This document shows positions 1 to 64,000 of a DNA stretch of 64,000 bases, in pieces. The position numbers and the translations under genes were made by a program. The notes beneath the pieces were generated by a model. It was given only the letters and a program-made list of their open reading frames with translations. It ran no database searches and had not been told where the DNA came from. This DNA is from a virus: positions 1 through 64,000 of IMG/VR virus record IMGVR_UViG_3300028840_002150; one strand, written 5' to 3'. The number at the start of each line of letters is the position of its first letter. The stretch's first letter is position 1.

Positions 1-485
1 GCTACGCGAACACCACCGGCACGCTGGGCGATTACGGTTCCATCACCGGCTTGACGCAGGCCGATCCCGGCGTGGTTACGTCCGCCGCACACGGGCTATC
101 GTCCGGGGACAAAGTGGTGCTGTCCGCCGTGGTCGGAATGACCGAGGTAAACCACAACGAGTACACCGTAGGCGTAACGACTACCGACACGTTCCAGCTT
201 TTGGCCACGGACACGTCAGGATACACCGCCTACAGCAGTGGCGGTTACTGGGCCAAAAAAGAGAGCGTCGTTATCGCCAATGACGCCACGCTGGATTTCG
301 GCGGGTGCCTGGAATCGCGATACGTGGCCGCTCCCATCGAGCGGTACGGCGAAGAATCCAGCATCAAAAACTGGCTGAATGTCACCACGCTGACAAGCCG
401 GTCCAATGAATTGGAAGTCCGCAACAACTACATCGAGGACGAAAACGCAATCGCCAGACAGTACACCGTAGTTCGCAAGGTATGA
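1..485 (+). CDS. Tail structural protein, 3' part (FCCH-like domain)
   Basis: The frame is open from base 3 and has no stop before base 485, so this is the C-terminal 160 residues of a gene that starts outside the window. The segment with GLTQADPGVVTSAAHGLSSG, then VGMTEVN, then TFQLLATDTSGYTAYSSGGY, matches the small beta-rich domain annotated as ubiquitin-activating E1 FCCH-like in many phage tail proteins. The name reflects fold similarity only and there is no ubiquitin activity. The next gene starts 4 bases after the stop, as in a tail operon. It is a virion component by context and motif; its exact place in the tail is unknown. Confidence 0.7.
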   Translation, partial: YANTTGTLGDYGSITGLTQADPGVVTSAAHGLSSGDKVVLSAVVGMTEVNHNEYTVGVTTTDTFQLLATDTSGYTAYSSGGYWAKKESVVIANDATLDFGGCLESRYVAAPIERYGEESSIKNWLNVTTLTSRSNELEVRNNYIEDENAIARQYTVVRKV

Positions 486-489
486 CGCC

Positions 490-2148
490 GTGGCAGTCAC
501 CTATGAGGGCATGATCTACTATGCCGACGCGGACCCGTTGCAGTTTCGCTACGGGAACCTGGTCATCGGTCCGGGAATTCAACCGGGCGGAGCAACGTTG
601 ACCTACGGTCCCGATGTCAATTACCCAAGCGGCATGGGCGACCTTACGGTCACCTACGGCGGAACGCAAATCACGCTGCCGGATTGCAGGCTCAAAACGT
701 TCTTCGGCAAGCTCGGTGAAGATGGCACGGTAAGCTACATGCTCCGCATCGAGGACCGCCGCTGGCGCTGGCAGTACGGCTACATCGAGGGCACGTACAA
801 CATCCGCGAGGGCAAGGGCAACGTCCGTTTGGTCCGCAAAAAAAACGCCCGTGAATTAGCGGAAATCCTGCTGGACGCCATGAGCGAAACGGGATACGAC
901 ATCGACGCGTTGCCCGATGACGAGTACCCGCTTGCCCAATGGTCCAATAGCCCGGCGTCGTGTTTGCAGCGGTTGGTCGAGGCGTACAGTTGCCGAGTGG
1001 TGTTGGATCCGCTATCGGACAAGGTGATTCTCGTAAAAACCGGCGAAGGCAGCTTGCTGCCATCGGTTGCGGAACTCATCAGCGATTCGATCGACGCGGA
1101 TCCTATGGTGGCCAGCGACCGCATTCAATGGATTGCAGGCCGTTCGCTTTGGAATTTAGACCTTGAGCTGGAAGCGGTCGGGCTGGAAGACGACGGCACG
1201 ATCAAGCCGATCGACGACTTGTCGTATAAGCCGGCGGGCGGGTGGCTGGACACCAACACCCCGCCCGCTTTCGATGAGGTGGACGAAGAGTTTCGCGAAC
1301 TCGCGCAGCAGTCGGTCTACAAAATGTATCGCGTCGCAGTACCCGTGTATTTTGACAGCCTCGGGTTGGACCCAATAGAAGACTTGCGGGACGTGCTGCC
1401 GCTGGAAAGCTTGCAAGTCGTCACAGAAGAATCAGAGGACGACATAGAGCGAAGAGTGCCCGCCTGGGTTTATGGCGATTGGTGGGACCGGGCTCCGTCA
1501 CTGGATGAACCTTTGGAAACCATCGAAACCGCGCACGGAAAAAAGCCTAAGTATGAACGTGGGTTTTCGCTGGATGTTCGCCGCGGCATGGTCACATTTT
1601 CCGAACACGTTTTCCGCATCATCCAGGGCATTGACCCCAGCTCTTCCACAATTCATCCCGGCATCATGTTCCTCCGCACAGCGGTCGGCTATCGGCACGA
1701 AGAGGACGGGGCATGGTCCCGGTTTGTCAAAGAACGCCCCACCGGGTTGCAAGGCGATGCGGAGCCGATCATCCTGCGCCGCGACGACGAAGCGTTGCAC
1801 GTTTGGAAAGAATACAACGGAGGCAACGCCAACGAGCGGTCCAACGCGATCGAAATGGACGCCATTGGGGATTTTTACATCGACCAAGAGTTGCGCAAGC
1901 TGACGCAAAACTCGCCCGCAAGCCGCTTGTACGCGGGATTTATTCCGATGTCGCCGGACGGCGCAATCCAGCAGGTCACCTGGGAAATCACGCCCGAAGG
2001 AAAGTGCTACACCCGCGCCAGTCGCAACACGGAGCACCACCCGCCGGAATTGACCTACCGCGAAAAGCAGGAAAAGCAGCGGTTGAAGGAAATGCTCGAA
2101 CGGGAACAAATGGAGCAGCCCAACGCGGACACGGAGGCGCAGGTATAG
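490..2148 (+). CDS. Tail hub/baseplate-like protein
   Basis: 552 aa, GTG start directly after the preceding tail gene. The first ~90 residues are beta-rich. They are followed by IEDRRWRWQYGYIEGTYNIR, then KNARELAEILLDAMSE and YDIDALP, an arrangement I associate with hub or tail-tip proteins of phages of GC-rich hosts. The C-terminal ~30 residues are Glu/Lys/Gln-rich and probably helical. No enzymatic motif is seen. It probably forms part of the tail-tip or hub complex upstream of the adhesin-like genes. The call rests on neighbourhood and a remembered family pattern. Confidence 0.5.
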   Translation: MAVTYEGMIYYADADPLQFRYGNLVIGPGIQPGGATLTYGPDVNYPSGMGDLTVTYGGTQITLPDCRLKTFFGKLGEDGTVSYMLRIEDRRWRWQYGYIEGTYNIREGKGNVRLVRKKNARELAEILLDAMSETGYDIDALPDDEYPLAQWSNSPASCLQRLVEAYSCRVVLDPLSDKVILVKTGEGSLLPSVAELISDSIDADPMVASDRIQWIAGRSLWNLDLELEAVGLEDDGTIKPIDDLSYKPAGGWLDTNTPPAFDEVDEEFRELAQQSVYKMYRVAVPVYFDSLGLDPIEDLRDVLPLESLQVVTEESEDDIERRVPAWVYGDWWDRAPSLDEPLETIETAHGKKPKYERGFSLDVRRGMVTFSEHVFRIIQGIDPSSSTIHPGIMFLRTAVGYRHEEDGAWSRFVKERPTGLQGDAEPIILRRDDEALHVWKEYNGGNANERSNAIEMDAIGDFYIDQELRKLTQNSPASRLYAGFIPMSPDGAIQQVTWEITPEGKCYTRASRNTEHHPPELTYREKQEKQRLKEMLEREQMEQPNADTEAQV

Positions 2149-2149
2149 T

Positions 2150-3112
2150 ATGGCCTACCAGGAACGCTATCAGGCCGACCGCTGGCCATCCTGGATCAAC
2201 GACAGCAGCGAGACCGCACCGGCGTTCGGGTGCTTCAGTATCGAGCCGCTGTCCGGGGATACGGCCTATGAGTGGACGGGCCGTTCTTTGCTGCTAAAAG
2301 GCAACAAGCCGTCCACCAGCCACGAAGCGCTACAGTTTCTTCCGTGGTTGGCCATCAACGGACCGCTGCCGGTCAAAGCCGGTTACAAGCGAACATGCAC
2401 CCAGGAATACCCGGCACGCGTGCTGGCGCTGATCGACGACGGTATTACCGCCGGGGACCTGTGCGGGCCAAAAGCCGGGCAATGGTACGCCAGCCCAACC
2501 GGCTGCGCGTGGATCTGCCAGGGAGTGGACCCGTCTACTCCGATTGACAGCGCGACCGGCTACCAGGTGCTTTTCGTGAGCCCGGCGGTCGGCCTGACGA
2601 TCTTCGCGCGGACAGCCGAGCTAGACCAATCGGAAAGCTACCCGGCGACATCGGAAACGCTGCTCCCTATCGCGTACATGGACCGCGACGACAACGCCGC
2701 TACCTGGACGCAGCGCAACGCCTACAGCCAGGGAATCTATGCCGGCAGCCCCATGGGATGGTTGCCGCCGGACTGTGACATCGAAGTGGTACCGGATAAG
2801 GGCGGGTTGCGAATAGTTCGCGGACCGACGCAGATGCACGGCGTGGCCCCAAGCCAAATCGGGGCCGCCTCTTGGGACGCGTGCGATTCGCTCACGATGG
2901 GCAGTGGGACGGTGAACGTCTGGCGCAAAGACGGAACGGGCAAGTACGTACCGCAAACTTACCGCGACGGGTCCAACGTCCAAATGATGTTTTACAATTC
3001 GTCGCCGGAAGGTGCGGTCGAAGCGGATACTCTACTCAAAGCCGCGCTTAATCCGGACTTGGATTGGGTTATTGACTTCGAACCGTGCGACGGGGCGTGC
3101 GAGGCATACTAG
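2150..3112 (+). CDS. Virion protein of unknown function
   Basis: 320 aa, starting one base after the preceding stop and therefore cotranscribed and probably coupled. It contains scattered Cys and Trp (GCFSIEPLSG, WICQGVD, PCDGACEAY at the C-terminus) and no transmembrane segment or catalytic motif that I recognise. Its position between the hub-like protein and the 899-aa Cys-rich protein makes a distal tail or baseplate role likely. I do not recognise the family. Confidence 0.5.
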   Translation: MAYQERYQADRWPSWINDSSETAPAFGCFSIEPLSGDTAYEWTGRSLLLKGNKPSTSHEALQFLPWLAINGPLPVKAGYKRTCTQEYPARVLALIDDGITAGDLCGPKAGQWYASPTGCAWICQGVDPSTPIDSATGYQVLFVSPAVGLTIFARTAELDQSESYPATSETLLPIAYMDRDDNAATWTQRNAYSQGIYAGSPMGWLPPDCDIEVVPDKGGLRIVRGPTQMHGVAPSQIGAASWDACDSLTMGSGTVNVWRKDGTGKYVPQTYRDGSNVQMMFYNSSPEGAVEADTLLKAALNPDLDWVIDFEPCDGACEAY

Positions 3113-3124
3113 GGGGCGGAATTC

Positions 3125-5824
3125 GTGGCGTGCAAAAAAGGACAACCCGGCAACCCCTGTTGCGGTACCTGTATTTTGCTGAGCAAAACGTTTGCCGCGG
3201 CCGGGGACGTGGACTCGTTCACTATCTCCGACGCGTCGCACGTTTATTACAACAACGGCAAGCTCGAAATGGACGCGGCCGATCAATCGGCGGTGACCAA
3301 GCTGAACCACGACCAGACTCCGTATCCACCCAGCGCCAAGGTGACCGTCAGCGGAGACGACGGAAGTGTGGCGAGGCTGTGGATCAGCTACGATCCAACC
3401 GAACAATACGGCCTAGCCGCGGAATTGACATTTGAAGCAAACTGCGCCGAACTGCGGATGTACCAACTGGACCCCGGCGGTGAAACGTTGATTGCGGGCC
3501 CGTTCGGTGTGCCCGGAGCGGGCGCGGGTGAATCCGTTCTGCTGCACGCGTGCTACCATCCGGAAGAAGCGGATTTCGTCGTCTACATCAATCGCGCAGC
3601 GGCTGGAGTCGGCTACACGCGATATGTAGAAGTGTCCGGCCATGTGGACCAAACCAAAGCCGCCATGGCCACCGGCAGCGGGCACACGGGCACAGCGACG
3701 TTCGATGACTTCATTTGGGAACGTTTGTATTACGACACGGAATCCGGCGCCTACGGGTACGAAGAAACGGAGCGAACGTGGTGCGAGTCGTGCGCCAGCT
3801 CGCTGTGCAAGTTCTTTCGCTTGTCCTCAGCGGTTTCGTGCGATTGGGAAGGCAACGAGGAAGACTGGTCATGGGATGACGAAAACGGTTGGATGGAAAC
3901 CGAGGCGGCGGATTCGGTAATTTGGGCGCGCACGACGGTCCCCGAAACGGCCGCTTGGTTCGAGGATATGCCGGGCTGGGACAACGACCGCTACTTCCAA
4001 ATTTACGGCGTGTTCCGCGCCAATAGCGGGCAGCGCACGTTTTCCGTGTACTTCAACGCAGACGAGACGCATACCAACTACAACACGCTGCAAATCACCA
4101 TTGGCTACGGCGAAAACGAAGAGTGCGGCAAGCTGCAACTGCTGGACCAAGATGGGTCGGCGGTGTCGCAAGAGCACATCGTCTACGGGTTGAAGTCGGG
4201 TACGTGGGTGGAGTTCGCCATCGCCTACGATGAAGGCTATATCTGGGCGTTGGTCGGAAACGCGGGAACGGGCTCAACGCCTGCGCCAGCGTTTGTCGCC
4301 GGAGGACCGAGACATCGCGTTAGCAACGATCCGGACAACCCGGTCACGTACAACGGTGGCCATGTCGGCATTGGCGTGGACGATGCATCGGGCTACTACT
4401 ATCAGTACGGAATCGAAGAAGCGGGGCTAGTCGAAGTCTCGTCGTTCGATATGTATCAATCGGAGGCGTGTGCGGAGTTTTCAGCCCAATGCGATCAGGT
4501 TAGAGATCCATCCGACGATGACGAAGATGCGCTAGACGGATGGGGTTCGGTGGACACGGACTTGCCGTGCAACTGGACGACAGACGACGGCACCGAGCCG
4601 GAAATCGTCGCGGATGACGGAGCCAGCGGTGTTCTCGATACAGATCAAGTATGGTGCGAAGCTACGGACCCCTGTGTGATTCGCAATCTTGCCCCAGTGC
4701 CAACAGACACCGAGGACGATTACGTTTTAACGGGGTCTATCGAGTGGTATGACACGGACACTTACGAATTTACGGATCTAGTCGATGCGGTAGGGTTTGT
4801 GTTTGGTAGCGACGGGACAGACTATTACGAGCTGCGTGTCACAAACAACCGCTTGACTAATTTGGATCCGGGCGGGCCGCGTACATACGACTTGGAGTTA
4901 ATTCAGGTCGAAGGCGGAGTAGAAACCGTCTTAGAAACGGCAGCACAGTTTCAAGATTTTGGTGTGCCGTCTGCAAGCGTTACGGCGTGGGTGGATTCGT
5001 CAATGCGACTTTGCTGGAACAATGGAACCGTTACGGCAAACATCGGAGCGATGCAAAAACAGACCGCAGGCGACACACTCAGTCGCGGCATTGTGTCTTA
5101 TGGTGGTTTAACAGCCTACGGCAATTATGTAGGATGGGCCGTGCGCACGGTAACGGAGCGGGTTCGACTTGGCCCGTTGGGCGTTTACGGAGGAACCTAC
5201 GACGGATACGACGAAGACAATCCGTGTGCGTTTTGCATGAGTGAATGCGACGATTGCGAGAACAGCCAGTCCCCATCTATTTTGCTGTTGAATTGCGGAA
5301 CCGGCTGGAAGTCGAAACAAACGTACCCGCCGACTGAAGATTGCCCGCTGTGTGCTTCGTTTTTGGACGAAACGGAAATATACCTGCCGTGGTATGATGG
5401 GCCGAACATCTACAACATGCCCGCTGGTTATCGGTTCGGTCCCGCTAGTTGCCGGTGGCAAAAAATTGAAACAAACCCGTTTAGTCGAACCGATTGCACT
5501 GTATGCAACGCGGTTTTAGGTCTGAGCGTGTGTGGCCCCGATGCGCAAGTGTTCTTCCGTAAAAAAGGCGACTTTCCGGCAACATGGCCGCTGGATTCGG
5601 TGATCGGGACAAAGTGGGCGGTTATTCTCATGCTGACGACAGCTAGGAATTCTTTGACTTCGCCTGATCCAGCAAACTATTTTGCTGCGGTGCTCGATGC
5701 AGAATCGACGGATGCCATTGACTGCTTTGCAGAACTGGCCAACATTGAATTAACTTTTCAGCAAAACGGGTCAAGTACGTGTTTAGGTGAAGACGTAACC
5801 GGAATAGCGCTGTCAATTCCATGA
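3125..5824 (+). CDS. Large Cys-rich virion protein, putative tail fibre/adhesin
   Basis: 899 aa, GTG start. The N-terminus is Cys-dense (MACKKGQPGNPCCGTC). Long beta-rich stretches follow, with recurrent patterns such as GPFGVPG/LGPLGVYGG, TFDDFIWE and repeated CxxC/CxxxC groups (CESCASSLCKF, CAFCMSECDDC, CPLCASF). Spacing of the beta segments suggests several concanavalin/LamG-like jelly-roll domains, but I cannot place a known domain with certainty. The stop overlaps the start of the glycan-modifying fusion protein (ATGA, 5821-5824), so the two are translationally coupled. It is a candidate receptor-binding protein and a candidate substrate of the downstream enzymes; both are inference. Confidence 0.6.
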   Translation: MACKKGQPGNPCCGTCILLSKTFAAAGDVDSFTISDASHVYYNNGKLEMDAADQSAVTKLNHDQTPYPPSAKVTVSGDDGSVARLWISYDPTEQYGLAAELTFEANCAELRMYQLDPGGETLIAGPFGVPGAGAGESVLLHACYHPEEADFVVYINRAAAGVGYTRYVEVSGHVDQTKAAMATGSGHTGTATFDDFIWERLYYDTESGAYGYEETERTWCESCASSLCKFFRLSSAVSCDWEGNEEDWSWDDENGWMETEAADSVIWARTTVPETAAWFEDMPGWDNDRYFQIYGVFRANSGQRTFSVYFNADETHTNYNTLQITIGYGENEECGKLQLLDQDGSAVSQEHIVYGLKSGTWVEFAIAYDEGYIWALVGNAGTGSTPAPAFVAGGPRHRVSNDPDNPVTYNGGHVGIGVDDASGYYYQYGIEEAGLVEVSSFDMYQSEACAEFSAQCDQVRDPSDDDEDALDGWGSVDTDLPCNWTTDDGTEPEIVADDGASGVLDTDQVWCEATDPCVIRNLAPVPTDTEDDYVLTGSIEWYDTDTYEFTDLVDAVGFVFGSDGTDYYELRVTNNRLTNLDPGGPRTYDLELIQVEGGVETVLETAAQFQDFGVPSASVTAWVDSSMRLCWNNGTVTANIGAMQKQTAGDTLSRGIVSYGGLTAYGNYVGWAVRTVTERVRLGPLGVYGGTYDGYDEDNPCAFCMSECDDCENSQSPSILLLNCGTGWKSKQTYPPTEDCPLCASFLDETEIYLPWYDGPNIYNMPAGYRFGPASCRWQKIETNPFSRTDCTVCNAVLGLSVCGPDAQVFFRKKGDFPATWPLDSVIGTKWAVILMLTTARNSLTSPDPANYFAAVLDAESTDAIDCFAELANIELTFQQNGSSTCLGEDVTGIALSIP

Positions 5825-8800
5825 AATGCGAATTCGCTCGTTTGGATACACCTGACGAAAATAACAAAAGCATTTGGAAATGCTCGCGATGCCGCTTCGT
5901 GACGCCGGTGCGCCATGCCAAGGCCCCGATCAAGACATGCAAAAGAAAGTCGCGACGCGCGCCCGACCGCCCAACGCCGCATCCGCTAAATGCGGTTCCG
6001 TGCGCGTATCGCGGCTCGATTATAGGCAGAGCGGACTGCGGTTGCTCCGGACGGTATACGGTTTTTCAATGCGGAAACGAAAACGTCGATAAAGCGTGGT
6101 GTATGCCGCACGCGGCGGACAGGCCGATCACGAAAATCGTGACGCCGACGGAAACCGTCAATGTTCGGGCGTCGAATCGTCCCGCAATTTGTGCCATGTG
6201 CTTGCACCGGCCAGAAAGGATACCCATGGATTTATCCAAAGTCACCCTGGCATGTATCGACTGCGTGGATCCGCGACTGGGGGCGGCGGCGCTTATCAAG
6301 TCGGTTGAGCGTCTGCCGTTCGCGCACGTCATGCTGTTCAGCCACGCCTGCCCGCAGAACCTGCCCGAGGCTTTCCGCTTCGTCCCCATCGACCGCATGC
6401 GAGACGTGGACAGCTACAACCGCTTCGTGCTCCGCCAATTGCACAAGCACGTCCAGACGGATTACGTCTTGACGATCCAGACCGACGGGTACGTAATTCA
6501 CCCGGAGCTGTGGGACCAGGATTGGCTGGGGTTCGACTACATCGGTTCGCCTTGGAAACCCGGCGCTCGCTACGCGCAGAAATCCCGCAACGGCAACAGC
6601 GGTATCTGCCTGCGGTCCAAGCGAATACTGGAACGAACCGCGCAGCTTGCGACCGACGAAGCACTTCAAAAGCATCGGGACCAGTGGCGGCGAATTCTGG
6701 ACGACGTATTCACCTGCTACGACTTGCACGACCAGCTAGTAGCGGAAGGGTTCCGCTTCGCCCCGGCATCAGTGGCCGGACGGTTCGGGTTCGAGCGGTC
6801 TACTCCCGAGGCTCATGATGCGGACATGGCGTTCGGGTTTCACGGCCGTCGCACGGTAAAAACCAAAGCGTACTGCAACGCAATCCATCCGACTCGCAAC
6901 CCGTCTGTGCAACCTAATTCCGCCTCGCCGTACCGCAACCCGAACGTCAAGTACAAGCTGCCGGAGCGCGGGCTGATTTCCCCGGCAAATCAGAAAATCA
7001 TCCAGTTGGACGTGACCAACGCCTGCCCCAAGCGGTGCTCCAACTGTACCCGCTTCGTGATGCACAACCGCAAGCCCTACGTGATGGACCGCCCGACGTT
7101 TGAAAAAGCGCTAGAGTCGATGGAGGGCTTCGGCGGAATGCTTGGCGTGATGGGCGGCGAGCCGACAATCCACCCGGACTTCGAGTGGATCACCCGGCAC
7201 TTCCGCGCCAACTGGGACGCGGGGCGGTTGTATCCGCACGGCCGCGACCCTATCGCGGATTTCGGCCAGCACCGCACGCAACACCTTGGCAGCCTGCATC
7301 ACCGCCGCGGACTCTGGACATCGCTCGGTAAGCGGTATTATGACCACTATGAACTGATCCAGGAAACCTACGGCTACCAGTGTATTAATGACCATTCCCA
7401 TCCGGGGCTACATCAGGCGTTGCTGGTTTCCTGGAAGGACCTCGGGTTGACCCGCGAGCAATTCGAGGAGAAGCGGGACCGCTGCTGGGTGCAGCGGCTT
7501 TGGTCCGCTTCGATCACCCCGCACGGCGCGTACTTCTGCGAAGTGGCCGGCGCGATTGACAACCTGTTCTACCAGGGCAAGCACGCGTGGCCGGTCGAGA
7601 AGAATTGGTGGAAACGGGAGCAAGCGGACTTTGGCGAACAGCTTAAACTCTGCGACCATTGTTCGGCCTGCCTCGACGTGCCCCGCCGCCCGGCAACCGA
7701 CGAAACGGAGGACGTGAGCCCGTCCAACCATCAGCGGTTGGTGCAACTACAAAGCCCCGCCATTCGCAAGCAGAAGGTAGCCGTATTCGCCCCGGAAGTC
7801 TACGATCCGGCCAAGCACAAGTGCGACGCCAACCCGGAATGGTACATGGAGCAGCCATCGGGCCGGATCGAAAACGAAAAACGCATCGAGCCGACGAACC
7901 GCTCCATCTATCCGCGCCAACTGGATGGCCTAACTGTCTGTGTCGGCTACGCCGAAGCGTTGGCGAAAACCCTGCCCCACAACCGGCCGCTATGCTCCGA
8001 GTACGTGGTGGTGACGACCAGCCGGGACGCGGAAACTCAACAGGTCGCCCGCGACAACGGAGCCACGCTGGTTGTATCGGACCGCTGCTACGATGGCGGG
8101 GCTGGATTCAATAAGGGCCGACTGTTGAACGACGGCTTGGCGAAGCTAGACGCCAAGGACTGGCTGATCCTGCACGACGCGGACGTACTGCTACCGCCGA
8201 GCTTGTGGGGCTGGATGAGCGGCCATGTGCTCAACCCCGGCTGCCTGTACTGGACGCACCGATCGCACGCGGAAACGGAGGAACACGTCCGGGCGATTCG
8301 CGCCGACTGGTCCTACGTGCAAAAACTCCGCCATCACTACGAGGGCGGCGACAAGGCCCCCTGGGGATTCTTCCATTTGGTCAACGTCCGCGCCCAAGCC
8401 TTGCGGAAGCAACCCTACATGCACGAGGGCTTCCCTGCGGCATGTTCCGTCGATGTCAACTTCCTAATGCGGTGGCCGGAAGCCAAACAAATCTGCATTC
8501 ACCGGGCCGACAAGTCGATGGACGCGGTGCATGTCTACCACGGCGAACCCGCCAAAAACTGGTGCGGAGTGGACCCCGAGCTACGCAAGCGGGTCTGGAA
8601 AGTGCTGTCCGTCACATTCGGCAACGACCCCTGGTTGCGGCGGCCCATCGAGCTGCCCTGCCATGTCAAAATGATGAACGTCCGCACAGGCGAAGAAATT
8701 ACCCGCGCCGTTCGCACCGAGGCCGATAAGCCGGTCATACGGCGGCGAAGCGGCATCACGGAGTTCGGTTGGCCCGGTTACGGGTTCTGGGCTCAAGACG

Positions 8801-8886
8801 GCCGCCAGGTAGCCCTATGGAACCACCGCCCCTGCGAGCGCACCCAATTCGATTTGTATTCCATTCCCGAACTGCCAAAGGATTAG
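5821..8886 (+). CDS. Zinc-ribbon / DUF5672 / radical SAM / glycosyltransferase fusion
   Basis: 1021 aa. Residues 1-~130 are Cys-rich (CSRC, CAYRG, CGCSG, CAMC), like zinc-binding N-termini seen on planctomycete glycosyltransferases. Residues ~136-330 match DUF5672 (LACIDCVDPR, YNRFVLRQL, TIQTDGYVIHPELW, FDYIGSPW), a GT-A-like fold. Residues ~395-620 are a radical SAM domain with CPKRCSNC (Cys402, 406, 409 as CxxxCxxC) and MGGEPTIHPDF. Residues ~700-900 resemble a GT-A galactosyltransferase-type domain (FNKGRLLNDGL, ILHDADVLLPPSLW, DVNFLMRWPEA). It would both transfer sugar and carry out radical chemistry on a sugar or peptide. An internal ATG at 6226 with AAAGGA upstream could give a product lacking the zinc region. 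It is coupled to the upstream adhesin-like gene, and the methyltransferase and sulfotransferase follow. Domain calls are firm; substrates are unknown. Confidence 0.85.
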   Translation: MKCEFARLDTPDENNKSIWKCSRCRFVTPVRHAKAPIKTCKRKSRRAPDRPTPHPLNAVPCAYRGSIIGRADCGCSGRYTVFQCGNENVDKAWCMPHAADRPITKIVTPTETVNVRASNRPAICAMCLHRPERIPMDLSKVTLACIDCVDPRLGAAALIKSVERLPFAHVMLFSHACPQNLPEAFRFVPIDRMRDVDSYNRFVLRQLHKHVQTDYVLTIQTDGYVIHPELWDQDWLGFDYIGSPWKPGARYAQKSRNGNSGICLRSKRILERTAQLATDEALQKHRDQWRRILDDVFTCYDLHDQLVAEGFRFAPASVAGRFGFERSTPEAHDADMAFGFHGRRTVKTKAYCNAIHPTRNPSVQPNSASPYRNPNVKYKLPERGLISPANQKIIQLDVTNACPKRCSNCTRFVMHNRKPYVMDRPTFEKALESMEGFGGMLGVMGGEPTIHPDFEWITRHFRANWDAGRLYPHGRDPIADFGQHRTQHLGSLHHRRGLWTSLGKRYYDHYELIQETYGYQCINDHSHPGLHQALLVSWKDLGLTREQFEEKRDRCWVQRLWSASITPHGAYFCEVAGAIDNLFYQGKHAWPVEKNWWKREQADFGEQLKLCDHCSACLDVPRRPATDETEDVSPSNHQRLVQLQSPAIRKQKVAVFAPEVYDPAKHKCDANPEWYMEQPSGRIENEKRIEPTNRSIYPRQLDGLTVCVGYAEALAKTLPHNRPLCSEYVVVTTSRDAETQQVARDNGATLVVSDRCYDGGAGFNKGRLLNDGLAKLDAKDWLILHDADVLLPPSLWGWMSGHVLNPGCLYWTHRSHAETEEHVRAIRADWSYVQKLRHHYEGGDKAPWGFFHLVNVRAQALRKQPYMHEGFPAACSVDVNFLMRWPEAKQICIHRADKSMDAVHVYHGEPAKNWCGVDPELRKRVWKVLSVTFGNDPWLRRPIELPCHVKMMNVRTGEEITRAVRTEADKPVIRRRSGITEFGWPGYGFWAQDGRQVALWNHRPCERTQFDLYSIPELPKD

Positions 8887-8892
8887 ACGACC

Positions 8893-9456
8893 ATGGTCAA
8901 CCCGATTCCTCCGCCGCCCGTCAGCGTTCAGCAAGCCATCGGTTTCGCCTATCCGCGATTCAGCGGACCGGGATTGATGTTCGACGACGAATTCGAGCAG
9001 CTTCGACGTCTCATTCCGCGCCACGGTACCTACCTGGAATTCGGTTGCTGGACCGGGACAACCGTCATGCGTCTGATGGAAGCGCGAGACGACATTGAGG
9101 CTACCTCGGTGGACATCTTTTATGACTGGCGGCAGGCCGTTTCGTATCTGGTGAACCGCTCACACCACCTTAAGCACCGGCTATGGTGGGGCGAGACCCG
9201 AACGTATCACGCGCAATGTGCGCACCACATCTACGACGTGGTGATGGTGGATGCAGACCACCGTGAAGAAGCCGCCTACCGAGACCTAGGCTACGCGTTC
9301 GATCTGGTTAAGCCGGGCGGAATTGTGCTGATCCACGATTACGGCAGCGACTACCACCGCGGCGTAACCAACGCGGCAAACAAGTACGCGGAAGACAACG
9401 GGCTGCAAGTCAAGCGGTTGGTTCGCACCCTCGCGCAGGTCGGAGTTTCGTTATGA
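8893..9456 (+). CDS. Class I SAM-dependent methyltransferase
   Basis: 187 aa. Motif I is YLEFGCWTGTT (about residues 47-57). It is followed by an acidic strand end ATSVDIFYDW, the core DVVMVDADH and the late motif LVKPGGIVLIHDYGSDY, typical of the Methyltransf_24 type often found in glycan and natural-product clusters. It starts 6 bases after the glycosyltransferase fusion and overlaps the sulfotransferase by four bases (ATGA). The likely acceptor is a sugar or a glycosylated protein, by neighbourhood. It lacks the DPPY-type motif of DNA methyltransferases, so it is not a DNA modifier. Confidence 0.8.
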   Translation: MVNPIPPPPVSVQQAIGFAYPRFSGPGLMFDDEFEQLRRLIPRHGTYLEFGCWTGTTVMRLMEARDDIEATSVDIFYDWRQAVSYLVNRSHHLKHRLWWGETRTYHAQCAHHIYDVVMVDADHREEAAYRDLGYAFDLVKPGGIVLIHDYGSDYHRGVTNAANKYAEDNGLQVKRLVRTLAQVGVSL

Positions 9457-10118
9457 AGTTGATTACCGTTCTCGGATTCCCGCGAACCGGAACCACCTGG
9501 GTATTGCGAACGCTGGCCACGTCGCCGGACGTGGCCGGGCCGGTAGCCGAGTTGGGCTGGTCCAAACTCTGGGACCTGTACCGCGATGTCCGCTTCGTTC
9601 AGGTTGGGCAGCAGTTCAGCCGCTACAGCCTGAAATCGGCGGACTTGGAGCGAGATGCGTTCTTGTGGGGCGGATTTTACCTTGGCGAATGGATTGCCAT
9701 GAACGGCGTGGCCGGGGCTTTCGACGCTATGGCCCGTCCGTACATCCGCAGGAATCACAGGGCGTTTGCCGAAAAAACGCCGATCTTAGGGCGATACCCG
9801 GCGGACTGGCCCACGGGCTATCTGGCCAAAAGCCGGGTGTTCACCGACGCGGCGGTCATTGTCTGTCAGCGGGACTTTGCCGAAACCCGAGCATCCGCGC
9901 TGAACCACTACGGCCCGCGAATCGAGCAGCAATTTCCCCAAGACCGGTTCGAAGAATACTACGACCGGTTCTACGAAGACGCGGCCCGGCGTGACAACGT
10001 GCTGTGGTTGCAGCACGCTGAAACCGCCGACAAGCCGGAGGAAACCGCCCGAGCAATTTGGAAATTTTGCGGCGTGCAAGCGGGCACGCCCGTGCCCTGG
10101 ACGCAAAAAACTGGCTGA
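9453..10118 (+). CDS. PAPS-type sulfotransferase
   Basis: 221 aa. The N-terminal strand-loop LGFPRTGTTWVLRTL (PRTGTTW at residues 10-16) is the 5'-phosphosulfate-binding loop. CQRDFAETRASALNHY (from about residue 138) resembles the 3'-phosphate-binding segment with its Arg and Ser. The C-terminus has the ETARAIWKFCGV helix seen in this family. The expected reaction moves sulfate from PAPS to a hydroxyl or amine of a glycan or protein. It is the last gene of the coupled module, sharing ATGA with the methyltransferase. The length is at the short end for the family. A convergent minus-strand gene ends 14 bases downstream. Confidence 0.8.
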   Translation: MKLITVLGFPRTGTTWVLRTLATSPDVAGPVAELGWSKLWDLYRDVRFVQVGQQFSRYSLKSADLERDAFLWGGFYLGEWIAMNGVAGAFDAMARPYIRRNHRAFAEKTPILGRYPADWPTGYLAKSRVFTDAAVIVCQRDFAETRASALNHYGPRIEQQFPQDRFEEYYDRFYEDAARRDNVLWLQHAETADKPEETARAIWKFCGVQAGTPVPWTQKTG

Positions 10119-10131
10119 TGCGGCCACTGTA

Positions 10132-10416
10132 TCAGGGCTGCTGGCATTGCGGGGAGCTGGGGCAATGGCACGGCCCGAGGTCCCGAATCCAACCTGCCAT
10201 CGGGCCGGCGGTATAGCGGACGTACCGCGCACAATCCGCCGGATCCCGATGCCCCTGCCCCGCGTATTGACCGTAAGGCGGCGGTGGAATTGTGCCCGGT
10301 GGGTAGTCAATGGGGTAGCTAACAGCAGGCGGCTGCATCGCTTGATGAACAAACAACCCGCCCGCCAGCCCCCCGACAAGCAACCCCACCACCAAAACGG
10401 CTGATTTTGCAAGCAT
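10132..10416 (-). CDS. Small single-pass membrane protein, minus strand
   Basis: 94 aa. Residues 5-25 form a hydrophobic Gly/Leu/Val segment (KSAVLVVGLLVGGLAGGLFV). A Pro/Tyr-rich linker follows, then a tail with four Cys or Cys pairs (DCARYV, GPCHCPSSPQC). It fills the only gap between the sulfotransferase and the next plus-strand gene, and a good minus-strand promoter lies ~40 bases upstream (10456-10485). The ribosome site is weak. It could be a lysogenic-conversion membrane protein or a spanin/lipoprotein-like factor; none of these is shown. I do not recognise the family. Confidence 0.45.
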   Translation of the reverse strand: MLAKSAVLVVGLLVGGLAGGLFVHQAMQPPAVSYPIDYPPGTIPPPPYGQYAGQGHRDPADCARYVRYTAGPMAGWIRDLGPCHCPSSPQCQQP

Positions 10417-10455
10417 ATCGGTTCCAGTACAAAAAACGCCCCTGTGTCCGGTTTC

Positions 10456-10485
10456 ATTATTGACGTGCCGCACCGAATCAGTCAA
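10456..10485 (-). promoter_or_regulatory. Sigma-70-like promoter for the 10132-10416 gene
   Basis: On the minus strand TTGACT is separated by 18 bases from AATAAT, which lies 40 bases upstream of the ATG at 10416. The match to the consensus is good (5/6 and 5/6). It sits back to back with repeated element copy 1. Confidence 0.55.
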
Positions 10486-10491
10486 GATATT

Positions 10492-10531
10492 CTGCAATTC
10501 GGCCAATATCAGCGCCCATTCCGCGAATAAC
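10492..10531 (+). promoter_or_regulatory. Repeated promoter-like element, copy 1 of 21
   Basis: AATATC at 10505, 14-base spacer, GAATAAC at 10525-10531. The left palindrome arm is degenerate. The next start codon (GTG 10559) is 28 bases downstream with AGGAGG before it. Confidence 0.7.
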
Positions 10532-10558
10532 CCGCAAAGGACATCCCAGGAGGGCGAC

Positions 10559-11050
10559 GTGAAAGCGATTAGGGTCAAACCGGGGCCGCGGTATGCGGCC
10601 CGCATCGAGGCGGCAATTGAGCGGGCGCAGGACGGCACCACGGTAATTGTACCGGGGCCGCGGGCGGCGTTTGCGGCCCAGCAGGCGGCCGACCGCGCGG
10701 GCAAGGCGGTTCAGGTGGAATACACCGCCGCCAATAAACCGGTCAATTGGGTATGGAAGAACGGACGCAATATCCGCAACCACTGGCCGCAGGTCGGTGA
10801 ATTGTTGAAATTCAACCGCATCCGCTACGAGCAGGACAAGGCGGGCTACTGGATTCCGTCAATCGGGGTTCAGATTATCGGTTGCCGCGAAGGTCTGTTG
10901 GAGCAGGATGTTCGGGATAACCGCCGCGATGACGCGGAGGCCGTCCTGGCTATCACAAGCGGGCGGATTACGGCGGACCACGAGGGAATGCCGATTATTG
11001 CCGGGGTACCGACGATGTTTCTGGAGTTGGCGCCGGGTACCGAGGACTGA
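10559..11050 (+). CDS. Hypothetical protein
   Basis: 163 aa. The GTG start was chosen because CCCAGGAGGGCGAC directly precedes it and because it lies behind repeated element copy 1; longer in-frame starts would run back through that element. The N-terminus has an alternating helix/strand pattern (RYAARIEAAIERAQDGTTVI, then AAFAAQQAADRAGKAVQVEY). No domain is recognised. It is the first gene of a long plus-strand run of small genes. Confidence 0.6.
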   Translation: MKAIRVKPGPRYAARIEAAIERAQDGTTVIVPGPRAAFAAQQAADRAGKAVQVEYTAANKPVNWVWKNGRNIRNHWPQVGELLKFNRIRYEQDKAGYWIPSIGVQIIGCREGLLEQDVRDNRRDDAEAVLAITSGRITADHEGMPIIAGVPTMFLELAPGTED

Positions 11051-11053
11051 ACT

Positions 11054-11233
11054 ATGCGGTGGCCGCGAGGCAAGTACAACGGTCAACGAATCGTAGGCTT
11101 TCGTATCACGTTCGCTTTGGACGTGACGCAATGGCGGTGGAAACCGTGCATCGGCCATTATTGCGGGGCGTTCCATTGGTTCTGCTTTCGTAGTTGGTGG
11201 ACCGCGGAATACAAGCAATGGGAGCGGCGATGA
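11054..11233 (+). CDS. Hypothetical Trp-rich small protein
   Basis: 59 aa. It is rich in Trp, Cys and aromatic residues (QWRWKPCIGHYCGAFHWFCF). It starts 3 bases after the preceding stop and its own stop overlaps the next ATG (ATGA, 11230-11233). Coding is supported by this coupling only; no family is recognised. Confidence 0.5.
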   Translation: MRWPRGKYNGQRIVGFRITFALDVTQWRWKPCIGHYCGAFHWFCFRSWWTAEYKQWERR

Positions 11234-11406
11234 CATACGGCAAATACGTGGCAACCGGAATCGAAGCGATTATCACGGCGGCTTTGGTGGCGTTTACCTT
11301 TCCGCTGGCGGTGCTTGGATGGTGCGTAAAACGGGTCGGAAACAGAAGCGATGAATACGCGAAGCTTAGCCGCTCGGCGTGTTGGGCGCGGTACCGGGAG
11401 AACTGA
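11230..11406 (+). CDS. Small single-pass membrane protein
   Basis: 58 aa. Residues ~9-31 (GIEAIITAALVAFTFPLAVL) form one transmembrane helix, followed by a basic tail. The start at 11230 overlaps the upstream stop. It is one of at least eight tiny single-helix proteins in the window; a holin or membrane-signalling role is possible but unproven. Confidence 0.5.
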   Translation: MTYGKYVATGIEAIITAALVAFTFPLAVLGWCVKRVGNRSDEYAKLSRSACWARYREN

Positions 11407-11412
11407 AGCCGA

Positions 11413-11766
11413 ATGACCGTCTACATGAAAGACCGCTCGGGCCGCATCCGATTGAACAAGCTGGTTGTCCCATCGGATACGGTGTTTCGGGTGCCGGAAT
11501 CGGTGGCGGTCTGCCCGATATGCGGCTCTACGCTATGGGCACAATGCGACGGGTGGAACGGCGGCTGGTCCGCAACGGACGATGGCTTGTGGGTAGCCGA
11601 CTCCATTGACATCGACTGCGAAATGGAACCGGATATTACAGACCCGGACTGGCATGAATGGTTTGACGGCCACTACTCCATGCCTTACGTGGATTGGTTG
11701 CCGGTGGATCAGGTGGTTCGGCGGTGGATCAATCGGAACTTTCGGTTTTGGATGGAGGCGGCATGA
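11413..11766 (+). CDS. Hypothetical zinc-binding-like protein
   Basis: 117 aa. CPICGSTLW in the middle gives a CxxC knuckle, and DIDCEMEPD is a further acidic Cys site. The C-terminal half is Trp-rich (DWLPVDQVVRRWINRNFRFW). The pattern recurs in small phage proteins but I know no function. Its stop overlaps the next start (ATGA). Confidence 0.55.
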   Translation: MTVYMKDRSGRIRLNKLVVPSDTVFRVPESVAVCPICGSTLWAQCDGWNGGWSATDDGLWVADSIDIDCEMEPDITDPDWHEWFDGHYSMPYVDWLPVDQVVRRWINRNFRFWMEAA

Positions 11767-12110
11767 CCATCGCATACCAAGAGACCAGCCGCGAGGCATG
11801 GCAGCAATGCGTCAAGGGCGAACTAGACAGGGCCATTTGCGCGGCCCTGGAAGGTGCCGGAACCGCCGGGCTAATCGACGAAGAGATAGAGGGCCGAATC
11901 AAGCGGGACCATCAATCTGTGAGCGGCAATCGGCGGCATTTGGTAGAGCGGGGTCTGGTCCGCAAGACATGCCTTTGCGGAGTCACCACCCGCGGGAAAA
12001 AGGCTATCCGCTGGGTGCTTTCCAAATACTATGACCCGGCCATTCATTCGTCCGAGGATGAGCCGTGGATTCCGAAGCCGGAAACCCGGACGCAATCCAC
12101 CTTGTTTTGA
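11763..12110 (+). CDS. Winged-helix-like DNA-binding protein
   Basis: 115 aa. The stretch TAGLIDEEIEGRIKRDHQSV, then SGNRRHLVERGLVRKT, looks like a winged helix (helix 2, recognition helix, wing), and C-L-C-G-V-T-T-R-G-K lies in the wing. The start at 11763 was chosen because of the ATGA overlap. It is probably a small transcription or accessory factor. The call rests on pattern and is not a certain family match. Confidence 0.55.
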   Translation: MTIAYQETSREAWQQCVKGELDRAICAALEGAGTAGLIDEEIEGRIKRDHQSVSGNRRHLVERGLVRKTCLCGVTTRGKKAIRWVLSKYYDPAIHSSEDEPWIPKPETRTQSTLF

Positions 12111-12124
12111 AAGGGACTGGCGAC

Positions 12125-12331
12125 ATGGCGAAAAATCAAAAGCGGTTTCCGCTAACGGCCCGTATCGTCGGCGCCGGATTGGTGTCCATCCCGTTCGTTT
12201 CGCTGGCCATCATGATGATCGTCGCAGATGGGTGGGCGACAATGTTGCTTGTATTCGGGGGCGTGTTTGCGTATCTCGCGTGCATTGTCGGTGGAGCGTA
12301 TTTGTTGTCTGGCTCTTTACCAAAATCCTGA
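12125..12331 (+). CDS. Two-helix membrane protein
   Basis: 68 aa. Two hydrophobic stretches (residues ~14-36 and ~40-62) are separated by a short turn, with a basic N-terminus (MAKNQKRFPL). The size and topology would fit a holin, but no lysin is seen next to it, so the role is open. The start is preceded by AAAGGGACTGGCGAC. Confidence 0.5.
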   Translation: MAKNQKRFPLTARIVGAGLVSIPFVSLAIMMIVADGWATMLLVFGGVFAYLACIVGGAYLLSGSLPKS

Positions 12332-12344
12332 AAGGAAGTGAATT

Positions 12345-12737
12345 GTGCGCGTCTATTTGTGCGGGCCTATCAACGCATGTAATGATGACCAAGCGACAAC
12401 ATGGCGGGAATGGTTCAAGCGTTGCTCCGGCTTGCCTGCCGTTTTTGTTGATCCAATGAAGCGAGACTATCGCGGGAAGGAGCAGATCGACTACCGCGAG
12501 ATTGTGGATTTGGACAAGCGGGACATCCGGAGTTGCGATTTCGTCGTCGTGATGTATTCCAAGCCGAGCGTCGGCACGTCAATGGAGGTGTTCTACGCTT
12601 GGACGCTTGGCATTGCTGTAATCGTTATCGACAAATCGTCTGATTTGCTGTCTCCGTGGTTGCGCTATCATGCAACCGCCATAGTCACAACCAAAGGGGC
12701 GGCGGTCGAAAAGCTTGCACAATGGACTGAAGTATGA
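12345..12737 (+). CDS. Nucleoside 2-deoxyribosyltransferase-like protein
   Basis: 130 aa, GTG start with AAAGGAAG upstream. The N-terminal VYLCGPINACND, the central WREWF, VDPMKRDY and DKRDIRSCDFVVVMY, and the late SVGTSMEVFYAW fit the NDT family: a Rossmann-like fold with a catalytic Glu in the SxGTxxE motif. Such enzymes exchange bases on deoxynucleosides; phage copies are thought to act in nucleotide salvage. The gene overlaps the DpdA/TGT-like gene by four bases, so the pair may act together on modified bases. Confidence 0.75.
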   Translation: MRVYLCGPINACNDDQATTWREWFKRCSGLPAVFVDPMKRDYRGKEQIDYREIVDLDKRDIRSCDFVVVMYSKPSVGTSMEVFYAWTLGIAVIVIDKSSDLLSPWLRYHATAIVTTKGAAVEKLAQWTEV

Positions 12738-13390
12738 TTGTTTTGCTGGGCGAATTCAACGGCAAGTCGAAAGTGATGCCGTATCTTGCGAAAAATTCGT
12801 GGGGTCGCATGTGGGCCAGCTACGGACCCACATGGAGCTATGACGACGAACCATGGGGATTCGACAACGGTGCATGGAGCTGCTATGTAAAAGGCAGGCC
12901 GTTCGATGTTGCCAAGTTTAAGAGGCGACTCGCGACGGCACTCGAGCGATCCGTGTATCCTCCGGTGGTTGCGGTCGTGCCAGACGTTGTTGGCAATGGC
13001 CTTGCAACGCTCGCAGAGGCGGTGAAATGGCGTGACGAGTTGCCTAGTGAATGGCCGTGGTTTCTGGCGGTGCAGGACGGGTGTTGCGTGGAGCGCGTTC
13101 GACGGGAGCTGTTTCATTGGGAGGGGATTTTTCTGGGAGGGACAGACGCGTTCAAGCGGACCGCTGGACTTTGGTGTGAGCTAGCACACCGGCACGACAA
13201 GCCGTTTCATTTCGCACGTTGTAATCGCGAAGCGTGGATAAGAAACGCCATTGACATCGGCGCGGATTCGATCGACACAACGCGTCCGGTGAAGGAGTAC
13301 AGCTACGGCACACAAAAGGGACGGTCTTGGTTTCGGCGGTTTGAGCAACTTGTGACCGGCAACGACCGTCAACAAAGGCTCGCTATATGA
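12734..13390 (+). CDS. DpdA/TGT-like base-exchange protein
   Basis: 218 aa. A TIM-barrel-like series of strands ends in VVAVVPDVVGN, WFLAVQDG, IFLGGTDAFKRTAG, FHFARCNREAW and GADSIDT. This order resembles tRNA-guanine transglycosylases and the phage DpdA family, which insert 7-deazaguanine bases into DNA. It is shorter than a bacterial TGT and lacks its zinc site. No PreQ0 synthesis genes (FolE, QueD, QueE, QueC) are in the window, so a base would have to come from the host. It is coupled to the deoxyribosyltransferase-like gene upstream. The family call is probable; the reaction is inferred. Confidence 0.65.
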   Translation: MIVLLGEFNGKSKVMPYLAKNSWGRMWASYGPTWSYDDEPWGFDNGAWSCYVKGRPFDVAKFKRRLATALERSVYPPVVAVVPDVVGNGLATLAEAVKWRDELPSEWPWFLAVQDGCCVERVRRELFHWEGIFLGGTDAFKRTAGLWCELAHRHDKPFHFARCNREAWIRNAIDIGADSIDTTRPVKEYSYGTQKGRSWFRRFEQLVTGNDRQQRLAI

Positions 13391-13602
13391 CGTTCGAAAC
13401 AAAAGCGCCGGACATGGACGGCATAGTTTCCGGTGCGATTCGTTTGGTGTTATTACAGGAGGAGTACCATCGCTTGGCAAAACAAACGAACTTTACCAGG
13501 GAATACGCTAACACGCATTTGGAACCAGTGTGGACAAAAATAGTTCGCGCTAGGCGTGAATTACGAGTGTCTGTTTTGAACCTACGCACAAGCAAAACAT
13601 GA
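13387..13602 (+). CDS. Hypothetical small helical protein
   Basis: 71 aa. The start overlaps the preceding stop (ATGA). It is mostly helical with basic residues toward the C-terminus (KIVRARRELRVSVLNLR). No family is recognised. Confidence 0.5.
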   Translation: MTFETKAPDMDGIVSGAIRLVLLQEEYHRLAKQTNFTREYANTHLEPVWTKIVRARRELRVSVLNLRTSKT

Positions 13603-13615
13603 AAGGACCGCTATC

Positions 13616-14179
13616 GTGCCCGTAACCTACCGCGGTGCCGCCAATGACATGCGCGGCAAGGAAGCCTTGGAATTAGTCGATCACGTTATGAAACTCTACC
13701 ACGGCCCGAAGCGGGACGCGGGAACTTCGGTTGACATCATCTTCGCCTATCCGCCAACGGACCAAAACGGCGATCCAAGCGGGCCGGCGCTGAAGTCCCG
13801 CGGCCATCGCTGCGCGGCATGTATTCGCTCGACAAACCTAAAGGAGCGAGCGGCGGGCCGCGCGGACCTGGAAATCACGATTGATTCCGAATGGTGGGAC
13901 GAGCATTCGGCGGAAGAACGCGTGGCCCTCGTCGATCACGAACTATGCCACAAGGAATTGGCGGAGGACAGCAACGGCGGTGTGAAGCGGGACGATCTGG
14001 ACCGACCGAAATTTCGGACCCGCTATCACGATTATGAGTTCGGGTGGTTCGAGGAGATCGGCCGGCGGCACGGACAGAACGCCGGCGAGGTCCAGCAATT
14101 CGAGGATTTTCAATGCAAAGTGTATCAACAACTTTGGCTGCCGTACATGGAAGAGGAGCCGGAGCGGAAGGCGGGATAA
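13616..14179 (+). CDS. Putative phage metallopeptidase
   Basis: 187 aa, GTG start preceded by AAAGGA. The LVDHELCHKEL segment near residue 108 carries an HExxH zinc motif. The preceding ITIDSEWWDEHSAEERVAL is the usual lead-in of the PhageMetallopep family. A CAACIR knuckle lies earlier. The C-terminal ~60 residues (YHDYEFGWFEEIGRRHG) are also typical. The substrate is unknown; anti-host or processing roles have been suggested for the family. Confidence 0.75.
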   Translation: MPVTYRGAANDMRGKEALELVDHVMKLYHGPKRDAGTSVDIIFAYPPTDQNGDPSGPALKSRGHRCAACIRSTNLKERAAGRADLEITIDSEWWDEHSAEERVALVDHELCHKELAEDSNGGVKRDDLDRPKFRTRYHDYEFGWFEEIGRRHGQNAGEVQQFEDFQCKVYQQLWLPYMEEEPERKAG

Positions 14180-14409
14180 TGCAGGAGCAGGAACCCGCAA
14201 AAACCGCATCGCGGCAAATGGCCGAGCGAGCCTACGCCAACATGCGGGCCAGCCAGCAGCCGGCCACACCACCGCGGCTGGTACACCGCACCGGCGGCAA
14301 GCACCCCAACCGCAATGATCTGTGCCCCTGTGGAAGCGGGAAGAAGTACAAGCGGTGCTGCCTCCGCTCCGCACGGCACCCCCTAGCAGAAGCCCCGCCT
14401 AGCGTGTAG
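14179..14409 (+). CDS. SEC-C motif zinc protein
   Basis: 76 aa. A helical N-terminus leads to GGKHPNRNDLCPCGSGKKYK, then RCC: a complete SEC-C zinc-binding motif as at the C-terminus of SecA. The start overlaps the previous stop (TAATG). Small stand-alone SEC-C proteins occur in phages; their function is not known, and binding to SecB or ribosomes is possible. Confidence 0.75.
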   Translation: MQEQEPAKTASRQMAERAYANMRASQQPATPPRLVHRTGGKHPNRNDLCPCGSGKKYKRCCLRSARHPLAEAPPSV

Positions 14410-14416
14410 AGATCCC
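14384..14416 (+). promoter_or_regulatory. TAGAGATCCC-type promoter, copy 1 of 4
   Basis: TAGCAG, 17 bases, then TAGAGATCCC (-10 at 14407). It overlaps the end of the SEC-C gene and lies ~25-30 bases before ATG 14440. Its -35 is the weakest of the four copies. Confidence 0.6.
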
Positions 14417-14439
14417 GGCATCGAAAAGGCCAAGCCTCT

Positions 14440-14763
14440 ATGGATGCAAGTTCCACACCGCCCGATACACTGGCAGAAATCGAGGTCGGCGATATTGTGC
14501 TGGTCGCTTGGCTGGACGCTTGCCACGGCCCGCAAGGCTGGCATTCCATGTCGGAAATTCCGGAGCTTGGCACTTGCGCAACGGCGGCGTGGGTTGTGGC
14601 CGTCAGTGAAGAATCTATCAAGCTGGCCGGTACGGTCGGATGGAACCGCAAGGCGGACTGCGTGGACGCGGACGACATGGTGGGGCATACAACGACCATT
14701 CCGCGCCCGTGGATTCAGGCGGTGGAGCGGTTGCGACCGACAACCATTTTACGCGGGGCCTGA
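14440..14763 (+). CDS. Hypothetical protein
   Basis: 107 aa. Beta-rich, with EVGDIVLVAW near the start and a C-terminal IPRPWIQAVERL, in the style of small SH3-like barrels. No family is certain. It is the first gene after TAGAGATCCC promoter copy 1 and is followed immediately by the metallophosphoesterase. Confidence 0.5.
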   Translation: MDASSTPPDTLAEIEVGDIVLVAWLDACHGPQGWHSMSEIPELGTCATAAWVVAVSEESIKLAGTVGWNRKADCVDADDMVGHTTTIPRPWIQAVERLRPTTILRGA

Positions 14764-14764
14764 T

Positions 14765-16060
14765 ATGGCGAAAGCATCAGCGGGCACAGCGGAGCGGGTG
14801 GCGTGGTCCGAGGACCGGCGGGAAAACGAGTGGACGATTATCTGCGGGACGGACGTGGCGGAAAGCCCGGAAGAAGCCTTTCGGCGGTGCGGCGCCGATC
14901 CGGCGGTTTGGTTTATCGCCGGGGTCAAGGTCAACGAATGGAACATGACCGGGCGGGTGCGCACGACGGCGCGGCGATATTCGGGCGGCGCGGACCATCA
15001 GCACAGGCAAGCCGGGGCCCGCTGCGACAGCGGCAACAAGGCGGCGCCCGAGGCGGATTGGACATCGGAGTTCGGCCGCTTCACCAACCGGCAAATGACC
15101 ATCACGCTCCGGCGCCGGATGCCCCAGCCTACAGCGGAGGCCATCCGGATCATCACGGAGCGGATGGCAAAGCATCGGGTTCAATGGCCGAAGATCAAGC
15201 GGCCAAAGTTACCCAAGGGGGAGCGGTTATTGCTGGAGTCGAGCATTGTAGATGCCCACTTCGGCAAGCTGGCTTGGCCACCGGAGACCGGCGACAGATA
15301 CGACATCAAGGAAGCCAAGGACCGCTACATTCACCCGGTCCACGAAACGGCCGCATGGGCGCAGGGCAAGCCCATCGCACGCGTGGCCTATATTGTTGGG
15401 CATGACCTGCTACATTCCGAGGGCGCCAGCCAGAAGACCGCGCATGACACGCCCCAGGATTGCGACGGACGCTGGCAGAAAGCGTACATGGCCGCCTTCG
15501 ATTCGGTCTGCTACGGGATCGAGTACATGGCCGCGCACGTCGCCCCGGTGGACGTGGTGGTGGTACCGGGCAACCACGACAAGACAACCACGTTCTATCT
15601 CGGTCACGCGTTACAGCAGCGGTACCGGGACTGCGAAGACATCGCGGTGGACAACTCACCGCGGGCCCGCAAGCGGCTTCGGTGGGGAACGGTGCTGCTT
15701 GGATTTTGCCACGGCGGCTACAAAGACGACCCGTCCGAACGAGACCTGCCTCTGAACATGGCTCAGGAATGGAAACGCGACTGGGCGGAAACATTTTGGC
15801 GGGAATGGCATCTCGGCGACAAGCACATTCACACACGGGCGCACACGCCGAACAAGCCGCGTGGATACGAGCAGACGGACAACACCTACACGGGCGTGGT
15901 GGTCCGGCGGTTGCCAAGTCTTTGCGGCACCGACGCGTGGCACTACGGCAAGGGCTATCTCGGTTTGCAATCCTCTGAGGCTTATTTGTGGTCGGACATT
16001 CGTGGCCCGGCTGGTTCTCTGACTATCCCGTGGTTCTACAAGGAGCAAGGGGCGGCATGA
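14765..16060 (+). CDS. Calcineurin-like metallophosphoesterase
   Basis: 431 aa. The start at 14765 was chosen directly after the preceding stop; a longer frame runs through the upstream gene. Metal-binding motifs are DAHFGKLAW (D163, H165), GHDLLHSEG, VVPGNHDKTT (N270, H271, D272) and GDKHIHTRAHT. The N-terminal ~150 residues are a separate region with a likely HTH-like ARRYSGGADHQ part. It probably cleaves phosphodiesters, perhaps as a nuclease; phage relatives are often annotated as such without proof. Confidence 0.75.
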   Translation: MAKASAGTAERVAWSEDRRENEWTIICGTDVAESPEEAFRRCGADPAVWFIAGVKVNEWNMTGRVRTTARRYSGGADHQHRQAGARCDSGNKAAPEADWTSEFGRFTNRQMTITLRRRMPQPTAEAIRIITERMAKHRVQWPKIKRPKLPKGERLLLESSIVDAHFGKLAWPPETGDRYDIKEAKDRYIHPVHETAAWAQGKPIARVAYIVGHDLLHSEGASQKTAHDTPQDCDGRWQKAYMAAFDSVCYGIEYMAAHVAPVDVVVVPGNHDKTTTFYLGHALQQRYRDCEDIAVDNSPRARKRLRWGTVLLGFCHGGYKDDPSERDLPLNMAQEWKRDWAETFWREWHLGDKHIHTRAHTPNKPRGYEQTDNTYTGVVVRRLPSLCGTDAWHYGKGYLGLQSSEAYLWSDIRGPAGSLTIPWFYKEQGAA

Positions 16061-16473
16061 ACGAAATGACCGTGGAAATTGAGGGGCGGCTGGTTCCGGC
16101 GAAACCGTTTACCCGCGCGGAGTTCGCAACAATTAACGGCATTGGAAAAACCGCTGCCAGGGCATGGCTCGTGAAGCATGCCGAAGCGGGGCATCTCGAT
16201 GTCGACCAGAACGGGTCGACAAACGTCTACCGACTATGTGACGGGCAATCATGGATAAACTATTATCACGAGCCGGATAAAGCGGGCACCCACCCAAGCG
16301 ACCGCGAAACGATTGGGATTTCCGCCAACGAACACCTGGACTTGGTTCGGCGATTGCCGTATTTGGAGGGCCGCATCATCGAGGCCGTGACTCGGCAACC
16401 GATGCGCCGTTCCGAGCTGGAATACGCGCGGGACTGCCTGGACCAACTTATTCAGCGGGAGTACGGGGAATGA
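16057..16473 (+). CDS. Hypothetical protein with HTH-like N-terminal half
   Basis: 138 aa. The start overlaps the upstream stop (ATGA). FTRAEFATINGIGKTAARAW, then LVKHAEAGHLDVDQ and STNVYRL, looks like a winged helix. The C-terminal part is helical (LDLVRRLPYLEGRIIEAV). It may be a DNA-binding accessory protein; the function is unknown. Confidence 0.5.
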   Translation: MNEMTVEIEGRLVPAKPFTRAEFATINGIGKTAARAWLVKHAEAGHLDVDQNGSTNVYRLCDGQSWINYYHEPDKAGTHPSDRETIGISANEHLDLVRRLPYLEGRIIEAVTRQPMRRSELEYARDCLDQLIQREYGE

Positions 16474-16574
16474 ACGGCATGGGGCTAGTCGATTGGCTAA
16501 AGGTGGCCGCCGATGTCGCACTTATCATTTTCTGTGTGGGGCTGATCTACAAAGCGGTGTGGAAGGGGTGCTGA
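16470..16574 (+). CDS. 34-residue membrane peptide
   Basis: 34 aa, below usual ORF cut-offs. It consists almost entirely of one hydrophobic helix (VAADVALIIFCVGLIYKAVW). The ATG overlaps the upstream stop (ATGA) and the next gene begins 2 bases after its stop, which supports real translation. Confidence 0.5.
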   Translation: MNGMGLVDWLKVAADVALIIFCVGLIYKAVWKGC

Positions 16575-16575
16575 C

Positions 16576-16851
16576 ATGGCGGAGAAAGAATCCAATGAAA
16601 CCGTCCTGCCCGAGGGCACGCAGGTGGACGGGCTGACGCTGATCTACTCCCAGCCGTGCGACGCGTGCGGCGGGGACGGGATATGCAACACGCTGACGCT
16701 GGAGTCATTGGACGGCGGCGGCGGGCGGTATTGGGCAATTGAAACGGACCGCTGGACGTTCGATAGCCGGGAAGAATTGCTGGCCATACTCGCGGACGCG
16801 GAACGGCGGGCCAAGGACATCAACGATTACAAAAAGGGCGATACGGCATGA
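16576..16851 (+). CDS. Hypothetical protein with CxxC motif
   Basis: 91 aa. CDACGGDGIC is a DnaJ-like zinc knuckle. The C-terminus is helical (REELLAILADAERRAKDIND). It is coupled to the next gene by ATGA. No function is assigned. Confidence 0.5.
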   Translation: MAEKESNETVLPEGTQVDGLTLIYSQPCDACGGDGICNTLTLESLDGGGGRYWAIETDRWTFDSREELLAILADAERRAKDINDYKKGDTA

Positions 16852-17243
16852 GCGGCGGGCAAGATGAAGCGGCGGAACAAATCCAAACCACGGGCGTCGC
16901 GGGCAGCATCAGCAAGGACATCGAGTTCGGCAGGGGAACCGCGTGCCCCACGGCCGATGTTCGGCCGCAACCGGACCTGACCCGCATGGACTTCGGGTGC
17001 CCCTCTCCGAGCGGTTTACAATCCGCTGCCCCCGCCGATCCGGAACATCGGGTACGAGCGGAGGAAAGCCGCGAATGCTGCCAGGGAGAATGCGGGGCAT
17101 ATCCGCCCGGATCTTGCCGGGACGAGGTGGCATGGGCTATTCGTAACAACGAGCGGGACAAAGCGTTGCGGATGCTGGCATCCAGATTGGACCAACTGGA
17201 GCGGGTAGCCCGAACGGCGGCAATCGGGACCGGCGGAAAATAA
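16848..17243 (+). CDS. Hypothetical protein
   Basis: 131 aa. Low-complexity N-terminal half with Cys pairs (ECCQGECG), then a basic helix (EVAWAIRNNERDKALRMLAS). Start by ATGA overlap. No family is recognised. Repeated element copy 2 begins right after the stop. Confidence 0.45.
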   Translation: MSGGQDEAAEQIQTTGVAGSISKDIEFGRGTACPTADVRPQPDLTRMDFGCPSPSGLQSAAPADPEHRVRAEESRECCQGECGAYPPGSCRDEVAWAIRNNERDKALRMLASRLDQLERVARTAAIGTGGK

Positions 17244-17245
17244 TT

Positions 17246-17285
17246 CTGATTCCGCGGCAATATCGGCCGCCGTCTGCCGAATACC
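17246..17285 (+). promoter_or_regulatory. Repeated promoter-like element, copy 2 of 21
   Basis: AATATC at 17259, 14-base spacer, GAATACC at 17279 (one A shorter than consensus). ATG 17332 is 46 bases downstream. Confidence 0.7.
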
Positions 17286-17296
17286 CTATTATGTTT

Positions 17297-17317
17297 CCGA
17301 TATTGGGGTACAATCAG
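17297..17317. promoter_or_regulatory. Second operator-like half palindrome behind copy 2
   Basis: CCGATATT, five bases, ACAATCAG. It repeats the left arm and spacing of the element in the leader of the 17332 gene and overlaps the likely transcript start region. The same arrangement follows copy 5. Confidence 0.5.
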
Positions 17318-17331
17318 CGGAGGGGCAAGCC

Positions 17332-17574
17332 ATGATTTATCGGCCAGGACCTGGCTGGCAACGGGCCGGAACCGCACCCGTGTATGAGCATTCGTCCGGG
17401 CTACGGGTGCATACGGGCGGGCTGGTACGGTTGCCGAACGGGCATATCGTCAATGGGTATCTGTGGCCGGAGTCTAGCCGGTTTTGGCGGGCCGTGCGGA
17501 TATGCGGTGGCAACCAACGTCGAGGGGCGATGGTTTGGGCGTTGTGGTGTGCGGAAAAGGTGGAGGAACAATGA
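17332..17574 (+). CDS. Hypothetical protein
   Basis: 80 aa, ATG preceded by CGGAGGGGCAAGCC. It has a short beta-rich pattern (SSGLRVHTGGLVRLPNGHIV). No family is known. It is expressed from repeated element copy 2 and coupled to the next gene. Confidence 0.5.
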   Translation: MIYRPGPGWQRAGTAPVYEHSSGLRVHTGGLVRLPNGHIVNGYLWPESSRFWRAVRICGGNQRRGAMVWALWCAEKVEEQ

Positions 17575-17828
17575 GCCAAGCACCCGTAGTAAACAAGACC
17601 GTTTCGATTGACCAAAACTACGCGGATCTGTTGGCGAAAATGCGCTTATTAGATCGCCAGGGAATCGCGGCGAAGTGCGCACATTGCGGACGGACAAAAG
17701 GCGATCATTTGCCGGACGGGCGGTGTTCAACAAGCTGTCTGTCGCGGTCGTTTCACAACGTACATCACGATTTGCGGCAACGGATCGAAAGGGCAGTGGA
17801 ACTGATTGAGCAATTGCTGGAGCTGTGA
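17571..17828 (+). CDS. Hypothetical zinc-knuckle protein
   Basis: 85 aa. CAHCGRTKGDHLPDGRCSTSC forms a likely zinc site, followed by a C-terminal amphipathic helix (QRIERAVELIEQLLEL). Start by ATGA overlap. No function is assigned. Confidence 0.5.
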   Translation: MSQAPVVNKTVSIDQNYADLLAKMRLLDRQGIAAKCAHCGRTKGDHLPDGRCSTSCLSRSFHNVHHDLRQRIERAVELIEQLLEL

Positions 17829-18592
17829 CGGTGAGCATTCTACCAGCAGACACCATCGAGCAGCTACAGAGCCTCGGGCCGGTGTGGCAATCCACGGACG
17901 GTCGGATCGTGCTTTGTAACTGCGATTGCCTGGAAGGGCTGAAGGTGTTGCCGGAGGGGTGTGTGGATGCGGTGGTGACGGATCCCGTTTACGGAATAAG
18001 CAACCACGAATTTCGGTCTACGCTGCCAAGTACAAAAGGGCGAGTCGACGACAGACCGTTGCAAGGCGATGAATCACTTGCGGTAGTGGATGGAATAATG
18101 CGGTGGCTTCCGCCGCAAATGCCGGCGGTAATATGGGGTGCCAATAATTTTCCGCACCTATTGCCGCACAAGGGTCGCTGGCTTTGTTGGGATAAACGAA
18201 TAACGGAAGCGGCCGATAGGATGCTTGGAAGCGCGTTCGAGCTTGCATGGTCGAACAGGCACGGCGGATTTGGCCGCATGATTCGTTGCCTACATGGAGG
18301 AGTCGTGAATGCGGACAAGGGGCGGCGTTGTCATCCAACGCAAAAACCGGTTGCGGTTATGAGGCAATGCGTAGAGTATACGCGCGGGACTCGCGTGATT
18401 GATATGTGTATCGGCTCCGGCACTACCGCTATCGCCTGCATTCGCACAGACCGTTCCTGCATCGGAATGGAAATCGACAAGGATTACTGGGCCGTGGCAG
18501 TATCGCGGTGTGAGCGTGAGTACGCACGTACCGCGCTACTGGACGGGGTGGGATCGGTGGAGACGCGGAAGCAAGGGGATTTGTTCGAATGA
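17825..18592 (+). CDS. DNA methyltransferase (N4-C/N6-A type)
   Basis: 255 aa, GTG start overlapping the upstream stop (GTGA). Motif IV is present as DPVY (D53) in AVVTDPVYGIS, instead of the common DPPY. HPTQKPVAVMRQC and VIDMCIGSGTTAIAC (motif I, Cys in place of the usual Pro-Phe) and CIGMEIDKDYW follow. Motif order IV before I indicates the beta class. The DPVY variant is found in some phage enzymes, so activity is plausible. It is one of four DNA methyltransferases in the window and probably shields phage DNA from restriction. Confidence 0.85.
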   Translation: MTVSILPADTIEQLQSLGPVWQSTDGRIVLCNCDCLEGLKVLPEGCVDAVVTDPVYGISNHEFRSTLPSTKGRVDDRPLQGDESLAVVDGIMRWLPPQMPAVIWGANNFPHLLPHKGRWLCWDKRITEAADRMLGSAFELAWSNRHGGFGRMIRCLHGGVVNADKGRRCHPTQKPVAVMRQCVEYTRGTRVIDMCIGSGTTAIACIRTDRSCIGMEIDKDYWAVAVSRCEREYARTALLDGVGSVETRKQGDLFE

Positions 18593-18822
18593 CAGACAAG
18601 CCAGAACAAAAGCGGATCGTAGCATACAAACTCAGCAGGCCGGACGCGGGCGGCGGGTGGATGCATGCGGGAATAAATCCGCTTGAAATAGGAGTCACAA
18701 TCAGCAACGAAATTGCAGCCAATGAAGGTCTGCCGGCAGACGAGTGCGACAAGATCGTACTCGAGGCGCATGAAACAACGCAAGCAGAGATTGACTCGCT
18801 GCCGGAATTCGGAGGATGGTAG
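18589..18822 (+). CDS. Hypothetical protein
   Basis: 77 aa. The start overlaps the methyltransferase stop (ATGA). The acidic C-terminal helix (KIVLEAHETTQAEIDSL) suggests a small protein partner. It is the last plus-strand gene before the integrase. No family is recognised. Confidence 0.5.
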   Translation: MTDKPEQKRIVAYKLSRPDAGGGWMHAGINPLEIGVTISNEIAANEGLPADECDKIVLEAHETTQAEIDSLPEFGGW

Positions 18823-18866
18823 CAACCCGTCGCGAGTAGGGCGGACAGGCTGGTGTCTGACCGGGG

Positions 18867-18890
18867 CCGGGTTCGATTCCCGGACGTGCG
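18867..18890 (+). other. tRNA T-arm-like sequence, putative attP core
   Basis: CCGGGTTCGATTCCCGG is a perfect T-arm (5-bp stem, TTCGATT loop) followed by seven bases like an acceptor 3' strand. No matching 5' acceptor or anticodon arm is present, so this is not a tRNA gene. It lies 24 bases from the end of the integrase gene, the classic position of an attachment site that restores a tRNA 3' end. Confidence 0.5.
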
Positions 18891-18913
18891 AAAGCGGCGG
18901 GCCGTTTCTACCG

Positions 18914-20080
18914 TTACCCCCAGGTGAGCATTGCCTTGGCCGCAGCTTCCATGTCTCGCTCCGCGTAGATTTCCGTGGTCCGCAAATCCGAATGGCCGAG
19001 AATGATCCGGGACATTTCGGCGCCGTACTGGCGGCGGATTTCGGTAGCCGCGGTGTGGCGTAACTGATTTGGCGTCCAGGGTGGTATGCCAGCCCGCTGG
19101 CAGGCGAACCGCACCGCATCTGAGTAGCCCGAGTTTTTGTAGGGCCGGTTGGCCAGCTTGGAATGCCGGTCCCGTATCCGCTTCGGCTTGCCGCCGGATT
19201 TTTGTCGTTGGCGCCAGCCCTTTCCCTCGCAGGGACGAAACAGATACCGCTCGGGTTCAGCCGGTTGCATCCAGGCGGTGAGTAGGTCCTGGGCGCGGGG
19301 CCCGCACAGGATAAGCCGGTGCTTGCCGTGGTGCTCGGTCTTGTGCGAAGCGGGACGATACACCCAGACTTGGCCGCGGAGTTGAGCCGGAACGGCAGCA
19401 TCTTCGGCCCGAACATCGCAGGTCCGCACGATCCGGGCTTCACCCGGCCGGCAGCCGGTGTATAGCTGAAACTGGATCATAGCCCAGACCGGCGGGGTGA
19501 CGTATTCGCGGATAGCCTCGACGTGCTCCAGCGGCGCGGGCGGAACATCTCGCGGTTCCGGGGCGTCGGTTTCTTCCCGCCGCAATCCCCGGACCGCCTG
19601 AAGGCCGATCAGCACATCGGGCGGCAGGTACTCCCGCTCCACCCCCCAGCGCCAGACATTTCGGATCCGGCTGACGTGGCCGTTGACCCGGCGCCGGGTG
19701 TAGCCGTGCTCAACCAATTTCTGGCGGCAGGCAATCAGCGCTTGCGGCCCAAATGAGGCGGCCGGAATTCCAGAGTACATCTCAACCACTGGGCGCAGGG
19801 CGTACCGATAGGAGCGAATTTCGCTGGTTGGTGTTCCGGCCTTTTGGTACCGTTTTTCGGCCCAAGAGTAAAATAGGGAGACCAGCTCTGCAACCGTCAG
19901 GACCGCATCGGGTTCCAGGTCCGGCTCGTTGCCGGCCAGGTGTTCCGCGATGACCCGGTGGTATTTGGCGTGGCTTTCCGGGGTACCCCATTTCCCGAGG
20001 TAGATGGCCCGGCCGCGGAGCCGGATTCTGGCCTGTCCGCTGGAGTGGGGCTTCTGCGGGTATTTCGGAGTTCCGGCCAT
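18914..20080 (-). CDS. int: Tyrosine recombinase/integrase
   Basis: 388 aa. The start at 20080 was chosen for its AGGAGG ribosome site; a start at 20113 would add 11 residues. The N-terminus (YPQKPHSSGQARIRLRGRA, YLGKWGTPES) is the arm/core-binding region typical of planctomycete integrases. The catalytic domain shows YTGCRPGEARIV (Arg), a Lys in HKTEHHGKHRL, LRHTAATEIRR (His-x-x-Arg) and ILGHSDLRTTEIYAERD (His and Tyr). It catalyses site-specific integration and excision at the att site just downstream. The gene runs opposite to its neighbours and has its own promoter. Confidence 0.95.
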   Translation of the reverse strand: MAGTPKYPQKPHSSGQARIRLRGRAIYLGKWGTPESHAKYHRVIAEHLAGNEPDLEPDAVLTVAELVSLFYSWAEKRYQKAGTPTSEIRSYRYALRPVVEMYSGIPAASFGPQALIACRQKLVEHGYTRRRVNGHVSRIRNVWRWGVEREYLPPDVLIGLQAVRGLRREETDAPEPRDVPPAPLEHVEAIREYVTPPVWAMIQFQLYTGCRPGEARIVRTCDVRAEDAAVPAQLRGQVWVYRPASHKTEHHGKHRLILCGPRAQDLLTAWMQPAEPERYLFRPCEGKGWRQRQKSGGKPKRIRDRHSKLANRPYKNSGYSDAVRFACQRAGIPPWTPNQLRHTAATEIRRQYGAEMSRIILGHSDLRTTEIYAERDMEAAAKAMLTWG

Positions 20081-20131
20081 GGCTCCCGCCTCCTGGGGTA
20101 ATGGTTGCGGCATATCGGATGCTGATGGTAA

Positions 20132-20160
20132 GATATACCCAATCGGGCGGGAAAGGTCAA
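20132..20160 (-). promoter_or_regulatory. Integrase promoter
   Basis: Minus-strand TTGACC, 17-base spacer, TATATC; the transcript start would be ~45 bases before the integrase ATG. It is back to back with repeated element copy 3. Confidence 0.65.
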
Positions 20161-20202
20161 CATGGAGAAAGGCGGGCGGACGGGAAACCGCTGGAAAGAA
20201 TT

Positions 20203-20242
20203 CCGAAATTGTGCCAATATCTGCCGATGGGCAGCGAATAAC
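20203..20242 (+). promoter_or_regulatory. Repeated promoter-like element, copy 3 of 21
   Basis: CCGAAATT, five bases, AATATC at 20216, 14-base spacer (TGCCGATGGGCAGC, itself a small hairpin), GAATAAC at 20236. The spacer and following 20 bases are nearly identical to copy 17 at 44426. Confidence 0.75.
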
Positions 20243-20291
20243 CTATTGAAAGGACACGGACATGACAACCGCAACACGAAAGGGAGGAACG

Positions 20292-20465
20292 ATGGACGGC
20301 GTAAGGGAATTGCGAGACGGACGGAAGGTCGTGATCGAGGAGCACAAGCTGGTTCGAGGTGAAGACCAGTACAAGGTCCGGGAATACGGCCGGGTGCGGA
20401 TGGACTACTGGTGGGTTAGCCGCAGCGAGCTTAAACCACGGCGGCTGTCGAGGCGAGAACGATGA
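20292..20465 (+). CDS. Hypothetical basic protein
   Basis: 57 aa. The ATG at 20292 was chosen for GGGAGG in front of it and for the ~50-base distance to element copy 3, as at other copies; an in-frame ATG at 20262 would add ten residues. It is strongly basic (KVREYGRVRMDYWWVSRSEL, then KPRRLSRRER) and so may bind nucleic acid. No family is recognised. A strong hairpin terminator follows. Confidence 0.55.
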   Translation: MDGVRELRDGRKVVIEEHKLVRGEDQYKVREYGRVRMDYWWVSRSELKPRRLSRRER

Positions 20466-20477
20466 GTGGGTATTTTG

Positions 20478-20518
20478 AACACTTCCCGCAAGGTAAACCG
20501 TTGCGGGAAGTGTTTTCG
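20478..20518 (+). terminator. Intrinsic terminator with perfect 14-bp stem
   Basis: AACACTTCCCGCAA and TTGCGGGAAGTGTT pair perfectly around a nine-base loop, followed by TTTT within GTGTTTTCGG. It ends the 20292 transcript. The structure argues against a start at 20462 for the next gene. Confidence 0.75.
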
Positions 20519-20566
20519 GAACTGGAGGACACGGACATGACAACCGCAAGCACAAGGGGAAACGAA

Positions 20567-20755
20567 ATGACAACGCGATTTGAGTATGTTTGGGTAGCCG
20601 ACGCTGAACTCGAACGGGGCAAAGTCGAGCGAATCGCTGATTGCCAGCCGACGCGAGAATCGGCAATCGTTGCGGCTCGCAACTGGTTTGCCATCAACGG
20701 CATGGGTGCGGTGCCGTTTTCTGTCACAAGTCGGCCCGTGGAAATCACTGAGTAA
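20567..20755 (+). CDS. Hypothetical protein
   Basis: 62 aa. The ATG 20567 follows AAGGGGAAACGAA; in-frame ATGs at 20537 and 20462 are alternatives, the latter running through the terminator hairpin. RFEYVWVADAELERGKVERI, then a helix ESAIVAARNWFAINGM. The region before 20567 repeats the start-site text of the 20262 ATG (GGACACGGACATGACAACCG). No family is recognised. Confidence 0.5.
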   Translation: MTTRFEYVWVADAELERGKVERIADCQPTRESAIVAARNWFAINGMGAVPFSVTSRPVEITE

Positions 20756-20767
20756 CCCTCTGACGAT

Positions 20768-20804
20768 GCCCGGAGGGGTCCGGGCGAAACGGGCTACTGC
20801 CCGT
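20768..20804 (+). other. Two adjacent intergenic hairpins
   Basis: GCCCGGA-GGGG-TCCGGGC (20768-20785) and ACGGGC-TACT-GCCCGT (20789-20804) are both perfect. There is no T-tract, so they are more likely mRNA processing or stability structures than a terminator. They lie between 20755 and ATG 20846. Confidence 0.5.
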
Positions 20805-20845
20805 CAGGGACCCGCAACCGCAACATTAGCCTGGAGGAATCAACA

Positions 20846-21070
20846 ATGGCACAAGCACACTACGACGCCTGGAATCAGCTTCGACTGCTGGTCATGCCCA
20901 CGGAAGGCGAGGACTGGCCCACGATCCACCCCACCGACGACCCGCACATGGTAGACGTGCAGTGGCCCGACGGGTCGGGCTCGATGCTGCACTTTCGGGA
21001 CGGGGAATGGCACTTCTGCGGCGGGCGCGAAATCGCGGGTTACTCGCACGCATGCGGATACCACGACTGA
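20846..21070 (+). CDS. Hypothetical protein
   Basis: 74 aa, ATG preceded by CTGGAGGAATCAACA, a strong site. It has a beta-rich core (MVDVQWPDGSGSMLHFRDGE) and Cys/His at the end (SHACGYHD). No family is recognised. Confidence 0.55.
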   Translation: MAQAHYDAWNQLRLLVMPTEGEDWPTIHPTDDPHMVDVQWPDGSGSMLHFRDGEWHFCGGREIAGYSHACGYHD

Positions 21071-21078
21071 CACCCTTT

Positions 21079-21095
21079 CCCCGGCAACGCCGGGG
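21079..21095 (+). other. Intergenic hairpin
   Basis: CCCCGGC-AAC-GCCGGGG, perfect 7-bp stem, between 21070 and ATG 21117. A decayed copy (GACACCCTTT then GCGGCAGCGCCGGGG) follows the next gene at ~21543. Confidence 0.45.
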
Positions 21096-21116
21096 GCCAA
21101 CCTGGAGGACGAGACG

Positions 21117-21545
21117 ATGACTAATGAACTAAAACCGCACGAAGCACAGCGAGAAATTGAAGACCGATTGAGCCAGACCGCGGCGAAATGGTGGAACGGG
21201 TTGGAAGCGTCGGCCGCGAATGACTTCCTTGTTCTTGCGCAGCGCGAGGGCGTGGCCGCGGCTGTTGCCGCCGTCGAAGAATGTGCGGCGCCCGACGAAG
21301 AAATCGGTCGCGTATACTGGATGGCCTTTGGAACCCTGTACGGGTGCCCGTGGGACCTTCGGGGGTGGGGCGAAGAGTGCGAGACGGCCGATGAAGCTGC
21401 GGACAACGCCCGCGGATGGCTCGGGGATTTATCACGCCGTGAGCGCGAAACGGCTCAAGCGTGGATTAGGTGCTACCAGGTCATCGCGCTGGGGCAGGCC
21501 GTGACGATTAACTGCACGCGAGACGGCGAACACGTCGAAGCGTGA
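21117..21545 (+). CDS. Hypothetical protein
   Basis: 142 aa, ATG preceded by CTGGAGGACGAGACG. It is mostly helical and Ala/Glu-rich, with VYWMAFGTLYGCPWD in the centre and ERETAQAWIRCYQVIALGQ near the end. No family is recognised. It is the last plus-strand gene before the minus-strand regulatory block. Confidence 0.55.
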   Translation: MTNELKPHEAQREIEDRLSQTAAKWWNGLEASAANDFLVLAQREGVAAAVAAVEECAAPDEEIGRVYWMAFGTLYGCPWDLRGWGEECETADEAADNARGWLGDLSRRERETAQAWIRCYQVIALGQAVTINCTRDGEHVEA

Positions 21546-21569
21546 CACCCTTTGCGGCAGCGCCGGGGC

Positions 21570-21830
21570 CTAGTCCACCGTCACATACTCCTGCCAGATG
21601 GTGGGCCCGCTCATCGAAACCACCTGCCAATCCCCGGACCCCAGGTCAAACCGTCTCAGATTGTGCTTTGTGCGGGTGGTTAGCTCATAGGCCGCCCGCC
21701 AGGGTGGCCGGTCCAATTCCATCACGATCCGAGGGTGATGGTCCACCGCGATGACTTGCCCGTGTAGTGGCCCGCCGTGGAAATAGATTGGCCCCGATTG
21801 CACCTGCTGTGCTGTAGACGTGGAAAACAT
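21570..21830 (-). CDS. Hypothetical protein, minus strand
   Basis: 86 aa. YFHGGPLHGQVIAVDHHP, then AAYELTTRT and SGPTIWQEYV, is a pattern I have seen in small proteins of phages and actinobacteria without function. It converges on the 21117 gene and is preceded by a 23-bp palindrome 36 bases upstream of its ATG, so it may be controlled by the lysogeny repressor. Confidence 0.6.
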   Translation of the reverse strand: MFSTSTAQQVQSGPIYFHGGPLHGQVIAVDHHPRIVMELDRPPWRAAYELTTRTKHNLRRFDLGSGDWQVVSMSGPTIWQEYVTVD

Positions 21831-21865
21831 GCCCCATACTCCGTGTTTGCCCCCGTTTCGCAGAT

Positions 21866-21888
21866 AAAGCGGACAGGCTGTCCACTTT
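21866..21888. promoter_or_regulatory. 23-bp palindromic operator, copy 1
   Basis: AAAGCGGACAG-G-CTGTCCACTTT: the arms match at 10 of 11 positions. The same motif recurs at 22105. It lies upstream of the minus-strand 86-aa gene. Confidence 0.6.
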
Positions 21889-22084
21889 TGGCCGCTGCCA
21901 AAACGGCCCCCGAAAACAGCGTAAGCGGCAGGCGGGGCAAAGAGTTGCGCGGAGACGTGAAGCGGCCACCCGAAGCGGTCTCATAGCGCATCCCCAACCG
22001 TCGCCAAACCGCATTTAACCCCTTGCGGCATAACCACTTAGCCCCCATTGCCGAGCCAACGTAAAGCCCTGTAAATCGCCGTAA

Positions 22085-22127
22085 AAAGTGGACAGCAAAC
22101 ATAAAAAGCGGACAGCCTGTCCATATT
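22085..22127. promoter_or_regulatory. 23-bp palindromic operator, copy 2, with extra half-site
   Basis: Half-site AAAGTGGACAG at 22085, then AAAGCGGACAG-C-CTGTCCATATT at 22105-22127. It ends 4 bases from the stop of the minus-strand 89-aa gene. The intervening ~215 bases (21889-22084) show no gene that I can support. Confidence 0.55.
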
Positions 22128-22131
22128 GGCG

Positions 22132-22401
22132 TCAACGCCTGTTACGGGGCTTCGGCGGGCGTGGAGCATCGGCAAGCGGGTCAAGTAGTTCCGCCTCGAT
22201 CAGCTTGCCCTTGGCCTGCTCGATTTGCTTCCAAGCCCCGGTGATGCCCGTGCTCACCGCCGCATCGTGCGACAGCGAAAGAACCGTCCTGGTTTTGCGG
22301 AGGAGGTCGGCCAGCAAGCCGTACTCCTCCGCGATGCGGCCGAACATCCGTGCCCGCTCCCGCAATGACCCCTCGTCGTGATCCGTGTTTTGCCTCGGCA
22401 T
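22132..22401 (-). CDS. Hypothetical helical protein, minus strand
   Basis: 89 aa. The ATG at 22401 gives the part with good composition (DEGSLRERARMFGRIAEEYG, LADLLRKTRTVLSLSHDAAV). It is entirely helical with a basic Pro-rich tail (RPPKPRNRR). A larger open frame extends upstream but crosses the divergent promoter region and has poor composition. It may be a small regulator or partner near the operators. No family is recognised. Confidence 0.5.
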   Translation of the reverse strand: MPRQNTDHDEGSLRERARMFGRIAEEYGLLADLLRKTRTVLSLSHDAAVSTGITGAWKQIEQAKGKLIEAELLDPLADAPRPPKPRNRR

Positions 22402-22445
22402 GTCGTTGCACCCCAAAAATGAAAACCGAGCCCCCATATACCCGT

Positions 22446-22475
22446 AGTGTACGCCCACGACAACCCAAGTTGCAA
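22446..22475 (-). promoter_or_regulatory. Promoter for the minus-strand 22132-22401 gene
   Basis: Minus-strand TTGCAA, 18 bases, TACACT, ~45 bases upstream of ATG 22401. It is divergent from the TTGACG promoter at 22524. Confidence 0.5.
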
Positions 22476-22523
22476 TAATTTTGCCCATGCGGCGAAATAC
22501 CGGCTTAGGTACGCAGGTGCCTA

Positions 22524-22551
22524 TTGACGTGGAATCCAAATGTGGTATAGA
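22524..22551 (+). promoter_or_regulatory. Strong sigma-70-like promoter
   Basis: TTGACG, 16-base spacer, TATAGA, ~40 bases before ATG 22591 of the DUF1580-like gene. This is the best consensus promoter in the window and a likely target of lysogeny control. Confidence 0.65.
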
Positions 22552-22590
22552 TACCGGAAAGGCCGAACGCACCGGGGAGAACGCCAGGAA

Positions 22591-22926
22591 ATGCACACGT
22601 TTGACATATCCGCCGAGACCGCCATCACCGTGGAACAGGCCGCCCGTATGCTGCCCTCCGGTCGGGGCGCGGACTCCCGCAGCCCCGAAACGGTAAAGCG
22701 CTGGATCCTGCAAGGACACAAGCCGCGTGGCAAGGCGAAGTCCACGAGGATCCACCTGGAGGGCGCCTACATCGGAGACACTTTGGTGACAAGCCAGGAG
22801 TCGATCCAGCGGTTTGTGATGGCGTGTTCCTCGGCGGCAAGTAACGGCGCGGCCAAGCCGCCGGCCACGGTGACCAGCCGCAGACACGAGGCGGCAATGC
22901 ACGCGCTCAAAAGCAAGGGATTCTGA
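22591..22926 (+). CDS. DUF1580-like excisionase/MerR-type DNA-binding protein
   Basis: 111 aa. TAITVEQAARMLPSGRGADS, then SPETVKRWILQGHKPRG and IHLEGAYIGDTLVTSQESIQ with RFV, matches the winged-helix DUF1580 pattern largely known from planctomycetes. The start is ATG 22591 behind CCAGGAA. Such proteins bind DNA as excisionases or regulators. Its position right after the strong divergent promoter makes it a candidate Xis or lytic switch protein. It supports a planctomycete host. Confidence 0.75.
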   Translation: MHTFDISAETAITVEQAARMLPSGRGADSRSPETVKRWILQGHKPRGKAKSTRIHLEGAYIGDTLVTSQESIQRFVMACSSAASNGAAKPPATVTSRRHEAAMHALKSKGF

Positions 22927-22928
22927 AA

Positions 22929-23198
22929 ATGTCCAAGGTCAAAGTAGATGCCGTCGTGATCCAGTACCCGGACGGTTCCCGAAAGTCGCTGAGCATCGAG
23001 GACGCGAGGGCGTTGTACCGGGAGCTGGCGGAATTGTTTGGGCACCCGACGGCCATCCCGCCCGTGCCGATCGTGATTGAGCGGGAGCGCTGGCCGCGGT
23101 GGGCGCCGACGTGGACCGATGACGGAACCCCGCACCAAGTTCCGGCGGTTCCGGATCTGACTCCACGGATTTGGTGCTGCGCAGAAACAGGGGGCTAG
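22929..23198 (+). CDS. Hypothetical protein
   Basis: 89 aa. The N-terminal strand-helix VDAVVIQYPDGSRKSLSIED with ARALYRELAELFG precedes a Pro/Trp-rich C-terminus. It starts 2 bases after the DUF1580-like gene and is probably cotranscribed. No family is recognised. Confidence 0.5.
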   Translation: MSKVKVDAVVIQYPDGSRKSLSIEDARALYRELAELFGHPTAIPPVPIVIERERWPRWAPTWTDDGTPHQVPAVPDLTPRIWCCAETGG

Positions 23199-23234
23199 TT
23201 TTTCGCCAATATCGGAAGGTGCCGACCGAATAAC
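23195..23234 (+). promoter_or_regulatory. Repeated promoter-like element, copy 4 of 21
   Basis: AATATC at 23208, 14-base spacer, GAATAAC at 23228. ATG 23289 is 54 bases downstream. Confidence 0.7.
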
Positions 23235-23288
23235 CCGGAAGCAAGTAAGGACCGATTCAACCACCGTGGCAAATTAGGAGATCCTGCC

Positions 23289-23507
23289 ATGAACGCGTGG
23301 GAATGTGCCGAACCGCGACCGGAAGCCGGACCCTGCCGGCTCGAGTTGGAATTGACCGAAGAACAGATGCGGGTTTTCATGCTGGCCCGATTCACTTGGT
23401 CTCAATTGCGGGACCAGGCGGCGAGCATGGAGGAATCTTTGGCCGCCGTGCTACGGCTTGGCGTGGATGTGTTGGCGCCTCGGCATTACCGGGAGCTTGT
23501 CCGATGA
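23289..23507 (+). CDS. Hypothetical protein
   Basis: 72 aa. ELELTEEQMRVFMLARFTWS, then helices, looks like a short ribbon-helix-helix or helical bundle, but the match is weak. It is behind repeated element copy 4 and coupled to the next gene by ATGA. Confidence 0.5.
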   Translation: MNAWECAEPRPEAGPCRLELELTEEQMRVFMLARFTWSQLRDQAASMEESLAAVLRLGVDVLAPRHYRELVR

Positions 23508-23632
23508 CGTTTTCGCCCGATTGGTTGACGTTCGGCGTTTGCATCGCCGCGGGGTGCTTGATTGCCGCGGTGTGGGCAGGCGTCGAGGCTTGGTTCGGAG
23601 ACGAGCCGCCGGGCCCGACACGACTACCGTAG
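23504..23632 (+). CDS. 42-residue membrane peptide
   Basis: 42 aa with one hydrophobic helix (LTFGVCIAAGCLIAAVWAGV). The ATG overlaps the upstream stop (ATGA). It belongs to the series of tiny membrane proteins in this phage; function unknown. Confidence 0.45.
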   Translation: MTFSPDWLTFGVCIAAGCLIAAVWAGVEAWFGDEPPGPTRLP

Positions 23633-23644
23633 AAAGTATTCCGA

Positions 23645-23854
23645 GTGACCTCGGACCAGATACAGATTGGCCAAACCTACCGGCACGACGACGCCGGCCC
23701 TGTGCGGGTGCTGGGAAGAACCTGGTACCACTGGGTAAAGGTATCCGGACCATTCGGCGTTTGGCATTGCAGCCCGGAGCGACTGCAACCGATGCCGCGA
23801 TGGGCAGCGAGAAAGGTCAAGACCGATGTTGATGGAACAGTGGATGGCCCGTGA
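23645..23854 (+). CDS. Hypothetical beta-barrel-like protein
   Basis: 69 aa, GTG start. IQIGQTYRHDDAGPVRVLGR, then WVKVSGPFGVWHCSPERLQP, suggests a small SH3-like barrel. It overlaps the next gene by 29 bases. No function is assigned. Confidence 0.5.
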   Translation: MTSDQIQIGQTYRHDDAGPVRVLGRTWYHWVKVSGPFGVWHCSPERLQPMPRWAARKVKTDVDGTVDGP

Positions 23855-24041
23855 GCGGGCCCGCGAGATCGTCTCACGTTCTCCTGCGGCGCGTGTGCCG
23901 GCCATGGTGGTCGTGGAGGGGGAAAGCTACGAGGTCCCGATGATTGGCGGGAGGGTGGTCAATAATACCGGCCGCCAAATTCCGCCCGGTACTCCGGTAT
24001 GGAAGTATGCCGGGACCGTGGACGAAACGGGGAGGGTATGA
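23826..24041 (+). CDS. Hypothetical protein
   Basis: 71 aa. Basic helix ERAREIVSRSPAARV, then strands (AMVVVEGESYEVPMIGGRVV). It overlaps both neighbours. No family is recognised. Confidence 0.45.
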   Translation: MLMEQWMARERAREIVSRSPAARVPAMVVVEGESYEVPMIGGRVVNNTGRQIPPGTPVWKYAGTVDETGRV

Positions 24042-24289
24042 CGACGTTTTGCGCAGTAACAACAAACAGTTGCCGAATCGGGGATAAGGTATATTCGCGC
24101 GGCACGGTTTTGACACTGGAACCGCGCGACTATACGCAAGGGCTCATAGACAACGGGCTACTGGTTCGGTTGCGACAAGCAGAAGATGGTTGGCTCGTTC
24201 CGACCGCAGAACGTGAATACTTTGGGCCGGAAAGAACCGGGTTGGTCGTGGAGCCTTGCCTGCCGGTGAAGGAGGATGGCGAAACATGA
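24038..24289 (+). CDS. Hypothetical protein
   Basis: 83 aa, ATGA overlap with both neighbours. CRIGDKVYSRGTVLTLEPRD suggests a small beta-barrel. No family is recognised. Confidence 0.5.
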   Translation: MTTFCAVTTNSCRIGDKVYSRGTVLTLEPRDYTQGLIDNGLLVRLRQAEDGWLVPTAEREYFGPERTGLVVEPCLPVKEDGET

Positions 24290-24807
24290 CAAAGCAGCAA
24301 TGGCGCGACTTCGCAACCGCGCCGACGGACGGGACCGAGATATTGGCATGGCGGGAAGACGCCGGGGCGTTTTCCGCGTTCTACAAGTGCGACGACGACA
24401 CCGACGAAGATGGCTGCTGGTTTGCCGTAAGCGGCGAGGATCTGACCGGCGATCTGCCGACGTGTTGGATGCCGTACCCGGAACCGCCACCGACTCCAAT
24501 CCCATACGAAGCGTTGATGAGTCTGACCTGGAATCCGTTATTGACAATGCAACCAGATAGGATTGCGCATGTTTCCAGCGTTGACCCCGTGGACGAAATG
24601 CTCCACGACATAGACAAGACTCAGCGGTTTTTGGAGAGCCTGGCCGAGCAGCATGAACGTCTACGGGTACGGGCTCGGGAATCACGCCGGGCTGAATTCG
24701 TGGACATAGTGCATTCGCTGAGCCGGCTTTTGCGCGCGTCGCTGAAGCAAGTAGGCGGGTTTGCAAGCTTGGTGGTAGACGTGGACAAGGAGCAAGGTAT
24801 TTCATGA
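24286..24807 (+). CDS. DUF551-like protein with helical C-terminus
   Basis: 173 aa. WRDFATAPTDGTEILAWRED, a Cys/Trp stretch, then PTCWMPYPEPPPTP match the small phage DUF551 pattern (W..APxDG ... WMPLPEPP). About 100 further helical residues follow, containing EMLHDIDKTQRFLESLAEQH. Start by ATGA. The function of DUF551 is unknown. Confidence 0.55.
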   Translation: MTKQQWRDFATAPTDGTEILAWREDAGAFSAFYKCDDDTDEDGCWFAVSGEDLTGDLPTCWMPYPEPPPTPIPYEALMSLTWNPLLTMQPDRIAHVSSVDPVDEMLHDIDKTQRFLESLAEQHERLRVRARESRRAEFVDIVHSLSRLLRASLKQVGGFASLVVDVDKEQGIS

Positions 24808-24959
24808 CCGAGCTTATTCAGTCGATGGATTCGCCGTGGCAAGCGGCGGAGTTTGCTTTGTTTTGCGCGGGGTGGTTTGCGTTGGGCGCCGCGTGCGCGA
24901 TGCACTTCGACGATAAAGTGTATGACATCGACCGACAGCATCAGGAAGAAGACGAATGA
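24804..24959 (+). CDS. 51-residue membrane protein
   Basis: 51 aa. One hydrophobic helix (AAEFALFCAGWFALGAACAM) and an acidic C-terminus. ATGA overlaps at both ends support translation. No family is recognised. Confidence 0.5.
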   Translation: MTELIQSMDSPWQAAEFALFCAGWFALGAACAMHFDDKVYDIDRQHQEEDE

Positions 24960-25279
24960 CCCGTTGGTGTTCACTCGGCGATACGATCAGCACGACCCGG
25001 CAGACGTATCTGGAGGGCGACTACCTGCACGCTATTCCGGAAACTCCGGCAGCCTGCGCCTACGCAAACGAACTGATTGCGGCGGGAAGGTGGCGGGTAT
25101 CTCGGTGTGGCAAGTGCGATAAGCCGGTCGAAGAATGCCGATGCGAAAACGAGAACGGGGGCCATCATGACCGCTATTTTATGCGACCCGCCGCGGGAAG
25201 CCTACCACGCCGACATGACCGCGCTGTCGCAGTCGATGCTAAAGGTATTCATGCGAAGCCCGCTGGCCTACCGGAATAA
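24956..25279 (+). CDS. Hypothetical Cys-rich protein with long 3' overlap
   Basis: 107 aa. CGKCDKPVEECRC in the middle gives a zinc-knuckle. The last ~37 codons overlap the exonuclease gene in another frame by 113 bases, so only the first ~70 residues may be functionally constrained. Start by ATGA. No family is recognised. Confidence 0.45.
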   Translation: MTRWCSLGDTISTTRQTYLEGDYLHAIPETPAACAYANELIAAGRWRVSRCGKCDKPVEECRCENENGGHHDRYFMRPAAGSLPRRHDRAVAVDAKGIHAKPAGLPE

Positions 25280-25871
25280 GTGCTTATCCCCTCGGGAGGA
25301 CAAGCAATCCGCGGCCATGCGGCTCGGGGATTTGGTCCACAGCATCGTACTGGCACCGGAAAGGGTGGACACGGAATTTGCGGATGTACCGGAAGGCGTG
25401 AAGGCCCACGCGATGCAACTAGCGCGGACCCTACGGGATCGGTTCGGCAGACTATTGGAGCTGCCGGGCATCCGGGAAAAAGCGGTCTACTGGACGGACC
25501 CGGCAACCGGGCTCAGGTGCCGGATGATGGTGGACCTGCTTGTTGTGCCGGACAGCGGCGGCCCGCCGGTCATCGTGGATCTGAAGGTCACGGCGGACAT
25601 CAAGCGGTTCGGGTGGACGGTCCGCAAATTCGACTACCCGCTCCAGGATGCCCATTACGTGGCCGGCATCCGGGAATTGTTGGACCTGCCCCCGTTTGCC
25701 GAAGACCCGGATTTTGTGCTGCTGGTCATCGACAAGGCCGGCAAGATGGCCCCGCAACGGATCGGGGACGCGGTGATGGAGCGGGCGCGGAACCGAAGAC
25801 GGGCGGCAATGGAGCACCTGCGGCGGTGCTTAGAGGACGACTCCTGGCCGGAAAAATGCCAGGCGGCCTAA
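25167..25871 (+). CDS. PD-(D/E)XK exonuclease, RecE/Exo VIII-like
   Basis: 234 aa, ATG 25167 behind AACGGGGGCC. The N-terminal YHADMTALSQSMLKVFMRSP and RLGDLVHSIVLAP, then CRMMVDLLVVPDSG and VIVDLKVTADIKRFG, form the RecB/RecE-type nuclease core (Asp of MVDLL, then D-x-K). FDYPLQDAHYVAGI is the usual following helix. It should resect double-stranded DNA 5'-3' to make single strands for the RecT-like protein encoded next. Confidence 0.8.
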   Translation: MTAILCDPPREAYHADMTALSQSMLKVFMRSPLAYRNKCLSPREDKQSAAMRLGDLVHSIVLAPERVDTEFADVPEGVKAHAMQLARTLRDRFGRLLELPGIREKAVYWTDPATGLRCRMMVDLLVVPDSGGPPVIVDLKVTADIKRFGWTVRKFDYPLQDAHYVAGIRELLDLPPFAEDPDFVLLVIDKAGKMAPQRIGDAVMERARNRRRAAMEHLRRCLEDDSWPEKCQAA

Positions 25872-25907
25872 TTTTATTCCAATATCGGCGGACCCCTTGC
25901 GAATAAC
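25868..25907 (+). promoter_or_regulatory. Repeated promoter-like element, copy 5 of 21
   Basis: AATATC at 25881, 14-base spacer, GAATAAC at 25901. It lies between the exonuclease stop and the RecT-like gene (ATG 25939). Confidence 0.7.
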
Positions 25908-25917
25908 GGGCATAACG

Positions 25918-25938
25918 CCGATATTGGAGGGCAATCAG
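25918..25938. promoter_or_regulatory. Second operator-like half palindrome behind copy 5
   Basis: CCGATATT, GGAGG, GCAATCAG, directly abutting ATG 25939. The five-base spacer is also the Shine-Dalgarno site, so a bound protein or RNA structure here would affect initiation. Confidence 0.5.
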
Positions 25939-27060
25939 ATGGACATTAAGAAAACGTGCGCGGATCTACTGCCGGCCAACCCCGAGGCGGCGCTGGCAAT
26001 GGCACTGATGCAGGTGGAGCGATTGGAAGCTAAAGCGGACCGGCCCGAGGGGGTGCAGTACGATTCGGGCCGGTTCCGGATTCACGACCTGGACGGGCTA
26101 CGGAAGGTGGCTGATTTCGTGGCCGCCAGCGGCGCGGTCCCGGCCCAATTCGACAAGCAGCCGGACAAGTGCATGGTAGCCGTCCACTTGTCCCAACTGC
26201 TGGACGTGGACGTATTTGCGATGTGCCGGTCGCTGTACTTCTACAGCGGCCGAATCGGGCTGGAGGGGCAGATGTTTATTGCGTTGCTCAACCGCTCGGA
26301 GCACGTCAAGGGGCGGGTGACGTTCGAGACCACCGGCGAGGGTGACGAGTTGCGCGTTGTCGCCAAGGCAACGGACTCGGAAGGTAACGAGTGCCGGGGC
26401 GAATGCTCCAAGCGGCTCGCCGTCAAAAACGGCTGGGCGGAATCGGCGGACGGGATGCCGAGCCAATGGGAAACAATGACCGAACAGCGGTGCAAGTACC
26501 GGGCAGCGGCTTTCCTTGCACGGGCACATTTTCCGGACGTGGTGATGGGGTTATGCACGGCGGATGAGCTGGACGACATTCGCCGAACGGAGCAATCGCG
26601 GGGCGGGCAACGGCGGCCCAAAGTCAACGGATCGGCGACCGTCAAGCCCCGCGACAATTCCCCACCGAACGATACGGAGCCGGTCTCGGCAGATTGGTTG
26701 GACCGGCTCGGCGAATCCACGGTAGTTGTGCCGGACATCCCGGTACAGGACGGATTGCCGGAACCGCCCGCGGAAGGATCGGCAAAGCCAAAGGAAAACC
26801 CCAACGGGCAGAAACCGGAAGCCGAACCGCAACCAGAACCGCAAGGGGTAAGCACCGCGCCGAAGCCGCGGCAAACGGAACACTCCGAGGCCGACAAGGC
26901 TATCCGCCAAATCGGCCGCATGACAAGCGAGCGAATGGTGTCGGGGATGCTACAGCGGGCGGAGGTGAACGACGCGATTTCGGACGACGAATTGCCTCGC
27001 ATTCGCGAAGCCGCCGAAAGCAAGTTGGCGGAACTGCGGGCCAAGCAGGAGGCCGCGTAA
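25939..27060 (+). CDS. RecT-like single-strand annealing protein
   Basis: 373 aa, ATG 25939 with GGAGGGCAATCAG. The core SLYFYSGRIGLEGQMFIALL, then GWAESADGMPSQWETMTEQR, then KYRAAAFLARAHFPDVVMGL with CTADELDD, follows the phage RecT/Bet pattern. The C-terminal ~150 residues are Pro/Glu/Lys-rich and then helical. It anneals complementary strands made by the upstream exonuclease. Element copy 5 lets it be expressed separately from the exonuclease. Confidence 0.75.
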   Translation: MDIKKTCADLLPANPEAALAMALMQVERLEAKADRPEGVQYDSGRFRIHDLDGLRKVADFVAASGAVPAQFDKQPDKCMVAVHLSQLLDVDVFAMCRSLYFYSGRIGLEGQMFIALLNRSEHVKGRVTFETTGEGDELRVVAKATDSEGNECRGECSKRLAVKNGWAESADGMPSQWETMTEQRCKYRAAAFLARAHFPDVVMGLCTADELDDIRRTEQSRGGQRRPKVNGSATVKPRDNSPPNDTEPVSADWLDRLGESTVVVPDIPVQDGLPEPPAEGSAKPKENPNGQKPEAEPQPEPQGVSTAPKPRQTEHSEADKAIRQIGRMTSERMVSGMLQRAEVNDAISDDELPRIREAAESKLAELRAKQEAA

Positions 27061-27422
27061 TGCCGCGCAACATGTCCTTTAGCATCACTACCGAGCAGAT
27101 CCGCAACCGCACCAAGACGGTGACAAGGCGGAAAGGGTGGAAGTTTCTGAAGCCGGGCGACGTATTGAATGCTTGCGTGAAGTGCATGGGATTGAAGCCG
27201 GGCGAAAAGATCGAGCGGCTTTGTCAGATACGGGTCATGGACGTGCGCCGCGAGCGGCTGTCATTGATGGGCCACCGCATCTACGGCAAAAACGAGGCGG
27301 CAAGGGAGGGCTTTCCCGGAATGGCTGGCGTGGCATTTGTTGCCATGTTTTGTGAGCACATGGGCGGAAGCCGAGACCAGTTTGTGACGCGGATTGAGTT
27401 CGAATACCTGGAGGATACCTGA
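27060..27422 (+). CDS. ASCH/PUA-like protein
   Basis: 120 aa, start overlapping the RecT-like stop. FSITTEQIRNRTKTVTRRKG, W-K-F-LKPGDVL, KCMGLKPGEK and REGFPGM resemble phage ASCH-type proteins, a small RNA- or nucleotide-binding barrel. Substrate unknown. Confidence 0.65.
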   Translation: MPRNMSFSITTEQIRNRTKTVTRRKGWKFLKPGDVLNACVKCMGLKPGEKIERLCQIRVMDVRRERLSLMGHRIYGKNEAAREGFPGMAGVAFVAMFCEHMGGSRDQFVTRIEFEYLEDT

Positions 27423-27718
27423 TGTTTTCATACATTGTGGCGGCGCTTTTGGTGCTGCTGGCTTGCGCGATCACGGCGGCGTTTTGCCTGCATCGTGACA
27501 CGGTGGACCTGCGCGGTTTGTTGGCGGAAACACACAAGCAGTTTGTGCGCGCGACCGAAGAACGAGACGCGCACTTCAGCGAAGTAGAGCTTCTGAGCGA
27601 GCGAAACCAGCGGCAAGCCGAAACAATCGCGGATATGAAGATCCGCCTCAACAAAGCCAGGGCTATCCTGTATCCGCTGGGCCATTGGGACGCACATGCG
27701 ACCGTCACCGACGAGTGA
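27422..27718 (+). CDS. Membrane-anchored coiled-coil protein
   Basis: 98 aa. N-terminal transmembrane helix (FSYIVAALLVLLACAITAAF), then a heptad-rich helix (LLSERNQRQAETIADMKIRL). The topology resembles small spanin-like or Rz-like proteins, but there is no partner gene. Function unknown. Confidence 0.5.
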   Translation: MFSYIVAALLVLLACAITAAFCLHRDTVDLRGLLAETHKQFVRATEERDAHFSEVELLSERNQRQAETIADMKIRLNKARAILYPLGHWDAHATVTDE

Positions 27719-27820
27719 CCGTGGATTACCTTTGTAGTCGGGATGTCACGAAGCGAAATACCGCGGAGGCTGGCAGCGTAGCCGGCCCGGTCGCACCTTT
27801 TGTTTTTTGGGGGACGGAAA

Positions 27821-29407
27821 ATGAGCGAGCACGAATACAGTAGCGTCATCACAATAAAGGACGGCGGACCGATCACGTTGTTCCGTGTTCCGGTTTTGGA
27901 TGACGGCGGCGTGGTTATCCTCGAGGGCGGCAACGGGACCGGCAAATCGACCACTTTGAACGCCGCGGCCATGCGGCTCGGCAAATCCGGCACTCTGCCG
28001 GTACGAGATGGCGCCATGCGGGCCGAAGTGGACTGGGCTGGCGGGGGCATCCGGTACGCCAAGCGGATCAGCCGCTACGGCGCGGCCCCGGAAGAAACCG
28101 GCATTGTTCATCTCGAGGACCGCTACGACCTGGGGTCGCTGGTCGATCCGGGGTTTGACGATGAGGAGGCGGCGGACCGGGCGAGAATCAAGGCTTTGAT
28201 TCAATTGTCCGGGGTACAGATTCCGTTCGAGCAATTCGCCGGATTGTTGCCGCCATCGGACAACGGCCACGAGCCGGTGAGCATCGAATCGGCTCGCGAA
28301 TTGGCCGACCCGGTACAGCAAGCCGGCAAGGTCAAGCGGGAGTTGCAAGCAGAAATCCGGCGGCTGACCAAGTTGGCCGACAAGTCAAGCGATAGCGCGG
28401 CGGGTTGCGAATCCGCCGCCGAAGGTGTTGACGTGTCGGCTTTGCACGAACGGGCGGAAATCCAGCGGATTCACGCGGAAGCCGTGAGCAACCTATCCCG
28501 GCTCGAGGAACAGGACCGCAACGCCAAGGCGGCACGCGAAGCCCGCGAGAAGGCCAAGGCCGAACTCCGCGAGAAAGGCGGGCAATACGACGGGCCTTCT
28601 GCCGAAGAGGCCGCGGCCAAGCTGCAGGCGGAACAGGACAACCTGGCCGCCAAAGAGGCCGCGGTAGCCGAATGCCACGAACGCGTGGAACGGTTGCGGG
28701 CGGAACTGAAAGCCGCCGAAGCCGAAGAGCAGCAAGCCGTCAGTAGGCGGACCAACCAAGCCAACGCCGTGGAAAACGCGGAGCAATCACTGAAGCTGGC
28801 GCAGGACCACGAGCGGCTTATCACCGAGCTGAGCGGCCAAGCGGAAACCGAACTGCCGGCCCCGGTACCACCGGAAGAAATGGAAGCGGCACGGCGGGCC
28901 AAGGCAGAAGCGGACGACGCCGTGGAAACGGGCGTCAAGGTCCGCGAGGCGTTACGAAAACTGGAAGAAGCCGACAAGCACAAGCAGGAAGCCGAGAAGC
29001 ACCGCCGCTGGGCCAAGCGGCTACAAGAGGCGTGCGACGGGGTGGACGACATCCTCAGCAAGGCGGTCCGGTTTGACAACCTGCGGGTGGAAGCGGGGCG
29101 TCTGATCTACCAGCACGAGGACGGGCGGACCGAGCCGTTTGCGCGGTTGTCGCCGGGGCAACGGGCCCGCGTCGGCGCGGAGATCGGCGCCAAGCGGGTC
29201 TCCGAACAAACCGGCGACGGTACGCGCCTGATGATTATTCGGCAGGAAGACTGGGCCGCGCTCGACGGCGCCGCACGCAACATGGTCAACGACATCGCCG
29301 TCATGTACGGCATTACGGTGGTGACCGCGCAGGTGTCGGAACGGGGCAGCAGCCCGTTGCGGGTTCTGCTGTACGAAACCGGGGAAGAGCTGGTGGTATC
29401 GGCGTGA
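27821..29407 (+). CDS. SMC/RecF-like coiled-coil ATPase
   Basis: 528 aa, ATG 27821 behind GGGGGACGGAAA. Walker A is EGGNGTGKSTT (about residues 37-45). A long coiled coil runs from ~180 to ~410 (repeated EAREKAKAEL, AECHERVERLRAELKAAEAE). The C-terminal lobe has FARLSPGQRARVGAEIGAKR (signature) and a degenerate Walker B near LMIIRQEDWAALDG. Such phage ATPases act with nucleases in recombination or replication. No separate Mre11-like partner is adjacent, although a metallophosphoesterase is encoded at 14765. Confidence 0.8.
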   Translation: MSEHEYSSVITIKDGGPITLFRVPVLDDGGVVILEGGNGTGKSTTLNAAAMRLGKSGTLPVRDGAMRAEVDWAGGGIRYAKRISRYGAAPEETGIVHLEDRYDLGSLVDPGFDDEEAADRARIKALIQLSGVQIPFEQFAGLLPPSDNGHEPVSIESARELADPVQQAGKVKRELQAEIRRLTKLADKSSDSAAGCESAAEGVDVSALHERAEIQRIHAEAVSNLSRLEEQDRNAKAAREAREKAKAELREKGGQYDGPSAEEAAAKLQAEQDNLAAKEAAVAECHERVERLRAELKAAEAEEQQAVSRRTNQANAVENAEQSLKLAQDHERLITELSGQAETELPAPVPPEEMEAARRAKAEADDAVETGVKVREALRKLEEADKHKQEAEKHRRWAKRLQEACDGVDDILSKAVRFDNLRVEAGRLIYQHEDGRTEPFARLSPGQRARVGAEIGAKRVSEQTGDGTRLMIIRQEDWAALDGAARNMVNDIAVMYGITVVTAQVSERGSSPLRVLLYETGEELVVSA

Positions 29408-29613
29408 CGCTTCGCTGGGCCTACACAATTCGCAACGACCACGTTTACGCGGCCCGTTGCGACTCCGAGTATCTACACGAACTACCCGCGGCATTACAGA
29501 CGTGGGTAGAGGACCCGCTGCTGGAATTCGACAACGACGACAAGCTCAAAATGCTCGGCGTATTCTACGAGGTGATCTGTTATGGCGGAAACATCATGTA
29601 CCGGCCATGGTGA
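29404..29613 (+). CDS. Hypothetical protein
   Basis: 69 aa, GTG start in a GTGA overlap. RWAYTIRNDHVYAARCDSEY, then an acidic helix. No family is recognised. Confidence 0.5.
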   Translation: MTLRWAYTIRNDHVYAARCDSEYLHELPAALQTWVEDPLLEFDNDDKLKMLGVFYEVICYGGNIMYRPW

Positions 29614-29770
29614 GCGGTTGCAAGTCCGGTACCCGCCGGCAACCAGCGCGGAACGGGTCCCGCTGTACTGCGCGGACTGCAAGCGGTTTTATGGCCGCGC
29701 GGATCGGCGGGACATCGAAGCGCTCAACGCCAAAGGCCGAATCGTTGCCAACGTGAAAGGAAACGTATGA
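29582..29770 (+). CDS. Hypothetical zinc-knuckle protein
   Basis: 62 aa overlapping the upstream gene by 32 bases and coupled to the sigma factor by ATGA. YCADCKRFYGR is a CxxC motif. No family is recognised. Confidence 0.45.
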   Translation: MAETSCTGHGERLQVRYPPATSAERVPLYCADCKRFYGRADRRDIEALNAKGRIVANVKGNV

Positions 29771-30501
29771 TTGACTGGGAGCTGGAAAAAATCGTCGCAG
29801 ACAATAAGCCGCTGCCACCGGATGAACAGCGTGAGCTAATCGGTAAGGCGCAAGCCGGGGACCAGGCGGCCCGCGACCGGCTTATCCTGACAAGCCTGCG
29901 GTTGGTTTTATCCCAGGTCACGAAACAAATGCACGATCCGTCGCACTGGGAGGACGCATTCCAGGAGGGCGTCACAGGGTTGGGCGAAGCCATCGACCGC
30001 TTCGATCTTTCGCGGCCTGTGTACTTCTCCACCTATGCCACGTATTGGATCCGCGCGAGGGTCCAGGAATACACGCGGTCCAATGTGTGGCGGGTGTTTC
30101 GGATTCCGGACGCCAGCCCGAAACAGGATTCTCCGCAGCGGGAGCGGTTGCTTGCCGAGCGAAAAGACGCGGCCAAGCAGTCTGTTAGCCTGTGCTCCAA
30201 TCATCGCGACGAGTTGTCATGCGACGACGAAAAAACGCCGGACGCTATCGCCGCGAGGCGGGAAGAAATCGGCAAAATGCGCCTTGCCATGCGGTGTTTG
30301 GACCGCCGCCGCCGGCATGTACTGTTGAGCCGAGTGGAAGGCGGAACGCTGCAGGAAATCGGGAATGAGCTGGGCGTATCAAAAGAGCGCGTCCGCCAGT
30401 TGGAAGAAACTGCGCTGAAACAATTGGCATCGCGGCTCGGCAGCAACCGGAATATCCGCAGCCTCGGTTTGCGAAATGTACCGGTAGCCGTCGGGGCGTG
30501 A
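29767..30501 (+). CDS. Phage-encoded RNA polymerase sigma factor
   Basis: 244 aa. Region 1.2/2.1: LPPDEQRELIGKAQAGDQAA, RDRLI. Region 2: EDAFQEGVTGLGEAIDRFDL, YFSTYATYWIRARVQEYTRS. Region 4: CLDRRRRHVLLSRVEGGTLQ, EIGNELGVSKERVRQLEETA. Region 3 is short. The length fits group-3 sigma-70 proteins (RpoH, SigB, FliA size). It would redirect host polymerase to phage promoters; the 21-copy GAATAAC element and the TAGAGATCCC promoters are the obvious candidates. Its start overlaps the upstream stop. Confidence 0.88.
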   Translation: MIDWELEKIVADNKPLPPDEQRELIGKAQAGDQAARDRLILTSLRLVLSQVTKQMHDPSHWEDAFQEGVTGLGEAIDRFDLSRPVYFSTYATYWIRARVQEYTRSNVWRVFRIPDASPKQDSPQRERLLAERKDAAKQSVSLCSNHRDELSCDDEKTPDAIAARREEIGKMRLAMRCLDRRRRHVLLSRVEGGTLQEIGNELGVSKERVRQLEETALKQLASRLGSNRNIRSLGLRNVPVAVGA

Positions 30502-30544
30502 CCTAACGTGTCAACGGTTTTTTCAAATTAGAAAGGGGGAACGG

Positions 30545-30715
30545 ATGCCGGAGATTGTATTTTTGGCCGCGGGGGTAGCTTACTATGCCGCGGTAGGGTT
30601 CATGGTTGCTGGTGTTGCGAGATCGGCAGGCGGGAGGGTGGCAACATCCGCGGCGGCCGGCGCAGCGTGGCCATTGTTTTCGCTGGTTTTGCTTGCGCAT
30701 CGGGGGGCGGCGTGA
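30545..30715 (+). CDS. Small two-helix membrane protein
   Basis: 56 aa, ATG behind AAAGGGGGAACGG. Hydrophobic residues ~3-24 (EIVFLAAGVAYYAAVGFMVA) and ~37-52. Holin-like in size and topology only. GTGA overlap with the next gene. Confidence 0.5.
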   Translation: MPEIVFLAAGVAYYAAVGFMVAGVARSAGGRVATSAAAGAAWPLFSLVLLAHRGAA

Positions 30716-31143
30716 CATACCGAATCATCACGGGAAAAACCTGGCCGAAGTTGGCCAAGGCCCGCCGCAACCATCCCGGCCATGTTCGCGGCCGGATGAA
30801 CTCGACCGAGCGAGCCTACGCGGAATATCTCGGCAAGCTAAAGCTCTGCGGGGAGATCATCGAGTACGGGTTTGAAAACCTTACTCTGGTCCTATCCAGA
30901 CCACCCGACGGCGAAAAAGGGCGGTCGGTGACGTGGACGCCGGACTTTCAGGTTTTGCGATCCGACCATACAATCGAGCTGATCGACGTGAAGGGCGGGC
31001 GACCGGACCTGCACGCCCAGCAGGCGAAAATCCGCATCGCGGCCAGCGTGTTCTGGTGGTACCGGTTCACGGTCGCGCGGCGGCTGAAGAAAGCGGAGGG
31101 AGGCGGTTGGCAGCACGAGCCGGTCAACCACGATTTCACATAA
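30712..31143 (+). CDS. DUF1064-like PD-(D/E)XK nuclease
   Basis: 143 aa, GTG start. MNSTERAYAEYLGKLKLCGE, TWTPDFQVLRSD and IELIDVKGGRPDL give the E...D...D-x-K order of the DUF1064 family of phage nucleases related to VRR-NUC/Holliday junction enzymes. QAKIRIAASVFWW follows as usual. Probably an endonuclease in replication or recombination. Confidence 0.75.
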   Translation: MTYRIITGKTWPKLAKARRNHPGHVRGRMNSTERAYAEYLGKLKLCGEIIEYGFENLTLVLSRPPDGEKGRSVTWTPDFQVLRSDHTIELIDVKGGRPDLHAQQAKIRIAASVFWWYRFTVARRLKKAEGGGWQHEPVNHDFT

Positions 31144-31168
31144 GGCATTTTAAGGCGGGAGAAACGGA

Positions 31169-31729
31169 ATGCAAACCGATGCAACTAGCTGGCGGCATGT
31201 ATGGCCCATTCCTGGGCTGGATGAACGGATCACGCAACGGTGCATAGAAGACGGCATTGACTCGGCCGGCGCGGCCTACGACGCCATCGTCAAACGTGGG
31301 TACGTTTACCACGAGCGGCTAAGCGCGGCGTTGCTTCGGTTAGTTGCCGCCGACGCAAAAAGCGAAAAAACGCCGAGCAGCGTTTCCTGCCGCTTGCAAC
31401 GGCTGGCGGACGCTCGGCATAAAGCCATCAAGCTACGCGGTGAGCATGCCGTTTTGGCTCGCCGGACGCAATTGGCGGCAATGGCGCTACACGAGGCCGA
31501 AGGACAGGAAGGTCTCGCTTTGTCAGAATTCGATCCAGGGCAGGTAGAGATTCCGGGTGCCCGCAACACGGTCATGCTGAAGCAAACCATCTGGCATTTG
31601 GCCGACGCGATTCACTGTTGCGTAGAAGGGTCGGAGTTCCAGGTGTTGGCCATCGTCAACGGTTGCCCGCTGATCCGGACCGAGGGCGGCGAGGCGTTGC
31701 TGCTCGAGTGCGGCTATCGCTACGCATGA
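31169..31729 (+). CDS. Hypothetical protein
   Basis: 186 aa, ATG behind GGCGGGAGAAACGGA. Helical first two thirds (SVSCRLQRLADARHKAIKLR), then strands (FQVLAIVNGCPLIRTEGGEA). No family is recognised. It is the last gene before a non-coding stretch. Confidence 0.55.
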   Translation: MQTDATSWRHVWPIPGLDERITQRCIEDGIDSAGAAYDAIVKRGYVYHERLSAALLRLVAADAKSEKTPSSVSCRLQRLADARHKAIKLRGEHAVLARRTQLAAMALHEAEGQEGLALSEFDPGQVEIPGARNTVMLKQTIWHLADAIHCCVEGSEFQVLAIVNGCPLIRTEGGEALLLECGYRYA

Positions 31730-31739
31730 GCCTGCGGGG

Positions 31740-31772
31740 TTGCCGAAACGGGACCTACGGGGTAGAGATCCC
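31740..31772 (+). promoter_or_regulatory. TAGAGATCCC-type promoter, copy 2 of 4
   Basis: TTGCCG, 17-base spacer, TAGAGAT at 31763 then CCC. No gene follows before the terminator at 31941. Confidence 0.65.
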
Positions 31773-31776
31773 GGCG

Positions 31777-31975
31777 AGTATTTTCGGAGCACAGCACGCC
31801 CGTGTCTCCTTCCCGCTCACCCGCGCGGCCCGGCATGTTTTCCGCTGATCCGGGGCGCCGTGTTTGGATCGCCGCCCCGCTACCCGCCCACTCGCGTTTT
31901 GCCGCCGGTGGCCGAGCCCGTCCCCTCGGCCGCCCTCCCCAGGACCTCCCGGAGCCACGGCCGGGAGGTCCTTCT
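31777..31975 (+). ncRNA. Putative ~200-nt non-coding RNA
   Basis: The interval between promoter copy 2 and the 12-bp-stem terminator holds no frame with a ribosome site. The one open frame (from ~31836) has no Shine-Dalgarno and runs on through repeated element copy 6. A promoter plus terminator enclosing ~200 GC-rich bases suggests a small RNA. Ends are estimates from the promoter and hairpin. Confidence 0.5.
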
Positions 31976-31976
31976 A
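31941..31976 (+). terminator. Intrinsic terminator, 12-bp stem
   Basis: AGGACCTCCCGG pairs perfectly with CCGGGAGGTCCT around AGCCACGG, followed by TCTACTT, a short T-rich tail. Confidence 0.7.
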
Positions 31977-32003
31977 CTTGCGGCCAATCTTTTTCCGGAA
32001 TTT

Positions 32004-32043
32004 CTGGTATTGTGCTAATATCGGCAAGCCCCCGGCGAATAAC
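32004..32043 (+). promoter_or_regulatory. Repeated promoter-like element, copy 6 of 21
   Basis: CTGGTATT, five bases, AATATCGG (32017), GAATAAC at 32037. A/C-rich leader, ATG 32083 39 bases downstream. Confidence 0.75.
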
Positions 32044-32082
32044 TAGTAGACAACGACACCAACCACCACGGGAGACGAAACG

Positions 32083-32292
32083 ATGACTACGGAATCCGCC
32101 AAAAGGATTGAAACGCGGATCGCGGGGGAATTCGGCAACCGGGCGGCGCTGGCCGCCGCGGTCAACGAAGTCCGGACCTGCCTGCAGTATTCCGAATACC
32201 TGCGGGGGGTCCTGGACGCGGAACCCGCCGGACTGGCCGAAGAGGACGCGGTGGCTGACTGGGCCATCCGCCGGGGACACCTTTGGGACTAA
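32083..32292 (+). CDS. Hypothetical protein
   Basis: 69 aa, ATG behind CGGGAGACGAAACG. It is all-helical (ETRIAGEFGNRAALAAAVNE). No family is recognised. First single-gene cassette of the repeated-element region. Confidence 0.55.
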   Translation: MTTESAKRIETRIAGEFGNRAALAAAVNEVRTCLQYSEYLRGVLDAEPAGLAEEDAVADWAIRRGHLWD

Positions 32293-32313
32293 GAAACGGG
32301 ATTAGCAGGCCAA

Positions 32314-32345
32314 TTGACGCGCCGTCCTGATTGTGGCACAATATC
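32314..32345 (+). promoter_or_regulatory. Promoter overlapping a partial repeat element
   Basis: TTGACG, 17 bases, CACAAT, with the -10 inside a palindrome CCTGAT...ATATCAGG whose right part (AATATC at 32340) is the core of the repeated element. There is no GAATAAC. It precedes ATG 32366. Confidence 0.5.
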
Positions 32346-32365
32346 AGGACGTGGAGGGCGGCATA

Positions 32366-32650
32366 ATGTGGGCGTACATTGCGGCGGACGTACAAAACGC
32401 GGCGGATTCATTCCGGGTGCTTGCCCGGTCGATCCGCTACATCAACGGGACGCAGCACCGGTTCGTAGGCCGGTGGATCTGCAAATCGTTGGCTCGGGAC
32501 TGGTGCCGAGTGCTCCTCTGGGCGGAGTCGGTGGCACGCACTACAGACCGCGCCTTGCGGTCCTGGGCCGTTAACTTGGAGCACGAGATCGGGCGCGGCC
32601 GGTCGTCATCCGTGAAAGGCGGTGTGGAACGGCCTGAGACGCATTGTTAG
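32366..32650 (+). CDS. Hypothetical protein
   Basis: 94 aa. ATG 32366 follows GGAGGGCGGCATA; a GTG at 32333 lies inside the promoter and is unlikely. Helical and basic with many Trp/Arg (FVGRWICKSLARDWCRVLLW). No family is recognised. A terminator follows. Confidence 0.55.
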   Translation: MWAYIAADVQNAADSFRVLARSIRYINGTQHRFVGRWICKSLARDWCRVLLWAESVARTTDRALRSWAVNLEHEIGRGRSSSVKGGVERPETHC

Positions 32651-32664
32651 GGATAGGGCACTTG

Positions 32665-32706
32665 GCCGGGTCGCGGAATTCCAGCCGCGGCCCGGCTTCC
32701 TTTTTC
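32665..32706 (+). terminator. Intrinsic terminator
   Basis: GCCGGGTCGCGG pairs with CCGCGGCCCGGC (one G-U pair) around eight bases, followed by TTCCTTTTTC. Confidence 0.75.
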
Positions 32707-32722
32707 TGCGGGAACCGCGGAC

Positions 32723-33010
32723 ATGAAAAACCGGACATTGACTGTCCGCCGCATGAGTAGCGGCGACTGGAAAATCGTTGGCATCGGCACCGCTCGCCAT
32801 AACGATTTGGTATTGCGCGTCGGAGACGTGTTGACAACCGGGGCGCTGGATCGGATGGACCGTTCCGGGGCGTGGGAAATTATCCGGCAACCGTTGCGTC
32901 AGGACTGGGTGCCGGAATCCAGCCCGACAAAACCGGACACCATCCCGGACCCATCGGTGACCGTGGCGGGGACACCGCTCACGGAGCCGACGGCTTGGAT
33001 GACATGGTGA
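32723..33010 (+). CDS. Hypothetical protein
   Basis: 95 aa. Beta-rich start (TLTVRRMSSGDWKIVGIGTA), Pro/Thr-rich end. It directly follows a terminator and the only upstream signal is GCGGGAACCGCGGAC, so its promoter is unclear. No family is recognised. Confidence 0.45.
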   Translation: MKNRTLTVRRMSSGDWKIVGIGTARHNDLVLRVGDVLTTGALDRMDRSGAWEIIRQPLRQDWVPESSPTKPDTIPDPSVTVAGTPLTEPTAWMTW

Positions 33011-33094
33011 CGCCCGAGAATCACGCGGCCGGCAGTGAGCGAGCCACTGCCGCAACCGCTTCCACTGGCTCGCGTGCATTCGTGGTTATCCGGC
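33011..33094 (+). repeat. 85-bp leader repeat, copy 1 of 3
   Basis: Close relative of 33980-34064: GCCCGAGAATCA..., GGCAGTG-N7-CACTGCC hairpin, GGTGGTTATCC-like end just before a start codon. GCGAGCC and GGCTCGC can form a competing stem. Confidence 0.65.
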
Positions 33095-33337
33095 ATGGTC
33101 ACAATCCAAGACATCCCACGATGGTACGTTGACAGAGGAATCGGCCACGCCGTAGCAGGTTGCGGCGATGGGCTCGTGTATACGCTTTGCGAATCGTTGA
33201 TTTGGGCGTCCACTGACGAAACGCAGAAGGACGTGCCGCCGAGGATCTGCCGCAAGTGCCGGCGGAGAATGAAGACAGCCATGCTGACAGAACAGCGTGC
33301 GGATTCCGTGGCCGTGTCCGTTCCGTCTGCCGGATAA
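33095..33337 (+). CDS. Hypothetical Cys-containing protein
   Basis: 80 aa from ATG 33095 at the end of leader repeat copy 1; a GTG at 33035 in the repeat would add 20 residues. CRKCRRRMK near the centre with earlier Cys could bind zinc. No family is recognised. Confidence 0.5.
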   Translation: MVTIQDIPRWYVDRGIGHAVAGCGDGLVYTLCESLIWASTDETQKDVPPRICRKCRRRMKTAMLTEQRADSVAVSVPSAG

Positions 33338-33373
33338 CGTCCGCGATAACCGCGGCGAAGGAGAAGAGTCGAA

Positions 33374-33670
33374 ATGAGCGAAGCGAACGAAGAGGACAAA
33401 TTCGACTGCGGTTCATCGCCGTTGTTATCTGGCGATCAGCCATGCGGGCGCAATCCCGACTACGATGGATCGCCAGAAGCAGAGATCGCGAGACTGCAAT
33501 CGAGCCGCGATCGTGCGAGACGGGAGCGAGACACATTGCGCAAGGCATTGGAGACGATCGCAGGAAGCCGCATTCCTCCAGCGGACTCGCAAGCCGAATA
33601 CGTGCATCAGCGGGCGACGTACCGTTTGCGATCCGTGGCCCGTGAAGCGTTGGGGATTGATGACGATTGA
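33374..33670 (+). CDS. Hypothetical coiled-coil-like protein
   Basis: 98 aa, ATG behind GAAGGAGAAGAGTCGAA. Acidic start (SEANEEDKFDCGSSPLLSGD), then a charged helix (EAEIARLQSSRDRARRERDT). No family is recognised. Confidence 0.5.
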   Translation: MSEANEEDKFDCGSSPLLSGDQPCGRNPDYDGSPEAEIARLQSSRDRARRERDTLRKALETIAGSRIPPADSQAEYVHQRATYRLRSVAREALGIDDD

Positions 33671-33673
33671 GCC

Positions 33674-33763
33674 GGATGCCCGAGAATCACCCGGCGGCGA
33701 CAAGTAATGAACCAATTGAAACCGCGCCCAATCGCCGCTCGGGTGCAGCCGTGGTTACATCTT
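33674..33763 (+). repeat. 85-bp leader repeat, copy 2 of 3 (divergent)
   Basis: Shares GCCCGAGAATCACCCGGC at the start and CTCGGGTGCA...GTGGTTA near the end with the other copies; the middle has diverged. Confidence 0.5.
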
Positions 33764-33979
33764 ATGACAGCAATCACACGTAATACGCGAGACTGTTTTG
33801 AACTTACCGAACACGCCGGTTCGCAACTACCATCGCGGGTAGAGTTTTCCATCGAGGACGACGACGGAACGACGCGGCTGTTCTGCGACGGGGTGGAAGT
33901 GACGGCGATACAGTGCCGCCGACTGACAGAATGGCTCGGCAACGCGCATAAACGATTGACGGGATTCCGAGGCATTTAA
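33764..33979 (+). CDS. Hypothetical protein
   Basis: 71 aa from ATG 33764, placed by analogy with the other leader-repeat genes; an ATG at 33707 within the repeat would add 19 residues. DGTTRLFCDGVEVTAIQCRR suggests a small mixed fold. No family is recognised. Confidence 0.5.
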   Translation: MTAITRNTRDCFELTEHAGSQLPSRVEFSIEDDDGTTRLFCDGVEVTAIQCRRLTEWLGNAHKRLTGFRGI

Positions 33980-34064
33980 CGGCCGAGAATCAATCGGCCG
34001 GCAGTGAGCGAGCCACTGCCGCAACCGCTTCCATCGGCTCGGGTGCATTCGAGGTTATCCGATT
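33980..34064 (+). repeat. 85-bp leader repeat, copy 3 of 3
   Basis: Nearly the same as copy 1. GGCCGA-N7-TCGGCC and GGCAGTG-N7-CACTGCC hairpins; ends at the ATG of 34065. Confidence 0.65.
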
Positions 34065-34370
34065 ATGAGCTACAGCGCGATCAAACTGCGGCGCAAGGCC
34101 ATTGTGGCGGTGGATGCGATGTTGGAGTTGCGGCAAATGATGTGCGACGTGCTGCCGCCGGGGACCGTGGTACAACTGGAGCGTGCCGTGGACGGCAAAT
34201 GGCATCGATTCCAGGGGACGGTCGCTAATTCGCAATACGTCATCGAACAGATACCAGAATCGGGCGTTATTGTCGAAGTGGAGCTGGCCGAATTGCCAAA
34301 GATTCCGCCGGAGTTTCGCATTCGTGACGGATTGGTTGCTGCGCCGTGGACTTGGCTTCGTGACGGATAA
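34065..34370 (+). CDS. Hypothetical protein
   Basis: 101 aa. Helical start (AIKLRRKAIVAVDAMLELRQ), then PGTVVQLERAVDGKWHRFQG, a beta segment. The leader frame from GTG 34004 is out of frame with this gene, unlike copies 1 and 2. No family is recognised. Confidence 0.5.
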   Translation: MSYSAIKLRRKAIVAVDAMLELRQMMCDVLPPGTVVQLERAVDGKWHRFQGTVANSQYVIEQIPESGVIVEVELAELPKIPPEFRIRDGLVAAPWTWLRDG

Positions 34371-34383
34371 CCGGAGGTAAAAT

Positions 34384-34581
34384 ATGACCGATCGGACCGT
34401 AATGACAGATACGGATTGAGAAATCGTCATCAGCATCGAAAAAGGCGCAGGAGTGGCTGTGTTGTACGATCCATCGGGAGATGCTGTCTGTGGCGGCGAG
34501 TACGATGGAGAAAGTCTCGCCGAGACCATCGAAAACGCGGTGGCCCATGCCCGTGCCGCGGATGCTGGTATCTATGGATAA
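34384..34581 (+). pseudogene. Small gene interrupted by an in-frame TGA
   Basis: From ATG 34384 the frame gives 11 codons, a TGA at 34417-34419, then 53 more well-composed codons (IVISIEKGAGVAVLYDPSGD, then YDGESLAETIENAVAHARAA) to TAA 34579. An ORF caller misses it. GGAGGTAAAAT precedes the ATG. It is either a recent nonsense mutation, a sequencing error, readthrough, or a protein starting after the TGA. Confidence 0.5.
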
Positions 34582-34864
34582 CGAACGAGCGAGGCGGCAA
34601 AACATGGCCAACCTAGAGGAATGGTCTAAACAATACATCGAGGAAACCGGCGACAATCCGCCGCGGAAGCCGAAGCGGCTGTATGTGCGAAAGCCTAACG
34701 AATACACCTCGGCGGGGCAAAGGTGGGTAGAAGCCAGCGAGCTGTGGGATATTCGGTTTTTGTCGTGGATGCTGGGATGGCTGCAGGGGGGGCATGGCTT
34801 GCGGCGAGCCGCCGAAACAGGTAGAGATCCCACCGAAACCCCACCGCCCGCGCACCGGAGCTAA
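34574..34864 (+). CDS. Hypothetical protein
   Basis: 96 aa. The start ATG 34574 overlaps the end of the interrupted gene; ATG 34604 is an alternative. Highly charged N-terminal half (EEWSKQYIEETGDNPPRKPK), then Trp/Leu-rich (ELWDIRFLSWMLGWLQ). Promoter copy 3 lies within its 3' end. No family is recognised. Confidence 0.5.
   Translation: MDNERARRQNMANLEEWSKQYIEETGDNPPRKPKRLYVRKPNEYTSAGQRWVEASELWDIRFLSWMLGWLQGGHGLRRAAETGRDPTETPPPAHRS
34799..34831 (+). promoter_or_regulatory. TAGAGATCCC-type promoter, copy 3 of 4
   Basis: TTGCGG, 17-base spacer, TAGAGAT at 34822 then CCC; ATG 34868 is 39 bases past the -10. It drives a probable virion gene. Confidence 0.7.
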
Positions 34865-34867
34865 AGC

Positions 34868-35635
34868 ATGACGGTTACCCCCTATCGGCTCATTTTTAAC
34901 GGCGAAGTTCCCCGAAAGCTCACCCACCGGAACGTAGTGGGCCGGAACCGGGACATCGACGACCAGACCCCGAGCGGCTATTACTACATCGGCGGGGATG
35001 AAGACGTATGGGCCGGCGGCGGATCGTACACGGGTTGGTTGACCGCTGCGGCATCGGTCGAGGCAATCAGCAGCAGCACCAACGACAACGTAGCCGGCAC
35101 CGGGGCGCGGACGCTGACGGTGACCGGGTTGGATGCGAACTGGGCCATCCAATCGGAGACGGTGAACCTGAACGGCGTCAACGCGGTGGCTCTGGCAAAC
35201 ACCTATATCCGGGTGCTCGAGGCCAAAGTTGCAACCGTGGGCGGGCGGGGGATCACAGACGGAAATATCACGGTCCGGGTGGCAAGCGGCGGGGCAACGT
35301 TGGCCTACATCGTGGCGGGCGAAAACAACAGTTTGCAGGCGGTCTACAGCGTACCGGCGGATTATGAGGGGTCGGTGGTCAACTTTCACGCGCGGCTTCT
35401 CCACGCGACGGATGTGAAGGCCAACGTGATACTGTACGAGCGGCCCTACGGCGCGGCCAAGCTGGTCAAGCATGTACTAGCCCTGGAGTCCGGCGGCGAG
35501 CGGGCCGCAGAACAGACGTTCGGAGTGCCGATCAGCGTAGCGGCCAAGACGGATTTGTGGGTCTCGGCGGAAGTGGCGGGGGACAACGCGGATATTGAGG
35601 CCGGGTTTGACCTGCTGATGTATCCGCTGACGTAG
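34868..35635 (+). CDS. Probable virion decoration/structural protein
   Basis: 255 aa, ATG behind CGGAGCTAAAGC. YTGWLTAAASVEAISSSTND, GTGARTLTVTGLDANWAIQS, ETVNLNG, TYIRVLEAKVATVG and ITVRVASGGATLAYIVAGEN form the beta-rich pattern of a class of phage and giant-virus structural proteins annotated as fibre or decoration proteins. No enzyme motif. Expressed from a TAGAGATCCC promoter, consistent with late expression, though it lies among early-type small genes. Confidence 0.6.
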   Translation: MTVTPYRLIFNGEVPRKLTHRNVVGRNRDIDDQTPSGYYYIGGDEDVWAGGGSYTGWLTAAASVEAISSSTNDNVAGTGARTLTVTGLDANWAIQSETVNLNGVNAVALANTYIRVLEAKVATVGGRGITDGNITVRVASGGATLAYIVAGENNSLQAVYSVPADYEGSVVNFHARLLHATDVKANVILYERPYGAAKLVKHVLALESGGERAAEQTFGVPISVAAKTDLWVSAEVAGDNADIEAGFDLLMYPLT

Positions 35636-35675
35636 CCGAAATTGCGACAATATCGGCGGCGACCGGGCGAATAAC
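35636..35675 (+). promoter_or_regulatory. Repeated promoter-like element, copy 7 of 21
   Basis: CCGAAATT, GCGAC, AATATCGG (35649), GAATAAC at 35669. Unusual in having a 109-base leader to ATG 35785. Confidence 0.75.
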
Positions 35676-35719
35676 CCGGTATGAAGTGGACAACCTTTTC
35701 GATGCGCTGAGGCTATCGA

Positions 35720-35756
35720 CCGGGCAAGCACACGGGGACCATCCCCGCTTGCCCGG
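35720..35756 (+). other. Strong leader hairpin
   Basis: CCGGGCAAGC pairs with GCTTGCCCGG, enclosing GGGG-ACCAT-CCCC. There is no T-tract. It lies in the long leader after copy 7 and could be an attenuator-like or processing structure. Confidence 0.55.
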
Positions 35757-35784
35757 CTGATGGCCGCTTATCTGGGGGCGACGC

Positions 35785-36171
35785 ATGAGCATCGAGGCTA
35801 ATATCGCGGTCCGCAAATCCGCCGAGGAGCTAATTGAGTTGGGGGAATCCCTCGTCAGGGAAGGCCGATTAAACCTCCGCCGATTTTGGACCGTGGTGGA
35901 AGTGATGGCCGCGGAACGGGCGGGCCACTCAGAAGAAACAACAGCCCCAACGGTGCCGGTCAAGCCGCCGCCGATGGCCCGCGAAGAGGCGCGGCGGTTC
36001 GACCAGCAAACCCTGGACTTCGGTCAGTACCGAGGACGCAAAATAAAGGACGTTCCGCTGGAGTACCTGTATTGGCTGCATGCGGCAAATAGCCGGCTCT
36101 ACACCGATCTGGGCCGGTACCTGAACTCCGAGCACGTTCAAGCGGAAATGGTAAAGGACCCGGACGAATGA
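35785..36171 (+). CDS. DUF3820-containing protein
   Basis: 128 aa, ATG behind GGGGGCGACGC. Residues ~70-115 (FDQQTLDFGQYRGRKIKDVP, EYLYWLHAAN) match DUF3820, a module found next to exonuclease domains in phages. The N-terminal 60 residues are helical. Function unknown. Confidence 0.65.
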   Translation: MSIEANIAVRKSAEELIELGESLVREGRLNLRRFWTVVEVMAAERAGHSEETTAPTVPVKPPPMAREEARRFDQQTLDFGQYRGRKIKDVPLEYLYWLHAANSRLYTDLGRYLNSEHVQAEMVKDPDE

Positions 36172-36193
36172 CCGGAAGTTATTTCTGAAAATT

Positions 36194-36233
36194 GTGATAT
36201 GCCGCCAATATCGGCCCGCTCTCGCCGAATAAC
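36194..36233 (+). promoter_or_regulatory. Repeated promoter-like element, copy 8 of 21
   Basis: AATATCGG at 36207, GAATAAC at 36227, ATG 36274 40 bases downstream after a leader beginning GTAGACAACAC. Confidence 0.75.
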
Positions 36234-36273
36234 CCCGTAGACAACACGACACGATCTACGGGGAGAAACGGCT

Positions 36274-36642
36274 ATGCGACTGGTAGGAACAACGACGATG
36301 AGTCCGAGCCGAGCGGCAAAATACACCCGAAAACGGTCTCAAGCGATAGGCCGCGCATGGGCACATTATCACCCGGAACAATGCCGGCCTCCGATCGATC
36401 AATCCAAGCCGCGGCCAAGCGGTCCGACGTGGAAAGAGCAAGACCTCGGCAGGCGCCACCCGGAAGCCGTGGACGCCATCATGGAGACCGAGGCGGGGCT
36501 GTTACGAACCTATGACGGCGACTTTGCCGAGCCGGGGGAAACCCTGGTGGAGTTCGCCAAGCGGATGTTTCCCAAGGGAGGACGGTTGCGGGACTGCGGC
36601 CGAGTGGGTCACTTTCGCCGCTATTGGCTGATATTGCGGTAA
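36274..36642 (+). CDS. Hypothetical protein
   Basis: 122 aa, ATG behind GGGGAGAAACGGCT. Basic, with Pro/Arg/Lys-rich middle (QSKPRPSGPTWKEQDLGRRH) and FAKRMFPKGGRLRDCGRV toward the end. No family is recognised. Confidence 0.5.
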   Translation: MRLVGTTTMSPSRAAKYTRKRSQAIGRAWAHYHPEQCRPPIDQSKPRPSGPTWKEQDLGRRHPEAVDAIMETEAGLLRTYDGDFAEPGETLVEFAKRMFPKGGRLRDCGRVGHFRRYWLILR

Positions 36643-36932
36643 CAAAAGAAATCACCGGTGGCCGGTCCGTGCCGGCCTGCGAACATGACGGACGGCCGGC
36701 GGGATCCGTAGCCAATCGGTGACCGACCGGGCCGGTTCGCGGGAGTCATCGAGCATAGCTCGGGCGAGGCAGACAGCGAACGGACCGATGGCAACGCGGG
36801 CGCGCAAGCCCCGAGTTGCCCCTTGCCCAGCCTCCTGATATTGCAACACCCCCAAGTGATTCGGTATCTTGGAATAAGCGGGAAGCGTGGCATCCCGACG
36901 CCAAGACCGAATAGATACCGATTGGGGGAGAT
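36643..36932. other. Intergenic stretch with inverted repeats
   Basis: No gene that I can support. GGCCGG-TCCGTG-CCGGCC near 36660 may end the previous transcript. TCGGTATC (36861) and GATACCGA (36914) form an 8-bp inverted repeat flanking the likely promoter of the 36933 gene, a possible autoregulatory operator. Confidence 0.4.
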
Positions 36933-37304
36933 GTGAGCAGAAAGCCTAGCCCGACGCGGCGGACCATCGTCCGCATCGTGTACTTGGACCCAGACGACCG
37001 GATTTTGCTGGAGAAATTACCGGAAGCGGTTTGGGTCGAAACCATGACCGATGCCTTCGCCCACTGTATTCGGCTGGTCCAGCGGTGGCTGGAAAAGTCG
37101 CCGAATGCCTACCGCCGATTCACGCGGGCGGCACAGCCGGGAGTCTGGACGGAGGGGGTTGCCCAGAATATCCGCCTCAATTCACGGGAATTGCAGGCAC
37201 TCGAGGAAATCCAGGAGCTAACCGAATTGGACCGTATGACGGATGTGGTGCGGTTGATAATCCGCATGGGCGCGGAACATTATGGGGTGGCGGTTGAGGA
37301 ATGA
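36933..37304 (+). CDS. Tandem ribbon-helix-helix-like regulator
   Basis: 123 aa, GTG start behind TTGGGGGAGAT. Two similar halves: IVRIVYLDPDDRILLEKLPE with MTDAFAHCIRLVQRWLEK, and VAQNIRLNSRELQALEEIQE with MTDVVRLIIRMGAEHYGV. Each reads as strand-helix-helix, the RHH fold, giving a single-chain pseudo-dimer as in TraY-type proteins. It would bind DNA. An inverted repeat lies upstream of its own gene. It is a candidate regulator of the palindromic elements. Fold by pattern only. Confidence 0.6.
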   Translation: MSRKPSPTRRTIVRIVYLDPDDRILLEKLPEAVWVETMTDAFAHCIRLVQRWLEKSPNAYRRFTRAAQPGVWTEGVAQNIRLNSRELQALEEIQELTELDRMTDVVRLIIRMGAEHYGVAVEE

Positions 37305-37582
37305 GCATAATGTTTGAGCTGGAAATGACGCCGGACGGGTGGAAGGCGCTGCGCGAATACATGGAAGCCGCCGGCATAATTTCGCCGGTTTCAGATGGTG
37401 AGGAATTGCGGCCCGGAGTTGTCTACAGGTGCGGTCCAGGCGCGGAGCTGTACTCCAAACAGTACAACGCGCTGGAATCGGAAACGATTTTTCTGCGCCA
37501 CGGCGAAGAGACCGTCTGGACGGCGGATGACCTGGAAGCCATCGCGGCGGACATGCGGGCAAGGCAGCGGGGCAACCGGTAG
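37301..37582 (+). CDS. Hypothetical protein
   Basis: 93 aa, ATGA overlap with the RHH-like gene. FELEMTPDGWKALREYMEAA, then beta (LRPGVVYRCGPGAELYSKQY) and a C-terminal helix. No family is recognised. Confidence 0.5.
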   Translation: MSIMFELEMTPDGWKALREYMEAAGIISPVSDGEELRPGVVYRCGPGAELYSKQYNALESETIFLRHGEETVWTADDLEAIAADMRARQRGNR

Positions 37583-37598
37583 GGGAGGATAATCGGCC

Positions 37599-37871
37599 AT
37601 GTTACGCGGACCACTTACGCCGGATCAGCGGCTAATCGTCCGGGCCATGCAGGACCCGGATAACCACGTCGTCACGTTCGATTACGCGGATAGGAACGGG
37701 GTGGCCACGCGGAGGGTTGTCTCGCCGATCCGTTGGTTGGATGGGGAGCGGTTCCTCGGGCTTTGTTTGAGCCGGGAACATCCCCGGCAGTTTCACCTGG
37801 ACCGGTGCCGGGATGTCGTGCTGGCCCCGGCGGCTCAATTCCTGATGCCGGTGCCGATGGAACCGGTGTGA
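37599..37871 (+). CDS. Stand-alone WYL-like domain protein
   Basis: 90 aa, ATG behind AGGGGAGGATAATCGGCC. NHVVTFDYADRNGVATRRVV, SPIRWLDGERFLGLCLSREH and RQFHLDRCRDVV follow the WYL barrel (SH3-like) that senses nucleic-acid ligands in bacterial regulators. No HTH is attached; it could pair with the RHH-like protein two genes upstream. Confidence 0.6.
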   Translation: MLRGPLTPDQRLIVRAMQDPDNHVVTFDYADRNGVATRRVVSPIRWLDGERFLGLCLSREHPRQFHLDRCRDVVLAPAAQFLMPVPMEPV

Positions 37872-37907
37872 TTTTTCGCCGATATCAGGCTGGACGGCCC
37901 GAATAAC
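37868..37907 (+). promoter_or_regulatory. Repeated promoter-like element, copy 9 of 21
   Basis: GATATC (one change from AATATC) at 37881, GAATAAC at 37901. No ordinary gene follows before two terminators. Confidence 0.65.
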
Positions 37908-37942
37908 CGAGGGTAGGATACGTGTTTCCTCCAGCGGGTTTC

Positions 37943-37969
37943 GCCCGGAAAACGGGCTGGCTGTTTTTT
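37943..37969 (+). terminator. Terminator-like hairpin T1
   Basis: GCCCG-GAAAA-CGGGC then TGGCTGTTTTTT. A competing CCAGC...GCTGG pair surrounds it. It lies ~36 bases after copy 9. Confidence 0.6.
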
Positions 37970-37993
37970 GCTGAGCAGGCGGGGAGGTGGGTC

Positions 37994-38023
37994 ATGACTG
38001 AGCCGCAGCAATGCGGCAACTAG
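37994..38023 (+). CDS. Nine-residue peptide frame with strong ribosome site
   Basis: GGGGAGGTGGGTC then ATG; the frame reads M-T-E-P-Q-Q-C-G-N-stop. It sits between two terminator hairpins. Possibly a leader peptide or decoy translation site; it may equally be chance. Confidence 0.25.
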   Translation: MTEPQQCGN

Positions 38024-38034
38024 GTAAATTCGGG

Positions 38035-38073
38035 GCCCGGTTGCGGAACGTTGGCAACCGGGCTTTCTTTTTT
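38035..38073 (+). terminator. Intrinsic terminator T2
   Basis: GCCCGGTTGC and GCAACCGGGC pair perfectly around nine bases, followed by TTTCTTTTTT. Confidence 0.85.
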
Positions 38074-38082
38074 GGAAAATTT

Positions 38083-38122
38083 CCGATACGGCGGCAATAT
38101 CGGAAGGTGGGCGGCGAATAAC
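38083..38122 (+). promoter_or_regulatory. Repeated promoter-like element, copy 10 of 21
   Basis: CCGATACG, GCGGC, AATATCGG (38096), GAATAAC at 38116; ATG 38165 is 42 bases downstream. Confidence 0.75.
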
Positions 38123-38164
38123 CTATTGATGACACAACCGACCACTAACCACGGGAGCCGAATC

Positions 38165-38374
38165 ATGACCACCTATCGCGTTTACGGCGGCGGAACCTAT
38201 ATCCGCCAGTTCACCAACCGCCACACGGCTGAGCAGTATTGCGAGGCGGTCGTCCGGGAATCACACCCGAACGTCGGCGAGGTGGAACTTTACCGGCAGA
38301 AGGAGGACGAGTGGACCGGGGCCGCGGAATGCCGCCTGCTTCGCTCGTTCGGCATTCCCGCCGGTTCTTTCTGA
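38165..38374 (+). CDS. Hypothetical protein
   Basis: 69 aa, ATG behind CACGGGAGCCGAATC; an in-frame ATG at 38129 is at the expected transcript start. TYRVYGGGTYIRQFTNRHTA, beta then helix. No family is recognised. Confidence 0.55.
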   Translation: MTTYRVYGGGTYIRQFTNRHTAEQYCEAVVRESHPNVGEVELYRQKEDEWTGAAECRLLRSFGIPAGSF

Positions 38375-38410
38375 TTTTCCGCCAATATCGGCCACGGAGG
38401 GCCGAATAAC
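38371..38410 (+). promoter_or_regulatory. Repeated promoter-like element, copy 11 of 21
   Basis: CTGATTTT, CCGCC, AATATCGG (38384), GAATAAC at 38404; ATG 38451 is 40 bases downstream. Confidence 0.75.
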
Positions 38411-38450
38411 CTATCAGATGACGCACGCACCCCAAACCAAGGAGCCGACC

Positions 38451-38711
38451 ATGACACGCCTCGAGTTAGCCCAGCGAATCAACCGCCTCGGAGTATCCGT
38501 CCGCGACTTCCAGGTCCATTTGGGCGACGATTACCGCCTGCAGGTGGTCGTCCATTGTTTGGATTCTGCCGGGCGGTTTGACGAGGAAGCCACCCGAGAA
38601 ACCATGCTGCGAATCCGGGCGGATTTGGGCCGCAGTTGGACCAGGGAACGCCTGGAGCACGGGGCCTACCTGATTTGCGCCCCAGCGCGGAAGTCAGAGG
38701 AGGCCGCTTGA
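38451..38711 (+). CDS. Hypothetical protein
   Basis: 86 aa, ATG behind CAAGGAGCCGACC; in-frame upstream ATG at 38418. Helix, strand, helix order (LELAQRINRLGVSVRDFQVH). No family is recognised. Confidence 0.55.
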   Translation: MTRLELAQRINRLGVSVRDFQVHLGDDYRLQVVVHCLDSAGRFDEEATRETMLRIRADLGRSWTRERLEHGAYLICAPARKSEEAA

Positions 38712-38726
38712 ATTCGGCAGAAAATT

Positions 38727-38766
38727 CCGATATCGGGCCAATATCACCGGCCCGCTGGCGAATAAC
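38727..38766 (+). promoter_or_regulatory. Repeated promoter-like element, copy 12 of 21
   Basis: CCGATATC, GGGCC, AATATCAC (38740), GAATAAC at 38760; ATG 38804 is 37 bases downstream. Confidence 0.75.
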
Positions 38767-38803
38767 CTAGTAGATGACAACTACCCAACCATCGGAGAAA
38801 GCC

Positions 38804-38998
38804 ATGTCCATTCGCCTGATTATCACCGACACCAATTCCGACCAAATTCACGACGCGGTTTACCCCACGGTCGACGCGGCCATTGAAGCCGCTCGGCGAG
38901 CGGTCGGGACCGCCCGCCGCCCCAACTACAACTCACTGCGCCGCAACTTCGTCGCCCGCAGCAAGGGCGTCGAATTCTGGATGGGTTACGAGGGGTAG
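38804..38998 (+). CDS. Hypothetical protein
   Basis: 64 aa, ATG behind CGGAGAAAGCC; in-frame upstream ATG at 38774. SIRLIITDTNSDQIHDAVYP, then a helix. No family is recognised. Confidence 0.55.
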   Translation: MSIRLIITDTNSDQIHDAVYPTVDAAIEAARRAVGTARRPNYNSLRRNFVARSKGVEFWMGYEG

Positions 38999-39009
38999 CC
39001 CGCTCGCCG

Positions 39010-39049
39010 GTGGTATTTTGGCAATATCACCGGCCTGCTGGCGAATAAC
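39010..39049 (+). promoter_or_regulatory. Repeated promoter-like element, copy 13 of 21
   Basis: GTGGTATT, TTGGC, AATATCAC (39023), GAATAAC at 39043. The spacer differs from copy 12 by one base, suggesting recent duplication. Confidence 0.75.
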
Positions 39050-39083
39050 TGGTAGACGACACACAACCACGGGAGCACGTATC

Positions 39084-39722
39084 ATGGAACGTAGGATTGA
39101 CATTTCCGACGGGAAAAGCATTCGCGCGGCATTGAAAGCCGATTTGGGCTACAACGCTCGCCAAGTCCGCATTCGCATGGAACGCTACTCCATGGGGCGA
39201 ACGGTCAATGTGACTATCGCCGATCCCGCCGTCGATTACTCGGCGATCCGGGAATGGGTGTCTAGCAACGTGGAGCGGATTCACCGCTGCCGGGTAACCG
39301 GCGAAATCCTGAACGGCGGCAATACCTACACGGACATCGGGTTGACCGAGGGCGTTGCCAAGGCGTGGGCCATGCCGCTGGTCAATGCCATCCGCGAAGC
39401 GGCGGCCCGCCAGGAAGGCAACAGCGCCGAACCGGTGGAAGGGCTGAACCTGCTCGTTTGGCCCGGACAATGGGACGACCAGGAGACATTTCACCTTACC
39501 CGCCGCGACGCTCCGAACAACTGGCGGTGCCCGTACTTATCCCGAAACGAACGCGGCTTTGAGCGGGCCGCCCTGTGCGCGTTCATGGATCTTGGGAATG
39601 AGGTGTACGCGGTTGACGAGCAGCCGGACGAGGCGACCCCGGAACCGGAAATTATCCGGTTCCCGCCCCCCGCCGAACCGCAAGTTGACATGATTGAAAT
39701 CGAAACCCTGGCATGGCTGTAA
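39084..39722 (+). CDS. Hypothetical protein with LPD29-like N-terminus
   Basis: 212 aa, ATG behind ACGGGAGCACGTATC. Residues ~8-75 (KSIRAALKADLGYNARQVRI, YSMGRTVNVTIADPAVDYSA) resemble the LPD29 module of large polyvalent phage/plasmid proteins. The rest has WPGQWDDQETFHLTRRDAPN and an acidic Pro-rich end. It is the largest gene in this cassette run. Function unknown. Confidence 0.5.
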   Translation: MERRIDISDGKSIRAALKADLGYNARQVRIRMERYSMGRTVNVTIADPAVDYSAIREWVSSNVERIHRCRVTGEILNGGNTYTDIGLTEGVAKAWAMPLVNAIREAAARQEGNSAEPVEGLNLLVWPGQWDDQETFHLTRRDAPNNWRCPYLSRNERGFERAALCAFMDLGNEVYAVDEQPDEATPEPEIIRFPPPAEPQVDMIEIETLAWL

Positions 39723-39755
39723 TGGCCGCGCTGATCTACGGGAGGGAATAACCAA

Positions 39756-40112
39756 ATGGCAGTGAATCACACACCGGGACCGTGGACAACGCTCCCGCCA
39801 CGGAATCCGCTCTACTTGGCGCATGCTACCGATTACGACCGCGTAGGACAGCGATGGCTTTACATTGGCGGGAACCGTGGACCGTCATGTTTTGTAGCGG
39901 ACTTAGTTATCTCAAGATGCGACGAAGGAACCGCCAACGCCCGGCTGATCGCCGCGGCGCCGGATCTACTGGAAGCGTGCAAGGCCGCCTTAAAAGAGGT
40001 GATCGCCATGAACGCCAAGTTATGCGACCTTCACGGGGTGGCCCATAGCACCGCGCTGATCGGGTTGATGCTGGAAGACGCCATTGACAAGGCGGAGGGA
40101 AATGACCAATGA
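39756..40112 (+). CDS. Small phage protein of the HTPGPW/NARLIAAAPDLL type
   Basis: 118 aa. NHTPGPWTTLPP at the start and TANARLIAAAPDLLEACKAA in the middle are hallmarks of a common small phage protein with no known role. ATG behind GGGAGGGAATAACCAA. The next gene overlaps by four bases. Confidence 0.65.
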   Translation: MAVNHTPGPWTTLPPRNPLYLAHATDYDRVGQRWLYIGGNRGPSCFVADLVISRCDEGTANARLIAAAPDLLEACKAALKEVIAMNAKLCDLHGVAHSTALIGLMLEDAIDKAEGNDQ

Positions 40113-40321
40113 CCATCCGTTACATCACCTGCGGCCAGCTCACAGCGGACCCGGACCGCATAGCACCGGTCTCGGAAGTACGTTGCCGGGACTGCGGGGC
40201 CAACGCCCGCAACCGGGACGCCAAGGAAGTCTGGGCGGTTCACAATCGGGCCGCCTATTGTTTGGAGTGCATGCACGAAGCCACAAGAGACGGAGGGCGA
40301 TTGCCCGACGCGGAGGGATGA
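40109..40321 (+). CDS. Hypothetical zinc-binding-like protein
   Basis: 70 aa, ATGA overlap. CRDCGANARN and CLECMHE make a two-knuckle (four-Cys) zinc site. No family is recognised. Confidence 0.55.
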   Translation: MTIRYITCGQLTADPDRIAPVSEVRCRDCGANARNRDAKEVWAVHNRAAYCLECMHEATRDGGRLPDAEG

Positions 40322-40581
40322 AGATGGAAACGCAACCGAAGTACATGGTGGGCGGCGGAGCGGGCCAAGTTCCTTGCGATCCGATTGCCGCCAGCCTGGA
40401 ATCCGCCAAAGAGGCGGTGGGCAAGCTGAACGCGCTGATGGAGATGGGCGAAGAACCCGGCTCGGTCTGGTCTATCGGGGACCTGATGACCGAGGCCGAT
40501 GCCCGCGCATTGGACGCGGCGTGCTGGGACCTGCTGGAGCGGATCGAACAGGACAAGTTTGGCGGGAGTCTGCCGATATGA
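40318..40581 (+). CDS. Hypothetical protein
   Basis: 87 aa; start by ATGA overlap (ATG 40324 is an alternative). Helical (ASLESAKEAVGKLNALMEMG). Coupled to the next gene. No family is recognised. Confidence 0.5.
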   Translation: MKMETQPKYMVGGGAGQVPCDPIAASLESAKEAVGKLNALMEMGEEPGSVWSIGDLMTEADARALDAACWDLLERIEQDKFGGSLPI

Positions 40582-40919
40582 GATTACTGCGCGAGCGGAT
40601 CATCTACCACGGGGAACGAATTCCCCGGTTTTATCGGGTCGCATACGAGGACTGGTTTACCTGGTCCGTCTACGCGTACCCGGTCGGCGTTCATTGGCTG
40701 GCCAGGTGGGCGCGGCGGCTACACGAGCTGTCCTATCGGTATCGGGCGAGCAAAATGGAGGAAGTCATCGCGGAAGCCAAACGGCAAGCCTACAGCCGAG
40801 GACGCCAGGCGGGAGAAGCGGCGGTCCGTCGGGAATGGGAAGCCGAGCGCCGGGAACGCGAACGCCAGGATGCGGAACTGGGACGCATTGCAAGGACGGC
40901 GCTCTACGGCGGCAACTGA
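40578..40919 (+). CDS. Hypothetical helical protein
   Basis: 113 aa, ATGA start. Aromatic N-terminal half (YEDWFTWSVYAYPVGVHWLA), then a long charged helix (REWEAERRERERQDAELGRI). May associate with the membrane through the aromatic segment. No family is recognised. Confidence 0.5.
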   Translation: MRLLRERIIYHGERIPRFYRVAYEDWFTWSVYAYPVGVHWLARWARRLHELSYRYRASKMEEVIAEAKRQAYSRGRQAGEAAVRREWEAERRERERQDAELGRIARTALYGGN

Positions 40920-40966
40920 CGGCGGGCTGTCCGTGGCGGGGCCGGTCCCCAGCCGCTCCGAAGAAA

Positions 40967-41002
40967 CTCCCCCTGACCCGATGCAGTCCGGGGGAGCATC
41001 GG
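40967..41002 (+). other. Overlapping alternative hairpins
   Basis: CTCCCCC (40967) pairs with GGGGGAG (40990), and CCGATGC (40978) with GCATCGG (40996). The two stems interleave and cannot both form as simple hairpins. It lies between 40919 and element copy 14; a terminator or RNA switch is possible. Confidence 0.4.
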
Positions 41003-41060
41003 CTCGGGGGCCGGCTATTTTGCGATTGGCCGGATCGGTCCGGATTTTGGCCGGATTTTT

Positions 41061-41100
41061 CTGGTACGCTTCCAATATCGGCGCACCGGTGGCGAATAAC
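41061..41100 (+). promoter_or_regulatory. Repeated promoter-like element, copy 14 of 21
   Basis: CTGGTACG, CTTCC, AATATCGG (41074), GAATAAC at 41094; ATG 41142 is 41 bases downstream. Confidence 0.75.
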
Positions 41101-41141
41101 CTAATGTAAGACACAACCAACCGCCAACCGGAGCACGAAAC

Positions 41142-41426
41142 ATGACGACCCGCAAACTGACCTACATGCGACACGGCGAACCGCGCACGACCACCCTTAC
41201 CGCCCGCAATGAGATGCGGTTATCGGACGCGCTGGATCGGCTCGCCGTCCACGGGCTAACCCAGACCCTCATTTACCAAGACATTGGCAACCCGTTTGTC
41301 CTGGTCCTGCAGGATTGGTGGCCGAACGGGCGGGAGACCGCGGTTTGCATCCGCACTCGCGGCAAGTATCGCGGCCAGTCGGTGGGGTTCGCCCTGCGGC
41401 CGGAGGAGGGCCGCGAGGCCGCATGA
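41142..41426 (+). CDS. Hypothetical protein
   Basis: 94 aa, ATG behind CCGGAGCACGAAAC. Basic N-terminus (TTRKLTYMRHGEPRTTTL), then VLVLQDWWPNGRETAVCIRT. No family is recognised. Confidence 0.55.
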   Translation: MTTRKLTYMRHGEPRTTTLTARNEMRLSDALDRLAVHGLTQTLIYQDIGNPFVLVLQDWWPNGRETAVCIRTRGKYRGQSVGFALRPEEGREAA

Positions 41427-41468
41427 CGGAAGTTCAGGTCCGCGACGCATTACCATTTGGAGCGAGCC

Positions 41469-41669
41469 ATGAAAGTGACTGCAATTCCGCAAGTCGGTGG
41501 AATGATGGCGTTTCGCATTGTCGGCGATGTGCCGTTTGTGCCACCGCTTATTGAATTTTCCGGGAGTAAGTATTGCTTGGATTACGAGACGCGGACCCCC
41601 GGAGTATGGCTGGCCGTCAACGTAGATGACGAGTACATGCCGCATTTGCCAATCGTGAAGGCCGAGTGA
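41469..41669 (+). CDS. Hypothetical protein
   Basis: 66 aa, ATG behind TTGGAGCGAGCC. Beta-rich (GGMMAFRIVGDVPFVPPLIE). No family is recognised. Confidence 0.5.
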   Translation: MKVTAIPQVGGMMAFRIVGDVPFVPPLIEFSGSKYCLDYETRTPGVWLAVNVDDEYMPHLPIVKAE

Positions 41670-41875
41670 TGGGGGCAATGCTGCGGATCGTCCGGCGGGC
41701 CGGGGCCTGGTGGATTACCGGGTCCGGCCTGCCGGTAGAACCACGGGACCTGACAGACGACAGCCGGAACATCCCGGTTGACGCAATGGGACCGTATGAA
41801 CGCAAGGTGGAAGCGGAGGAAGACCGCAAATCCATTGAGCGGTTCCGAAAAACAAACTGGAGGCTGTACCGATGA
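41669..41875 (+). CDS. Hypothetical protein
   Basis: 68 aa from ATG 41669 (GTG 41666 would add one residue). LRIVRRAGAWWITGSGLPVE, then a charged helix ending RFRKTNWRLYR. Overlaps the stop before it and the gene after it. Confidence 0.5.
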   Translation: MGAMLRIVRRAGAWWITGSGLPVEPRDLTDDSRNIPVDAMGPYERKVEAEEDRKSIERFRKTNWRLYR

Positions 41876-42081
41876 AAAAAAGCGGATGGGTTGAGGTGGA
41901 CCGGCTGACGTGGGGCAGTAAGCTGGCCGCCATGCTTAGCGATGGCGGGGATCAAGTTTCCGGCGGTGATCTGTTCAGCGGGGGCTCGTTTTCCGAGTGG
42001 GGAATTGGTGGGGTGGCTCAACTACGGTCGGAAAACCGCAACGGGGCCGTTCTGTATTTTGAATTCGTTCCATCGGAGTAA
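41872..42081 (+). CDS. Hypothetical protein
   Basis: 69 aa, ATGA start. Gly/Ser-rich centre (SDGGDQVSGGDLFSGGSFSE). No family is recognised. Confidence 0.45.
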   Translation: MKKSGWVEVDRLTWGSKLAAMLSDGGDQVSGGDLFSGGSFSEWGIGGVAQLRSENRNGAVLYFEFVPSE

Positions 42082-42085
42082 GGCC

Positions 42086-42346
42086 ATGAATTACGGGGAT
42101 GTGATTTGCGATCTTCACGACGGGCTTTCGCTTCCGGATGGTGCAACGCTGGTCAAGTCGTTTAAGGTGCGATCATCGGGCGGTCCGGAGTTTATCCGGG
42201 CAACGTTGCGCGACCAATGCGTTACGGACCACTACACCAACAAGACGGTGGTCGTCATCGGGGAAGCCGATAACGGAAACCTGATTTGCGCGGCATCTTA
42301 CGACGCGTGTTCGTTGCATTTTTTTGAAATCGCGGGGCTGACGTAA
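42086..42346 (+). CDS. Hypothetical protein
   Basis: 86 aa, ATG behind CGGAGTAAGGCC. Mixed fold (DGATLVKSFKVRSSGGPEFI). Stop overlaps the next start (TAATG). No family is recognised. Confidence 0.5.
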   Translation: MNYGDVICDLHDGLSLPDGATLVKSFKVRSSGGPEFIRATLRDQCVTDHYTNKTVVVIGEADNGNLICAASYDACSLHFFEIAGLT

Positions 42347-43179
42347 TGCCGGAGCTTATCGAATACACCTCGGCCACCAAAATGGCCGCGGTCTACAGGC
42401 GATCCATCGCGAGAATCCGCCGCGTGCTGGTAGAATTGGCCGACGAATGCGAAGCGATGAACGCGGCTTTCGACGAAGCCTACGCGTTCAACATCGATTT
42501 GCAGGTAGGCGGTGAGCGAATGAAGCCGGGGGTGGAAGCCGCCGACCGGATTTCCGACTACATGAAGCGGCGGGCGTGGTCCGCCCTGGTAGAAAAGCTG
42601 GGTATCCGCAAAATCATGTCCAGCACACGGCAGGCCGAATTGGACGAAGCGCTGCACCCGGACCGCCGTCGGCTCGGCTACGGCGAGCAACCGCCGGATC
42701 TGCCGGAGATCGACGAGGACACCATCTACGACGTGCTTTCGGGAATGGTCCAGTCTGCGGACGAATTTTTGCAGGAGGCCATCACCGAAGAATACGACTG
42801 GTGGAAGCCGAGAAAGTCATACGCGAACTACAAGCGAAACTCGGAATTTCGTCTCAATCGCAGGGTGATTCGGCCGTGGATGGTCGAGCGGGAATGGAAC
42901 CGCTGGAGGCCGCGCTATCACAACGAGTCCCATGTCACCGCGCTGGACCGGATCTTTCACGCGCTGGACGGTTGCGGAATTCCCCCAGGCCATTACGGGC
43001 CGCTCGGGGAGGCCATCCGGTCATGTGGGCCCGAGGGCCGCGGGGAAACCGTTTATTTCGTCTTCCGCTGTTGCAAAAACGGCAACCTACATCTGGAGTT
43101 CAAGCGGCAAGACCTGTTAGACCGGTTCAACGAAATCGCCGGAAGGAATAGACTGCCCAACCCGGAGGAGGCCGCATGA
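42346..43179 (+). CDS. DUF4942-like protein
   Basis: 277 aa. The middle (MKRRAWSALVEKLGIRKIMS, then TREEL-like helices) and the end (GHYGPLGEAIRSCGPEGRGE, CKNGNLHLEFKRQDLLDRFN) match DUF4942, found in phages and plasmids and often fused or next to DNA methyltransferases. No catalytic residues are known. It lies in the middle of a small-gene operon. Confidence 0.7.
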   Translation: MPELIEYTSATKMAAVYRRSIARIRRVLVELADECEAMNAAFDEAYAFNIDLQVGGERMKPGVEAADRISDYMKRRAWSALVEKLGIRKIMSSTRQAELDEALHPDRRRLGYGEQPPDLPEIDEDTIYDVLSGMVQSADEFLQEAITEEYDWWKPRKSYANYKRNSEFRLNRRVIRPWMVEREWNRWRPRYHNESHVTALDRIFHALDGCGIPPGHYGPLGEAIRSCGPEGRGETVYFVFRCCKNGNLHLEFKRQDLLDRFNEIAGRNRLPNPEEAA

Positions 43180-43484
43180 ACCCGCACGCATACCAACCGT
43201 TCACGACCCGCCACGGATGGGAAGAATGCCGCCAATGTCACATGCCCGAAAACCACCCAGTCCACCACGTCGGGGACGCATCGGTTCTGGATCGCGAATC
43301 GGCGTGTACCGGAGTAGTTTGGTACCGGGTACAATGCGGAATGGTTAAATCGGTCAAGTGGTCAACGACGGCCGTCGAAACGGCAGACTCGCTGCGGTCG
43401 CGGTTTTCCGAATGGTTTCCAACCGCTGAGTACCTGGGGTGCGCAATCAAAACGGCGACGGGGGAGGTGACGCGTGGAATTTGA
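43176..43484 (+). CDS. Hypothetical protein with Cys/His cluster
   Basis: 102 aa, ATGA start. EECRQCHMPENHPVHHV gives a Cys2/His2-type zinc site. No family is recognised. Confidence 0.5.
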   Translation: MNPHAYQPFTTRHGWEECRQCHMPENHPVHHVGDASVLDRESACTGVVWYRVQCGMVKSVKWSTTAVETADSLRSRFSEWFPTAEYLGCAIKTATGEVTRGI

Positions 43485-43701
43485 CGGGATGAAAGAGTTT
43501 CGGGCCGAGTGTATTTGCGGCGCAATCCTGCGTCCACGGGCCGCGCTGAACTGCATGGGGCAAGTCGATCTGGCGGCGCCGACGTGGTGTCCACAATGCG
43601 GAGGCGTGCTAAATTGGCGAGTGTATCGCATGGTCAACGGCAGCTTTTGCGTGGTATTGACCGAAGTATCCCAACCAAGGAACACGAATCATGAATCTTG
43701 A
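43474..43701 (+). CDS. Hypothetical zinc-ribbon protein
   Basis: 75 aa, GTG start overlapping the upstream gene by 11 bases. CICGAILRP and CPQCGGVLNW form two knuckles of a zinc ribbon. No function is assigned. Confidence 0.5.
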   Translation: MEFDGMKEFRAECICGAILRPRAALNCMGQVDLAAPTWCPQCGGVLNWRVYRMVNGSFCVVLTEVSQPRNTNHES

Positions 43702-43990
43702 CCGGGCCAAGGAACTGACCGCCGCTTGTGTAAACGCCTACATGCCGATCATCCTGGGCGGGGAACGGAAGCCCCTGCCGGATGTTCCGCTGGCGGATCT
43801 ACTCGAGGCGAACCGGGTAGTATCGGATGCCCCGCGCGAGCAGCGGGAGGACGAAGAAGGCCGGACTGTCACCGTGCTACTGACGACGGTGGATGACCGG
43901 CTAGTCGCGGCCATGTACGCTCTGCAGCACTGCGGCGGGCCGGGCCGATTACTGGACGCGCTGGGTTATTCGGTAGAGGAGCAACGTTGA
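43691..43990 (+). CDS. Hypothetical protein
   Basis: 99 aa. Helical start (LDRAKELTAACVNAYMPIIL), acidic middle, C-terminal helix. Overlaps both neighbours by a few bases. No family is recognised. Confidence 0.5.
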   Translation: MNLDRAKELTAACVNAYMPIILGGERKPLPDVPLADLLEANRVVSDAPREQREDEEGRTVTVLLTTVDDRLVAAMYALQHCGGPGRLLDALGYSVEEQR

Positions 43991-44307
43991 TGCCCGACTC
44001 CGACGGCATACCGTGCCCGGATTGCCATGGAACCGGCCAGCAGGACATATACTTCCTGCGCAAGTCGGACGGAACCTGTGACCCCCACCGCCGCATCACC
44101 TGCCAACGGTGCCGGGGAACCGGGCAGATTACCCAGCGGGATCGGGAGTGGATCGAGGCGGGCCAGGCCATGCGCAAGGAGCGGCTGTCCCGCGGCATGA
44201 CCCTCCGCCGGGAAGCCGCCAGGAGGGGGCTCAAGCCGTCCACCCTATCGGCCATGGAGCAAGGGCGGATTTTCCCGGTCCCATCGGGTAGGTGGGGTAA
44301 CAGGTGA
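43990..44307 (+). CDS. DnaJ-type zinc finger fused to an XRE-like HTH
   Basis: 105 aa. CPDCHGTGQ and CQRCRGTGQ are the two halves of a DnaJ-like zinc finger. MRKERLSRGMTLRREAARRG then LKPSTLSAMEQGRI reads as a lambda-repressor-type HTH. It may bind DNA as a small regulator. It is coupled to a downstream membrane peptide. Confidence 0.6.
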   Translation: MPDSDGIPCPDCHGTGQQDIYFLRKSDGTCDPHRRITCQRCRGTGQITQRDREWIEAGQAMRKERLSRGMTLRREAARRGLKPSTLSAMEQGRIFPVPSGRWGNR

Positions 44308-44402
44308 CGGAGCGGCGTTTTCTTTTCATCGCGGCTTGCACCGCACTTTGGGCCGTGGGTATCCTGGTATATAGCCTCGGCGTGTGGCTCGGGATTTGGT
44401 AG
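44304..44402 (+). CDS. 32-residue membrane peptide
   Basis: GTG start in a GTGA overlap. FIAACTALWAVGILVYSLGV is a single transmembrane helix. Too short for usual ORF lists; supported by the overlap and composition. Confidence 0.45.
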   Translation: MTERRFLFIAACTALWAVGILVYSLGVWLGIW

Positions 44403-44425
44403 CCCGAAAAAAGGAAAAAGATTTT

Positions 44426-44465
44426 CCGGTATTGTTTCAATATCTGCCGATGGGCAGCGAATAAC
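44426..44465 (+). promoter_or_regulatory. Repeated promoter-like element, copy 15 of 21
   Basis: CCGGTATT, GTTTC, AATATC (44439), spacer identical to copy 3, GAATAAC at 44459. Confidence 0.75.
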
Positions 44466-44518
44466 CTATTGAAAGGACACGGGAAATGACAAACGCAACG
44501 CAAGCAGGGAACACGAAA

Positions 44519-44698
44519 ATGAAAACGCAAAGCCAAATTGACCGGATGATCACCAGCCTGCAACCTGGGCAAGCGGTCGAAATCAGCCGGACAACCGCAG
44601 GACATTGCACGGTGGAACTGAGCGGCGACGGCCAGACTGTCAGGTTCGTACGGCACATCGGGGACAGCAGCACGGTTTACAAGACCTGCCGCAAGTGA
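44519..44698 (+). CDS. Hypothetical protein
   Basis: 59 aa from ATG 44519, ~53 bases behind the element as at other copies; ATG 44486 would add 11 residues. QSQIDRMITSLQPGQAVEIS, then strands. The promoter/leader is a near duplicate of that at 20203-20262, though the proteins differ. Confidence 0.5.
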   Translation: MKTQSQIDRMITSLQPGQAVEISRTTAGHCTVELSGDGQTVRFVRHIGDSSTVYKTCRK

Positions 44699-44715
44699 AC
44701 CTGAAGGACACGGAC

Positions 44716-44907
44716 ATGACCGACGAAGAAATTACCCGCCGCGAAGACCTGGAGGCCGAGATGACCCGGCAATATCGCCGGGAGGTGGCCAGGATAGCCG
44801 ACGAGCGGCACGAAGTCGCTGGGGTGTGGTGGGAGGATTGGGCCACGGAGAAGGCGATTACCGCGGCCTGGGGATCGCCGGAAGCGCGGGAACAAGTGTT
44901 AACCTAA
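44716..44907 (+). CDS. Hypothetical protein
   Basis: 63 aa, ATG behind GAAGGACACGGAC. Acidic/basic helix (TRREDLEAEMTRQYRREVAR). No family is recognised. Confidence 0.5.
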   Translation: MTDEEITRREDLEAEMTRQYRREVARIADERHEVAGVWWEDWATEKAITAAWGSPEAREQVLT

Positions 44908-44925
44908 TCATGGGGAGTTGAGGCG

Positions 44926-45162
44926 ATGACGAGCACAACCTACACCGTCACAATCAAAACCGAGAAACGCAACCCGCAGACATTCAGATCCGGCAAGTAC
45001 CACGTCGCCCGTGATGCGTCAGGCTCGTGGCGAGCCTTCGGGGAATGCGACGGCAATAAAACCGATCGGCAAATTGCCGAGTACCTATTTCATGTGGACG
45101 AAGTTAAGGCTGTCGGTCGCGACGGTAACGGGGATATGGTAGTTGAAGTTATTGGATCGTAA
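44926..45162 (+). CDS. Hypothetical protein
   Basis: 78 aa, ATG behind TGGGGAGTTGAGGCG. Beta-rich (TYTVTIKTEKRNPQTFRSGK) with a DRQIAEYLFHVDEVKAV helix. Followed by a terminator. No family is recognised. Confidence 0.5.
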   Translation: MTSTTYTVTIKTEKRNPQTFRSGKYHVARDASGSWRAFGECDGNKTDRQIAEYLFHVDEVKAVGRDGNGDMVVEVIGS

Positions 45163-45198
45163 CCGCTCATCCTGTGGTTGGGATGTGTGTTGTGTCGG

Positions 45199-45234
45199 AG
45201 CGGGGCCCGGTGGAAATCGGGCCCCGCTTTTTTT
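45199..45234 (+). terminator. Intrinsic terminator with anti-leader trailer
   Basis: AGCGGGGCCCG pairs perfectly with CGGGCCCCGCT, then TTTTTT. The trailer just before it (GTGGTTGGG...TTGTGTC, 45174-45196) is the reverse complement of the A/C-rich leaders. Confidence 0.85.
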
Positions 45235-45243
45235 GCGGATCGG

Positions 45244-45283
45244 CAGATATTCCGCCAATATCGGCGGCCAAGCGGCGAATACC
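45244..45283 (+). promoter_or_regulatory. Repeated promoter-like element, copy 16 of 21
   Basis: CAGATATT, CCGCC, AATATCGG (45257), GAATACC at 45277; ATG 45330 is 46 bases downstream. Confidence 0.75.
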
Positions 45284-45329
45284 TAATAGATGACGCAACC
45301 AATCACCCACTAACCCAGGAGACGCGACA

Positions 45330-45626
45330 ATGCCAGCAGTTCCCACGAAATCCGTTGAAATCGACGGCATCACCATCAACATCCCGGTCGGCTCGCTCGA
45401 CCCGCCTACGGCCGAATCCGAGGCCATCATGCGGGACCACCACGACCCACGAGGCTGGAAGTACCCCATGCGTCCGTTCGCCACGATGGACGCCGAAGTG
45501 GCCGCCGATCTGGCCTACTGCTACGGTTGGTATCTCGGGGGCCACGAGCATACCATCGAGCACACCCGCCACGGGCAGATTCACATTGTCAATAGCAAAG
45601 GCTATTACCACTATGTCGGGGCGTAG
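45330..45626 (+). CDS. Hypothetical protein
   Basis: 98 aa, ATG behind CAGGAGACGCGACA. DLAYCYGWYLGGHEHTIEHT in the centre with several His. No family is recognised. Complete cassette with its own element and terminator. Confidence 0.55.
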   Translation: MPAVPTKSVEIDGITINIPVGSLDPPTAESEAIMRDHHDPRGWKYPMRPFATMDAEVAADLAYCYGWYLGGHEHTIEHTRHGQIHIVNSKGYYHYVGA

Positions 45627-45643
45627 GCCCGCCGGTGACATCG

Positions 45644-45674
45644 GGCCCGGTCAAGGAGGACCGGGCCTGTTTTT
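45644..45674 (+). terminator. Intrinsic terminator
   Basis: GGCCCGGTC-AAGGAG-GACCGGGCC followed by TGTTTTT. Confidence 0.85.
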
Positions 45675-45691
45675 GGGTATTCCGGAAAATT

Positions 45692-45731
45692 CCGATATTC
45701 GGCCAATATCCGACACCCCCTGCCGAATAAC
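45692..45731 (+). promoter_or_regulatory. Repeated promoter-like element, copy 17 of 21
   Basis: CCGATATT, CGGCC, AATATCCG (45705): nearly perfect palindrome. GAATAAC at 45725; ATG 45774 is 42 bases downstream. Confidence 0.8.
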
Positions 45732-45773
45732 CTATTGATGACACACGACAACAACCAACGCGGAGAACGGAAA

Positions 45774-45989
45774 ATGGCAACTCGGGAAGTTTACGAGGCG
45801 GTCAAGCGATTCGGGCGCATCGGCGAATTGGACCTGCGGGCGGAAATGGAAACCTGCGGATGGGACTGGCCCGAAGTGGACAGAGCGATTGACGCCCTTT
45901 GCGACATGGCCGAAGAGGGCGAAATTGAGTTCCGCGTGGGGCTCGGAAAAGACGCCGTTGGCCGTTGGGAGCCGGAATACGCGGCCTAG
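45774..45989 (+). CDS. Hypothetical winged-helix-like protein
   Basis: 71 aa, ATG behind CGGAGAACGGAAA; in-frame ATG at 45738. REVYEAVKRFGRIGELDLRA, then WPEVDRAIDALCDMAEEGEI, resembles a small winged helix. Candidate DNA-binding protein. Confidence 0.5.
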   Translation: MATREVYEAVKRFGRIGELDLRAEMETCGWDWPEVDRAIDALCDMAEEGEIEFRVGLGKDAVGRWEPEYAA

Positions 45990-46007
45990 CAAAAAGCGAC
46001 GGCGGGG

Positions 46008-46047
46008 CCGATTTCTTTCCAATATCGGCCCCGCCACGCCGAATAAC
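46008..46047 (+). promoter_or_regulatory. Repeated promoter-like element, copy 18 of 21
   Basis: CCGATTTC, TTTCC, AATATCGG (46021), GAATAAC at 46041; ATG 46090 is 42 bases downstream. Confidence 0.8.
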
Positions 46048-46089
46048 CTATTGATGACCGACACAACACCAACCACCGGAGACCGACGA

Positions 46090-46314
46090 ATGACCGTCAA
46101 CACCAGCCAGTACGAATTTGCCCACGGGCACAAGCCGCGGGGGCAGGGGTTTTGGGCGTTCGAAATGACCTTCACCGACGGCCACGGCCGGTTTTCAACC
46201 GAGACCGTTTTCGCCAACGGTACACCGGCCCAAGCCCGCAAGCAGGCATGGCAGCAACTCAAGGCCGAGTGCGGAGCCGTTAAGGAACTGGTCGAAGTTA
46301 CCGTTCTTCCGTAA
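46090..46314 (+). CDS. Hypothetical protein
   Basis: 74 aa, ATG behind CGGAGACCGACGA; in-frame ATG at 46054. Strands (GFWAFEMTFTDGHGRFSTET), then helix (PAQARKQAWQQLKAECGAVK). No family is recognised. Confidence 0.55.
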   Translation: MTVNTSQYEFAHGHKPRGQGFWAFEMTFTDGHGRFSTETVFANGTPAQARKQAWQQLKAECGAVKELVEVTVLP

Positions 46315-46342
46315 CCCTTTCCCAACTGCAAAGGAATGAATC

Positions 46343-46561
46343 GTGAACGTAAGCCAAGATACCCGCGAGATGGTGGCCGAAATTCGCCGCCTGGTTGACA
46401 CCGTGGACATGCCCGCCGCCGACTTCTGCGAATTCGTGCGGGGCGTCACGTTCTACCGCAATGGCGGCATGGAAACAGCCCAGGCGGTTGAACTCGCCTT
46501 GGAGGAAGTTTTCACGACTGAAGAGGCGGCCAAGTACCGCATCGCCGAAACCGCCGCCTGA
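46343..46561 (+). CDS. Hypothetical helical protein
   Basis: 72 aa, GTG start behind AAAGGAATGAATC. All-helical, acidic (TAQAVELALEEVFTTEEAAK). No family is recognised. Confidence 0.5.
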   Translation: MNVSQDTREMVAEIRRLVDTVDMPAADFCEFVRGVTFYRNGGMETAQAVELALEEVFTTEEAAKYRIAETAA

Positions 46562-46580
46562 GCCAACGGAGAACGCCAAA

Positions 46581-46880
46581 ATGCCACATCTGCTATCCGA
46601 AACCGCCTGTGAGGAAATCCGCCAACAAACCCCGCTCGTCCACCTGAACGGGTCCGGGCGGGAATCGCTGTGCGACATGCGGGAGGCCGTTTACTCCAAG
46701 CTGCAAGAGGCGGAAGACGCATTGCGGCAAATGGCCCCGAATGGGCGGGACTACTACATCGCCGAGGACGGCCCGCAACGGCTGGAGCGGGCCACGGCAT
46801 CGCACTTCCGCCGACTGGAAACATTGGCCCGCCTGATGGAAGAAATGGAACTTGAATGCGAGGCCATCCAAGGCCGCTAA
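46581..46880 (+). CDS. Hypothetical helical protein
   Basis: 99 aa, ATG behind CGGAGAACGCCAAA. Long helices (YSKLQEAEDALRQMAPNGRD, FRRLETLARLMEEMELECEA), coiled-coil-like. Followed by a trailer and terminator. No family is recognised. Confidence 0.5.
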   Translation: MPHLLSETACEEIRQQTPLVHLNGSGRESLCDMREAVYSKLQEAEDALRQMAPNGRDYYIAEDGPQRLERATASHFRRLETLARLMEEMELECEAIQGR

Positions 46881-46915
46881 CCGTCTACTCCGTGGTTGGG
46901 GTGGGTTGTGTCGGA

Positions 46916-46954
46916 GGCGGGGGAAGCCGGGCTTCGGTTTCTCCCGCCTTTTTT
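46916..46954 (+). terminator. Intrinsic terminator with anti-leader trailer
   Basis: GGCGGGGGAAGCC pairs (with wobbles) toward TTTCTCCCGCC, then TTTTTT. The preceding GTGGTTGGG...TTGTGTCGGAG (46892-46915) parallels the trailer at 45174. Confidence 0.75.
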
Positions 46955-46966
46955 CTTTTCGGATTT

Positions 46967-47006
46967 CCGGTATTCGGCCAATATCGGCGCGGACCGGGCG
47001 AATAAC
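46967..47006 (+). promoter_or_regulatory. Repeated promoter-like element, copy 19 of 21
   Basis: CCGGTATT, CGGCC, AATATCGG (46980), GAATAAC at 47000; ATG 47049 is 42 bases downstream. Confidence 0.8.
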
Positions 47007-47048
47007 TGATTGATGAACGACACAACACCAACCACGAAAGGGGCCGAC

Positions 47049-47300
47049 ATGCACGAGCTGAAACGAAAGTTCGAGGGCAAGGCGTTGGCGGATTACCCGG
47101 AGACCACCCGGATCCGCCTCAACCTGATTGGAGGCGGGGCCGAATACGTGGAAGTCCCTACCGCCGAAGTTTTTCAGCCGGGCGACTGGTTGGCCCGCCG
47201 CTTCGCCGGCATCAAGTTTTCCCTCTGCGAGCGGGCCATGCGTAAGCGGAACGTCCCGCTTTACAACGTCAAGACCTTCGCCGTCGAAAGCCCCGAATGA
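47049..47300 (+). CDS. Hypothetical protein
   Basis: 83 aa, ATG behind AAAGGGGCCGAC; in-frame ATG at 47013. Beta-rich (TRIRLNLIGGGAEYVEVPTA). Coupled to the next gene by ATGA. No family is recognised. Confidence 0.55.
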   Translation: MHELKRKFEGKALADYPETTRIRLNLIGGGAEYVEVPTAEVFQPGDWLARRFAGIKFSLCERAMRKRNVPLYNVKTFAVESPE

Positions 47301-47515
47301 TGGACGACCTAGCCGCCAAAATCAACGCCCACCTGGAAGCCGGCGGAGTCGTCCAGGTGACCACCTATCTCCGTAGTACGGTCTACAACGCCAAGCATAC
47401 GGGGTGGTTCTACGAGCGGGGCGGGGAGTTGTTCGTCCGGCGCGGGCGCTCGGCGGATTGCCTGTCCTGCGCCGGGCGTCCCGCTGTCGGGATTCGGTTT
47501 GGCCGGTATTCCTGA
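47297..47515 (+). CDS. Hypothetical protein
   Basis: 72 aa. HLEAGGVVQVTTYLRSTVYN and CLSCAGRPAVGIRFG. The end overlaps element copy 20 by 4 bases. No family is recognised. Confidence 0.5.
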   Translation: MMDDLAAKINAHLEAGGVVQVTTYLRSTVYNAKHTGWFYERGGELFVRRGRSADCLSCAGRPAVGIRFGRYS

Positions 47516-47551
47516 ATTTCGGCCAATATCGGCCTATCCCCGGCGAATACC
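47512..47551 (+). promoter_or_regulatory. Repeated promoter-like element, copy 20 of 21
   Basis: CTGAATTT, CGGCC, AATATCGG (47525), GAATACC at 47545; ATG 47598 is 46 bases downstream. Confidence 0.75.
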
Positions 47552-47597
47552 ATAATGGAGGCGACACGATATGACCACCAACCACGGAGAACGCGAA

Positions 47598-47756
47598 ATG
47601 GCCCGAAAACCCCGCGAGGAGCACACCCGCAACATCCTGAACTCCGACCCCCACGAATTGGACGAATACCTGGAGTACCTGGAAACGGAGGGCTACACGG
47701 TCCGACGGATCAGGGAAAGCCGAGACGGACGATACTGGGAAGTCACCTTCAGCTAA
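47598..47756 (+). CDS. Hypothetical protein
   Basis: 52 aa from ATG 47598 (CGGAGAACGCGAA before it); ATG 47571 would add nine residues. DPHELDEYLEYLETEGYTVR, RIRESRDGRYWEV. No family is recognised. Confidence 0.5.
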   Translation: MARKPREEHTRNILNSDPHELDEYLEYLETEGYTVRRIRESRDGRYWEVTFS

Positions 47757-47783
47757 CCCTACAGCAAAATAGAAAGCACACCC

Positions 47784-48047
47784 ATGAAGTACGGGCCCGC
47801 AAACTCGAACTGGAAAGGCGGCACTCGTTCCAATTGGATGGGGGCCGGTGAACGCGCTTTTTGGCAGGCCGCCCAGGCAAAGAACCTGCTGAAGCGGATA
47901 TTGACCACGCATTGCGACGCGAGGGGCGAGCTGCCCGGATTCACGCGGGACGAGCAGCAATGGGCGATGCGGGTATGCCGCGAGCGTCCGGATTGGGCCG
48001 AGGACACACTGAAAAGCCTCGGGTTTCCGCCAAAATCTGCGGAGTAA
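47784..48047 (+). CDS. Hypothetical protein
   Basis: 87 aa. Basic Gly/Asn-rich start (KYGPANSNWKGGTRSNWMGA), then helices. The N-terminal motif resembles an NxNWKGG element seen in homing-endonuclease-related proteins, too short to assign. Confidence 0.45.
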   Translation: MKYGPANSNWKGGTRSNWMGAGERAFWQAAQAKNLLKRILTTHCDARGELPGFTRDEQQWAMRVCRERPDWAEDTLKSLGFPPKSAE

Positions 48048-48062
48048 ATCGGAGACAAAGCC

Positions 48063-48272
48063 ATGCCAAACCAAACCGAACCCCTCACGAAAGCATCCCA
48101 CTCCATCGGCTTCGCCATGGACGATCTACGGGCCGCGCTAAATCGGTCCGGCCCGGTGGAAGCCCTGGTCATTGCGGAGCTGATCCGCAAAGCGGCCCGG
48201 CTACGGAATGACATCTCCGCCCTACTCGGGGCGATGGAGATGGAGTCGGAGCGGACATCCACGGTGCCCTGA
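48063..48272 (+). CDS. Hypothetical helical protein
   Basis: 69 aa, ATG behind CGGAGACAAAGCC. Helical bundle pattern (AMDDLRAALNRSGPVEALVI). No family is recognised. Confidence 0.5.
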   Translation: MPNQTEPLTKASHSIGFAMDDLRAALNRSGPVEALVIAELIRKAARLRNDISALLGAMEMESERTSTVP

Positions 48273-48293
48273 TTTAGAACCGCCTGCCATTTG

Positions 48294-48333
48294 CCGATAT
48301 TTCGCCAATATTCCGCGCTTCCCGGCGAATACC
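48294..48333 (+). promoter_or_regulatory. Repeated promoter-like element, copy 21 of 21
   Basis: CCGATATT, TCGCC, AATATT (48307), GAATACC at 48327; ATG 48377 is 43 bases downstream. Confidence 0.75.
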
Positions 48334-48376
48334 TAAGTAGACAACACAACACTACTTACCACCGGAGGCGCGAATC

Positions 48377-48790
48377 ATGCAGGCTATCACCCACCACGAC
48401 CCGCTCAACATCACCACCCACAACGGAACGGTGACCGTCCACAACCCGAAGACCGGCAACCACCGCACGTTCCGTATCCGCACCCAGCCGGACAATGCGG
48501 AGTTTGCGCCGGGCGAGCGGGTGGTTTCCTTGCTCACCGGCCCGGACAATGAGGGCGACTACCGCGGCTTCGGCTTCGTGATGGCCGACGGCCGCATCCG
48601 GCTCTGGCGCCGCTGCCAAACCGCCACCTTCGAAGCCTACGCCCGCATCTTAATGAACCCCGACCACTACGCGATTCACCACGGGCTGGAGTTCATGTCC
48701 GAGGGCCGATGCCGCCGCTGCAACCGGACGCTCACCACCCCGGAGTCGGTGGCATCCGGAATCGGACCCGTATGTGCCGGCCGCGAGTAG
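48377..48790 (+). CDS. DUF6011-like zinc protein
   Basis: 137 aa, ATG behind CGGAGGCGCGAATC. The C-terminus GRCRRCNRTLTTPESVASGI, then GPVCAGRE, is the small zinc-binding module annotated DUF6011 in phage proteins. The N-terminal 90 residues are beta-rich. Function unknown. A terminator follows, closing the cassette region. Confidence 0.7.
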   Translation: MQAITHHDPLNITTHNGTVTVHNPKTGNHRTFRIRTQPDNAEFAPGERVVSLLTGPDNEGDYRGFGFVMADGRIRLWRRCQTATFEAYARILMNPDHYAIHHGLEFMSEGRCRRCNRTLTTPESVASGIGPVCAGRE

Positions 48791-48827
48791 TGCCCGATAA
48801 TTTCGGCAAATCCGCCATTTCGGCTAT

Positions 48828-48858
48828 CCCTACCCGCTTGACAGCCGGTAGGGTTTTT
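48828..48858 (+). terminator. Intrinsic terminator
   Basis: CCCTACC pairs with GGTAGGG, then TTTTTGC. It separates the cassette region from the terminase region. Confidence 0.75.
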
Positions 48859-48896
48859 GCTTACCCTGATATTGCGTAAACATTAGGCAGCCGGTC

Positions 48897-48917
48897 CTAG
48901 TATTCGGGCAATATCGG
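48897..48917. promoter_or_regulatory. Lone palindrome of the repeated element
   Basis: TAGTATT, CGGGC, AATATCGG (48910) without GAATAAC, ending 6 bases before ATG 48924. It looks like an operator rather than a promoter. Confidence 0.5.
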
Positions 48918-48923
48918 GAATCC

Positions 48924-50279
48924 ATGGCAAGAGCAAAGAACCAAGAGGCCGCCAAGCAGGCGGAATCCGAACCCGTCAAGTCCGCCCCCTCCGGGCCGCG
49001 CATCCGCAACAAGGAAATCCGCACCGTTAGGGTAGCGGATATTCTGGACCACCCGAAAAACTGGAGGCGGCACCCAGCCGAACAACAAGCTGCCCTGGAC
49101 GGCGTGGTTTCCGAAATCGGCTGGATTGGCTACCCCGATGCTTTCGAGCACCCGTCTTATCCGGGCAAAATCATGCTCGTTGACGGCCACCTTCGCAAAG
49201 CCCACCTGATCGGCAAGTACGGGGAAGACGCCGAAATCCAAGTCAACGTCACCGATCTGGATATCGAGGAGGCGGATAAGGCGCTAGTCACACGGGACCC
49301 GTTGGCGGCCATGGCGGAAACGGACGCGGCCATTCTGCGGGATGTATTGGCCGGGATCGAAGCGGAAAACGCCGATCTTGCGGCCATGCTCGAAGCCTTA
49401 GACGAGGACGCACAGGCAATCCTGGAAGACGCGGCAGAATCGGAACCGCCCGAAATCACCGAAGATGAAGTCCCGGAACCGCCAGCGGACCCCATTACAA
49501 GACCGGGAGACCTGTGGATACTCGGGGAGCATCGGTTGCTATGCGGGGACTCGACTAAGGCGGAGGATGTGAAAAAATTGATGGAAGAAATGCGTGCGTA
49601 TCTTTTGGCGACAGATCCGCCGTATGGGGTCAATTTTGCGGGAGCCAAATACAACCCCCGCGCAAAGCATTGGGATGGAATCCAAAACGACACGAAGCAA
49701 GGCGAAGACCTTAAGTCGTTCGTTGTCGCAACATTGAATGCCTGGGTGCCGTATATCGATGAAGCAGCCGGGTTCTATTTTTGGACAGCAGCGATGGAAG
49801 AAGGCGCCGCCGCCGCCGCCGCCATTCGAGAAATCGGCTTACACATCCAGTCACAAATTATCTGGAACAAAAATACACTCGTCTTGGGACAGGCCGACTA
49901 TCAATGGAAGCACGAAAATTGCTGGTACGCATTCTGGAAGGGGAAACACCATAGATGGTTCGGGGGACGAGATAAAACGACTGTCTGGGATGTTGCGAAG
50001 GTGGCAAATTCTGCGTATGAACACCCGATGCAAAAACCAGTTGAATTGTACGCTATTCCGATCCGTCACCACACCCAAAACGGCGAGGTGATCGCCGAGC
50101 CATTCGCGGGAAGTGGTTCTCAGTTTATCGCCGCCGAACAGTTGGGCCGCAAATGCTACGGCATGGAAATCGGCCCGCAATACTGCGACGTAATTCTCAA
50201 CCGCTTCCGCAAGTTACGACCGAACAAGCCGATCACCCGTCAAGACGGCAAGACATGGGACGAGTTATCCGCCGCATAG
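48924..50279 (+). CDS. ParB-like domain fused to DNA methyltransferase
   Basis: 451 aa. The N-terminal ParB/Srx-like part (VRVADILDHPKNWRRHP, IMLVDGHLRKAHLIGKYGED) is followed by a helical linker and a methyltransferase: DPPYGVNFAG (D231), HPMQKPVELYAIPIRH, EPFAGSGSQFIAAEQLGRKC. Motif order is the beta class (N6-A or N4-C). Such fusions are common near phage terminases. It would methylate phage DNA at a specific site set by the enzyme, perhaps before packaging. Confidence 0.88.
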   Translation: MARAKNQEAAKQAESEPVKSAPSGPRIRNKEIRTVRVADILDHPKNWRRHPAEQQAALDGVVSEIGWIGYPDAFEHPSYPGKIMLVDGHLRKAHLIGKYGEDAEIQVNVTDLDIEEADKALVTRDPLAAMAETDAAILRDVLAGIEAENADLAAMLEALDEDAQAILEDAAESEPPEITEDEVPEPPADPITRPGDLWILGEHRLLCGDSTKAEDVKKLMEEMRAYLLATDPPYGVNFAGAKYNPRAKHWDGIQNDTKQGEDLKSFVVATLNAWVPYIDEAAGFYFWTAAMEEGAAAAAAIREIGLHIQSQIIWNKNTLVLGQADYQWKHENCWYAFWKGKHHRWFGGRDKTTVWDVAKVANSAYEHPMQKPVELYAIPIRHHTQNGEVIAEPFAGSGSQFIAAEQLGRKCYGMEIGPQYCDVILNRFRKLRPNKPITRQDGKTWDELSAA

Positions 50280-50290
50280 GCTAAGCCCCG

Positions 50291-50716
50291 ATGCCATCCA
50301 ACAAAACCCCTAACCACCTACCCGCCGAACCTTCACGGGGGCAGGGGGGTGCTATGTTCGAGGACGACGCCTTCTACAAGGCGGACTTGCGACTCCTCGA
50401 ACGGGCCGCCCGCCACAACTGGCCGGTAGACGAAAACATGCGGAAAGCATTGGTCAACAAGGTAGCCCGCATCGCCCTAACCACGGAAGACCCCGACTAC
50501 ACGATTAAGGGGGTCCGCACAGTTGGCTACCTTGACAGCCTCAACATACAGCGGGAGCGGTTAGCCTTGCCGACGGCGTTACATCAGCACCTACACCTAG
50601 AGGGAATGGGCGAGGAACGAACGGTGGAGCTGGAGCGGATGTGCGAAATCATGCCCGAGGAAGACCGCCGCGCATTATCCCGCATGACCGGCAAGTGGAA
50701 GCCCGCCGTAGAGTAA
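50291..50716 (+). CDS. Hypothetical protein, possible small terminase partner
   Basis: 141 aa. Helical (EDDAFYKADLRLLERAARHN, then VARIALTTEDPDYTIKGVRT, RERLALPTALHQ). It lies directly before the large terminase, where a small terminase subunit is expected, but no HTH is certain. An ATG at 50354 is a possible shorter start. Confidence 0.5.
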   Translation: MPSNKTPNHLPAEPSRGQGGAMFEDDAFYKADLRLLERAARHNWPVDENMRKALVNKVARIALTTEDPDYTIKGVRTVGYLDSLNIQRERLALPTALHQHLHLEGMGEERTVELERMCEIMPEEDRRALSRMTGKWKPAVE

Positions 50717-50732
50717 GAACGGAAGGCCGCAT

Positions 50733-52832
50733 GTGGCGAAGCTGGGAACCGAAGTGGCAATGGCGGCAAGCGGGGCCACGCTGGAAGAGGCCGGGCTGGC
50801 GTGTATCGGATGGGACTGCCCGCGGGACCTGAAGTTCTTTGCCGAAGTGTTTTGGGGCGTAGTGGAGCCGGGGAGGGACCTGATATGGGGGAAACATCTA
50901 TCGGCCATAGCCGAACACCTGGAAGCCGTCCGGCGCCGGCAAATCAAGCGGCTACTGATTACCGTCCCGCCGCGTACCACCAAATCCTCCCTGGTATCGG
51001 TGCTCTGGCCGGCGCAAGTCTGGACAACCGATCCGAGCCACCAGTTCCTTTGCGTATCCCACTCGGACGGGCTGGCTACGCGGGACACTCGGAAGATGCG
51101 GTCTATCGTGGAGTCGGACCTGTACCAATCCTATTGGGGCCGGGCTACCCGGCTAAGCCACGACCAAAACCAGAAGACCCGCTTCGAGAACGTGAGCCGC
51201 GGCCAGCGGGTGTCCTTCGGCATCTCGGCATCTTTCACCGGCGAGGGCGGAGACACGATCATCCTGGACGATTTGCTTGACCGGGACCGGGCCATGAGCG
51301 AGGCCCACCGCATCGCGGCTATCGAGGCGCTGGACGAGAAGATCAGCACCCGGCTCAACGACCCGGCAACCGGGGCTATCGTGATGATCGCTCAACGCTT
51401 ACACGAATCCGACCCCCCCGGACATGCCATCAAGCAAGGCGGATGGGAACACCTAAACCTGCCGATGCGGTTTGAGCCGGACCACCCGTTCCTATCCACC
51501 ACATCGCTTCATTTCGTGGACTGGCGGACCCAAGACGGGGAGTTACTGTGGCCGAAGCGGTTTCCCGAAAACGTGGTCAAGCAAATGGAGCGAACCCTTG
51601 GGCCCTACGGATCGGCCGGGCAGTTGCAACAGCGGCCGGCGCCCAGGGGTGGCGGGATGTTCAAGCGGGACTGGTTCCAGCCGGTGGCCCGCCAAAATGC
51701 CCCGCCTATCTCGGATTACGACGAGCTGTGCCGATTCTGGGATTTGGGCGGCACGGAGGACGGGGGCGACCCGACAGCCGGGGTGCTGATCGGCCGCCGC
51801 GGGGCCAAGTATTTCATCCACGGCTGCCAGCAGGGGCAATGGTCCGCCAATGACCGGGACACGCGGATCGTACAGACCGCCTCCCACGACAACGCCCTAT
51901 TCGGGCCGAAGGTAATGACCGGCGTGGAACAGGAACCCGGCGCCGCCGGCAAGCAGGTGGCGGAAAACCTGGTCCACCGGCTAACTGGATCCGGCTACCG
52001 GGCGTTTAAGGAGCCGGCGCAAGGCGACAAGCCCACCCGCGCGGAGTCATTCCAGGCCGCTTGTGAGCGCGGTGATGTCTACGTGATCGAGGGGGACTGG
52101 CTGGAGCCGTTCCTGGCCGAGCTGGAGCTATTCCCCTACGGGCAGCATGACGACCGCGTGGATGCGGTTTCCGGGGCGTTCCGCTATGTGAGCCGAGACC
52201 ACGGGCACCCACTGGACCCGCACGCCGTAGTGGCCGCGGCCGGCATGACCTACGAAGAGGCCCGCAAGTTCGATACGTTCCGGGCATCCGTTGGCGCGGT
52301 CTATCGAGATTACCGAACCCAGGAAATCGGCTTTGCTTTGGTCGGGGTCAATCCGGATGTACGGGAGTACACCTTGCTGGATTCGGCCCAATACGACCGG
52401 GCCGACGAAGCCGCGGCCAAGGACATCAGCGCCAGGGCCAAGGCACGCCGGGTACTCGGGATCGGCTATCCGGAAGCTGACGGGCATTCATTCGCCTCGT
52501 TGCTGAAGAAGGCGTGGGCAGAATCGGAAGCCCGACCGGATCCGAAATTCGCCGGACCGCTGACGGTCTACCCCAAGGAGCTATCCCCAAAGGTCCGAAC
52601 CATTATTGGCGGTCACGTCGTCACCGCCTTCCGGGATGGCAAGCTGCAACTGTTCGAGGACGACGAGCTACTTCGCCAAATCATCCGACTACCGATCGCC
52701 CGCAAGCCAGCGGGGTTCTCGTTGGAGGACCCCGAGGAGCACCAGACCAACCTGGCCCGCGCCTACGCGCTCGCCTTGGCCATGTTCTGGGCGCCGTACA
52801 ACATGGCCCAATACTTGCGGGAGAAGAATTAG
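50733..52832 (+). CDS. terL: Large terminase
   Basis: 699 aa, GTG start. ATPase: LLITVPPRTTKSSLVSV (Walker A-like, ~residues 76-90), DTIILDDLLDRD (Walker B, ~174-185), then GAIVMIAQRLHESDPPGHAI (coupling motif). Nuclease: CRFWDLGGTEDGGDPTAGVL, GVEQEPGAAGKQ and ELFPYGQHDDRVDAVSGAFR with the metal-binding acids. About 190 extra residues at the C-terminus are unusual and have no domain that I recognise. It packages DNA into the capsid using ATP and cuts it. Confidence 0.93.
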   Translation: MAKLGTEVAMAASGATLEEAGLACIGWDCPRDLKFFAEVFWGVVEPGRDLIWGKHLSAIAEHLEAVRRRQIKRLLITVPPRTTKSSLVSVLWPAQVWTTDPSHQFLCVSHSDGLATRDTRKMRSIVESDLYQSYWGRATRLSHDQNQKTRFENVSRGQRVSFGISASFTGEGGDTIILDDLLDRDRAMSEAHRIAAIEALDEKISTRLNDPATGAIVMIAQRLHESDPPGHAIKQGGWEHLNLPMRFEPDHPFLSTTSLHFVDWRTQDGELLWPKRFPENVVKQMERTLGPYGSAGQLQQRPAPRGGGMFKRDWFQPVARQNAPPISDYDELCRFWDLGGTEDGGDPTAGVLIGRRGAKYFIHGCQQGQWSANDRDTRIVQTASHDNALFGPKVMTGVEQEPGAAGKQVAENLVHRLTGSGYRAFKEPAQGDKPTRAESFQAACERGDVYVIEGDWLEPFLAELELFPYGQHDDRVDAVSGAFRYVSRDHGHPLDPHAVVAAAGMTYEEARKFDTFRASVGAVYRDYRTQEIGFALVGVNPDVREYTLLDSAQYDRADEAAAKDISARAKARRVLGIGYPEADGHSFASLLKKAWAESEARPDPKFAGPLTVYPKELSPKVRTIIGGHVVTAFRDGKLQLFEDDELLRQIIRLPIARKPAGFSLEDPEEHQTNLARAYALALAMFWAPYNMAQYLREKN

Positions 52833-53122
52833 TGGACGAGGACCAGGACTGCCGCGGTGATGCGTTCGAGTGGGAATTATTCGGCCAGTACATCAAGGCG
52901 CTCAACAACACCAAGTTCGTGGAGCCGGCCGAGATGCGGCGAATGGAAGCGGGCCGCGGTTGCGAGTGCTGCGGGCTACCATCCAAGGGTAAGCGGCACG
53001 GGTACCGCTGCTGCGGGGACGGACATTGCAAGCGGCATTTGGACGCGGTTTTCGAATCGCACCAATTGGCCGACAGAATCCGGGGGTCAAGGCGGAATCA
53101 CGCGAGGCCGGATCCGCTTTGA
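52832..53122 (+). CDS. Hypothetical Cys-rich protein
   Basis: 96 aa, GTG start overlapping the terminase stop by one base. CECCGLPSKGKRHGYRCCGD then GHCKRHLDA contain six Cys and several His, a likely zinc domain. The last nine codons lie in direct repeat copy 1 (53093-53118), so its C-terminus may have been created by an insertion. Confidence 0.5.
   Translation: MDEDQDCRGDAFEWELFGQYIKALNNTKFVEPAEMRRMEAGRGCECCGLPSKGKRHGYRCCGDGHCKRHLDAVFESHQLADRIRGSRRNHARPDPL
53093..53118 (+). repeat. 26-bp direct repeat, copy 1
   Basis: CGGAATCACGC-G-AGGCCGGATCCGCT; one mismatch to 54357-54382. The two copies enclose four small genes. Confidence 0.7.
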
Positions 53123-53147
53123 CTTGTTTCTGATTTTGTGGTACTAT
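53119..53147 (+). promoter_or_regulatory. Sigma-70-like promoter
   Basis: TTGACT, 17-base spacer, TACTAT, immediately inside direct repeat copy 1, ~27 bases before ATG 53174. Confidence 0.6.
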
Positions 53148-53173
53148 CGGAGCGAGCGGAGGGGGTGAATGGG

Positions 53174-53458
53174 ATGGAAAAGGTAAAGCAAATAACGTGC
53201 ATGGTTTGTTTTCGAGAATTTCGCGTCAAGCAGCATGAAGGGCGGAGCAAGTACGTCGGGACATGCCCGTATTGCGTGACTTACGACAATGGGACCGCGT
53301 TTGGACGGCTGTCGACCAACGCGGAGTTAGCGCTTTGCGAGGAATTCGGGCATGAGTGGGTTCTCACTCGCGATGGCGTTTACAAGTGCCAGCGTTGCGG
53401 GTACTGGGAGAAGCGAAAGAAAGGTGACCTCTGGTTGTCGATCACTGACTACCGGTAG
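53174..53458 (+). CDS. Hypothetical double zinc-ribbon protein
   Basis: 94 aa, ATG behind GGAGGGGGTGAATGGG. CMVCFREF, CPYCVTY and CQRCGYW give CxxC knuckles for one or two ribbons. No family is recognised. Base composition is lower in GC than its neighbours, fitting an insert. Confidence 0.5.
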   Translation: MEKVKQITCMVCFREFRVKQHEGRSKYVGTCPYCVTYDNGTAFGRLSTNAELALCEEFGHEWVLTRDGVYKCQRCGYWEKRKKGDLWLSITDYR

Positions 53459-53486
53459 CTCGGCTCCGAGGCAAGGAGCAATTGAC

Positions 53487-53714
53487 ATGAAACTACCCTG
53501 GTACGACTACATCCCGATTGTTGGAATGGTGACCGAACTTGTGAAAGCAAAGGTGAATGACTGCAGCGATGTTTACATACCGAATCCGAACAGATACCGC
53601 TTTGTTCGGCCGCGGCACAAAGATGGGATGCTAAAGCGTGACGCTGAGGGAAACTTGCTTCCGTTTATCGACCAGCACAAAACGGGGCACTACGACTATC
53701 GCTTAGATGAATGA
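53487..53714 (+). CDS. Hypothetical protein
   Basis: 75 aa, ATG behind AAGGAGCAATTGAC. YDYIPIVGMVTELVKAKVND, then a basic segment. A short repeat (CGGTAGCTCGGCT) occurs just before and just after it (53453 and 53719). No family is recognised. Confidence 0.5.
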   Translation: MKLPWYDYIPIVGMVTELVKAKVNDCSDVYIPNPNRYRFVRPRHKDGMLKRDAEGNLLPFIDQHKTGHYDYRLDE

Positions 53715-53742
53715 CTGTCGGTAGCTCGGCTTCACCGCATGA

Positions 53743-53763
53743 CCTGATTTCGGGCAATATCAG
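53743..53763. promoter_or_regulatory. Lone palindrome of the repeated element
   Basis: CTGATTT, CGGGC, AATATCAG (53756) without GAATAAC, 23 bases before ATG 53786. Confidence 0.45.
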
Positions 53764-53785
53764 ACAACCAAACGAAAGGGACGGC

Positions 53786-53974
53786 ATGGATAGGATTCTC
53801 ATGGGGTTGGCTTGCGGGTGTATTGGGGGCTGCGTAGCGTTTTGCCTTTGCTCCGTTGGAATGGCGGTGGTGTGCGTTACGACCGGCGAGCCAATAGCTA
53901 CCGCGTTGGCCACGGGGGCGGGATGTGGGTTGGGCGTCGGAACGGTCAACGGGATACTCGGCGCGGCGAGCTAG
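53786..53974 (+). CDS. Small Gly/Cys-rich membrane protein
   Basis: 62 aa. Two hydrophobic segments (LMGLACGCIGGCVAFCLCSV, then ATALATGAGCGLGVGTVNGI) with glycine-zipper spacing. ATG behind GAAAGGGACGGC. Holin-like in topology only. Confidence 0.5.
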   Translation: MDRILMGLACGCIGGCVAFCLCSVGMAVVCVTTGEPIATALATGAGCGLGVGTVNGILGAAS

Positions 53975-54046
53975 TGCGGTGTTATTGCGGTGGTGATGCC
54001 TACGGAGCCCACCACCCAAACATTCGAGAACAAAGGGCACACAGGC

Positions 54047-54352
54047 ATGAAGTGTTGCGGAGAAGACAGGACAACCCCGTTTTGCCCGATGTGCGGAAAG
54101 CAATTGAGGCAACCCCACCCGCTTGACTCGCTAGTGAAACACTGTCAGGTGACGAGCAAGGGGCAGCGCAGCCAAGCGGAAAACTACCGCAGACAAGCGG
54201 AAAACTACCGCAGACAGGCGAAGACACCTGACGAAGAAAAGGCGGCTTGGTTTGACTCGCTTGCCGATGCCGCGGACAAGAAAGCCTCAAAGTGGGAACG
54301 ATGGGCGACCGCGATTGAGAAACTGATTCTGAAAACACCGGACTACCAGTAG
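54047..54352 (+). CDS. Hypothetical protein with tandem QAENYRR repeat
   Basis: 101 aa; ATG 54047 behind AAAGGGCACACAGGC (an in-frame ATG at 53996 is possible). CCGEDRTTPFCPMCGKQL is a zinc site common in small phage proteins. A 21-base tandem duplication encodes QAENYRR twice. C-terminal helices. Last gene inside the direct-repeat block. Confidence 0.55.
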   Translation: MKCCGEDRTTPFCPMCGKQLRQPHPLDSLVKHCQVTSKGQRSQAENYRRQAENYRRQAKTPDEEKAAWFDSLADAADKKASKWERWATAIEKLILKTPDYQ

Positions 54353-54356
54353 CGTT

Positions 54357-54382
54357 CGGAATCACGCAAGGCCGGATCCGCT
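54357..54382 (+). repeat. 26-bp direct repeat, copy 2
   Basis: CGGAATCACGC-A-AGGCCGGATCCGCT, beginning four bases after the 54047 gene; see 53093-53118. Confidence 0.7.
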
Positions 54383-54393
54383 GTAACCATTTT

Positions 54394-54412
54394 CCGATAT
54401 GGGGGCAATATC
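54394..54412. promoter_or_regulatory. Lone palindrome of the repeated element abutting a start codon
   Basis: CCGATATG, GGGGC, AATATC (54407-54412), then ATG 54413 directly. Binding here would cover the start codon region. Confidence 0.45.
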
Positions 54413-54922
54413 ATGGAGCGAAAGCGTGGGTACGGGCAAGCGGAACCGACGGTCGGCAAGCCGGTGGAGCTGCCGCAGCCAGCCGGGCAACGATGCGAGC
54501 CGCAGTTGGATCCGGGCGAGTGGGGCATTCTATTACAGCGGCGCAGAACGGACTCGGAGCAATGGCGGGAATGCCGGTGGTTTAGCCTGGAGGAAATCGC
54601 GGATGCCCTGTGGGAACAAGCGGCGCGGGCGTTTCAGGTGTTGGAAAGCGACTACGTACAGCCGATTAAGCCGATCCCCTGGACCGACTGCCTGTGCTCC
54701 GAAGTCGTCTGCCTGGATCCGGACGCAGAGTATCCGCCGGTAGCTGACACGCTGGAACGCGCGGAGGGCGAAAGCCAGTTCGATTACGAGGACCGGCTAG
54801 TGCGGCATTTTCACGGTGAGGATGCCTGTCTTAACCGAACAGATAACGGGGCACCGTGGGCCATGCCATGCACGAAGAAGCGGGGCCATGAGGGACCGTG
54901 TAAGTTCGAGGGTTACGCATGA
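54413..54922 (+). CDS. Hypothetical protein
   Basis: 169 aa. The N-terminus RKRGYGQAEPTVGKPVELPQ is basic/Pro-rich; the middle WFSLEEIADALWEQAARAFQ is helical; the C-terminus CLNRTDNGAPWAMPCTKKRG has paired Cys. Coupled by ATGA to the methyltransferase. No family is recognised. Confidence 0.5.
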   Translation: MERKRGYGQAEPTVGKPVELPQPAGQRCEPQLDPGEWGILLQRRRTDSEQWRECRWFSLEEIADALWEQAARAFQVLESDYVQPIKPIPWTDCLCSEVVCLDPDAEYPPVADTLERAEGESQFDYEDRLVRHFHGEDACLNRTDNGAPWAMPCTKKRGHEGPCKFEGYA

Positions 54923-56781
54923 ACGACTGGACCAGCAAAGACGAAGAAGTCCGAATCCTGTTCGGCGACTGCCGGGAACGGATGAGGGAACTGCCGGACA
55001 ATTCGGTGGATTCGGTGGTCTGCGACCCGCCCTACCTCCTTAGCTTCATGGGGCGCGAATGGGATAGCGTGGGCGGAAAGAAGGGGATGCGGGATGAAAC
55101 ACGGGCACGACAGAGGTCGGAGTACGCAGACAGCGCCCCTGGAGCACCGCGATATGCGGCTTCGGCGGTTCCTGCTGCGTTGAAGCCGGGTGAAGCCACC
55201 GCCATGCAGGCTTGGCACCACTCCTGGGCCGTGGAAGCCTACCGCGTCCTGAAACCCGGTGGCCACCTCCTCGCGTTCGGCGGCACCAGAACTGTTCATC
55301 GCCTCGCCTGCGCCCTGGAAGATGCCGGGTTCGAGATCCGGGACAGTATCCTGGAAATGCTCGCATCGGATCAAGCGTTTCGGGATCTGTGGGACACGTT
55401 AGCGCCGGAACAGCAAGAGGCGATGGGCAAGGCATTGGAATCGGTGGGGCTGACGGGGTTGCTGTCTTGGAACCACTCACAAGGATTTCCGAAAGGCTTG
55501 AACGTGTCCAAGAAGATCGACCGGATTCTTGGGGCGGAACGGGAAGTGGTCGCCACACGCGAAGAGCACAACATCTGCCGACCGGAAGGTGGCGGTGACG
55601 AGCGGTTCAATACGTCGTCCGGCGCCCGTGAAACAAGGACCGTCGAGACGACCGCCCCCGCCACTCCCGAGGCCAAGAAATGGGACGGCTTTAACGTGGC
55701 CATGAAGCCGAGCTTTGAGCCAGTGGTATGCTGCCGTAAACCCTTATCCGAGTCCAACGTCGCCAGCAATGTGCTGAAGTGGGGGACGGGAGCACTGAAT
55801 ATCGGGGCATGTAGAGTGGGAACGGAGATCGTTCCGCAACAAATCGGCGGCATGGAGCGATTCAACCAGAAGGCGCATGAACACGGCTATCGCCCCAACG
55901 CATACCAAAAAGACAATGGGCGAAACGGCGAAGCATCCGCAGAAAGCCGATACGACGAAAAAGGCAGCACCAACTTTGCCGCCATGCCGGGACCGCGGAA
56001 CGGCTCGCCGCAAGGTCGCTGGCCCGCCAACACCGTCTTACTTCACCATCCCGAGTGTGTGTGCAGGGGGGTGAAGAAGGTCAAGGGCGGAACTGGAGGA
56101 AAGGCGTCGGGTGACAATGCGTTCGGCCACGATTCTGGGTGGAATAAACACAACAATCGGTCAACGAAAATCGTTCGGCAAAATGACGAAAACGGACAAG
56201 AGCAGGTCGAAGACTGGGACTGCCACCCGGAATGCCCTGCCTTTTTACTAAACAAGCAATCTGGAAAAAGCAAAAGTAGCGGAGGACAAGCGTCGCTAGG
56301 AGCATTTCGAGGCGGCAAAATCTACGGCGAAGGCAAGGACGTTCGAGAACAGAGGGATCCAGGTTACGGGGACTCTGGTGGCGCTTCCCGCTTCCTATAC
56401 CAAGCCAAAGCGTCGCGCCGCGACCGCTGGTTTTACTGCCGCGACTGCCAAGCCGCCTTCTGCGAGACCGAACGCCAGGACCACCAGCACGGCCACGACA
56501 AGGGTAAGCCGGACTGGAAGCATATCGTTGCGCACCCAACGGTCAAACCGCTGTCCCTGATGCGGTATTTGGCAAGGCTGGTAACGCCGCCGGGAGGTGT
56601 CGTCCTGGACCCGTTCCTTGGCACGGGCACCACGGCGGTCGCCTGCATCGAGGAAGGTTTTCGGTGCATCGGCTGCGAGCAAGATCCCGAGTATGCCGTG
56701 ATTGCGCGGACCAGGGTGGAAGCGAAGGCCGCGGAAGAACAAGACCGGTTTCCTTTGTTCAGGGAGCAACCCCATGCCTGA
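54919..56781 (+). CDS. DNA methyltransferase with large Cys-rich insert
   Basis: 620 aa. VDSVVCDPPYLLSFMGREWD (DPPY at residues 36-39) near the start and HPTVKPLSLMRYLARLVTPP, VVLDPFLGTGTTAVACIEEG at the end frame a ~480-residue insert. The insert has zinc-like motifs (CVCRG, CHPECPAF, CRDCQAAFC). Beta-class N4-C/N6-A enzyme, long for the family because of the insert, which may be the target-recognition region. It likely protects phage DNA. Confidence 0.88.
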   Translation: MNDWTSKDEEVRILFGDCRERMRELPDNSVDSVVCDPPYLLSFMGREWDSVGGKKGMRDETRARQRSEYADSAPGAPRYAASAVPAALKPGEATAMQAWHHSWAVEAYRVLKPGGHLLAFGGTRTVHRLACALEDAGFEIRDSILEMLASDQAFRDLWDTLAPEQQEAMGKALESVGLTGLLSWNHSQGFPKGLNVSKKIDRILGAEREVVATREEHNICRPEGGGDERFNTSSGARETRTVETTAPATPEAKKWDGFNVAMKPSFEPVVCCRKPLSESNVASNVLKWGTGALNIGACRVGTEIVPQQIGGMERFNQKAHEHGYRPNAYQKDNGRNGEASAESRYDEKGSTNFAAMPGPRNGSPQGRWPANTVLLHHPECVCRGVKKVKGGTGGKASGDNAFGHDSGWNKHNNRSTKIVRQNDENGQEQVEDWDCHPECPAFLLNKQSGKSKSSGGQASLGAFRGGKIYGEGKDVREQRDPGYGDSGGASRFLYQAKASRRDRWFYCRDCQAAFCETERQDHQHGHDKGKPDWKHIVAHPTVKPLSLMRYLARLVTPPGGVVLDPFLGTGTTAVACIEEGFRCIGCEQDPEYAVIARTRVEAKAAEEQDRFPLFREQPHA

Positions 56782-57010
56782 CGCCACTTGCAAGCGGTTC
56801 GGATCACGGCAGACCATTCAGCATATCGGCAAGGTGCGTTGCCTCGCTGGCTGGGCCTTCGTCTTGGTTGTGGCCTTTCCGTACCTGTTCTCTGCGGTCG
56901 TGAACGAATTGACTTTCCGGTTCATGTGTGCCTGCGAGGCGACGGCGCAATGGATCTGGGATCGGGAACCGTGGCGAGAGGCGTACAGGCGGGAGATGGA
57001 GAACGGGTGA
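56774..57010 (+). CDS. Membrane protein
   Basis: 78 aa overlapping the methyltransferase end by 8 bases. One strong helix (LAGWAFVLVVAFPYLFSAVV) and an amphipathic C-terminus. ATG behind CAGGGAGCAACCCC. No family is recognised. Confidence 0.5.
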   Translation: MPDATCKRFGSRQTIQHIGKVRCLAGWAFVLVVAFPYLFSAVVNELTFRFMCACEATAQWIWDREPWREAYRREMENG

Positions 57011-57034
57011 TCCGTACAAGCGAAAGGGGGCGAC

Positions 57035-57190
57035 ATGAGCCGCAGGGGGTGCGACCATTTTATCGACGAGGTAACCCAAACCATTAACCGCATGCGGCAA
57101 GAGTACGAAATGACCTACGCCGAAATCATCGGGTGCCTGTGTTTGCTGCGGGCCGATATGGAGATGGAGGCCGCTGATGACGGCGAATGA
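57035..57190 (+). CDS. 51-residue hypothetical protein
   Basis: 51 aa, ATG behind GAAAGGGGGCGAC. HFIDEVTQTINRMRQEYEMT, YAEIIGCLCLL: one long helix with a small HTH-like turn. It overlaps the next gene by 14 bases. Confidence 0.5.
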   Translation: MSRRGCDHFIDEVTQTINRMRQEYEMTYAEIIGCLCLLRADMEMEAADDGE

Positions 57191-57491
57191 ACCCGCGGCA
57201 GAATCGCCGCTCTGGAGCTTCCGCAAATACGACCGACCGGACGATGTAGGGTGGGCCGGTTGGATCGAAGTATGCGGAGAGATAATCGCGTTTATCGGGC
57301 TGGATAGGCGGATAACATGGGCAAATCCGCCGCAGCCTTTGAGGAACAGTTTCGAGTGCCCGCACTGTGGCCGAACACACGACCCGGCGGCGGAAGACGC
57401 CGAGCACCATTGTATTCCGCAACTAACCCCAGGCCGTCCACCGCATATTGTGTGTCCAGGATGCGGCAAGTGCATGGGGTGTGATGAATAA
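57177..57491 (+). CDS. Hypothetical zinc-binding-like protein
   Basis: 104 aa. CPHCGRTHDP and CPGCGKCMGC near the C-terminus give two CxxC pairs. The N-terminal part has WAGWIEVCGEIIAFIGLD. No family is recognised. Confidence 0.5.
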   Translation: MTANEPAAESPLWSFRKYDRPDDVGWAGWIEVCGEIIAFIGLDRRITWANPPQPLRNSFECPHCGRTHDPAAEDAEHHCIPQLTPGRPPHIVCPGCGKCMGCDE

Positions 57492-57508
57492 GAGCCAAGG
57501 GGAACGGC

Positions 57509-58033
57509 ATGGCAATTGACCTACAGGCGTTTTGCGACGAAGAATGTCAACCCAGATATGCAAGGAAGGATTCCTTGAACCTAACACGACCGTTCGAGAT
57601 TGAGCTGCAATTCCCGTGGGCGAGCGGCACTTACGCGGCGGCCACGGACGCGGCAATCATCGTCGTGTCGAAACAGCCGTTGCCGTGGTTTCCGCCAGGG
57701 CCGTTTCCGAAGGTGCATGTAGCGCTCGCCGATTTTCCGCAAGATCGGCCGCGCAAATGGCGCAAGCTACCGGAACCCCGCCGGTGTGCCGAATGCAACG
57801 GGCTGGGGGTGCTGAAGCATACTTGCGAAAGCTGGTATTGCAGGCGTACCCACTACGGCCGAACGTGCGACAAGTGCCAACTTTCCATCGGCAAAAAACG
57901 CCTGTCCCAGTGGTACGCAAATAAGATCCGCAGCTTGCCGGATGCTGCAATTTGGTCCGACGATGCGGACCCGTGCTCGCCAATTTGGTTTCGGTTTATC
58001 GGCGGGTTCGGGGCCGTGATGCCTACGGCGTGA
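57509..58033 (+). CDS. Hypothetical zinc-binding protein
   Basis: 174 aa, ATG behind AAGGGGAACGGC. Beta-rich N-terminal half (AAATDAAIIVVSKQPLPWFP), then CAECNGLGV, CESWYCRRTHYGRTCDKC: DnaJ-like or treble-clef zinc motifs. No function is assigned. Confidence 0.55.
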   Translation: MAIDLQAFCDEECQPRYARKDSLNLTRPFEIELQFPWASGTYAAATDAAIIVVSKQPLPWFPPGPFPKVHVALADFPQDRPRKWRKLPEPRRCAECNGLGVLKHTCESWYCRRTHYGRTCDKCQLSIGKKRLSQWYANKIRSLPDAAIWSDDADPCSPIWFRFIGGFGAVMPTA

Positions 58034-58053
58034 TGACCGGGGTGGCGTCTACC

Positions 58054-58086
58054 TTGCCCCGTGTCCCCCTATCCAGTAGAGATCCC
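58054..58086 (+). promoter_or_regulatory. TAGAGATCCC-type promoter, copy 4 of 4
   Basis: TTGCCC, 17-base spacer, TAGAGAT at 58077 then CCC; ATG 58105 is 21 bases past the -10. It stands at the head of the Dam-portal operon and is the likely late promoter. Confidence 0.7.
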
Positions 58087-58104
58087 CACTGAGTATCGGT
58101 CGAA

Positions 58105-58545
58105 ATGCCGCACGCGCACTTTCGGAACGGTTCGGACAGGTGGGCCACCCCGGTGTGGCTGTTTGAGGCACTGGACCGGGAATTCGGCTTCACCCTGGAC
58201 GTGTGCGCGGAACCGGAGACGGCCAAATGCAAGCGGTTCTTCGGCCCGGAGGAAAACGGGCTACTGAAGAACTGGGGGTCCGAAATATGCTGGATGAATC
58301 CGCCCTACTCCGCTACCGCCAAGTGGATGGCCAAGGCCCACAATGCGGCCAACGAGGGGGCCACCGTTGTTTGCCTGGTGCCGAGCAAGACCGATGCCAT
58401 CTGGTTCCACCGGTATGCCTTGAAGCACGAGTGCCGGTTTGTCAAGGGTCGGCTGCGGTTCGGCGGGCCGGATGCCGACAAGGCCCCATTCGCCTCGCTG
58501 GTGGTGGTCATGCGGCCGGATTCTTTCCGGTTGTGCTCTTTGTAG
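58105..58545 (+). CDS. dam: Phage Dam-type DNA N6-adenine methyltransferase
   Basis: 146 aa. DRWATPVWLFEALDREFGFT, LDVCAEPETAKC, ICWMNPPYSATAKWM (NPPY) and VVCLVPSKTDAIWFHRYAL match the short phage Dam family (DNA_N-6-adenine-MTase). Full length for the family. First gene of a coupled run to the portal protein, so it may methylate DNA around packaging time. Confidence 0.9.
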   Translation: MPHAHFRNGSDRWATPVWLFEALDREFGFTLDVCAEPETAKCKRFFGPEENGLLKNWGSEICWMNPPYSATAKWMAKAHNAANEGATVVCLVPSKTDAIWFHRYALKHECRFVKGRLRFGGPDADKAPFASLVVVMRPDSFRLCSL

Positions 58546-58558
58546 CCGGGAGGACCGT

Positions 58559-58735
58559 ATGAGCACCGGCACCCGCGCCGATCCGATCAAACGCCAGCGG
58601 GCCGCCCGCCTATTACGCGAGGGCCGCCCCCACCGCGAAATCGCGCGAGTCACCGGCCTGGCCCGAGAAACCGTCCGCAAACTCGCCTGTGAACAGGCCG
58701 CCCCTTCCCGCCAGAATCAGGCCCGCAAATCATGA
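58559..58735 (+). CDS. Small HTH protein
   Basis: 58 aa. RQRAARLLREGRPHREIARV then TGLARETVRKL is a resolvase/HTH_23-type helix-turn-helix with basic tail. ATG behind CCGGGAGGACCGT. Overlaps the portal start (ATGA). Possible small terminase-like or regulatory DNA-binding protein. Confidence 0.6.
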   Translation: MSTGTRADPIKRQRAARLLREGRPHREIARVTGLARETVRKLACEQAAPSRQNQARKS

Positions 58736-61700
58736 CCCTCACCCAGGAACAGACCGAACGGCTGGACTCCTTGTCGCAACTCCGCCAGACGTTCGAGGCC
58801 GAGAAGGAAGCCCGCGCGGCGCGGGCCATGGAATCCTATCTCCGCACCCAGGAACACCTAGCCAAGGCCAAGCAGTACACCGCGGAATCGTTGGTGTTTA
58901 CCGGGGCGCAGACCTACGTGAACCCGAACGACTACCTTCCCAACATGTTCCGGCGAGACCGGCAGTTGATTTACGGCGGGCACATCGCGGGAATCGGGGA
59001 CCGCTACCGGGGCCGAGACCTGCCGTTCATCTACACGTTGCAGGACGCATCCCAGGCCCGCGGAATGGCCCGGCTTGTCACCAAGACCACCTGCCCCGGC
59101 GTGGGCGTAGAGCAAAACCTGAAGGGCTACATCTGCAAGGACGGGTTCACCTTCCAGGCCGGCGACAAAAAGAACTCCGAAGCTCCCGCCGCTTTGGTCG
59201 CCGCGGTCCAGGACGTGATTGACGACATGCTGGACGCCAACGACTTCACGGGCGATTTGGACAAGGAAATTCTCTGGCGGACCATCCGGGACGGCGAGTG
59301 CTACAACGTGCTCTACCCGCAGAAAGACGGCATCACGATCATTCGCCAACTGGAGCCGGAGCAAAATCCCGAGCCGCCGAATAACCCGTTTACCCCCGAG
59401 GAGCTGTTCACCAGATTCGGCATCGAGACGGCTGAGGACTGCGACTGGTCCCTCGGAGTACACACGCCGGCATGGGACGTGCAGCGGCCCTACGGCTACT
59501 ATGTTCAGTGGGACCCGACCGATGCGGGCGACTACATCCCCGCCGAGCATTGCGTGCATATCAAGTGGGGCGTGGAGCGGAATGTCAAGCGCGGATTGAC
59601 CGCATTTTACCCGAGTTGGCAATGGCTTCTCCAGCAGCAAGATTTGCTGGTAAACACCGGCGAAGGTGCCAAGCGGTTGGCCGCCATCGCCTACATTGTC
59701 CAGTACGCCAACGCTACGGCATCCGAATATCAGGCGATGCGGGACGCCAGCCTCGGAACGTACGATGTGACCGTGGACCTGCCGGGCGGCGGATCGAAGA
59801 CCTACACCCGGACCTTGGACAATCCGGGAGACGTGCTGAACGTCCCGGAGGGGCAGGAGTTCGTTTCCGGCCCGACCGGGCACGAGCGGGGCAATGCGTT
59901 CCTGCAAATCGCACAGGGCATCCTCCGGCAAGTGGCGGTCCAGTTTTGCATGTCGGAGGGGATGATTTCCGGCGACGACAGCAACAATAACTTCGCCTCG
60001 TCCGTGGTGGCTGGCAGCCGGTTCCACACGTTCTGCACTATGATGCAGGGGTGGCTCGGAGGCAAGTTCACGAAGATGGCATGGCGGGCGGTCCAGTTCG
60101 CCTATGATGCCGGGCGGTTCCGCCAATGGGGATTCGAGCCGGGCCGCCGCACGTTCCGCCAATTGCGGCGGATAATCGAAATCAACGTCACCGGGCCGGA
60201 CGTGGCCATCGAGACGGCTGCCGACAAGCAGGCCATCGCCACCTACCGCCAAATCCTCAACCAGTCCGGGGTGCTGTCCAAAAAGACCTGGATGCAGCAC
60301 GAAGACCTGGACGCGGAGCGGGAGCAGAAGCAAATCGAGGAAGAGGGCGGACCGGCGGGAGAACAGCAAGGCGGAGCACCCGGCGCCCCCGGTGCTCCCC
60401 CGGCGCCGGGCGGCGGAGATGGCGGCGAGCCCGAGCCGCCCAGCCCGCCCGCAGGCCCCCCGCCGGCCAAAGCCGCCCAATTGGACGCCGAGCGACCCGC
60501 TACGGAATCCTCCGCCGACAGGCCCGAGGATTGCGGCTGCGCTGCGGAAGACACCGCCGCCGTGCCCACGCAAACGCCCCGCCGCCCCACGGTAGCCGTG
60601 GACCTGGACGGCACGCTCACCCTGCCGGATGGCACGCCGAAGCCGGATGCGCTGGCCGCAATGCAATCCTTGGCCAACTGCGGCTTCTGCCTGATTATCA
60701 ACACCGTTCGCGGAAACCGGCAGGAAGTGGCCACCTGGCTAAGCCGCTACGGCATCCCCTACGACTACATCAACGAGAACCCATTCCAACCGCCCGATAC
60801 GTCCGGCAAGATCATGGCCGACGTGTACCTGGATGACCGAGCCGTGAGCGGGGAGGGGCCGCTTTCGCTGGTTGTGCCCCAGGTAATCGCGCAGGCCACA
60901 CAATCGGCATCGGAGCCGCATCAAGGCGGACCGCCGCCGCTAAACACGCAGCCCGCTTTCGGACAACCCATTGCGGAATCTTCGCGCATTTCCCCCGATA
61001 TTGTGGATCTATCAGCGAATACCCTAATGGCGGAATCCGGTATGGTCCAAGTTTTGGAAGCAGACGGTTCGGCCGTTTGGGAAGGGCAGGCCGCCGATCT
61101 GGGGGAAACCCTGGATGTGGCCCTGGAACTGTACGGGCCGGCAGCGGTCGAGGGGTTGCAGGTTTCCCGGTGTTTCGACGGGAAGGGAGGCGTGGCAGAA
61201 GCCGCCGTCCCTTTTGCGATGGAGAAGGAGGGGGATAAGTGGATTACCCTCCGCTCTGGCGCGCGGGTGCAAATCGACGGCGAGGGAACGATTACCGCGG
61301 GATTTGGCAAGGGTGAAAACATCCGGGCCATGGGCAGGCGGGAAGCCAAGGACAATAAGCCGAAACGGGAACGCGTTGCAACCCCGGAGGAAAAAGTTGC
61401 CGGCCTGTTTTCGGAAAGCGAGAAGAAGCTCCCGAAACAAGCGCAGCAACCGCTAAAAACCCGCGATGAAGTCTACGGAAATGCCACCAAGGTCAAGGAC
61501 CGTTATGACAAGGTTTTGAACCAGGGGCAGGGCGTCGATTCCGCTATCGGGGCCAAAGTGGTGCAAGCACAAGACGCAATGTCGGCCATGGACGAGCCGG
61601 GTCCGGTTGTTATCCTGGCACCGCTGAAAGGCGAGGCAAGAGCCGCCGAAAAGGTGGAGACGAAGTACGGCGGAGATTGGTCGCAACTGCAGGACGTGGT

Positions 61701-62091
61701 GAGGGGAACCGTTGCGGTCGATACCGTGGACGATTTGCCAAAAGTGACGGAGGCGCTGCGGGAGAAAATGGAATCGCAGGGGTTCAAGCTGGCCGCCGCA
61801 CCGGACGACAAAATGAGCAACCCAACCCCGGCGGGCTACCGGGATGTAGCGCTCATGATGGTTTCCCCGGAAGGCATGGTCTGCGAGCTGCAGGTAAACG
61901 TGAAGTCGATGATAAAGGCGAAGCAGGGTCCGGGTCACAAGATGTACGAAGAGGCCCGAGGGATCGAGGCAAAGGCCAAGCTGGAAGGCCGCAACATGAC
62001 CCCCGCCGAGCAAAAGCAAATGCAGGACCTAAACGGAAAAATGACCAAGTTGTACGCGGACGCCTGGAAGCAGGCGGTGGGGGGTAAGTGA
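58732..62091 (+). CDS. Portal protein fused to HAD-like and RelA/SpoT-like domains
   Basis: 1119 aa. Residues 1-~545 are a portal protein (YGGHIAGIGDRYRGRDLPFI, DVIDDMLDANDFTGDLDKEI, GVERNVKRGLTAFYPSWQWL, QFCMSEGMISGDDSNNNFAS). A Pro/Gly/Ala-rich linker follows (~545-615). Residues ~617-715 are HAD-like: TVAVDLDGTLTLPDG (D624, D626), then LIINTVRGN and DVYLDDRAV. Residues ~837-868 carry a W-I-T...I-D...ITAG module also found in the next large protein. Residues ~905-1119 match RelA/SpoT-like domains (LQDVVRGTVAVDTVDD, AGYRDVALMM, CELQVNVKSM, GHKMYEEARG). Portal proteins form the dodecameric packaging ring; what the two enzyme-like domains do there is unknown. Confidence 0.85.
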   Translation: MTLTQEQTERLDSLSQLRQTFEAEKEARAARAMESYLRTQEHLAKAKQYTAESLVFTGAQTYVNPNDYLPNMFRRDRQLIYGGHIAGIGDRYRGRDLPFIYTLQDASQARGMARLVTKTTCPGVGVEQNLKGYICKDGFTFQAGDKKNSEAPAALVAAVQDVIDDMLDANDFTGDLDKEILWRTIRDGECYNVLYPQKDGITIIRQLEPEQNPEPPNNPFTPEELFTRFGIETAEDCDWSLGVHTPAWDVQRPYGYYVQWDPTDAGDYIPAEHCVHIKWGVERNVKRGLTAFYPSWQWLLQQQDLLVNTGEGAKRLAAIAYIVQYANATASEYQAMRDASLGTYDVTVDLPGGGSKTYTRTLDNPGDVLNVPEGQEFVSGPTGHERGNAFLQIAQGILRQVAVQFCMSEGMISGDDSNNNFASSVVAGSRFHTFCTMMQGWLGGKFTKMAWRAVQFAYDAGRFRQWGFEPGRRTFRQLRRIIEINVTGPDVAIETAADKQAIATYRQILNQSGVLSKKTWMQHEDLDAEREQKQIEEEGGPAGEQQGGAPGAPGAPPAPGGGDGGEPEPPSPPAGPPPAKAAQLDAERPATESSADRPEDCGCAAEDTAAVPTQTPRRPTVAVDLDGTLTLPDGTPKPDALAAMQSLANCGFCLIINTVRGNRQEVATWLSRYGIPYDYINENPFQPPDTSGKIMADVYLDDRAVSGEGPLSLVVPQVIAQATQSASEPHQGGPPPLNTQPAFGQPIAESSRISPDIVDLSANTLMAESGMVQVLEADGSAVWEGQAADLGETLDVALELYGPAAVEGLQVSRCFDGKGGVAEAAVPFAMEKEGDKWITLRSGARVQIDGEGTITAGFGKGENIRAMGRREAKDNKPKRERVATPEEKVAGLFSESEKKLPKQAQQPLKTRDEVYGNATKVKDRYDKVLNQGQGVDSAIGAKVVQAQDAMSAMDEPGPVVILAPLKGEARAAEKVETKYGGDWSQLQDVVRGTVAVDTVDDLPKVTEALREKMESQGFKLAAAPDDKMSNPTPAGYRDVALMMVSPEGMVCELQVNVKSMIKAKQGPGHKMYEEARGIEAKAKLEGRNMTPAEQKQMQDLNGKMTKLYADAWKQAVGGK

Positions 62092-62285
62092 TGGCAGACA
62101 CAAAGTATGTTGACTCCGAAGGGGCGCTGTTGCGCTGGTTAGACCACGCAATGCCGTTTCGTGAAGTGTACCGCAAGGGCGGCAAGTGGGTGCCCTACGG
62201 CGGCGAGTATAGCGATTGGCTTTACGGTAAGCCGCTGTCGGATTCGGAAGCCCGCGAACGAATGAAGCAGATCGACGAGGACTGA
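62088..62285 (+). CDS. Hypothetical protein
   Basis: 65 aa, ATGA overlap with the portal fusion. ALLRWLDHAMPFREVYRKGG, then KWVPYGGEYSDWLYGKPLSD. No family is recognised. It links the portal and the next head gene. Confidence 0.55.
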   Translation: MMADTKYVDSEGALLRWLDHAMPFREVYRKGGKWVPYGGEYSDWLYGKPLSDSEARERMKQIDED

Positions 62286-62287
62286 CC

Positions 62288-64000
62288 ATGCCGGTTGACA
62301 TTCCGCTCTTGAAAGCCCTCCAGCGTCGCGCATCTCTGAGGCTGTTGGAAACGTGGTCCGGGAACCGCGGCGGGGATACCGTAGTCGCCGAAGAGGAACG
62401 CTGGATTACCACCGACAACGGGAAGCGGATGAAGATTGACGACTCCGGCAAGATTACCGCCGGTCCTGGGGCGGGGATGAACATCTCCGATTTTGGCAAG
62501 CACGGCCCGAGCGGCAAAAAGTCTCAAGCGGCAAGTGGTGGCGACAAGCCGCTGGACGTGGATAAGTCCGGCGATGAACTGGCCGCGGACCGCAAAGCCA
62601 AGCTGATGCAAGCGTTTCGCAAAAACGCCGGCGACGATGGGGGCGAGGCCGCGCCTGCCGAGCGGGCAAGCCAGGCGGCTACGCGGGGCAATGACGAAGG
62701 GTTGAAATCCGGAGAGCAACTAGCCGCAGACCGCAAGGCGAAACTTCAGCAGGCGTTCAAAGCGCAGCAGGACATCGCCCGAGCATCGGCCAACAAGCAA
62801 AGCAAGATTGACGGCGCCCGCCGTTCGTCGCCCGGCGATACGGAGCCGGTGGTTCGCGATACGTACAAGGCCGCGGAAACCCTGGAAAAGTTGGCTCCCG
62901 GCACTACCACCAAACAGGCCGCGCAAATGTCCGGGGCCCCGGATGAAGCGGTGGTGGATCTAAGCCAAGCCAAAGGCGGCGCGGTCCGGTACCATGCGAT
63001 GGATGACCGGTTCGAGGCAACCGGCACCATCCGCCGCGCGGAAGATGGCAAACTCGAGGTCCGCTACGATCGGCTAAGTATCCTGCCCGATGCCCGCGGG
63101 ACCGGGTTCGGCGCCGAGCTGTTGAACAATCAGGTACACGCTGCGGAAAAAAGCGGGGTGTCTCGGATCCGCGTCGAGGCCGTGGGCAACTATATGGAAA
63201 ACGATCTACGGAACGGCTACTACGCGTTTCCCCGCATGGGGTTCGACGGCGACTTGCCGGGCGATTGGAAAGGCCAGATGGAAGCCAACGGCGCGATGGG
63301 GGACGCTTTGCCGGCGGACCTGCAAAACGCCACCAAGGTTTCGGACCTGATGAAAACGCCGCAAGGGCGGGAGGCGTGGAAAAAGTACGGCTTCCCGATG
63401 GAGCTAACCTTGGACACCACTCCAGGTTCCCAGGGCCGCAAGGTGTTTGACGCCTACTACCAAAGCGGCGACCGCAAGGGGACGGATCTGAAGGTGGAAT
63501 CCGCGCCGCCACGAGAAATGCCGCTCATGGAAGAGGGGCAGGAAGTACCGGAACCGGGGGACGATGAGCGGGAGGTGGACATCGATCTCGGCATTGACGA
63601 CGACGAAGACATCTTCGCCGAAATCTGGGATACGCTCGAAGACGACGCGGAGCCTGACGCAGAACCCGGCGAGGGGACCGTCACCGAGGCCGCCGACAAG
63701 TACGCCGATGTGGACCTGACGCCGACTAAGGGGATGCAGGCAGCGGCCAGAAATGGCGTGGAGCGGCATGAAAACGGCGAGACGGGCGACGGGCTGAAAC
63801 CGGAGACCGTATCCCGAGCTAACCGGATTGCACGCGGCGAGCGGCTTACCCCCGAGCACGTCCGCGAAATGTCCGGCTGGTTCGCGCGGCACGGCAAGGA
63901 CAAGCAGGAACCCGGCACCCCTTGGTATGCCGCGTGGCAGCTTTGGGGCGGCAACGCGGGGGAATCCTGGAGCAAGGACAAGTCCGCGGAATTGGACCGC
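62288..64000 (+). CDS. Head-assembly polyprotein-like gene, 5' part (GNAT-like segment)
   Basis: 571 codons to the window edge with no stop; the gene continues outside. Residues ~39-70 repeat the portal-tail module (WITTDNGKRMKIDDSGKITA). ELAADRKAKLMQAF and QLAADRKAKLQQAF are an internal duplication. SILPDARGTGFGAELLNN plus RIRVEAVGNY and YYAFPRMGFDG look like GNAT motif A/B. Near the edge, MSGWFARHGKDKQEPGTPWY and AAWQLWGGNAGESW is a motif often found in phage portal/maturation proteins. Possibly a maturation protease or scaffold with accessory domains outside the window. Confidence 0.65.
   Translation, partial: MPVDIPLLKALQRRASLRLLETWSGNRGGDTVVAEEERWITTDNGKRMKIDDSGKITAGPGAGMNISDFGKHGPSGKKSQAASGGDKPLDVDKSGDELAADRKAKLMQAFRKNAGDDGGEAAPAERASQAATRGNDEGLKSGEQLAADRKAKLQQAFKAQQDIARASANKQSKIDGARRSSPGDTEPVVRDTYKAAETLEKLAPGTTTKQAAQMSGAPDEAVVDLSQAKGGAVRYHAMDDRFEATGTIRRAEDGKLEVRYDRLSILPDARGTGFGAELLNNQVHAAEKSGVSRIRVEAVGNYMENDLRNGYYAFPRMGFDGDLPGDWKGQMEANGAMGDALPADLQNATKVSDLMKTPQGREAWKKYGFPMELTLDTTPGSQGRKVFDAYYQSGDRKGTDLKVESAPPREMPLMEEGQEVPEPGDDEREVDIDLGIDDDEDIFAEIWDTLEDDAEPDAEPGEGTVTEAADKYADVDLTPTKGMQAAARNGVERHENGETGDGLKPETVSRANRIARGERLTPEHVREMSGWFARHGKDKQEPGTPWYAAWQLWGGNAGESWSKDKSAELDR

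Follow-up and report, generated by a model that had tools for sequence, protein, structure and literature searches.

What is a set of putative glycan-modifying enzymes, among them a fusion of DUF5672, radical-SAM and glycosyltransferase (GT) domains, doing directly downstream of genes that probably encode a phage tail? We addressed this question in a 64,000-nucleotide stretch of viral DNA (the window; positions 1 to 64,000 of IMG/VR record IMGVR_UViG_3300028840_002150). The run of genes is carried by a complete, temperate tailed phage of 102 kb (uncultured), which also encodes an integrase and two DNA methyltransferases. In our best reading, to which we assign a probability of about 0.5, these genes form a late-expressed cytoplasmic glycan-tailoring module with a radical-SAM sugar oxidase. 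That the run serves glycan modification as such is very likely.

A coupled four-gene run next to probable tail genes

Four open reading frames lie within positions 3125-10118, all on the plus strand. They encode an 899-aa protein with 30 cysteines (3125-5824), a 1021-aa DUF5672/radical-SAM/GT fusion (5821-8886), a 187-aa Methyltransf_24 methyltransferase (8893-9456) and a 221-aa P-loop sulfotransferase-like protein (9453-10118). The junctions are, in order, an ATGA overlap at 5821, a 6-base gap and an ATGA overlap at 9453, exactly as a sequence-only reading of this DNA had described them in proposing a coupled operon. The 5′ limit of that operon is arbitrary: the same-strand run begins upstream of 490, and from there to 10118 all genes lie on the same strand with gaps of at most 25 bases. 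A scan for promoters and terminators returned counts at chance level.

Two genes immediately upstream of the run (490-3112, plus strand), encoding proteins of 552 and 320 aa, were assigned by position to a probable tail/host-recognition region; neither protein matches Pfam or PHROG. The gene before them, of about 505 aa, ends at position 485 and spans the circular junction of the record, and its product is in part similar to a stretch of an 855-aa structural protein from phage L016. The earlier proposal had placed a glycan operon after tail genes; the coupled operon stands, and the tail identity of the preceding genes is only probable. Homology gives no support to a further claim, that the 899-aa gene is a tail adhesin: Pfam, PHROG, tblastn and a single-sequence pattern scan yielded no relative, and structure prediction gave no usable fold (pLDDT 34). 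The labels "virion" and "tail adhesin" for this protein therefore derive from its position only, and we treat it as a candidate virion or host-recognition protein and a candidate glycan acceptor.

We also used structural and packaging proteins as bait for kin of the phage. Matches to the 1119-aa portal protein fell mostly on its HAD-like insert. TerL had only one relative (43%), on a 27-kb record; in the 21-kb stretch of that record examined, only TerL and a DnaB-like helicase were recognizable.

Domains of the fusion protein and its partner enzymes

The fusion consists of a Cys-rich N-terminus, DUF5672, a radical-SAM core with a twitch domain, a GT-A domain and a C-terminal tail. A zinc-ribbon-like cysteine pattern near the N-terminus (aa 73-127; 6037-6201, plus strand, as are all domains given here) occurs otherwise, within the searched set, only in a methyltransferase adjoining the radical-SAM-GT gene of phage L029. 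The GT-A-like DUF5672 domain (aa 185-341; 6373-6843) matches PF18922 at E=2.6e-21 and 76.4 bits, against a Pfam curated score of 24.4, and its tblastn relatives lie in cyanophage glycan islands, where they are annotated "glyco_tranf_GTA_type." The second GT domain (aa 690-930; 7888-8610) was recognized by fold matches to K4 chondroitin polymerase (K4CP; E=1.9e-7) and GPGS. It shares with these enzymes a GT-A fold and a DxD motif (DAD at about D786), but it falls below Pfam cut-offs (GT2-type, E=0.022) and lies C-terminal to a radical-SAM enzyme.

The radical-SAM core and twitch domain (aa 385-660; 6973-7800) belong to a widespread uncharacterized twitch family and are the most unusual element of the set. 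On the fusion itself, PF04055 (Radical_SAM) stays below cut-off (E=0.0019; 18.8 bits versus 29.5), and no NCBIfam model attains its cut-off on this domain; homologs in L026, L133 and L097 do reach the PF04055 cut-off, with 37.4, 33.3 and 29.6 bits. Pattern scans that started from a single sequence, whether the whole fusion, the methyltransferase or a 115-aa radical-SAM segment, found no relatives, as with the 899-aa protein; the family was opened by a hand-made degenerate pattern, VMGGEPT[IL]HP, followed by alignment of its matches. The sequence-only reading had named this domain and made no use of it.

In the alignment, the CxxxCxxC motif (C402/C406/C409) is kept in 50 of 51 sequences and the GGE motif (G445-G446-E447) in 50 of 50. 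The putative auxiliary-cluster cysteines (C555, a hairpin, C573, a helix, and C611-x2-C614) are 98-100% conserved, and the family thus has seven near-invariant cysteines (50-51 of 51 sequences) and no eighth. With four auxiliary cysteines rather than seven, the domain falls into the twitch subclass, not SPASM, and is predicted to bind the corresponding cluster. An AlphaFold2 model of the fusion, with pLDDT >90 across most of aa 380-910, matches both GT-A enzymes and a radical-SAM dehydrogenase of the twitch type. The sub-threshold Radical_SAM and GT domains are therefore independently confirmed by homologs with 36-54% identity, by the invariant CxxxCxxC and GGE motifs and by this model.

The best fold match of the radical-SAM domain is SpeY (PDB 7wzx; E=1.2e-5, TM 0.51), to which it is 14% identical, a likeness at the level of fold only. 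As in SpeY and BtrN, there is a partial TIM barrel, a CxxxCxxC motif and one twitch domain, and the 18-38-3 spacing of C555, C573, C611 and C614 reproduces the BtrN/twitch arrangement of one cysteine on each side of a hairpin and two after a helix (PMC6231123, PMC9012708). Unlike SpeY and BtrN, the phage enzyme is fused to GT domains, and its family occurs in polysaccharide loci and phages, not in aminoglycoside clusters. BtrN oxidizes an aminocyclitol, and we propose that the phage core acts likewise on a sugar hydroxyl; the family as a whole is probably an oxidase of such hydroxyls. Radical-SAM epimerases usually employ a further cysteine as hydrogen donor, and because no eighth conserved cysteine is present here, we favor oxidation over epimerization.

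The 187-aa protein matches PF13578 (Methyltransf_24) at E=2e-13 and 51.5 bits over positions 1-105 of the 105-position profile. We based membership on the curated score (26.3), a glycine-rich SAM motif and VDADH...HDY, all of which it has, and this class I SAM-dependent enzyme is a probable sugar O-methyltransferase. For the 221-aa protein, both PF13469 (Sulfotransfer_3; E=1.3e-10, 42.3 bits, cut-off 27) and PF00685 (E=2.9e-5, 24.0 bits, cut-off 22) exceed their thresholds. Its N-terminal PRTGTTW and its CQRDFAETRAS motif supply the 5′-PSB P-loop and the RD...S of the 3′-PB, and by these motifs it classes as PAPS-dependent sulfotransferase-like. The enzyme families of the "sulfated, methylated glycan pathway" proposed earlier are thus present, and the pathway itself is an extrapolation from them.

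Recurrence in viruses and cellular genomes

The radical-SAM family was found in 72 IMG/VR contigs and 114 bacterial or archaeal genome stretches and, at tblastn sensitivity, in none of the INPHARED phages. Methyltransf_24 accompanies it in 26 of 50 viral records, compared with 0 of 30 in a control set, and in 23 of the 26 it lies within 1.5 kb of the radical-SAM domain, where 5.1 would be expected. Homologs of the GT domain, fused or separate, occur in L016, L019/L037, L025/L031, L041 and L091. A single gene encodes radical SAM and GT in the window phage, L016, L026, L027, L030 and L031; in L037, L041 and L091 they are separate genes that lie next to each other or have one gene between them. 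All four enzyme classes are present in L091, an unrelated phage, whose reading frames show radical SAM and GT as two adjacent genes rather than a fusion. Sulfotransferase-like genes lie near radical SAM in L091 and in L095, where the order is a tail-spike-like gene, GT2, sulfotransferase, radical SAM, GT, epimerase and GT2.

Sulfotransferase and DUF5672 seldom accompany the family: PF13469 occurs in 3 of the 50 viral records (sub-threshold) and DUF5672 in none, so the exact enzyme combination is close to private. Searching viral databases for co-occurrence, a check suggested in the sequence-only reading, showed similar sets in further tailed phages. The rarity of the sulfotransferase and DUF5672 would suit a chance assembly of unrelated auxiliary genes (morons) at the boundary of the tail module, as cargo gathers at the ends of phage structural modules. 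We consider such an assembly very unlikely given the overlapping ATGA junctions, the strong linkage of Methyltransf_24 relative to control, the recurrence of the same partners in fused and split form and the independent four-enzyme set in L091.

Bacterial relatives of the radical-SAM domain sit in polysaccharide loci: 48 of 101 immediate neighbors are GT2, and epimerases, nucleotidyltransferases and FkbM methyltransferases also occur. By our own reading of the sequences, one Planctomycetota relative has a Wzt-like ABC ATPase on one side and a GT on the other. The best single match (L132, 54%) is likewise from a Planctomycetota MAG, yet among 392 genomes sampled from the phylum only 3 contain the family; we therefore rejected Planctomycetota as the host clade and claim no host.

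This bacterial context also bears on two other explanations. Phage DNA hypermodification pathways include radical-SAM and GT enzymes, and the presence of two DNA methyltransferase genes would fit a fusion that carries out such steps to make a hypermodified base. A product of this kind is hardly to be expected here: PF00303 (the thymidylate synthase/hydroxymethylase homolog) is absent from the whole record, the bacterial relatives lie among polysaccharide genes, and a sulfotransferase and Methyltransf_24 would be unexpected for DNA. Alternatively, in a RiPP-like or S-linked scheme, the radical-SAM enzyme and a SunS-like GT could act on the many cysteines of the 899-aa protein. The ATGA coupling of the Cys-rich and radical-SAM genes is compatible with this scheme, as is a likeness of the GT to SunS (weak profile match, E=0.46; fold match to 7msp, E=2.4e-5). 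We judge it improbable, as long Cys-rich proteins show no enrichment next to viral relatives (3/65 near versus 7/165 far), the radical-SAM fold match is a twitch dehydrogenase and the bacterial context is polysaccharide.

Proposed reactions, acceptor and relation to known phage systems

For the glycan-tailoring module that we favor, we propose that the fusion's DUF5672 and C-terminal GT domains, both of GT-A type, would transfer sugars. Between them, the radical-SAM twitch core would oxidize a sugar hydroxyl by means of a 5′-deoxyadenosyl radical and a single auxiliary [4Fe-4S] cluster, after which Methyltransf_24 would O-methylate the product with host SAM and the P-loop enzyme would sulfate it with host PAPS. 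We infer this reaction order, chemistry and cofactor use.

The acceptor is the least certain point; a virion acceptor comes close to an even chance, and a host-surface acceptor is a lesser possibility. We favor a virion protein, either the 899-aa one or a neighbor, because the run carries straight on from the presumed tail genes and encodes no membrane flippase or ligase. None of the four proteins has a hydrophobic segment of transmembrane grade (maximum KD19 1.41), and genes for a flippase, a GtrA/GtrB-like protein or a lipid carrier are absent from the run. In this it differs from phage serotype-conversion (gtr) cassettes, whose membrane flippase GtrA and bactoprenol GT GtrB have transmembrane segments. 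The same features weigh against a module that modifies glycans of the host surface (those of lipopolysaccharide, capsule or flagellin) at infection or lysogeny, so that the receptor is altered and other phages are shut out. So does its place within a presumed late structural transcript rather than in a lysogenic-conversion position. Such a role nevertheless may apply, although we hold it only tentatively: the phage has an integrase, bacterial radical-SAM relatives are in polysaccharide loci, and DUF5672 relatives are in cyanophage islands with many GTs and sugar-nucleotide enzymes. Moreover, modification of host O-antigen has been put forward as the function of many glycan genes in phages, and a host-glycan role has been argued for pelagimyophage GTs beside tail fibers (PMC7029224).

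The sequence-only reading knew of no phage system described with such a set, and our searches of open-access papers turned up none. Glycan islands beside tail genes are known from cyanophages and pelagimyophages (S-B05, RN05-S, RB11-B; the host-recognition cluster of PMC7029224, which mentions radical-SAM cassettes in pelagimyophages), and there, too, GTs, methyltransferases and DUF5672 relatives are clustered. Those islands are long and of sugar-nucleotide type, whereas here a compact four-gene run holds a multidomain radical-SAM/GT fusion and a sulfotransferase; a radical-SAM-centered variant appears undescribed in the open-access literature. Such islands are usually taken as GT cargo, whereas here a putative radical-SAM oxidase is the recurring core, tied to one methyltransferase family across diverse uncultured phages and, in bacteria, to polysaccharide loci. 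A broader proposal, that phages use this twitch oxidase family, often GT-fused or GT-adjacent, to make oxidized (keto or other), O-methylated and sometimes sulfated sugars on virion proteins, and do so widely among uncultured phages, is at present doubtful. If true, it would reveal a large uncharacterized enzyme family, a radical-chemistry route to virion glycosylation and unusual oxidized, methylated, sulfated sugars on virions or on the surface of the host; the family could also supply new carbohydrate-oxidizing biocatalysts. Decoration of virion proteins by phage GT genes has a precedent in mycobacteriophages Che8 and Rita, as cited in PMC11256854, where a radical-SAM enzyme, a sulfotransferase or twitch chemistry is not mentioned.

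The gene run and its enzymes

The sequence-only reading described a glycan-modification operon attached to a tail-adhesin gene. Its four ORFs and their junctions (3125-5824, 5821-8886, 8893-9456 and 9453-10118) were borne out by our ORF and junction check. The same-strand run starts farther upstream than that reading had it: intergenic gaps are at most 25 bases throughout 490-10118, and the gene preceding 490 crosses the circular junction. A Pfam/PHROG scan of the genes immediately before the four ORFs gave no match; their presumed tail role is therefore argued from position and from a single domain that this upstream region has in common with a structural protein from phage L016. In GC and GC3 the enzyme genes differ little from the phage backbone.

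DUF5672, Methyltransf_24 and Sulfotransfer_3 scored above the Pfam cut-off. The radical-SAM and glycosyltransferase (GT) scores in the 1021-aa fusion (5821-8886) fell below it, and no NCBIfam radical-SAM model reached cut-off, but homologues, alignment and predicted fold confirmed both domains. In the 51 domain-covering rows of a 56-row alignment, CxxxCxxC, GGE and Cys 555, 573, 611 and 614 were 98-100% conserved, with no further conserved Cys. These last four are arranged in the twitch pattern, with one Cys on either side of a beta-hairpin and a further pair behind a helix, the anatomy given in the SkfB/BtrN literature (PMC6231123, PMC9012708). An AlphaFold2 model had pLDDT >90 across most of aa 380-910. 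Foldseek against the PDB returned GT-A enzymes as top matches (K4CP, E=1.9e-7), and the best radical-SAM fold match was the twitch dehydrogenase SpeY (E=1.2e-5, TM 0.51, 14% identity). The fusion N-terminus also carries a zinc-ribbon-like Cys pattern (6037-6201), which, among 2,398 related-locus ORFs, was shared only with the L029 methyltransferase adjoining that phage's radical-SAM-GT gene.

A temperate tailed phage

The virus record is 102,420 bp long, and the window covers its first 64 kb. Its first 144 bp reappear as its last 144 bp, so the genome is complete, maps as a circle and measures about 102.3 kb. An integrase (18914-20080, minus strand), TerL (50733-52832), a portal fusion protein (58732-62091) and a minor-tail-like protein (record 85960-86841; PHROG 290, E=7e-12) indicate a temperate tailed phage. 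The portal gene encodes one 1119-aa chain comprising portal, a HAD/phosphoheptose-isomerase-like domain (aa 612-706) and a C-terminal stretch weakly matching head-morphogenesis (aa 980-1102). There are two DNA methyltransferase genes (48924-50279, with a ParB-like N-terminal half, and 54919-56781), and the 25939-30501 region holds a RecT-like annealing protein, an ATPase-like protein and a phage sigma factor. A DnaB-like helicase (L009:9664-11148; record 93664-95148) and other non-structural genes occupy record about 92-99 kb, separating a long putative tape-measure gene from those that precede the glycan operon, so that the presumed tail genes are split.

Recurrence and linkage of the radical-SAM family

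Searching IMG/VR with a degenerate pattern for VMGGEPT[IL]HP brought up proteins with 36-42% identity across the radical-SAM or radical-SAM-GT part. A further search with an alignment of the matches gave 72 viral loci and 114 bacterial/archaeal genome stretches, 80 of which were kept as 76 distinct loci; these counts are lower bounds, as pattern retrieval favours members with intact motifs, and the viral records are mostly fragments. The window's radical-SAM domain groups with the viral radical-SAM-GT proteins and most bacterial ones (clade support 100/99), and Lentisphaerota and Planctomycetota sequences are nearest by tree path. Viral and bacterial labels required 8 changes on the tree, which amounts to several transfers. 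Because only 3/392 Planctomycetota genomes carry the family, we do not take Planctomycetota as the host.

Radical SAM and GT form one polypeptide in the window and in L016/L029, L026, L027, L030 and L031; L031:9149-12145 encodes a single 998-aa GT-radicalSAM-GT-Methyltransf_24 chain. (This gene closes a tail module.) In L037, three successive genes encode radical SAM, a Methyltransf_24-type methyltransferase and GT; in L041 and L091, radical SAM and GT are separate and adjacent. The L091 set comprises a sulfotransferase-like gene whose match is weak (E=6e-4), Methyltransf_24, GT-like, Methyltransf_24, radical SAM and GT, in a record that also has, by reading, a large terminase-like gene and a tape-measure-like one. 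Of the genes named by reading in L091, L095 and L218, some but not all were checked against a library. The L095 set comprises tail-spike-like, GT2-like, Sulfotransfer_4 (E=4e-27; 4-base overlap with the radical-SAM gene), radical SAM, Caps_synth, epimerase and GT2. Combinations of this type thus recur, but the exact DUF5672 fusion was found in 0/50 other viral records, where sulfotransferases are rare.

Across 52 non-redundant viral loci, Methyltransf_24 was the commonest neighbour family (7/78 right-hand and 12/87 left-hand proteins). GT2 and epimerases came next, and terminase, portal, capsid and collagen-like genes lay nearby too. Of 101 neighbours, 83 shared the strand of radical SAM, with gaps of at most 30 bases in 69/83. 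Of 50 whole viral records, 26 contained Methyltransf_24, and in 23 of these 26 no more than 1.5 kb separated it from the radical-SAM gene, compared to 5.1 expected under uniform placement (0/20,000 random placements matched). As this null ignores general gene clustering, it matters that Methyltransf_24 was found in 0/30 control records, picked by other genes without matching for habitat or taxonomy.

Proposed function and acceptor

Glycosyltransferases, radical-SAM oxidation, O-methylation and sulfation would together amount to glycan tailoring, the reading consistent with domains, folds and contexts alike. The SpeY-like fold, together with the lack of any eighth conserved Cys, suggests that the radical-SAM step oxidises its substrate rather than epimerising it. 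A virion protein as acceptor is favoured by the position in a presumed late operon and by the four products including no membrane protein, and virion glycosylation by phage GTs has a precedent in Che8, as cited in PMC11256854. In favour of a host-surface acceptor are the view of phage glycan islands taken in the literature (PMC7029224) and the polysaccharide surroundings of bacterial relatives: across 63 non-redundant cellular loci, immediate neighbours are largely glycan genes (Glycos_transf_2 in 48/101, along with epimerases, nucleotidyltransferases and FkbM methyltransferases), and a Planctomycetota relative is flanked by a Wzt-like ABC ATPase and a GT, assigned by reading the sequences. 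In a Planctomycetota genome, likewise read, the family's radical-SAM domain is fused to a long TPR-like array (L219:1243-3501), adjoining a gene that resembles the catalytic region of O-GlcNAc transferase (SPINDLY-type).
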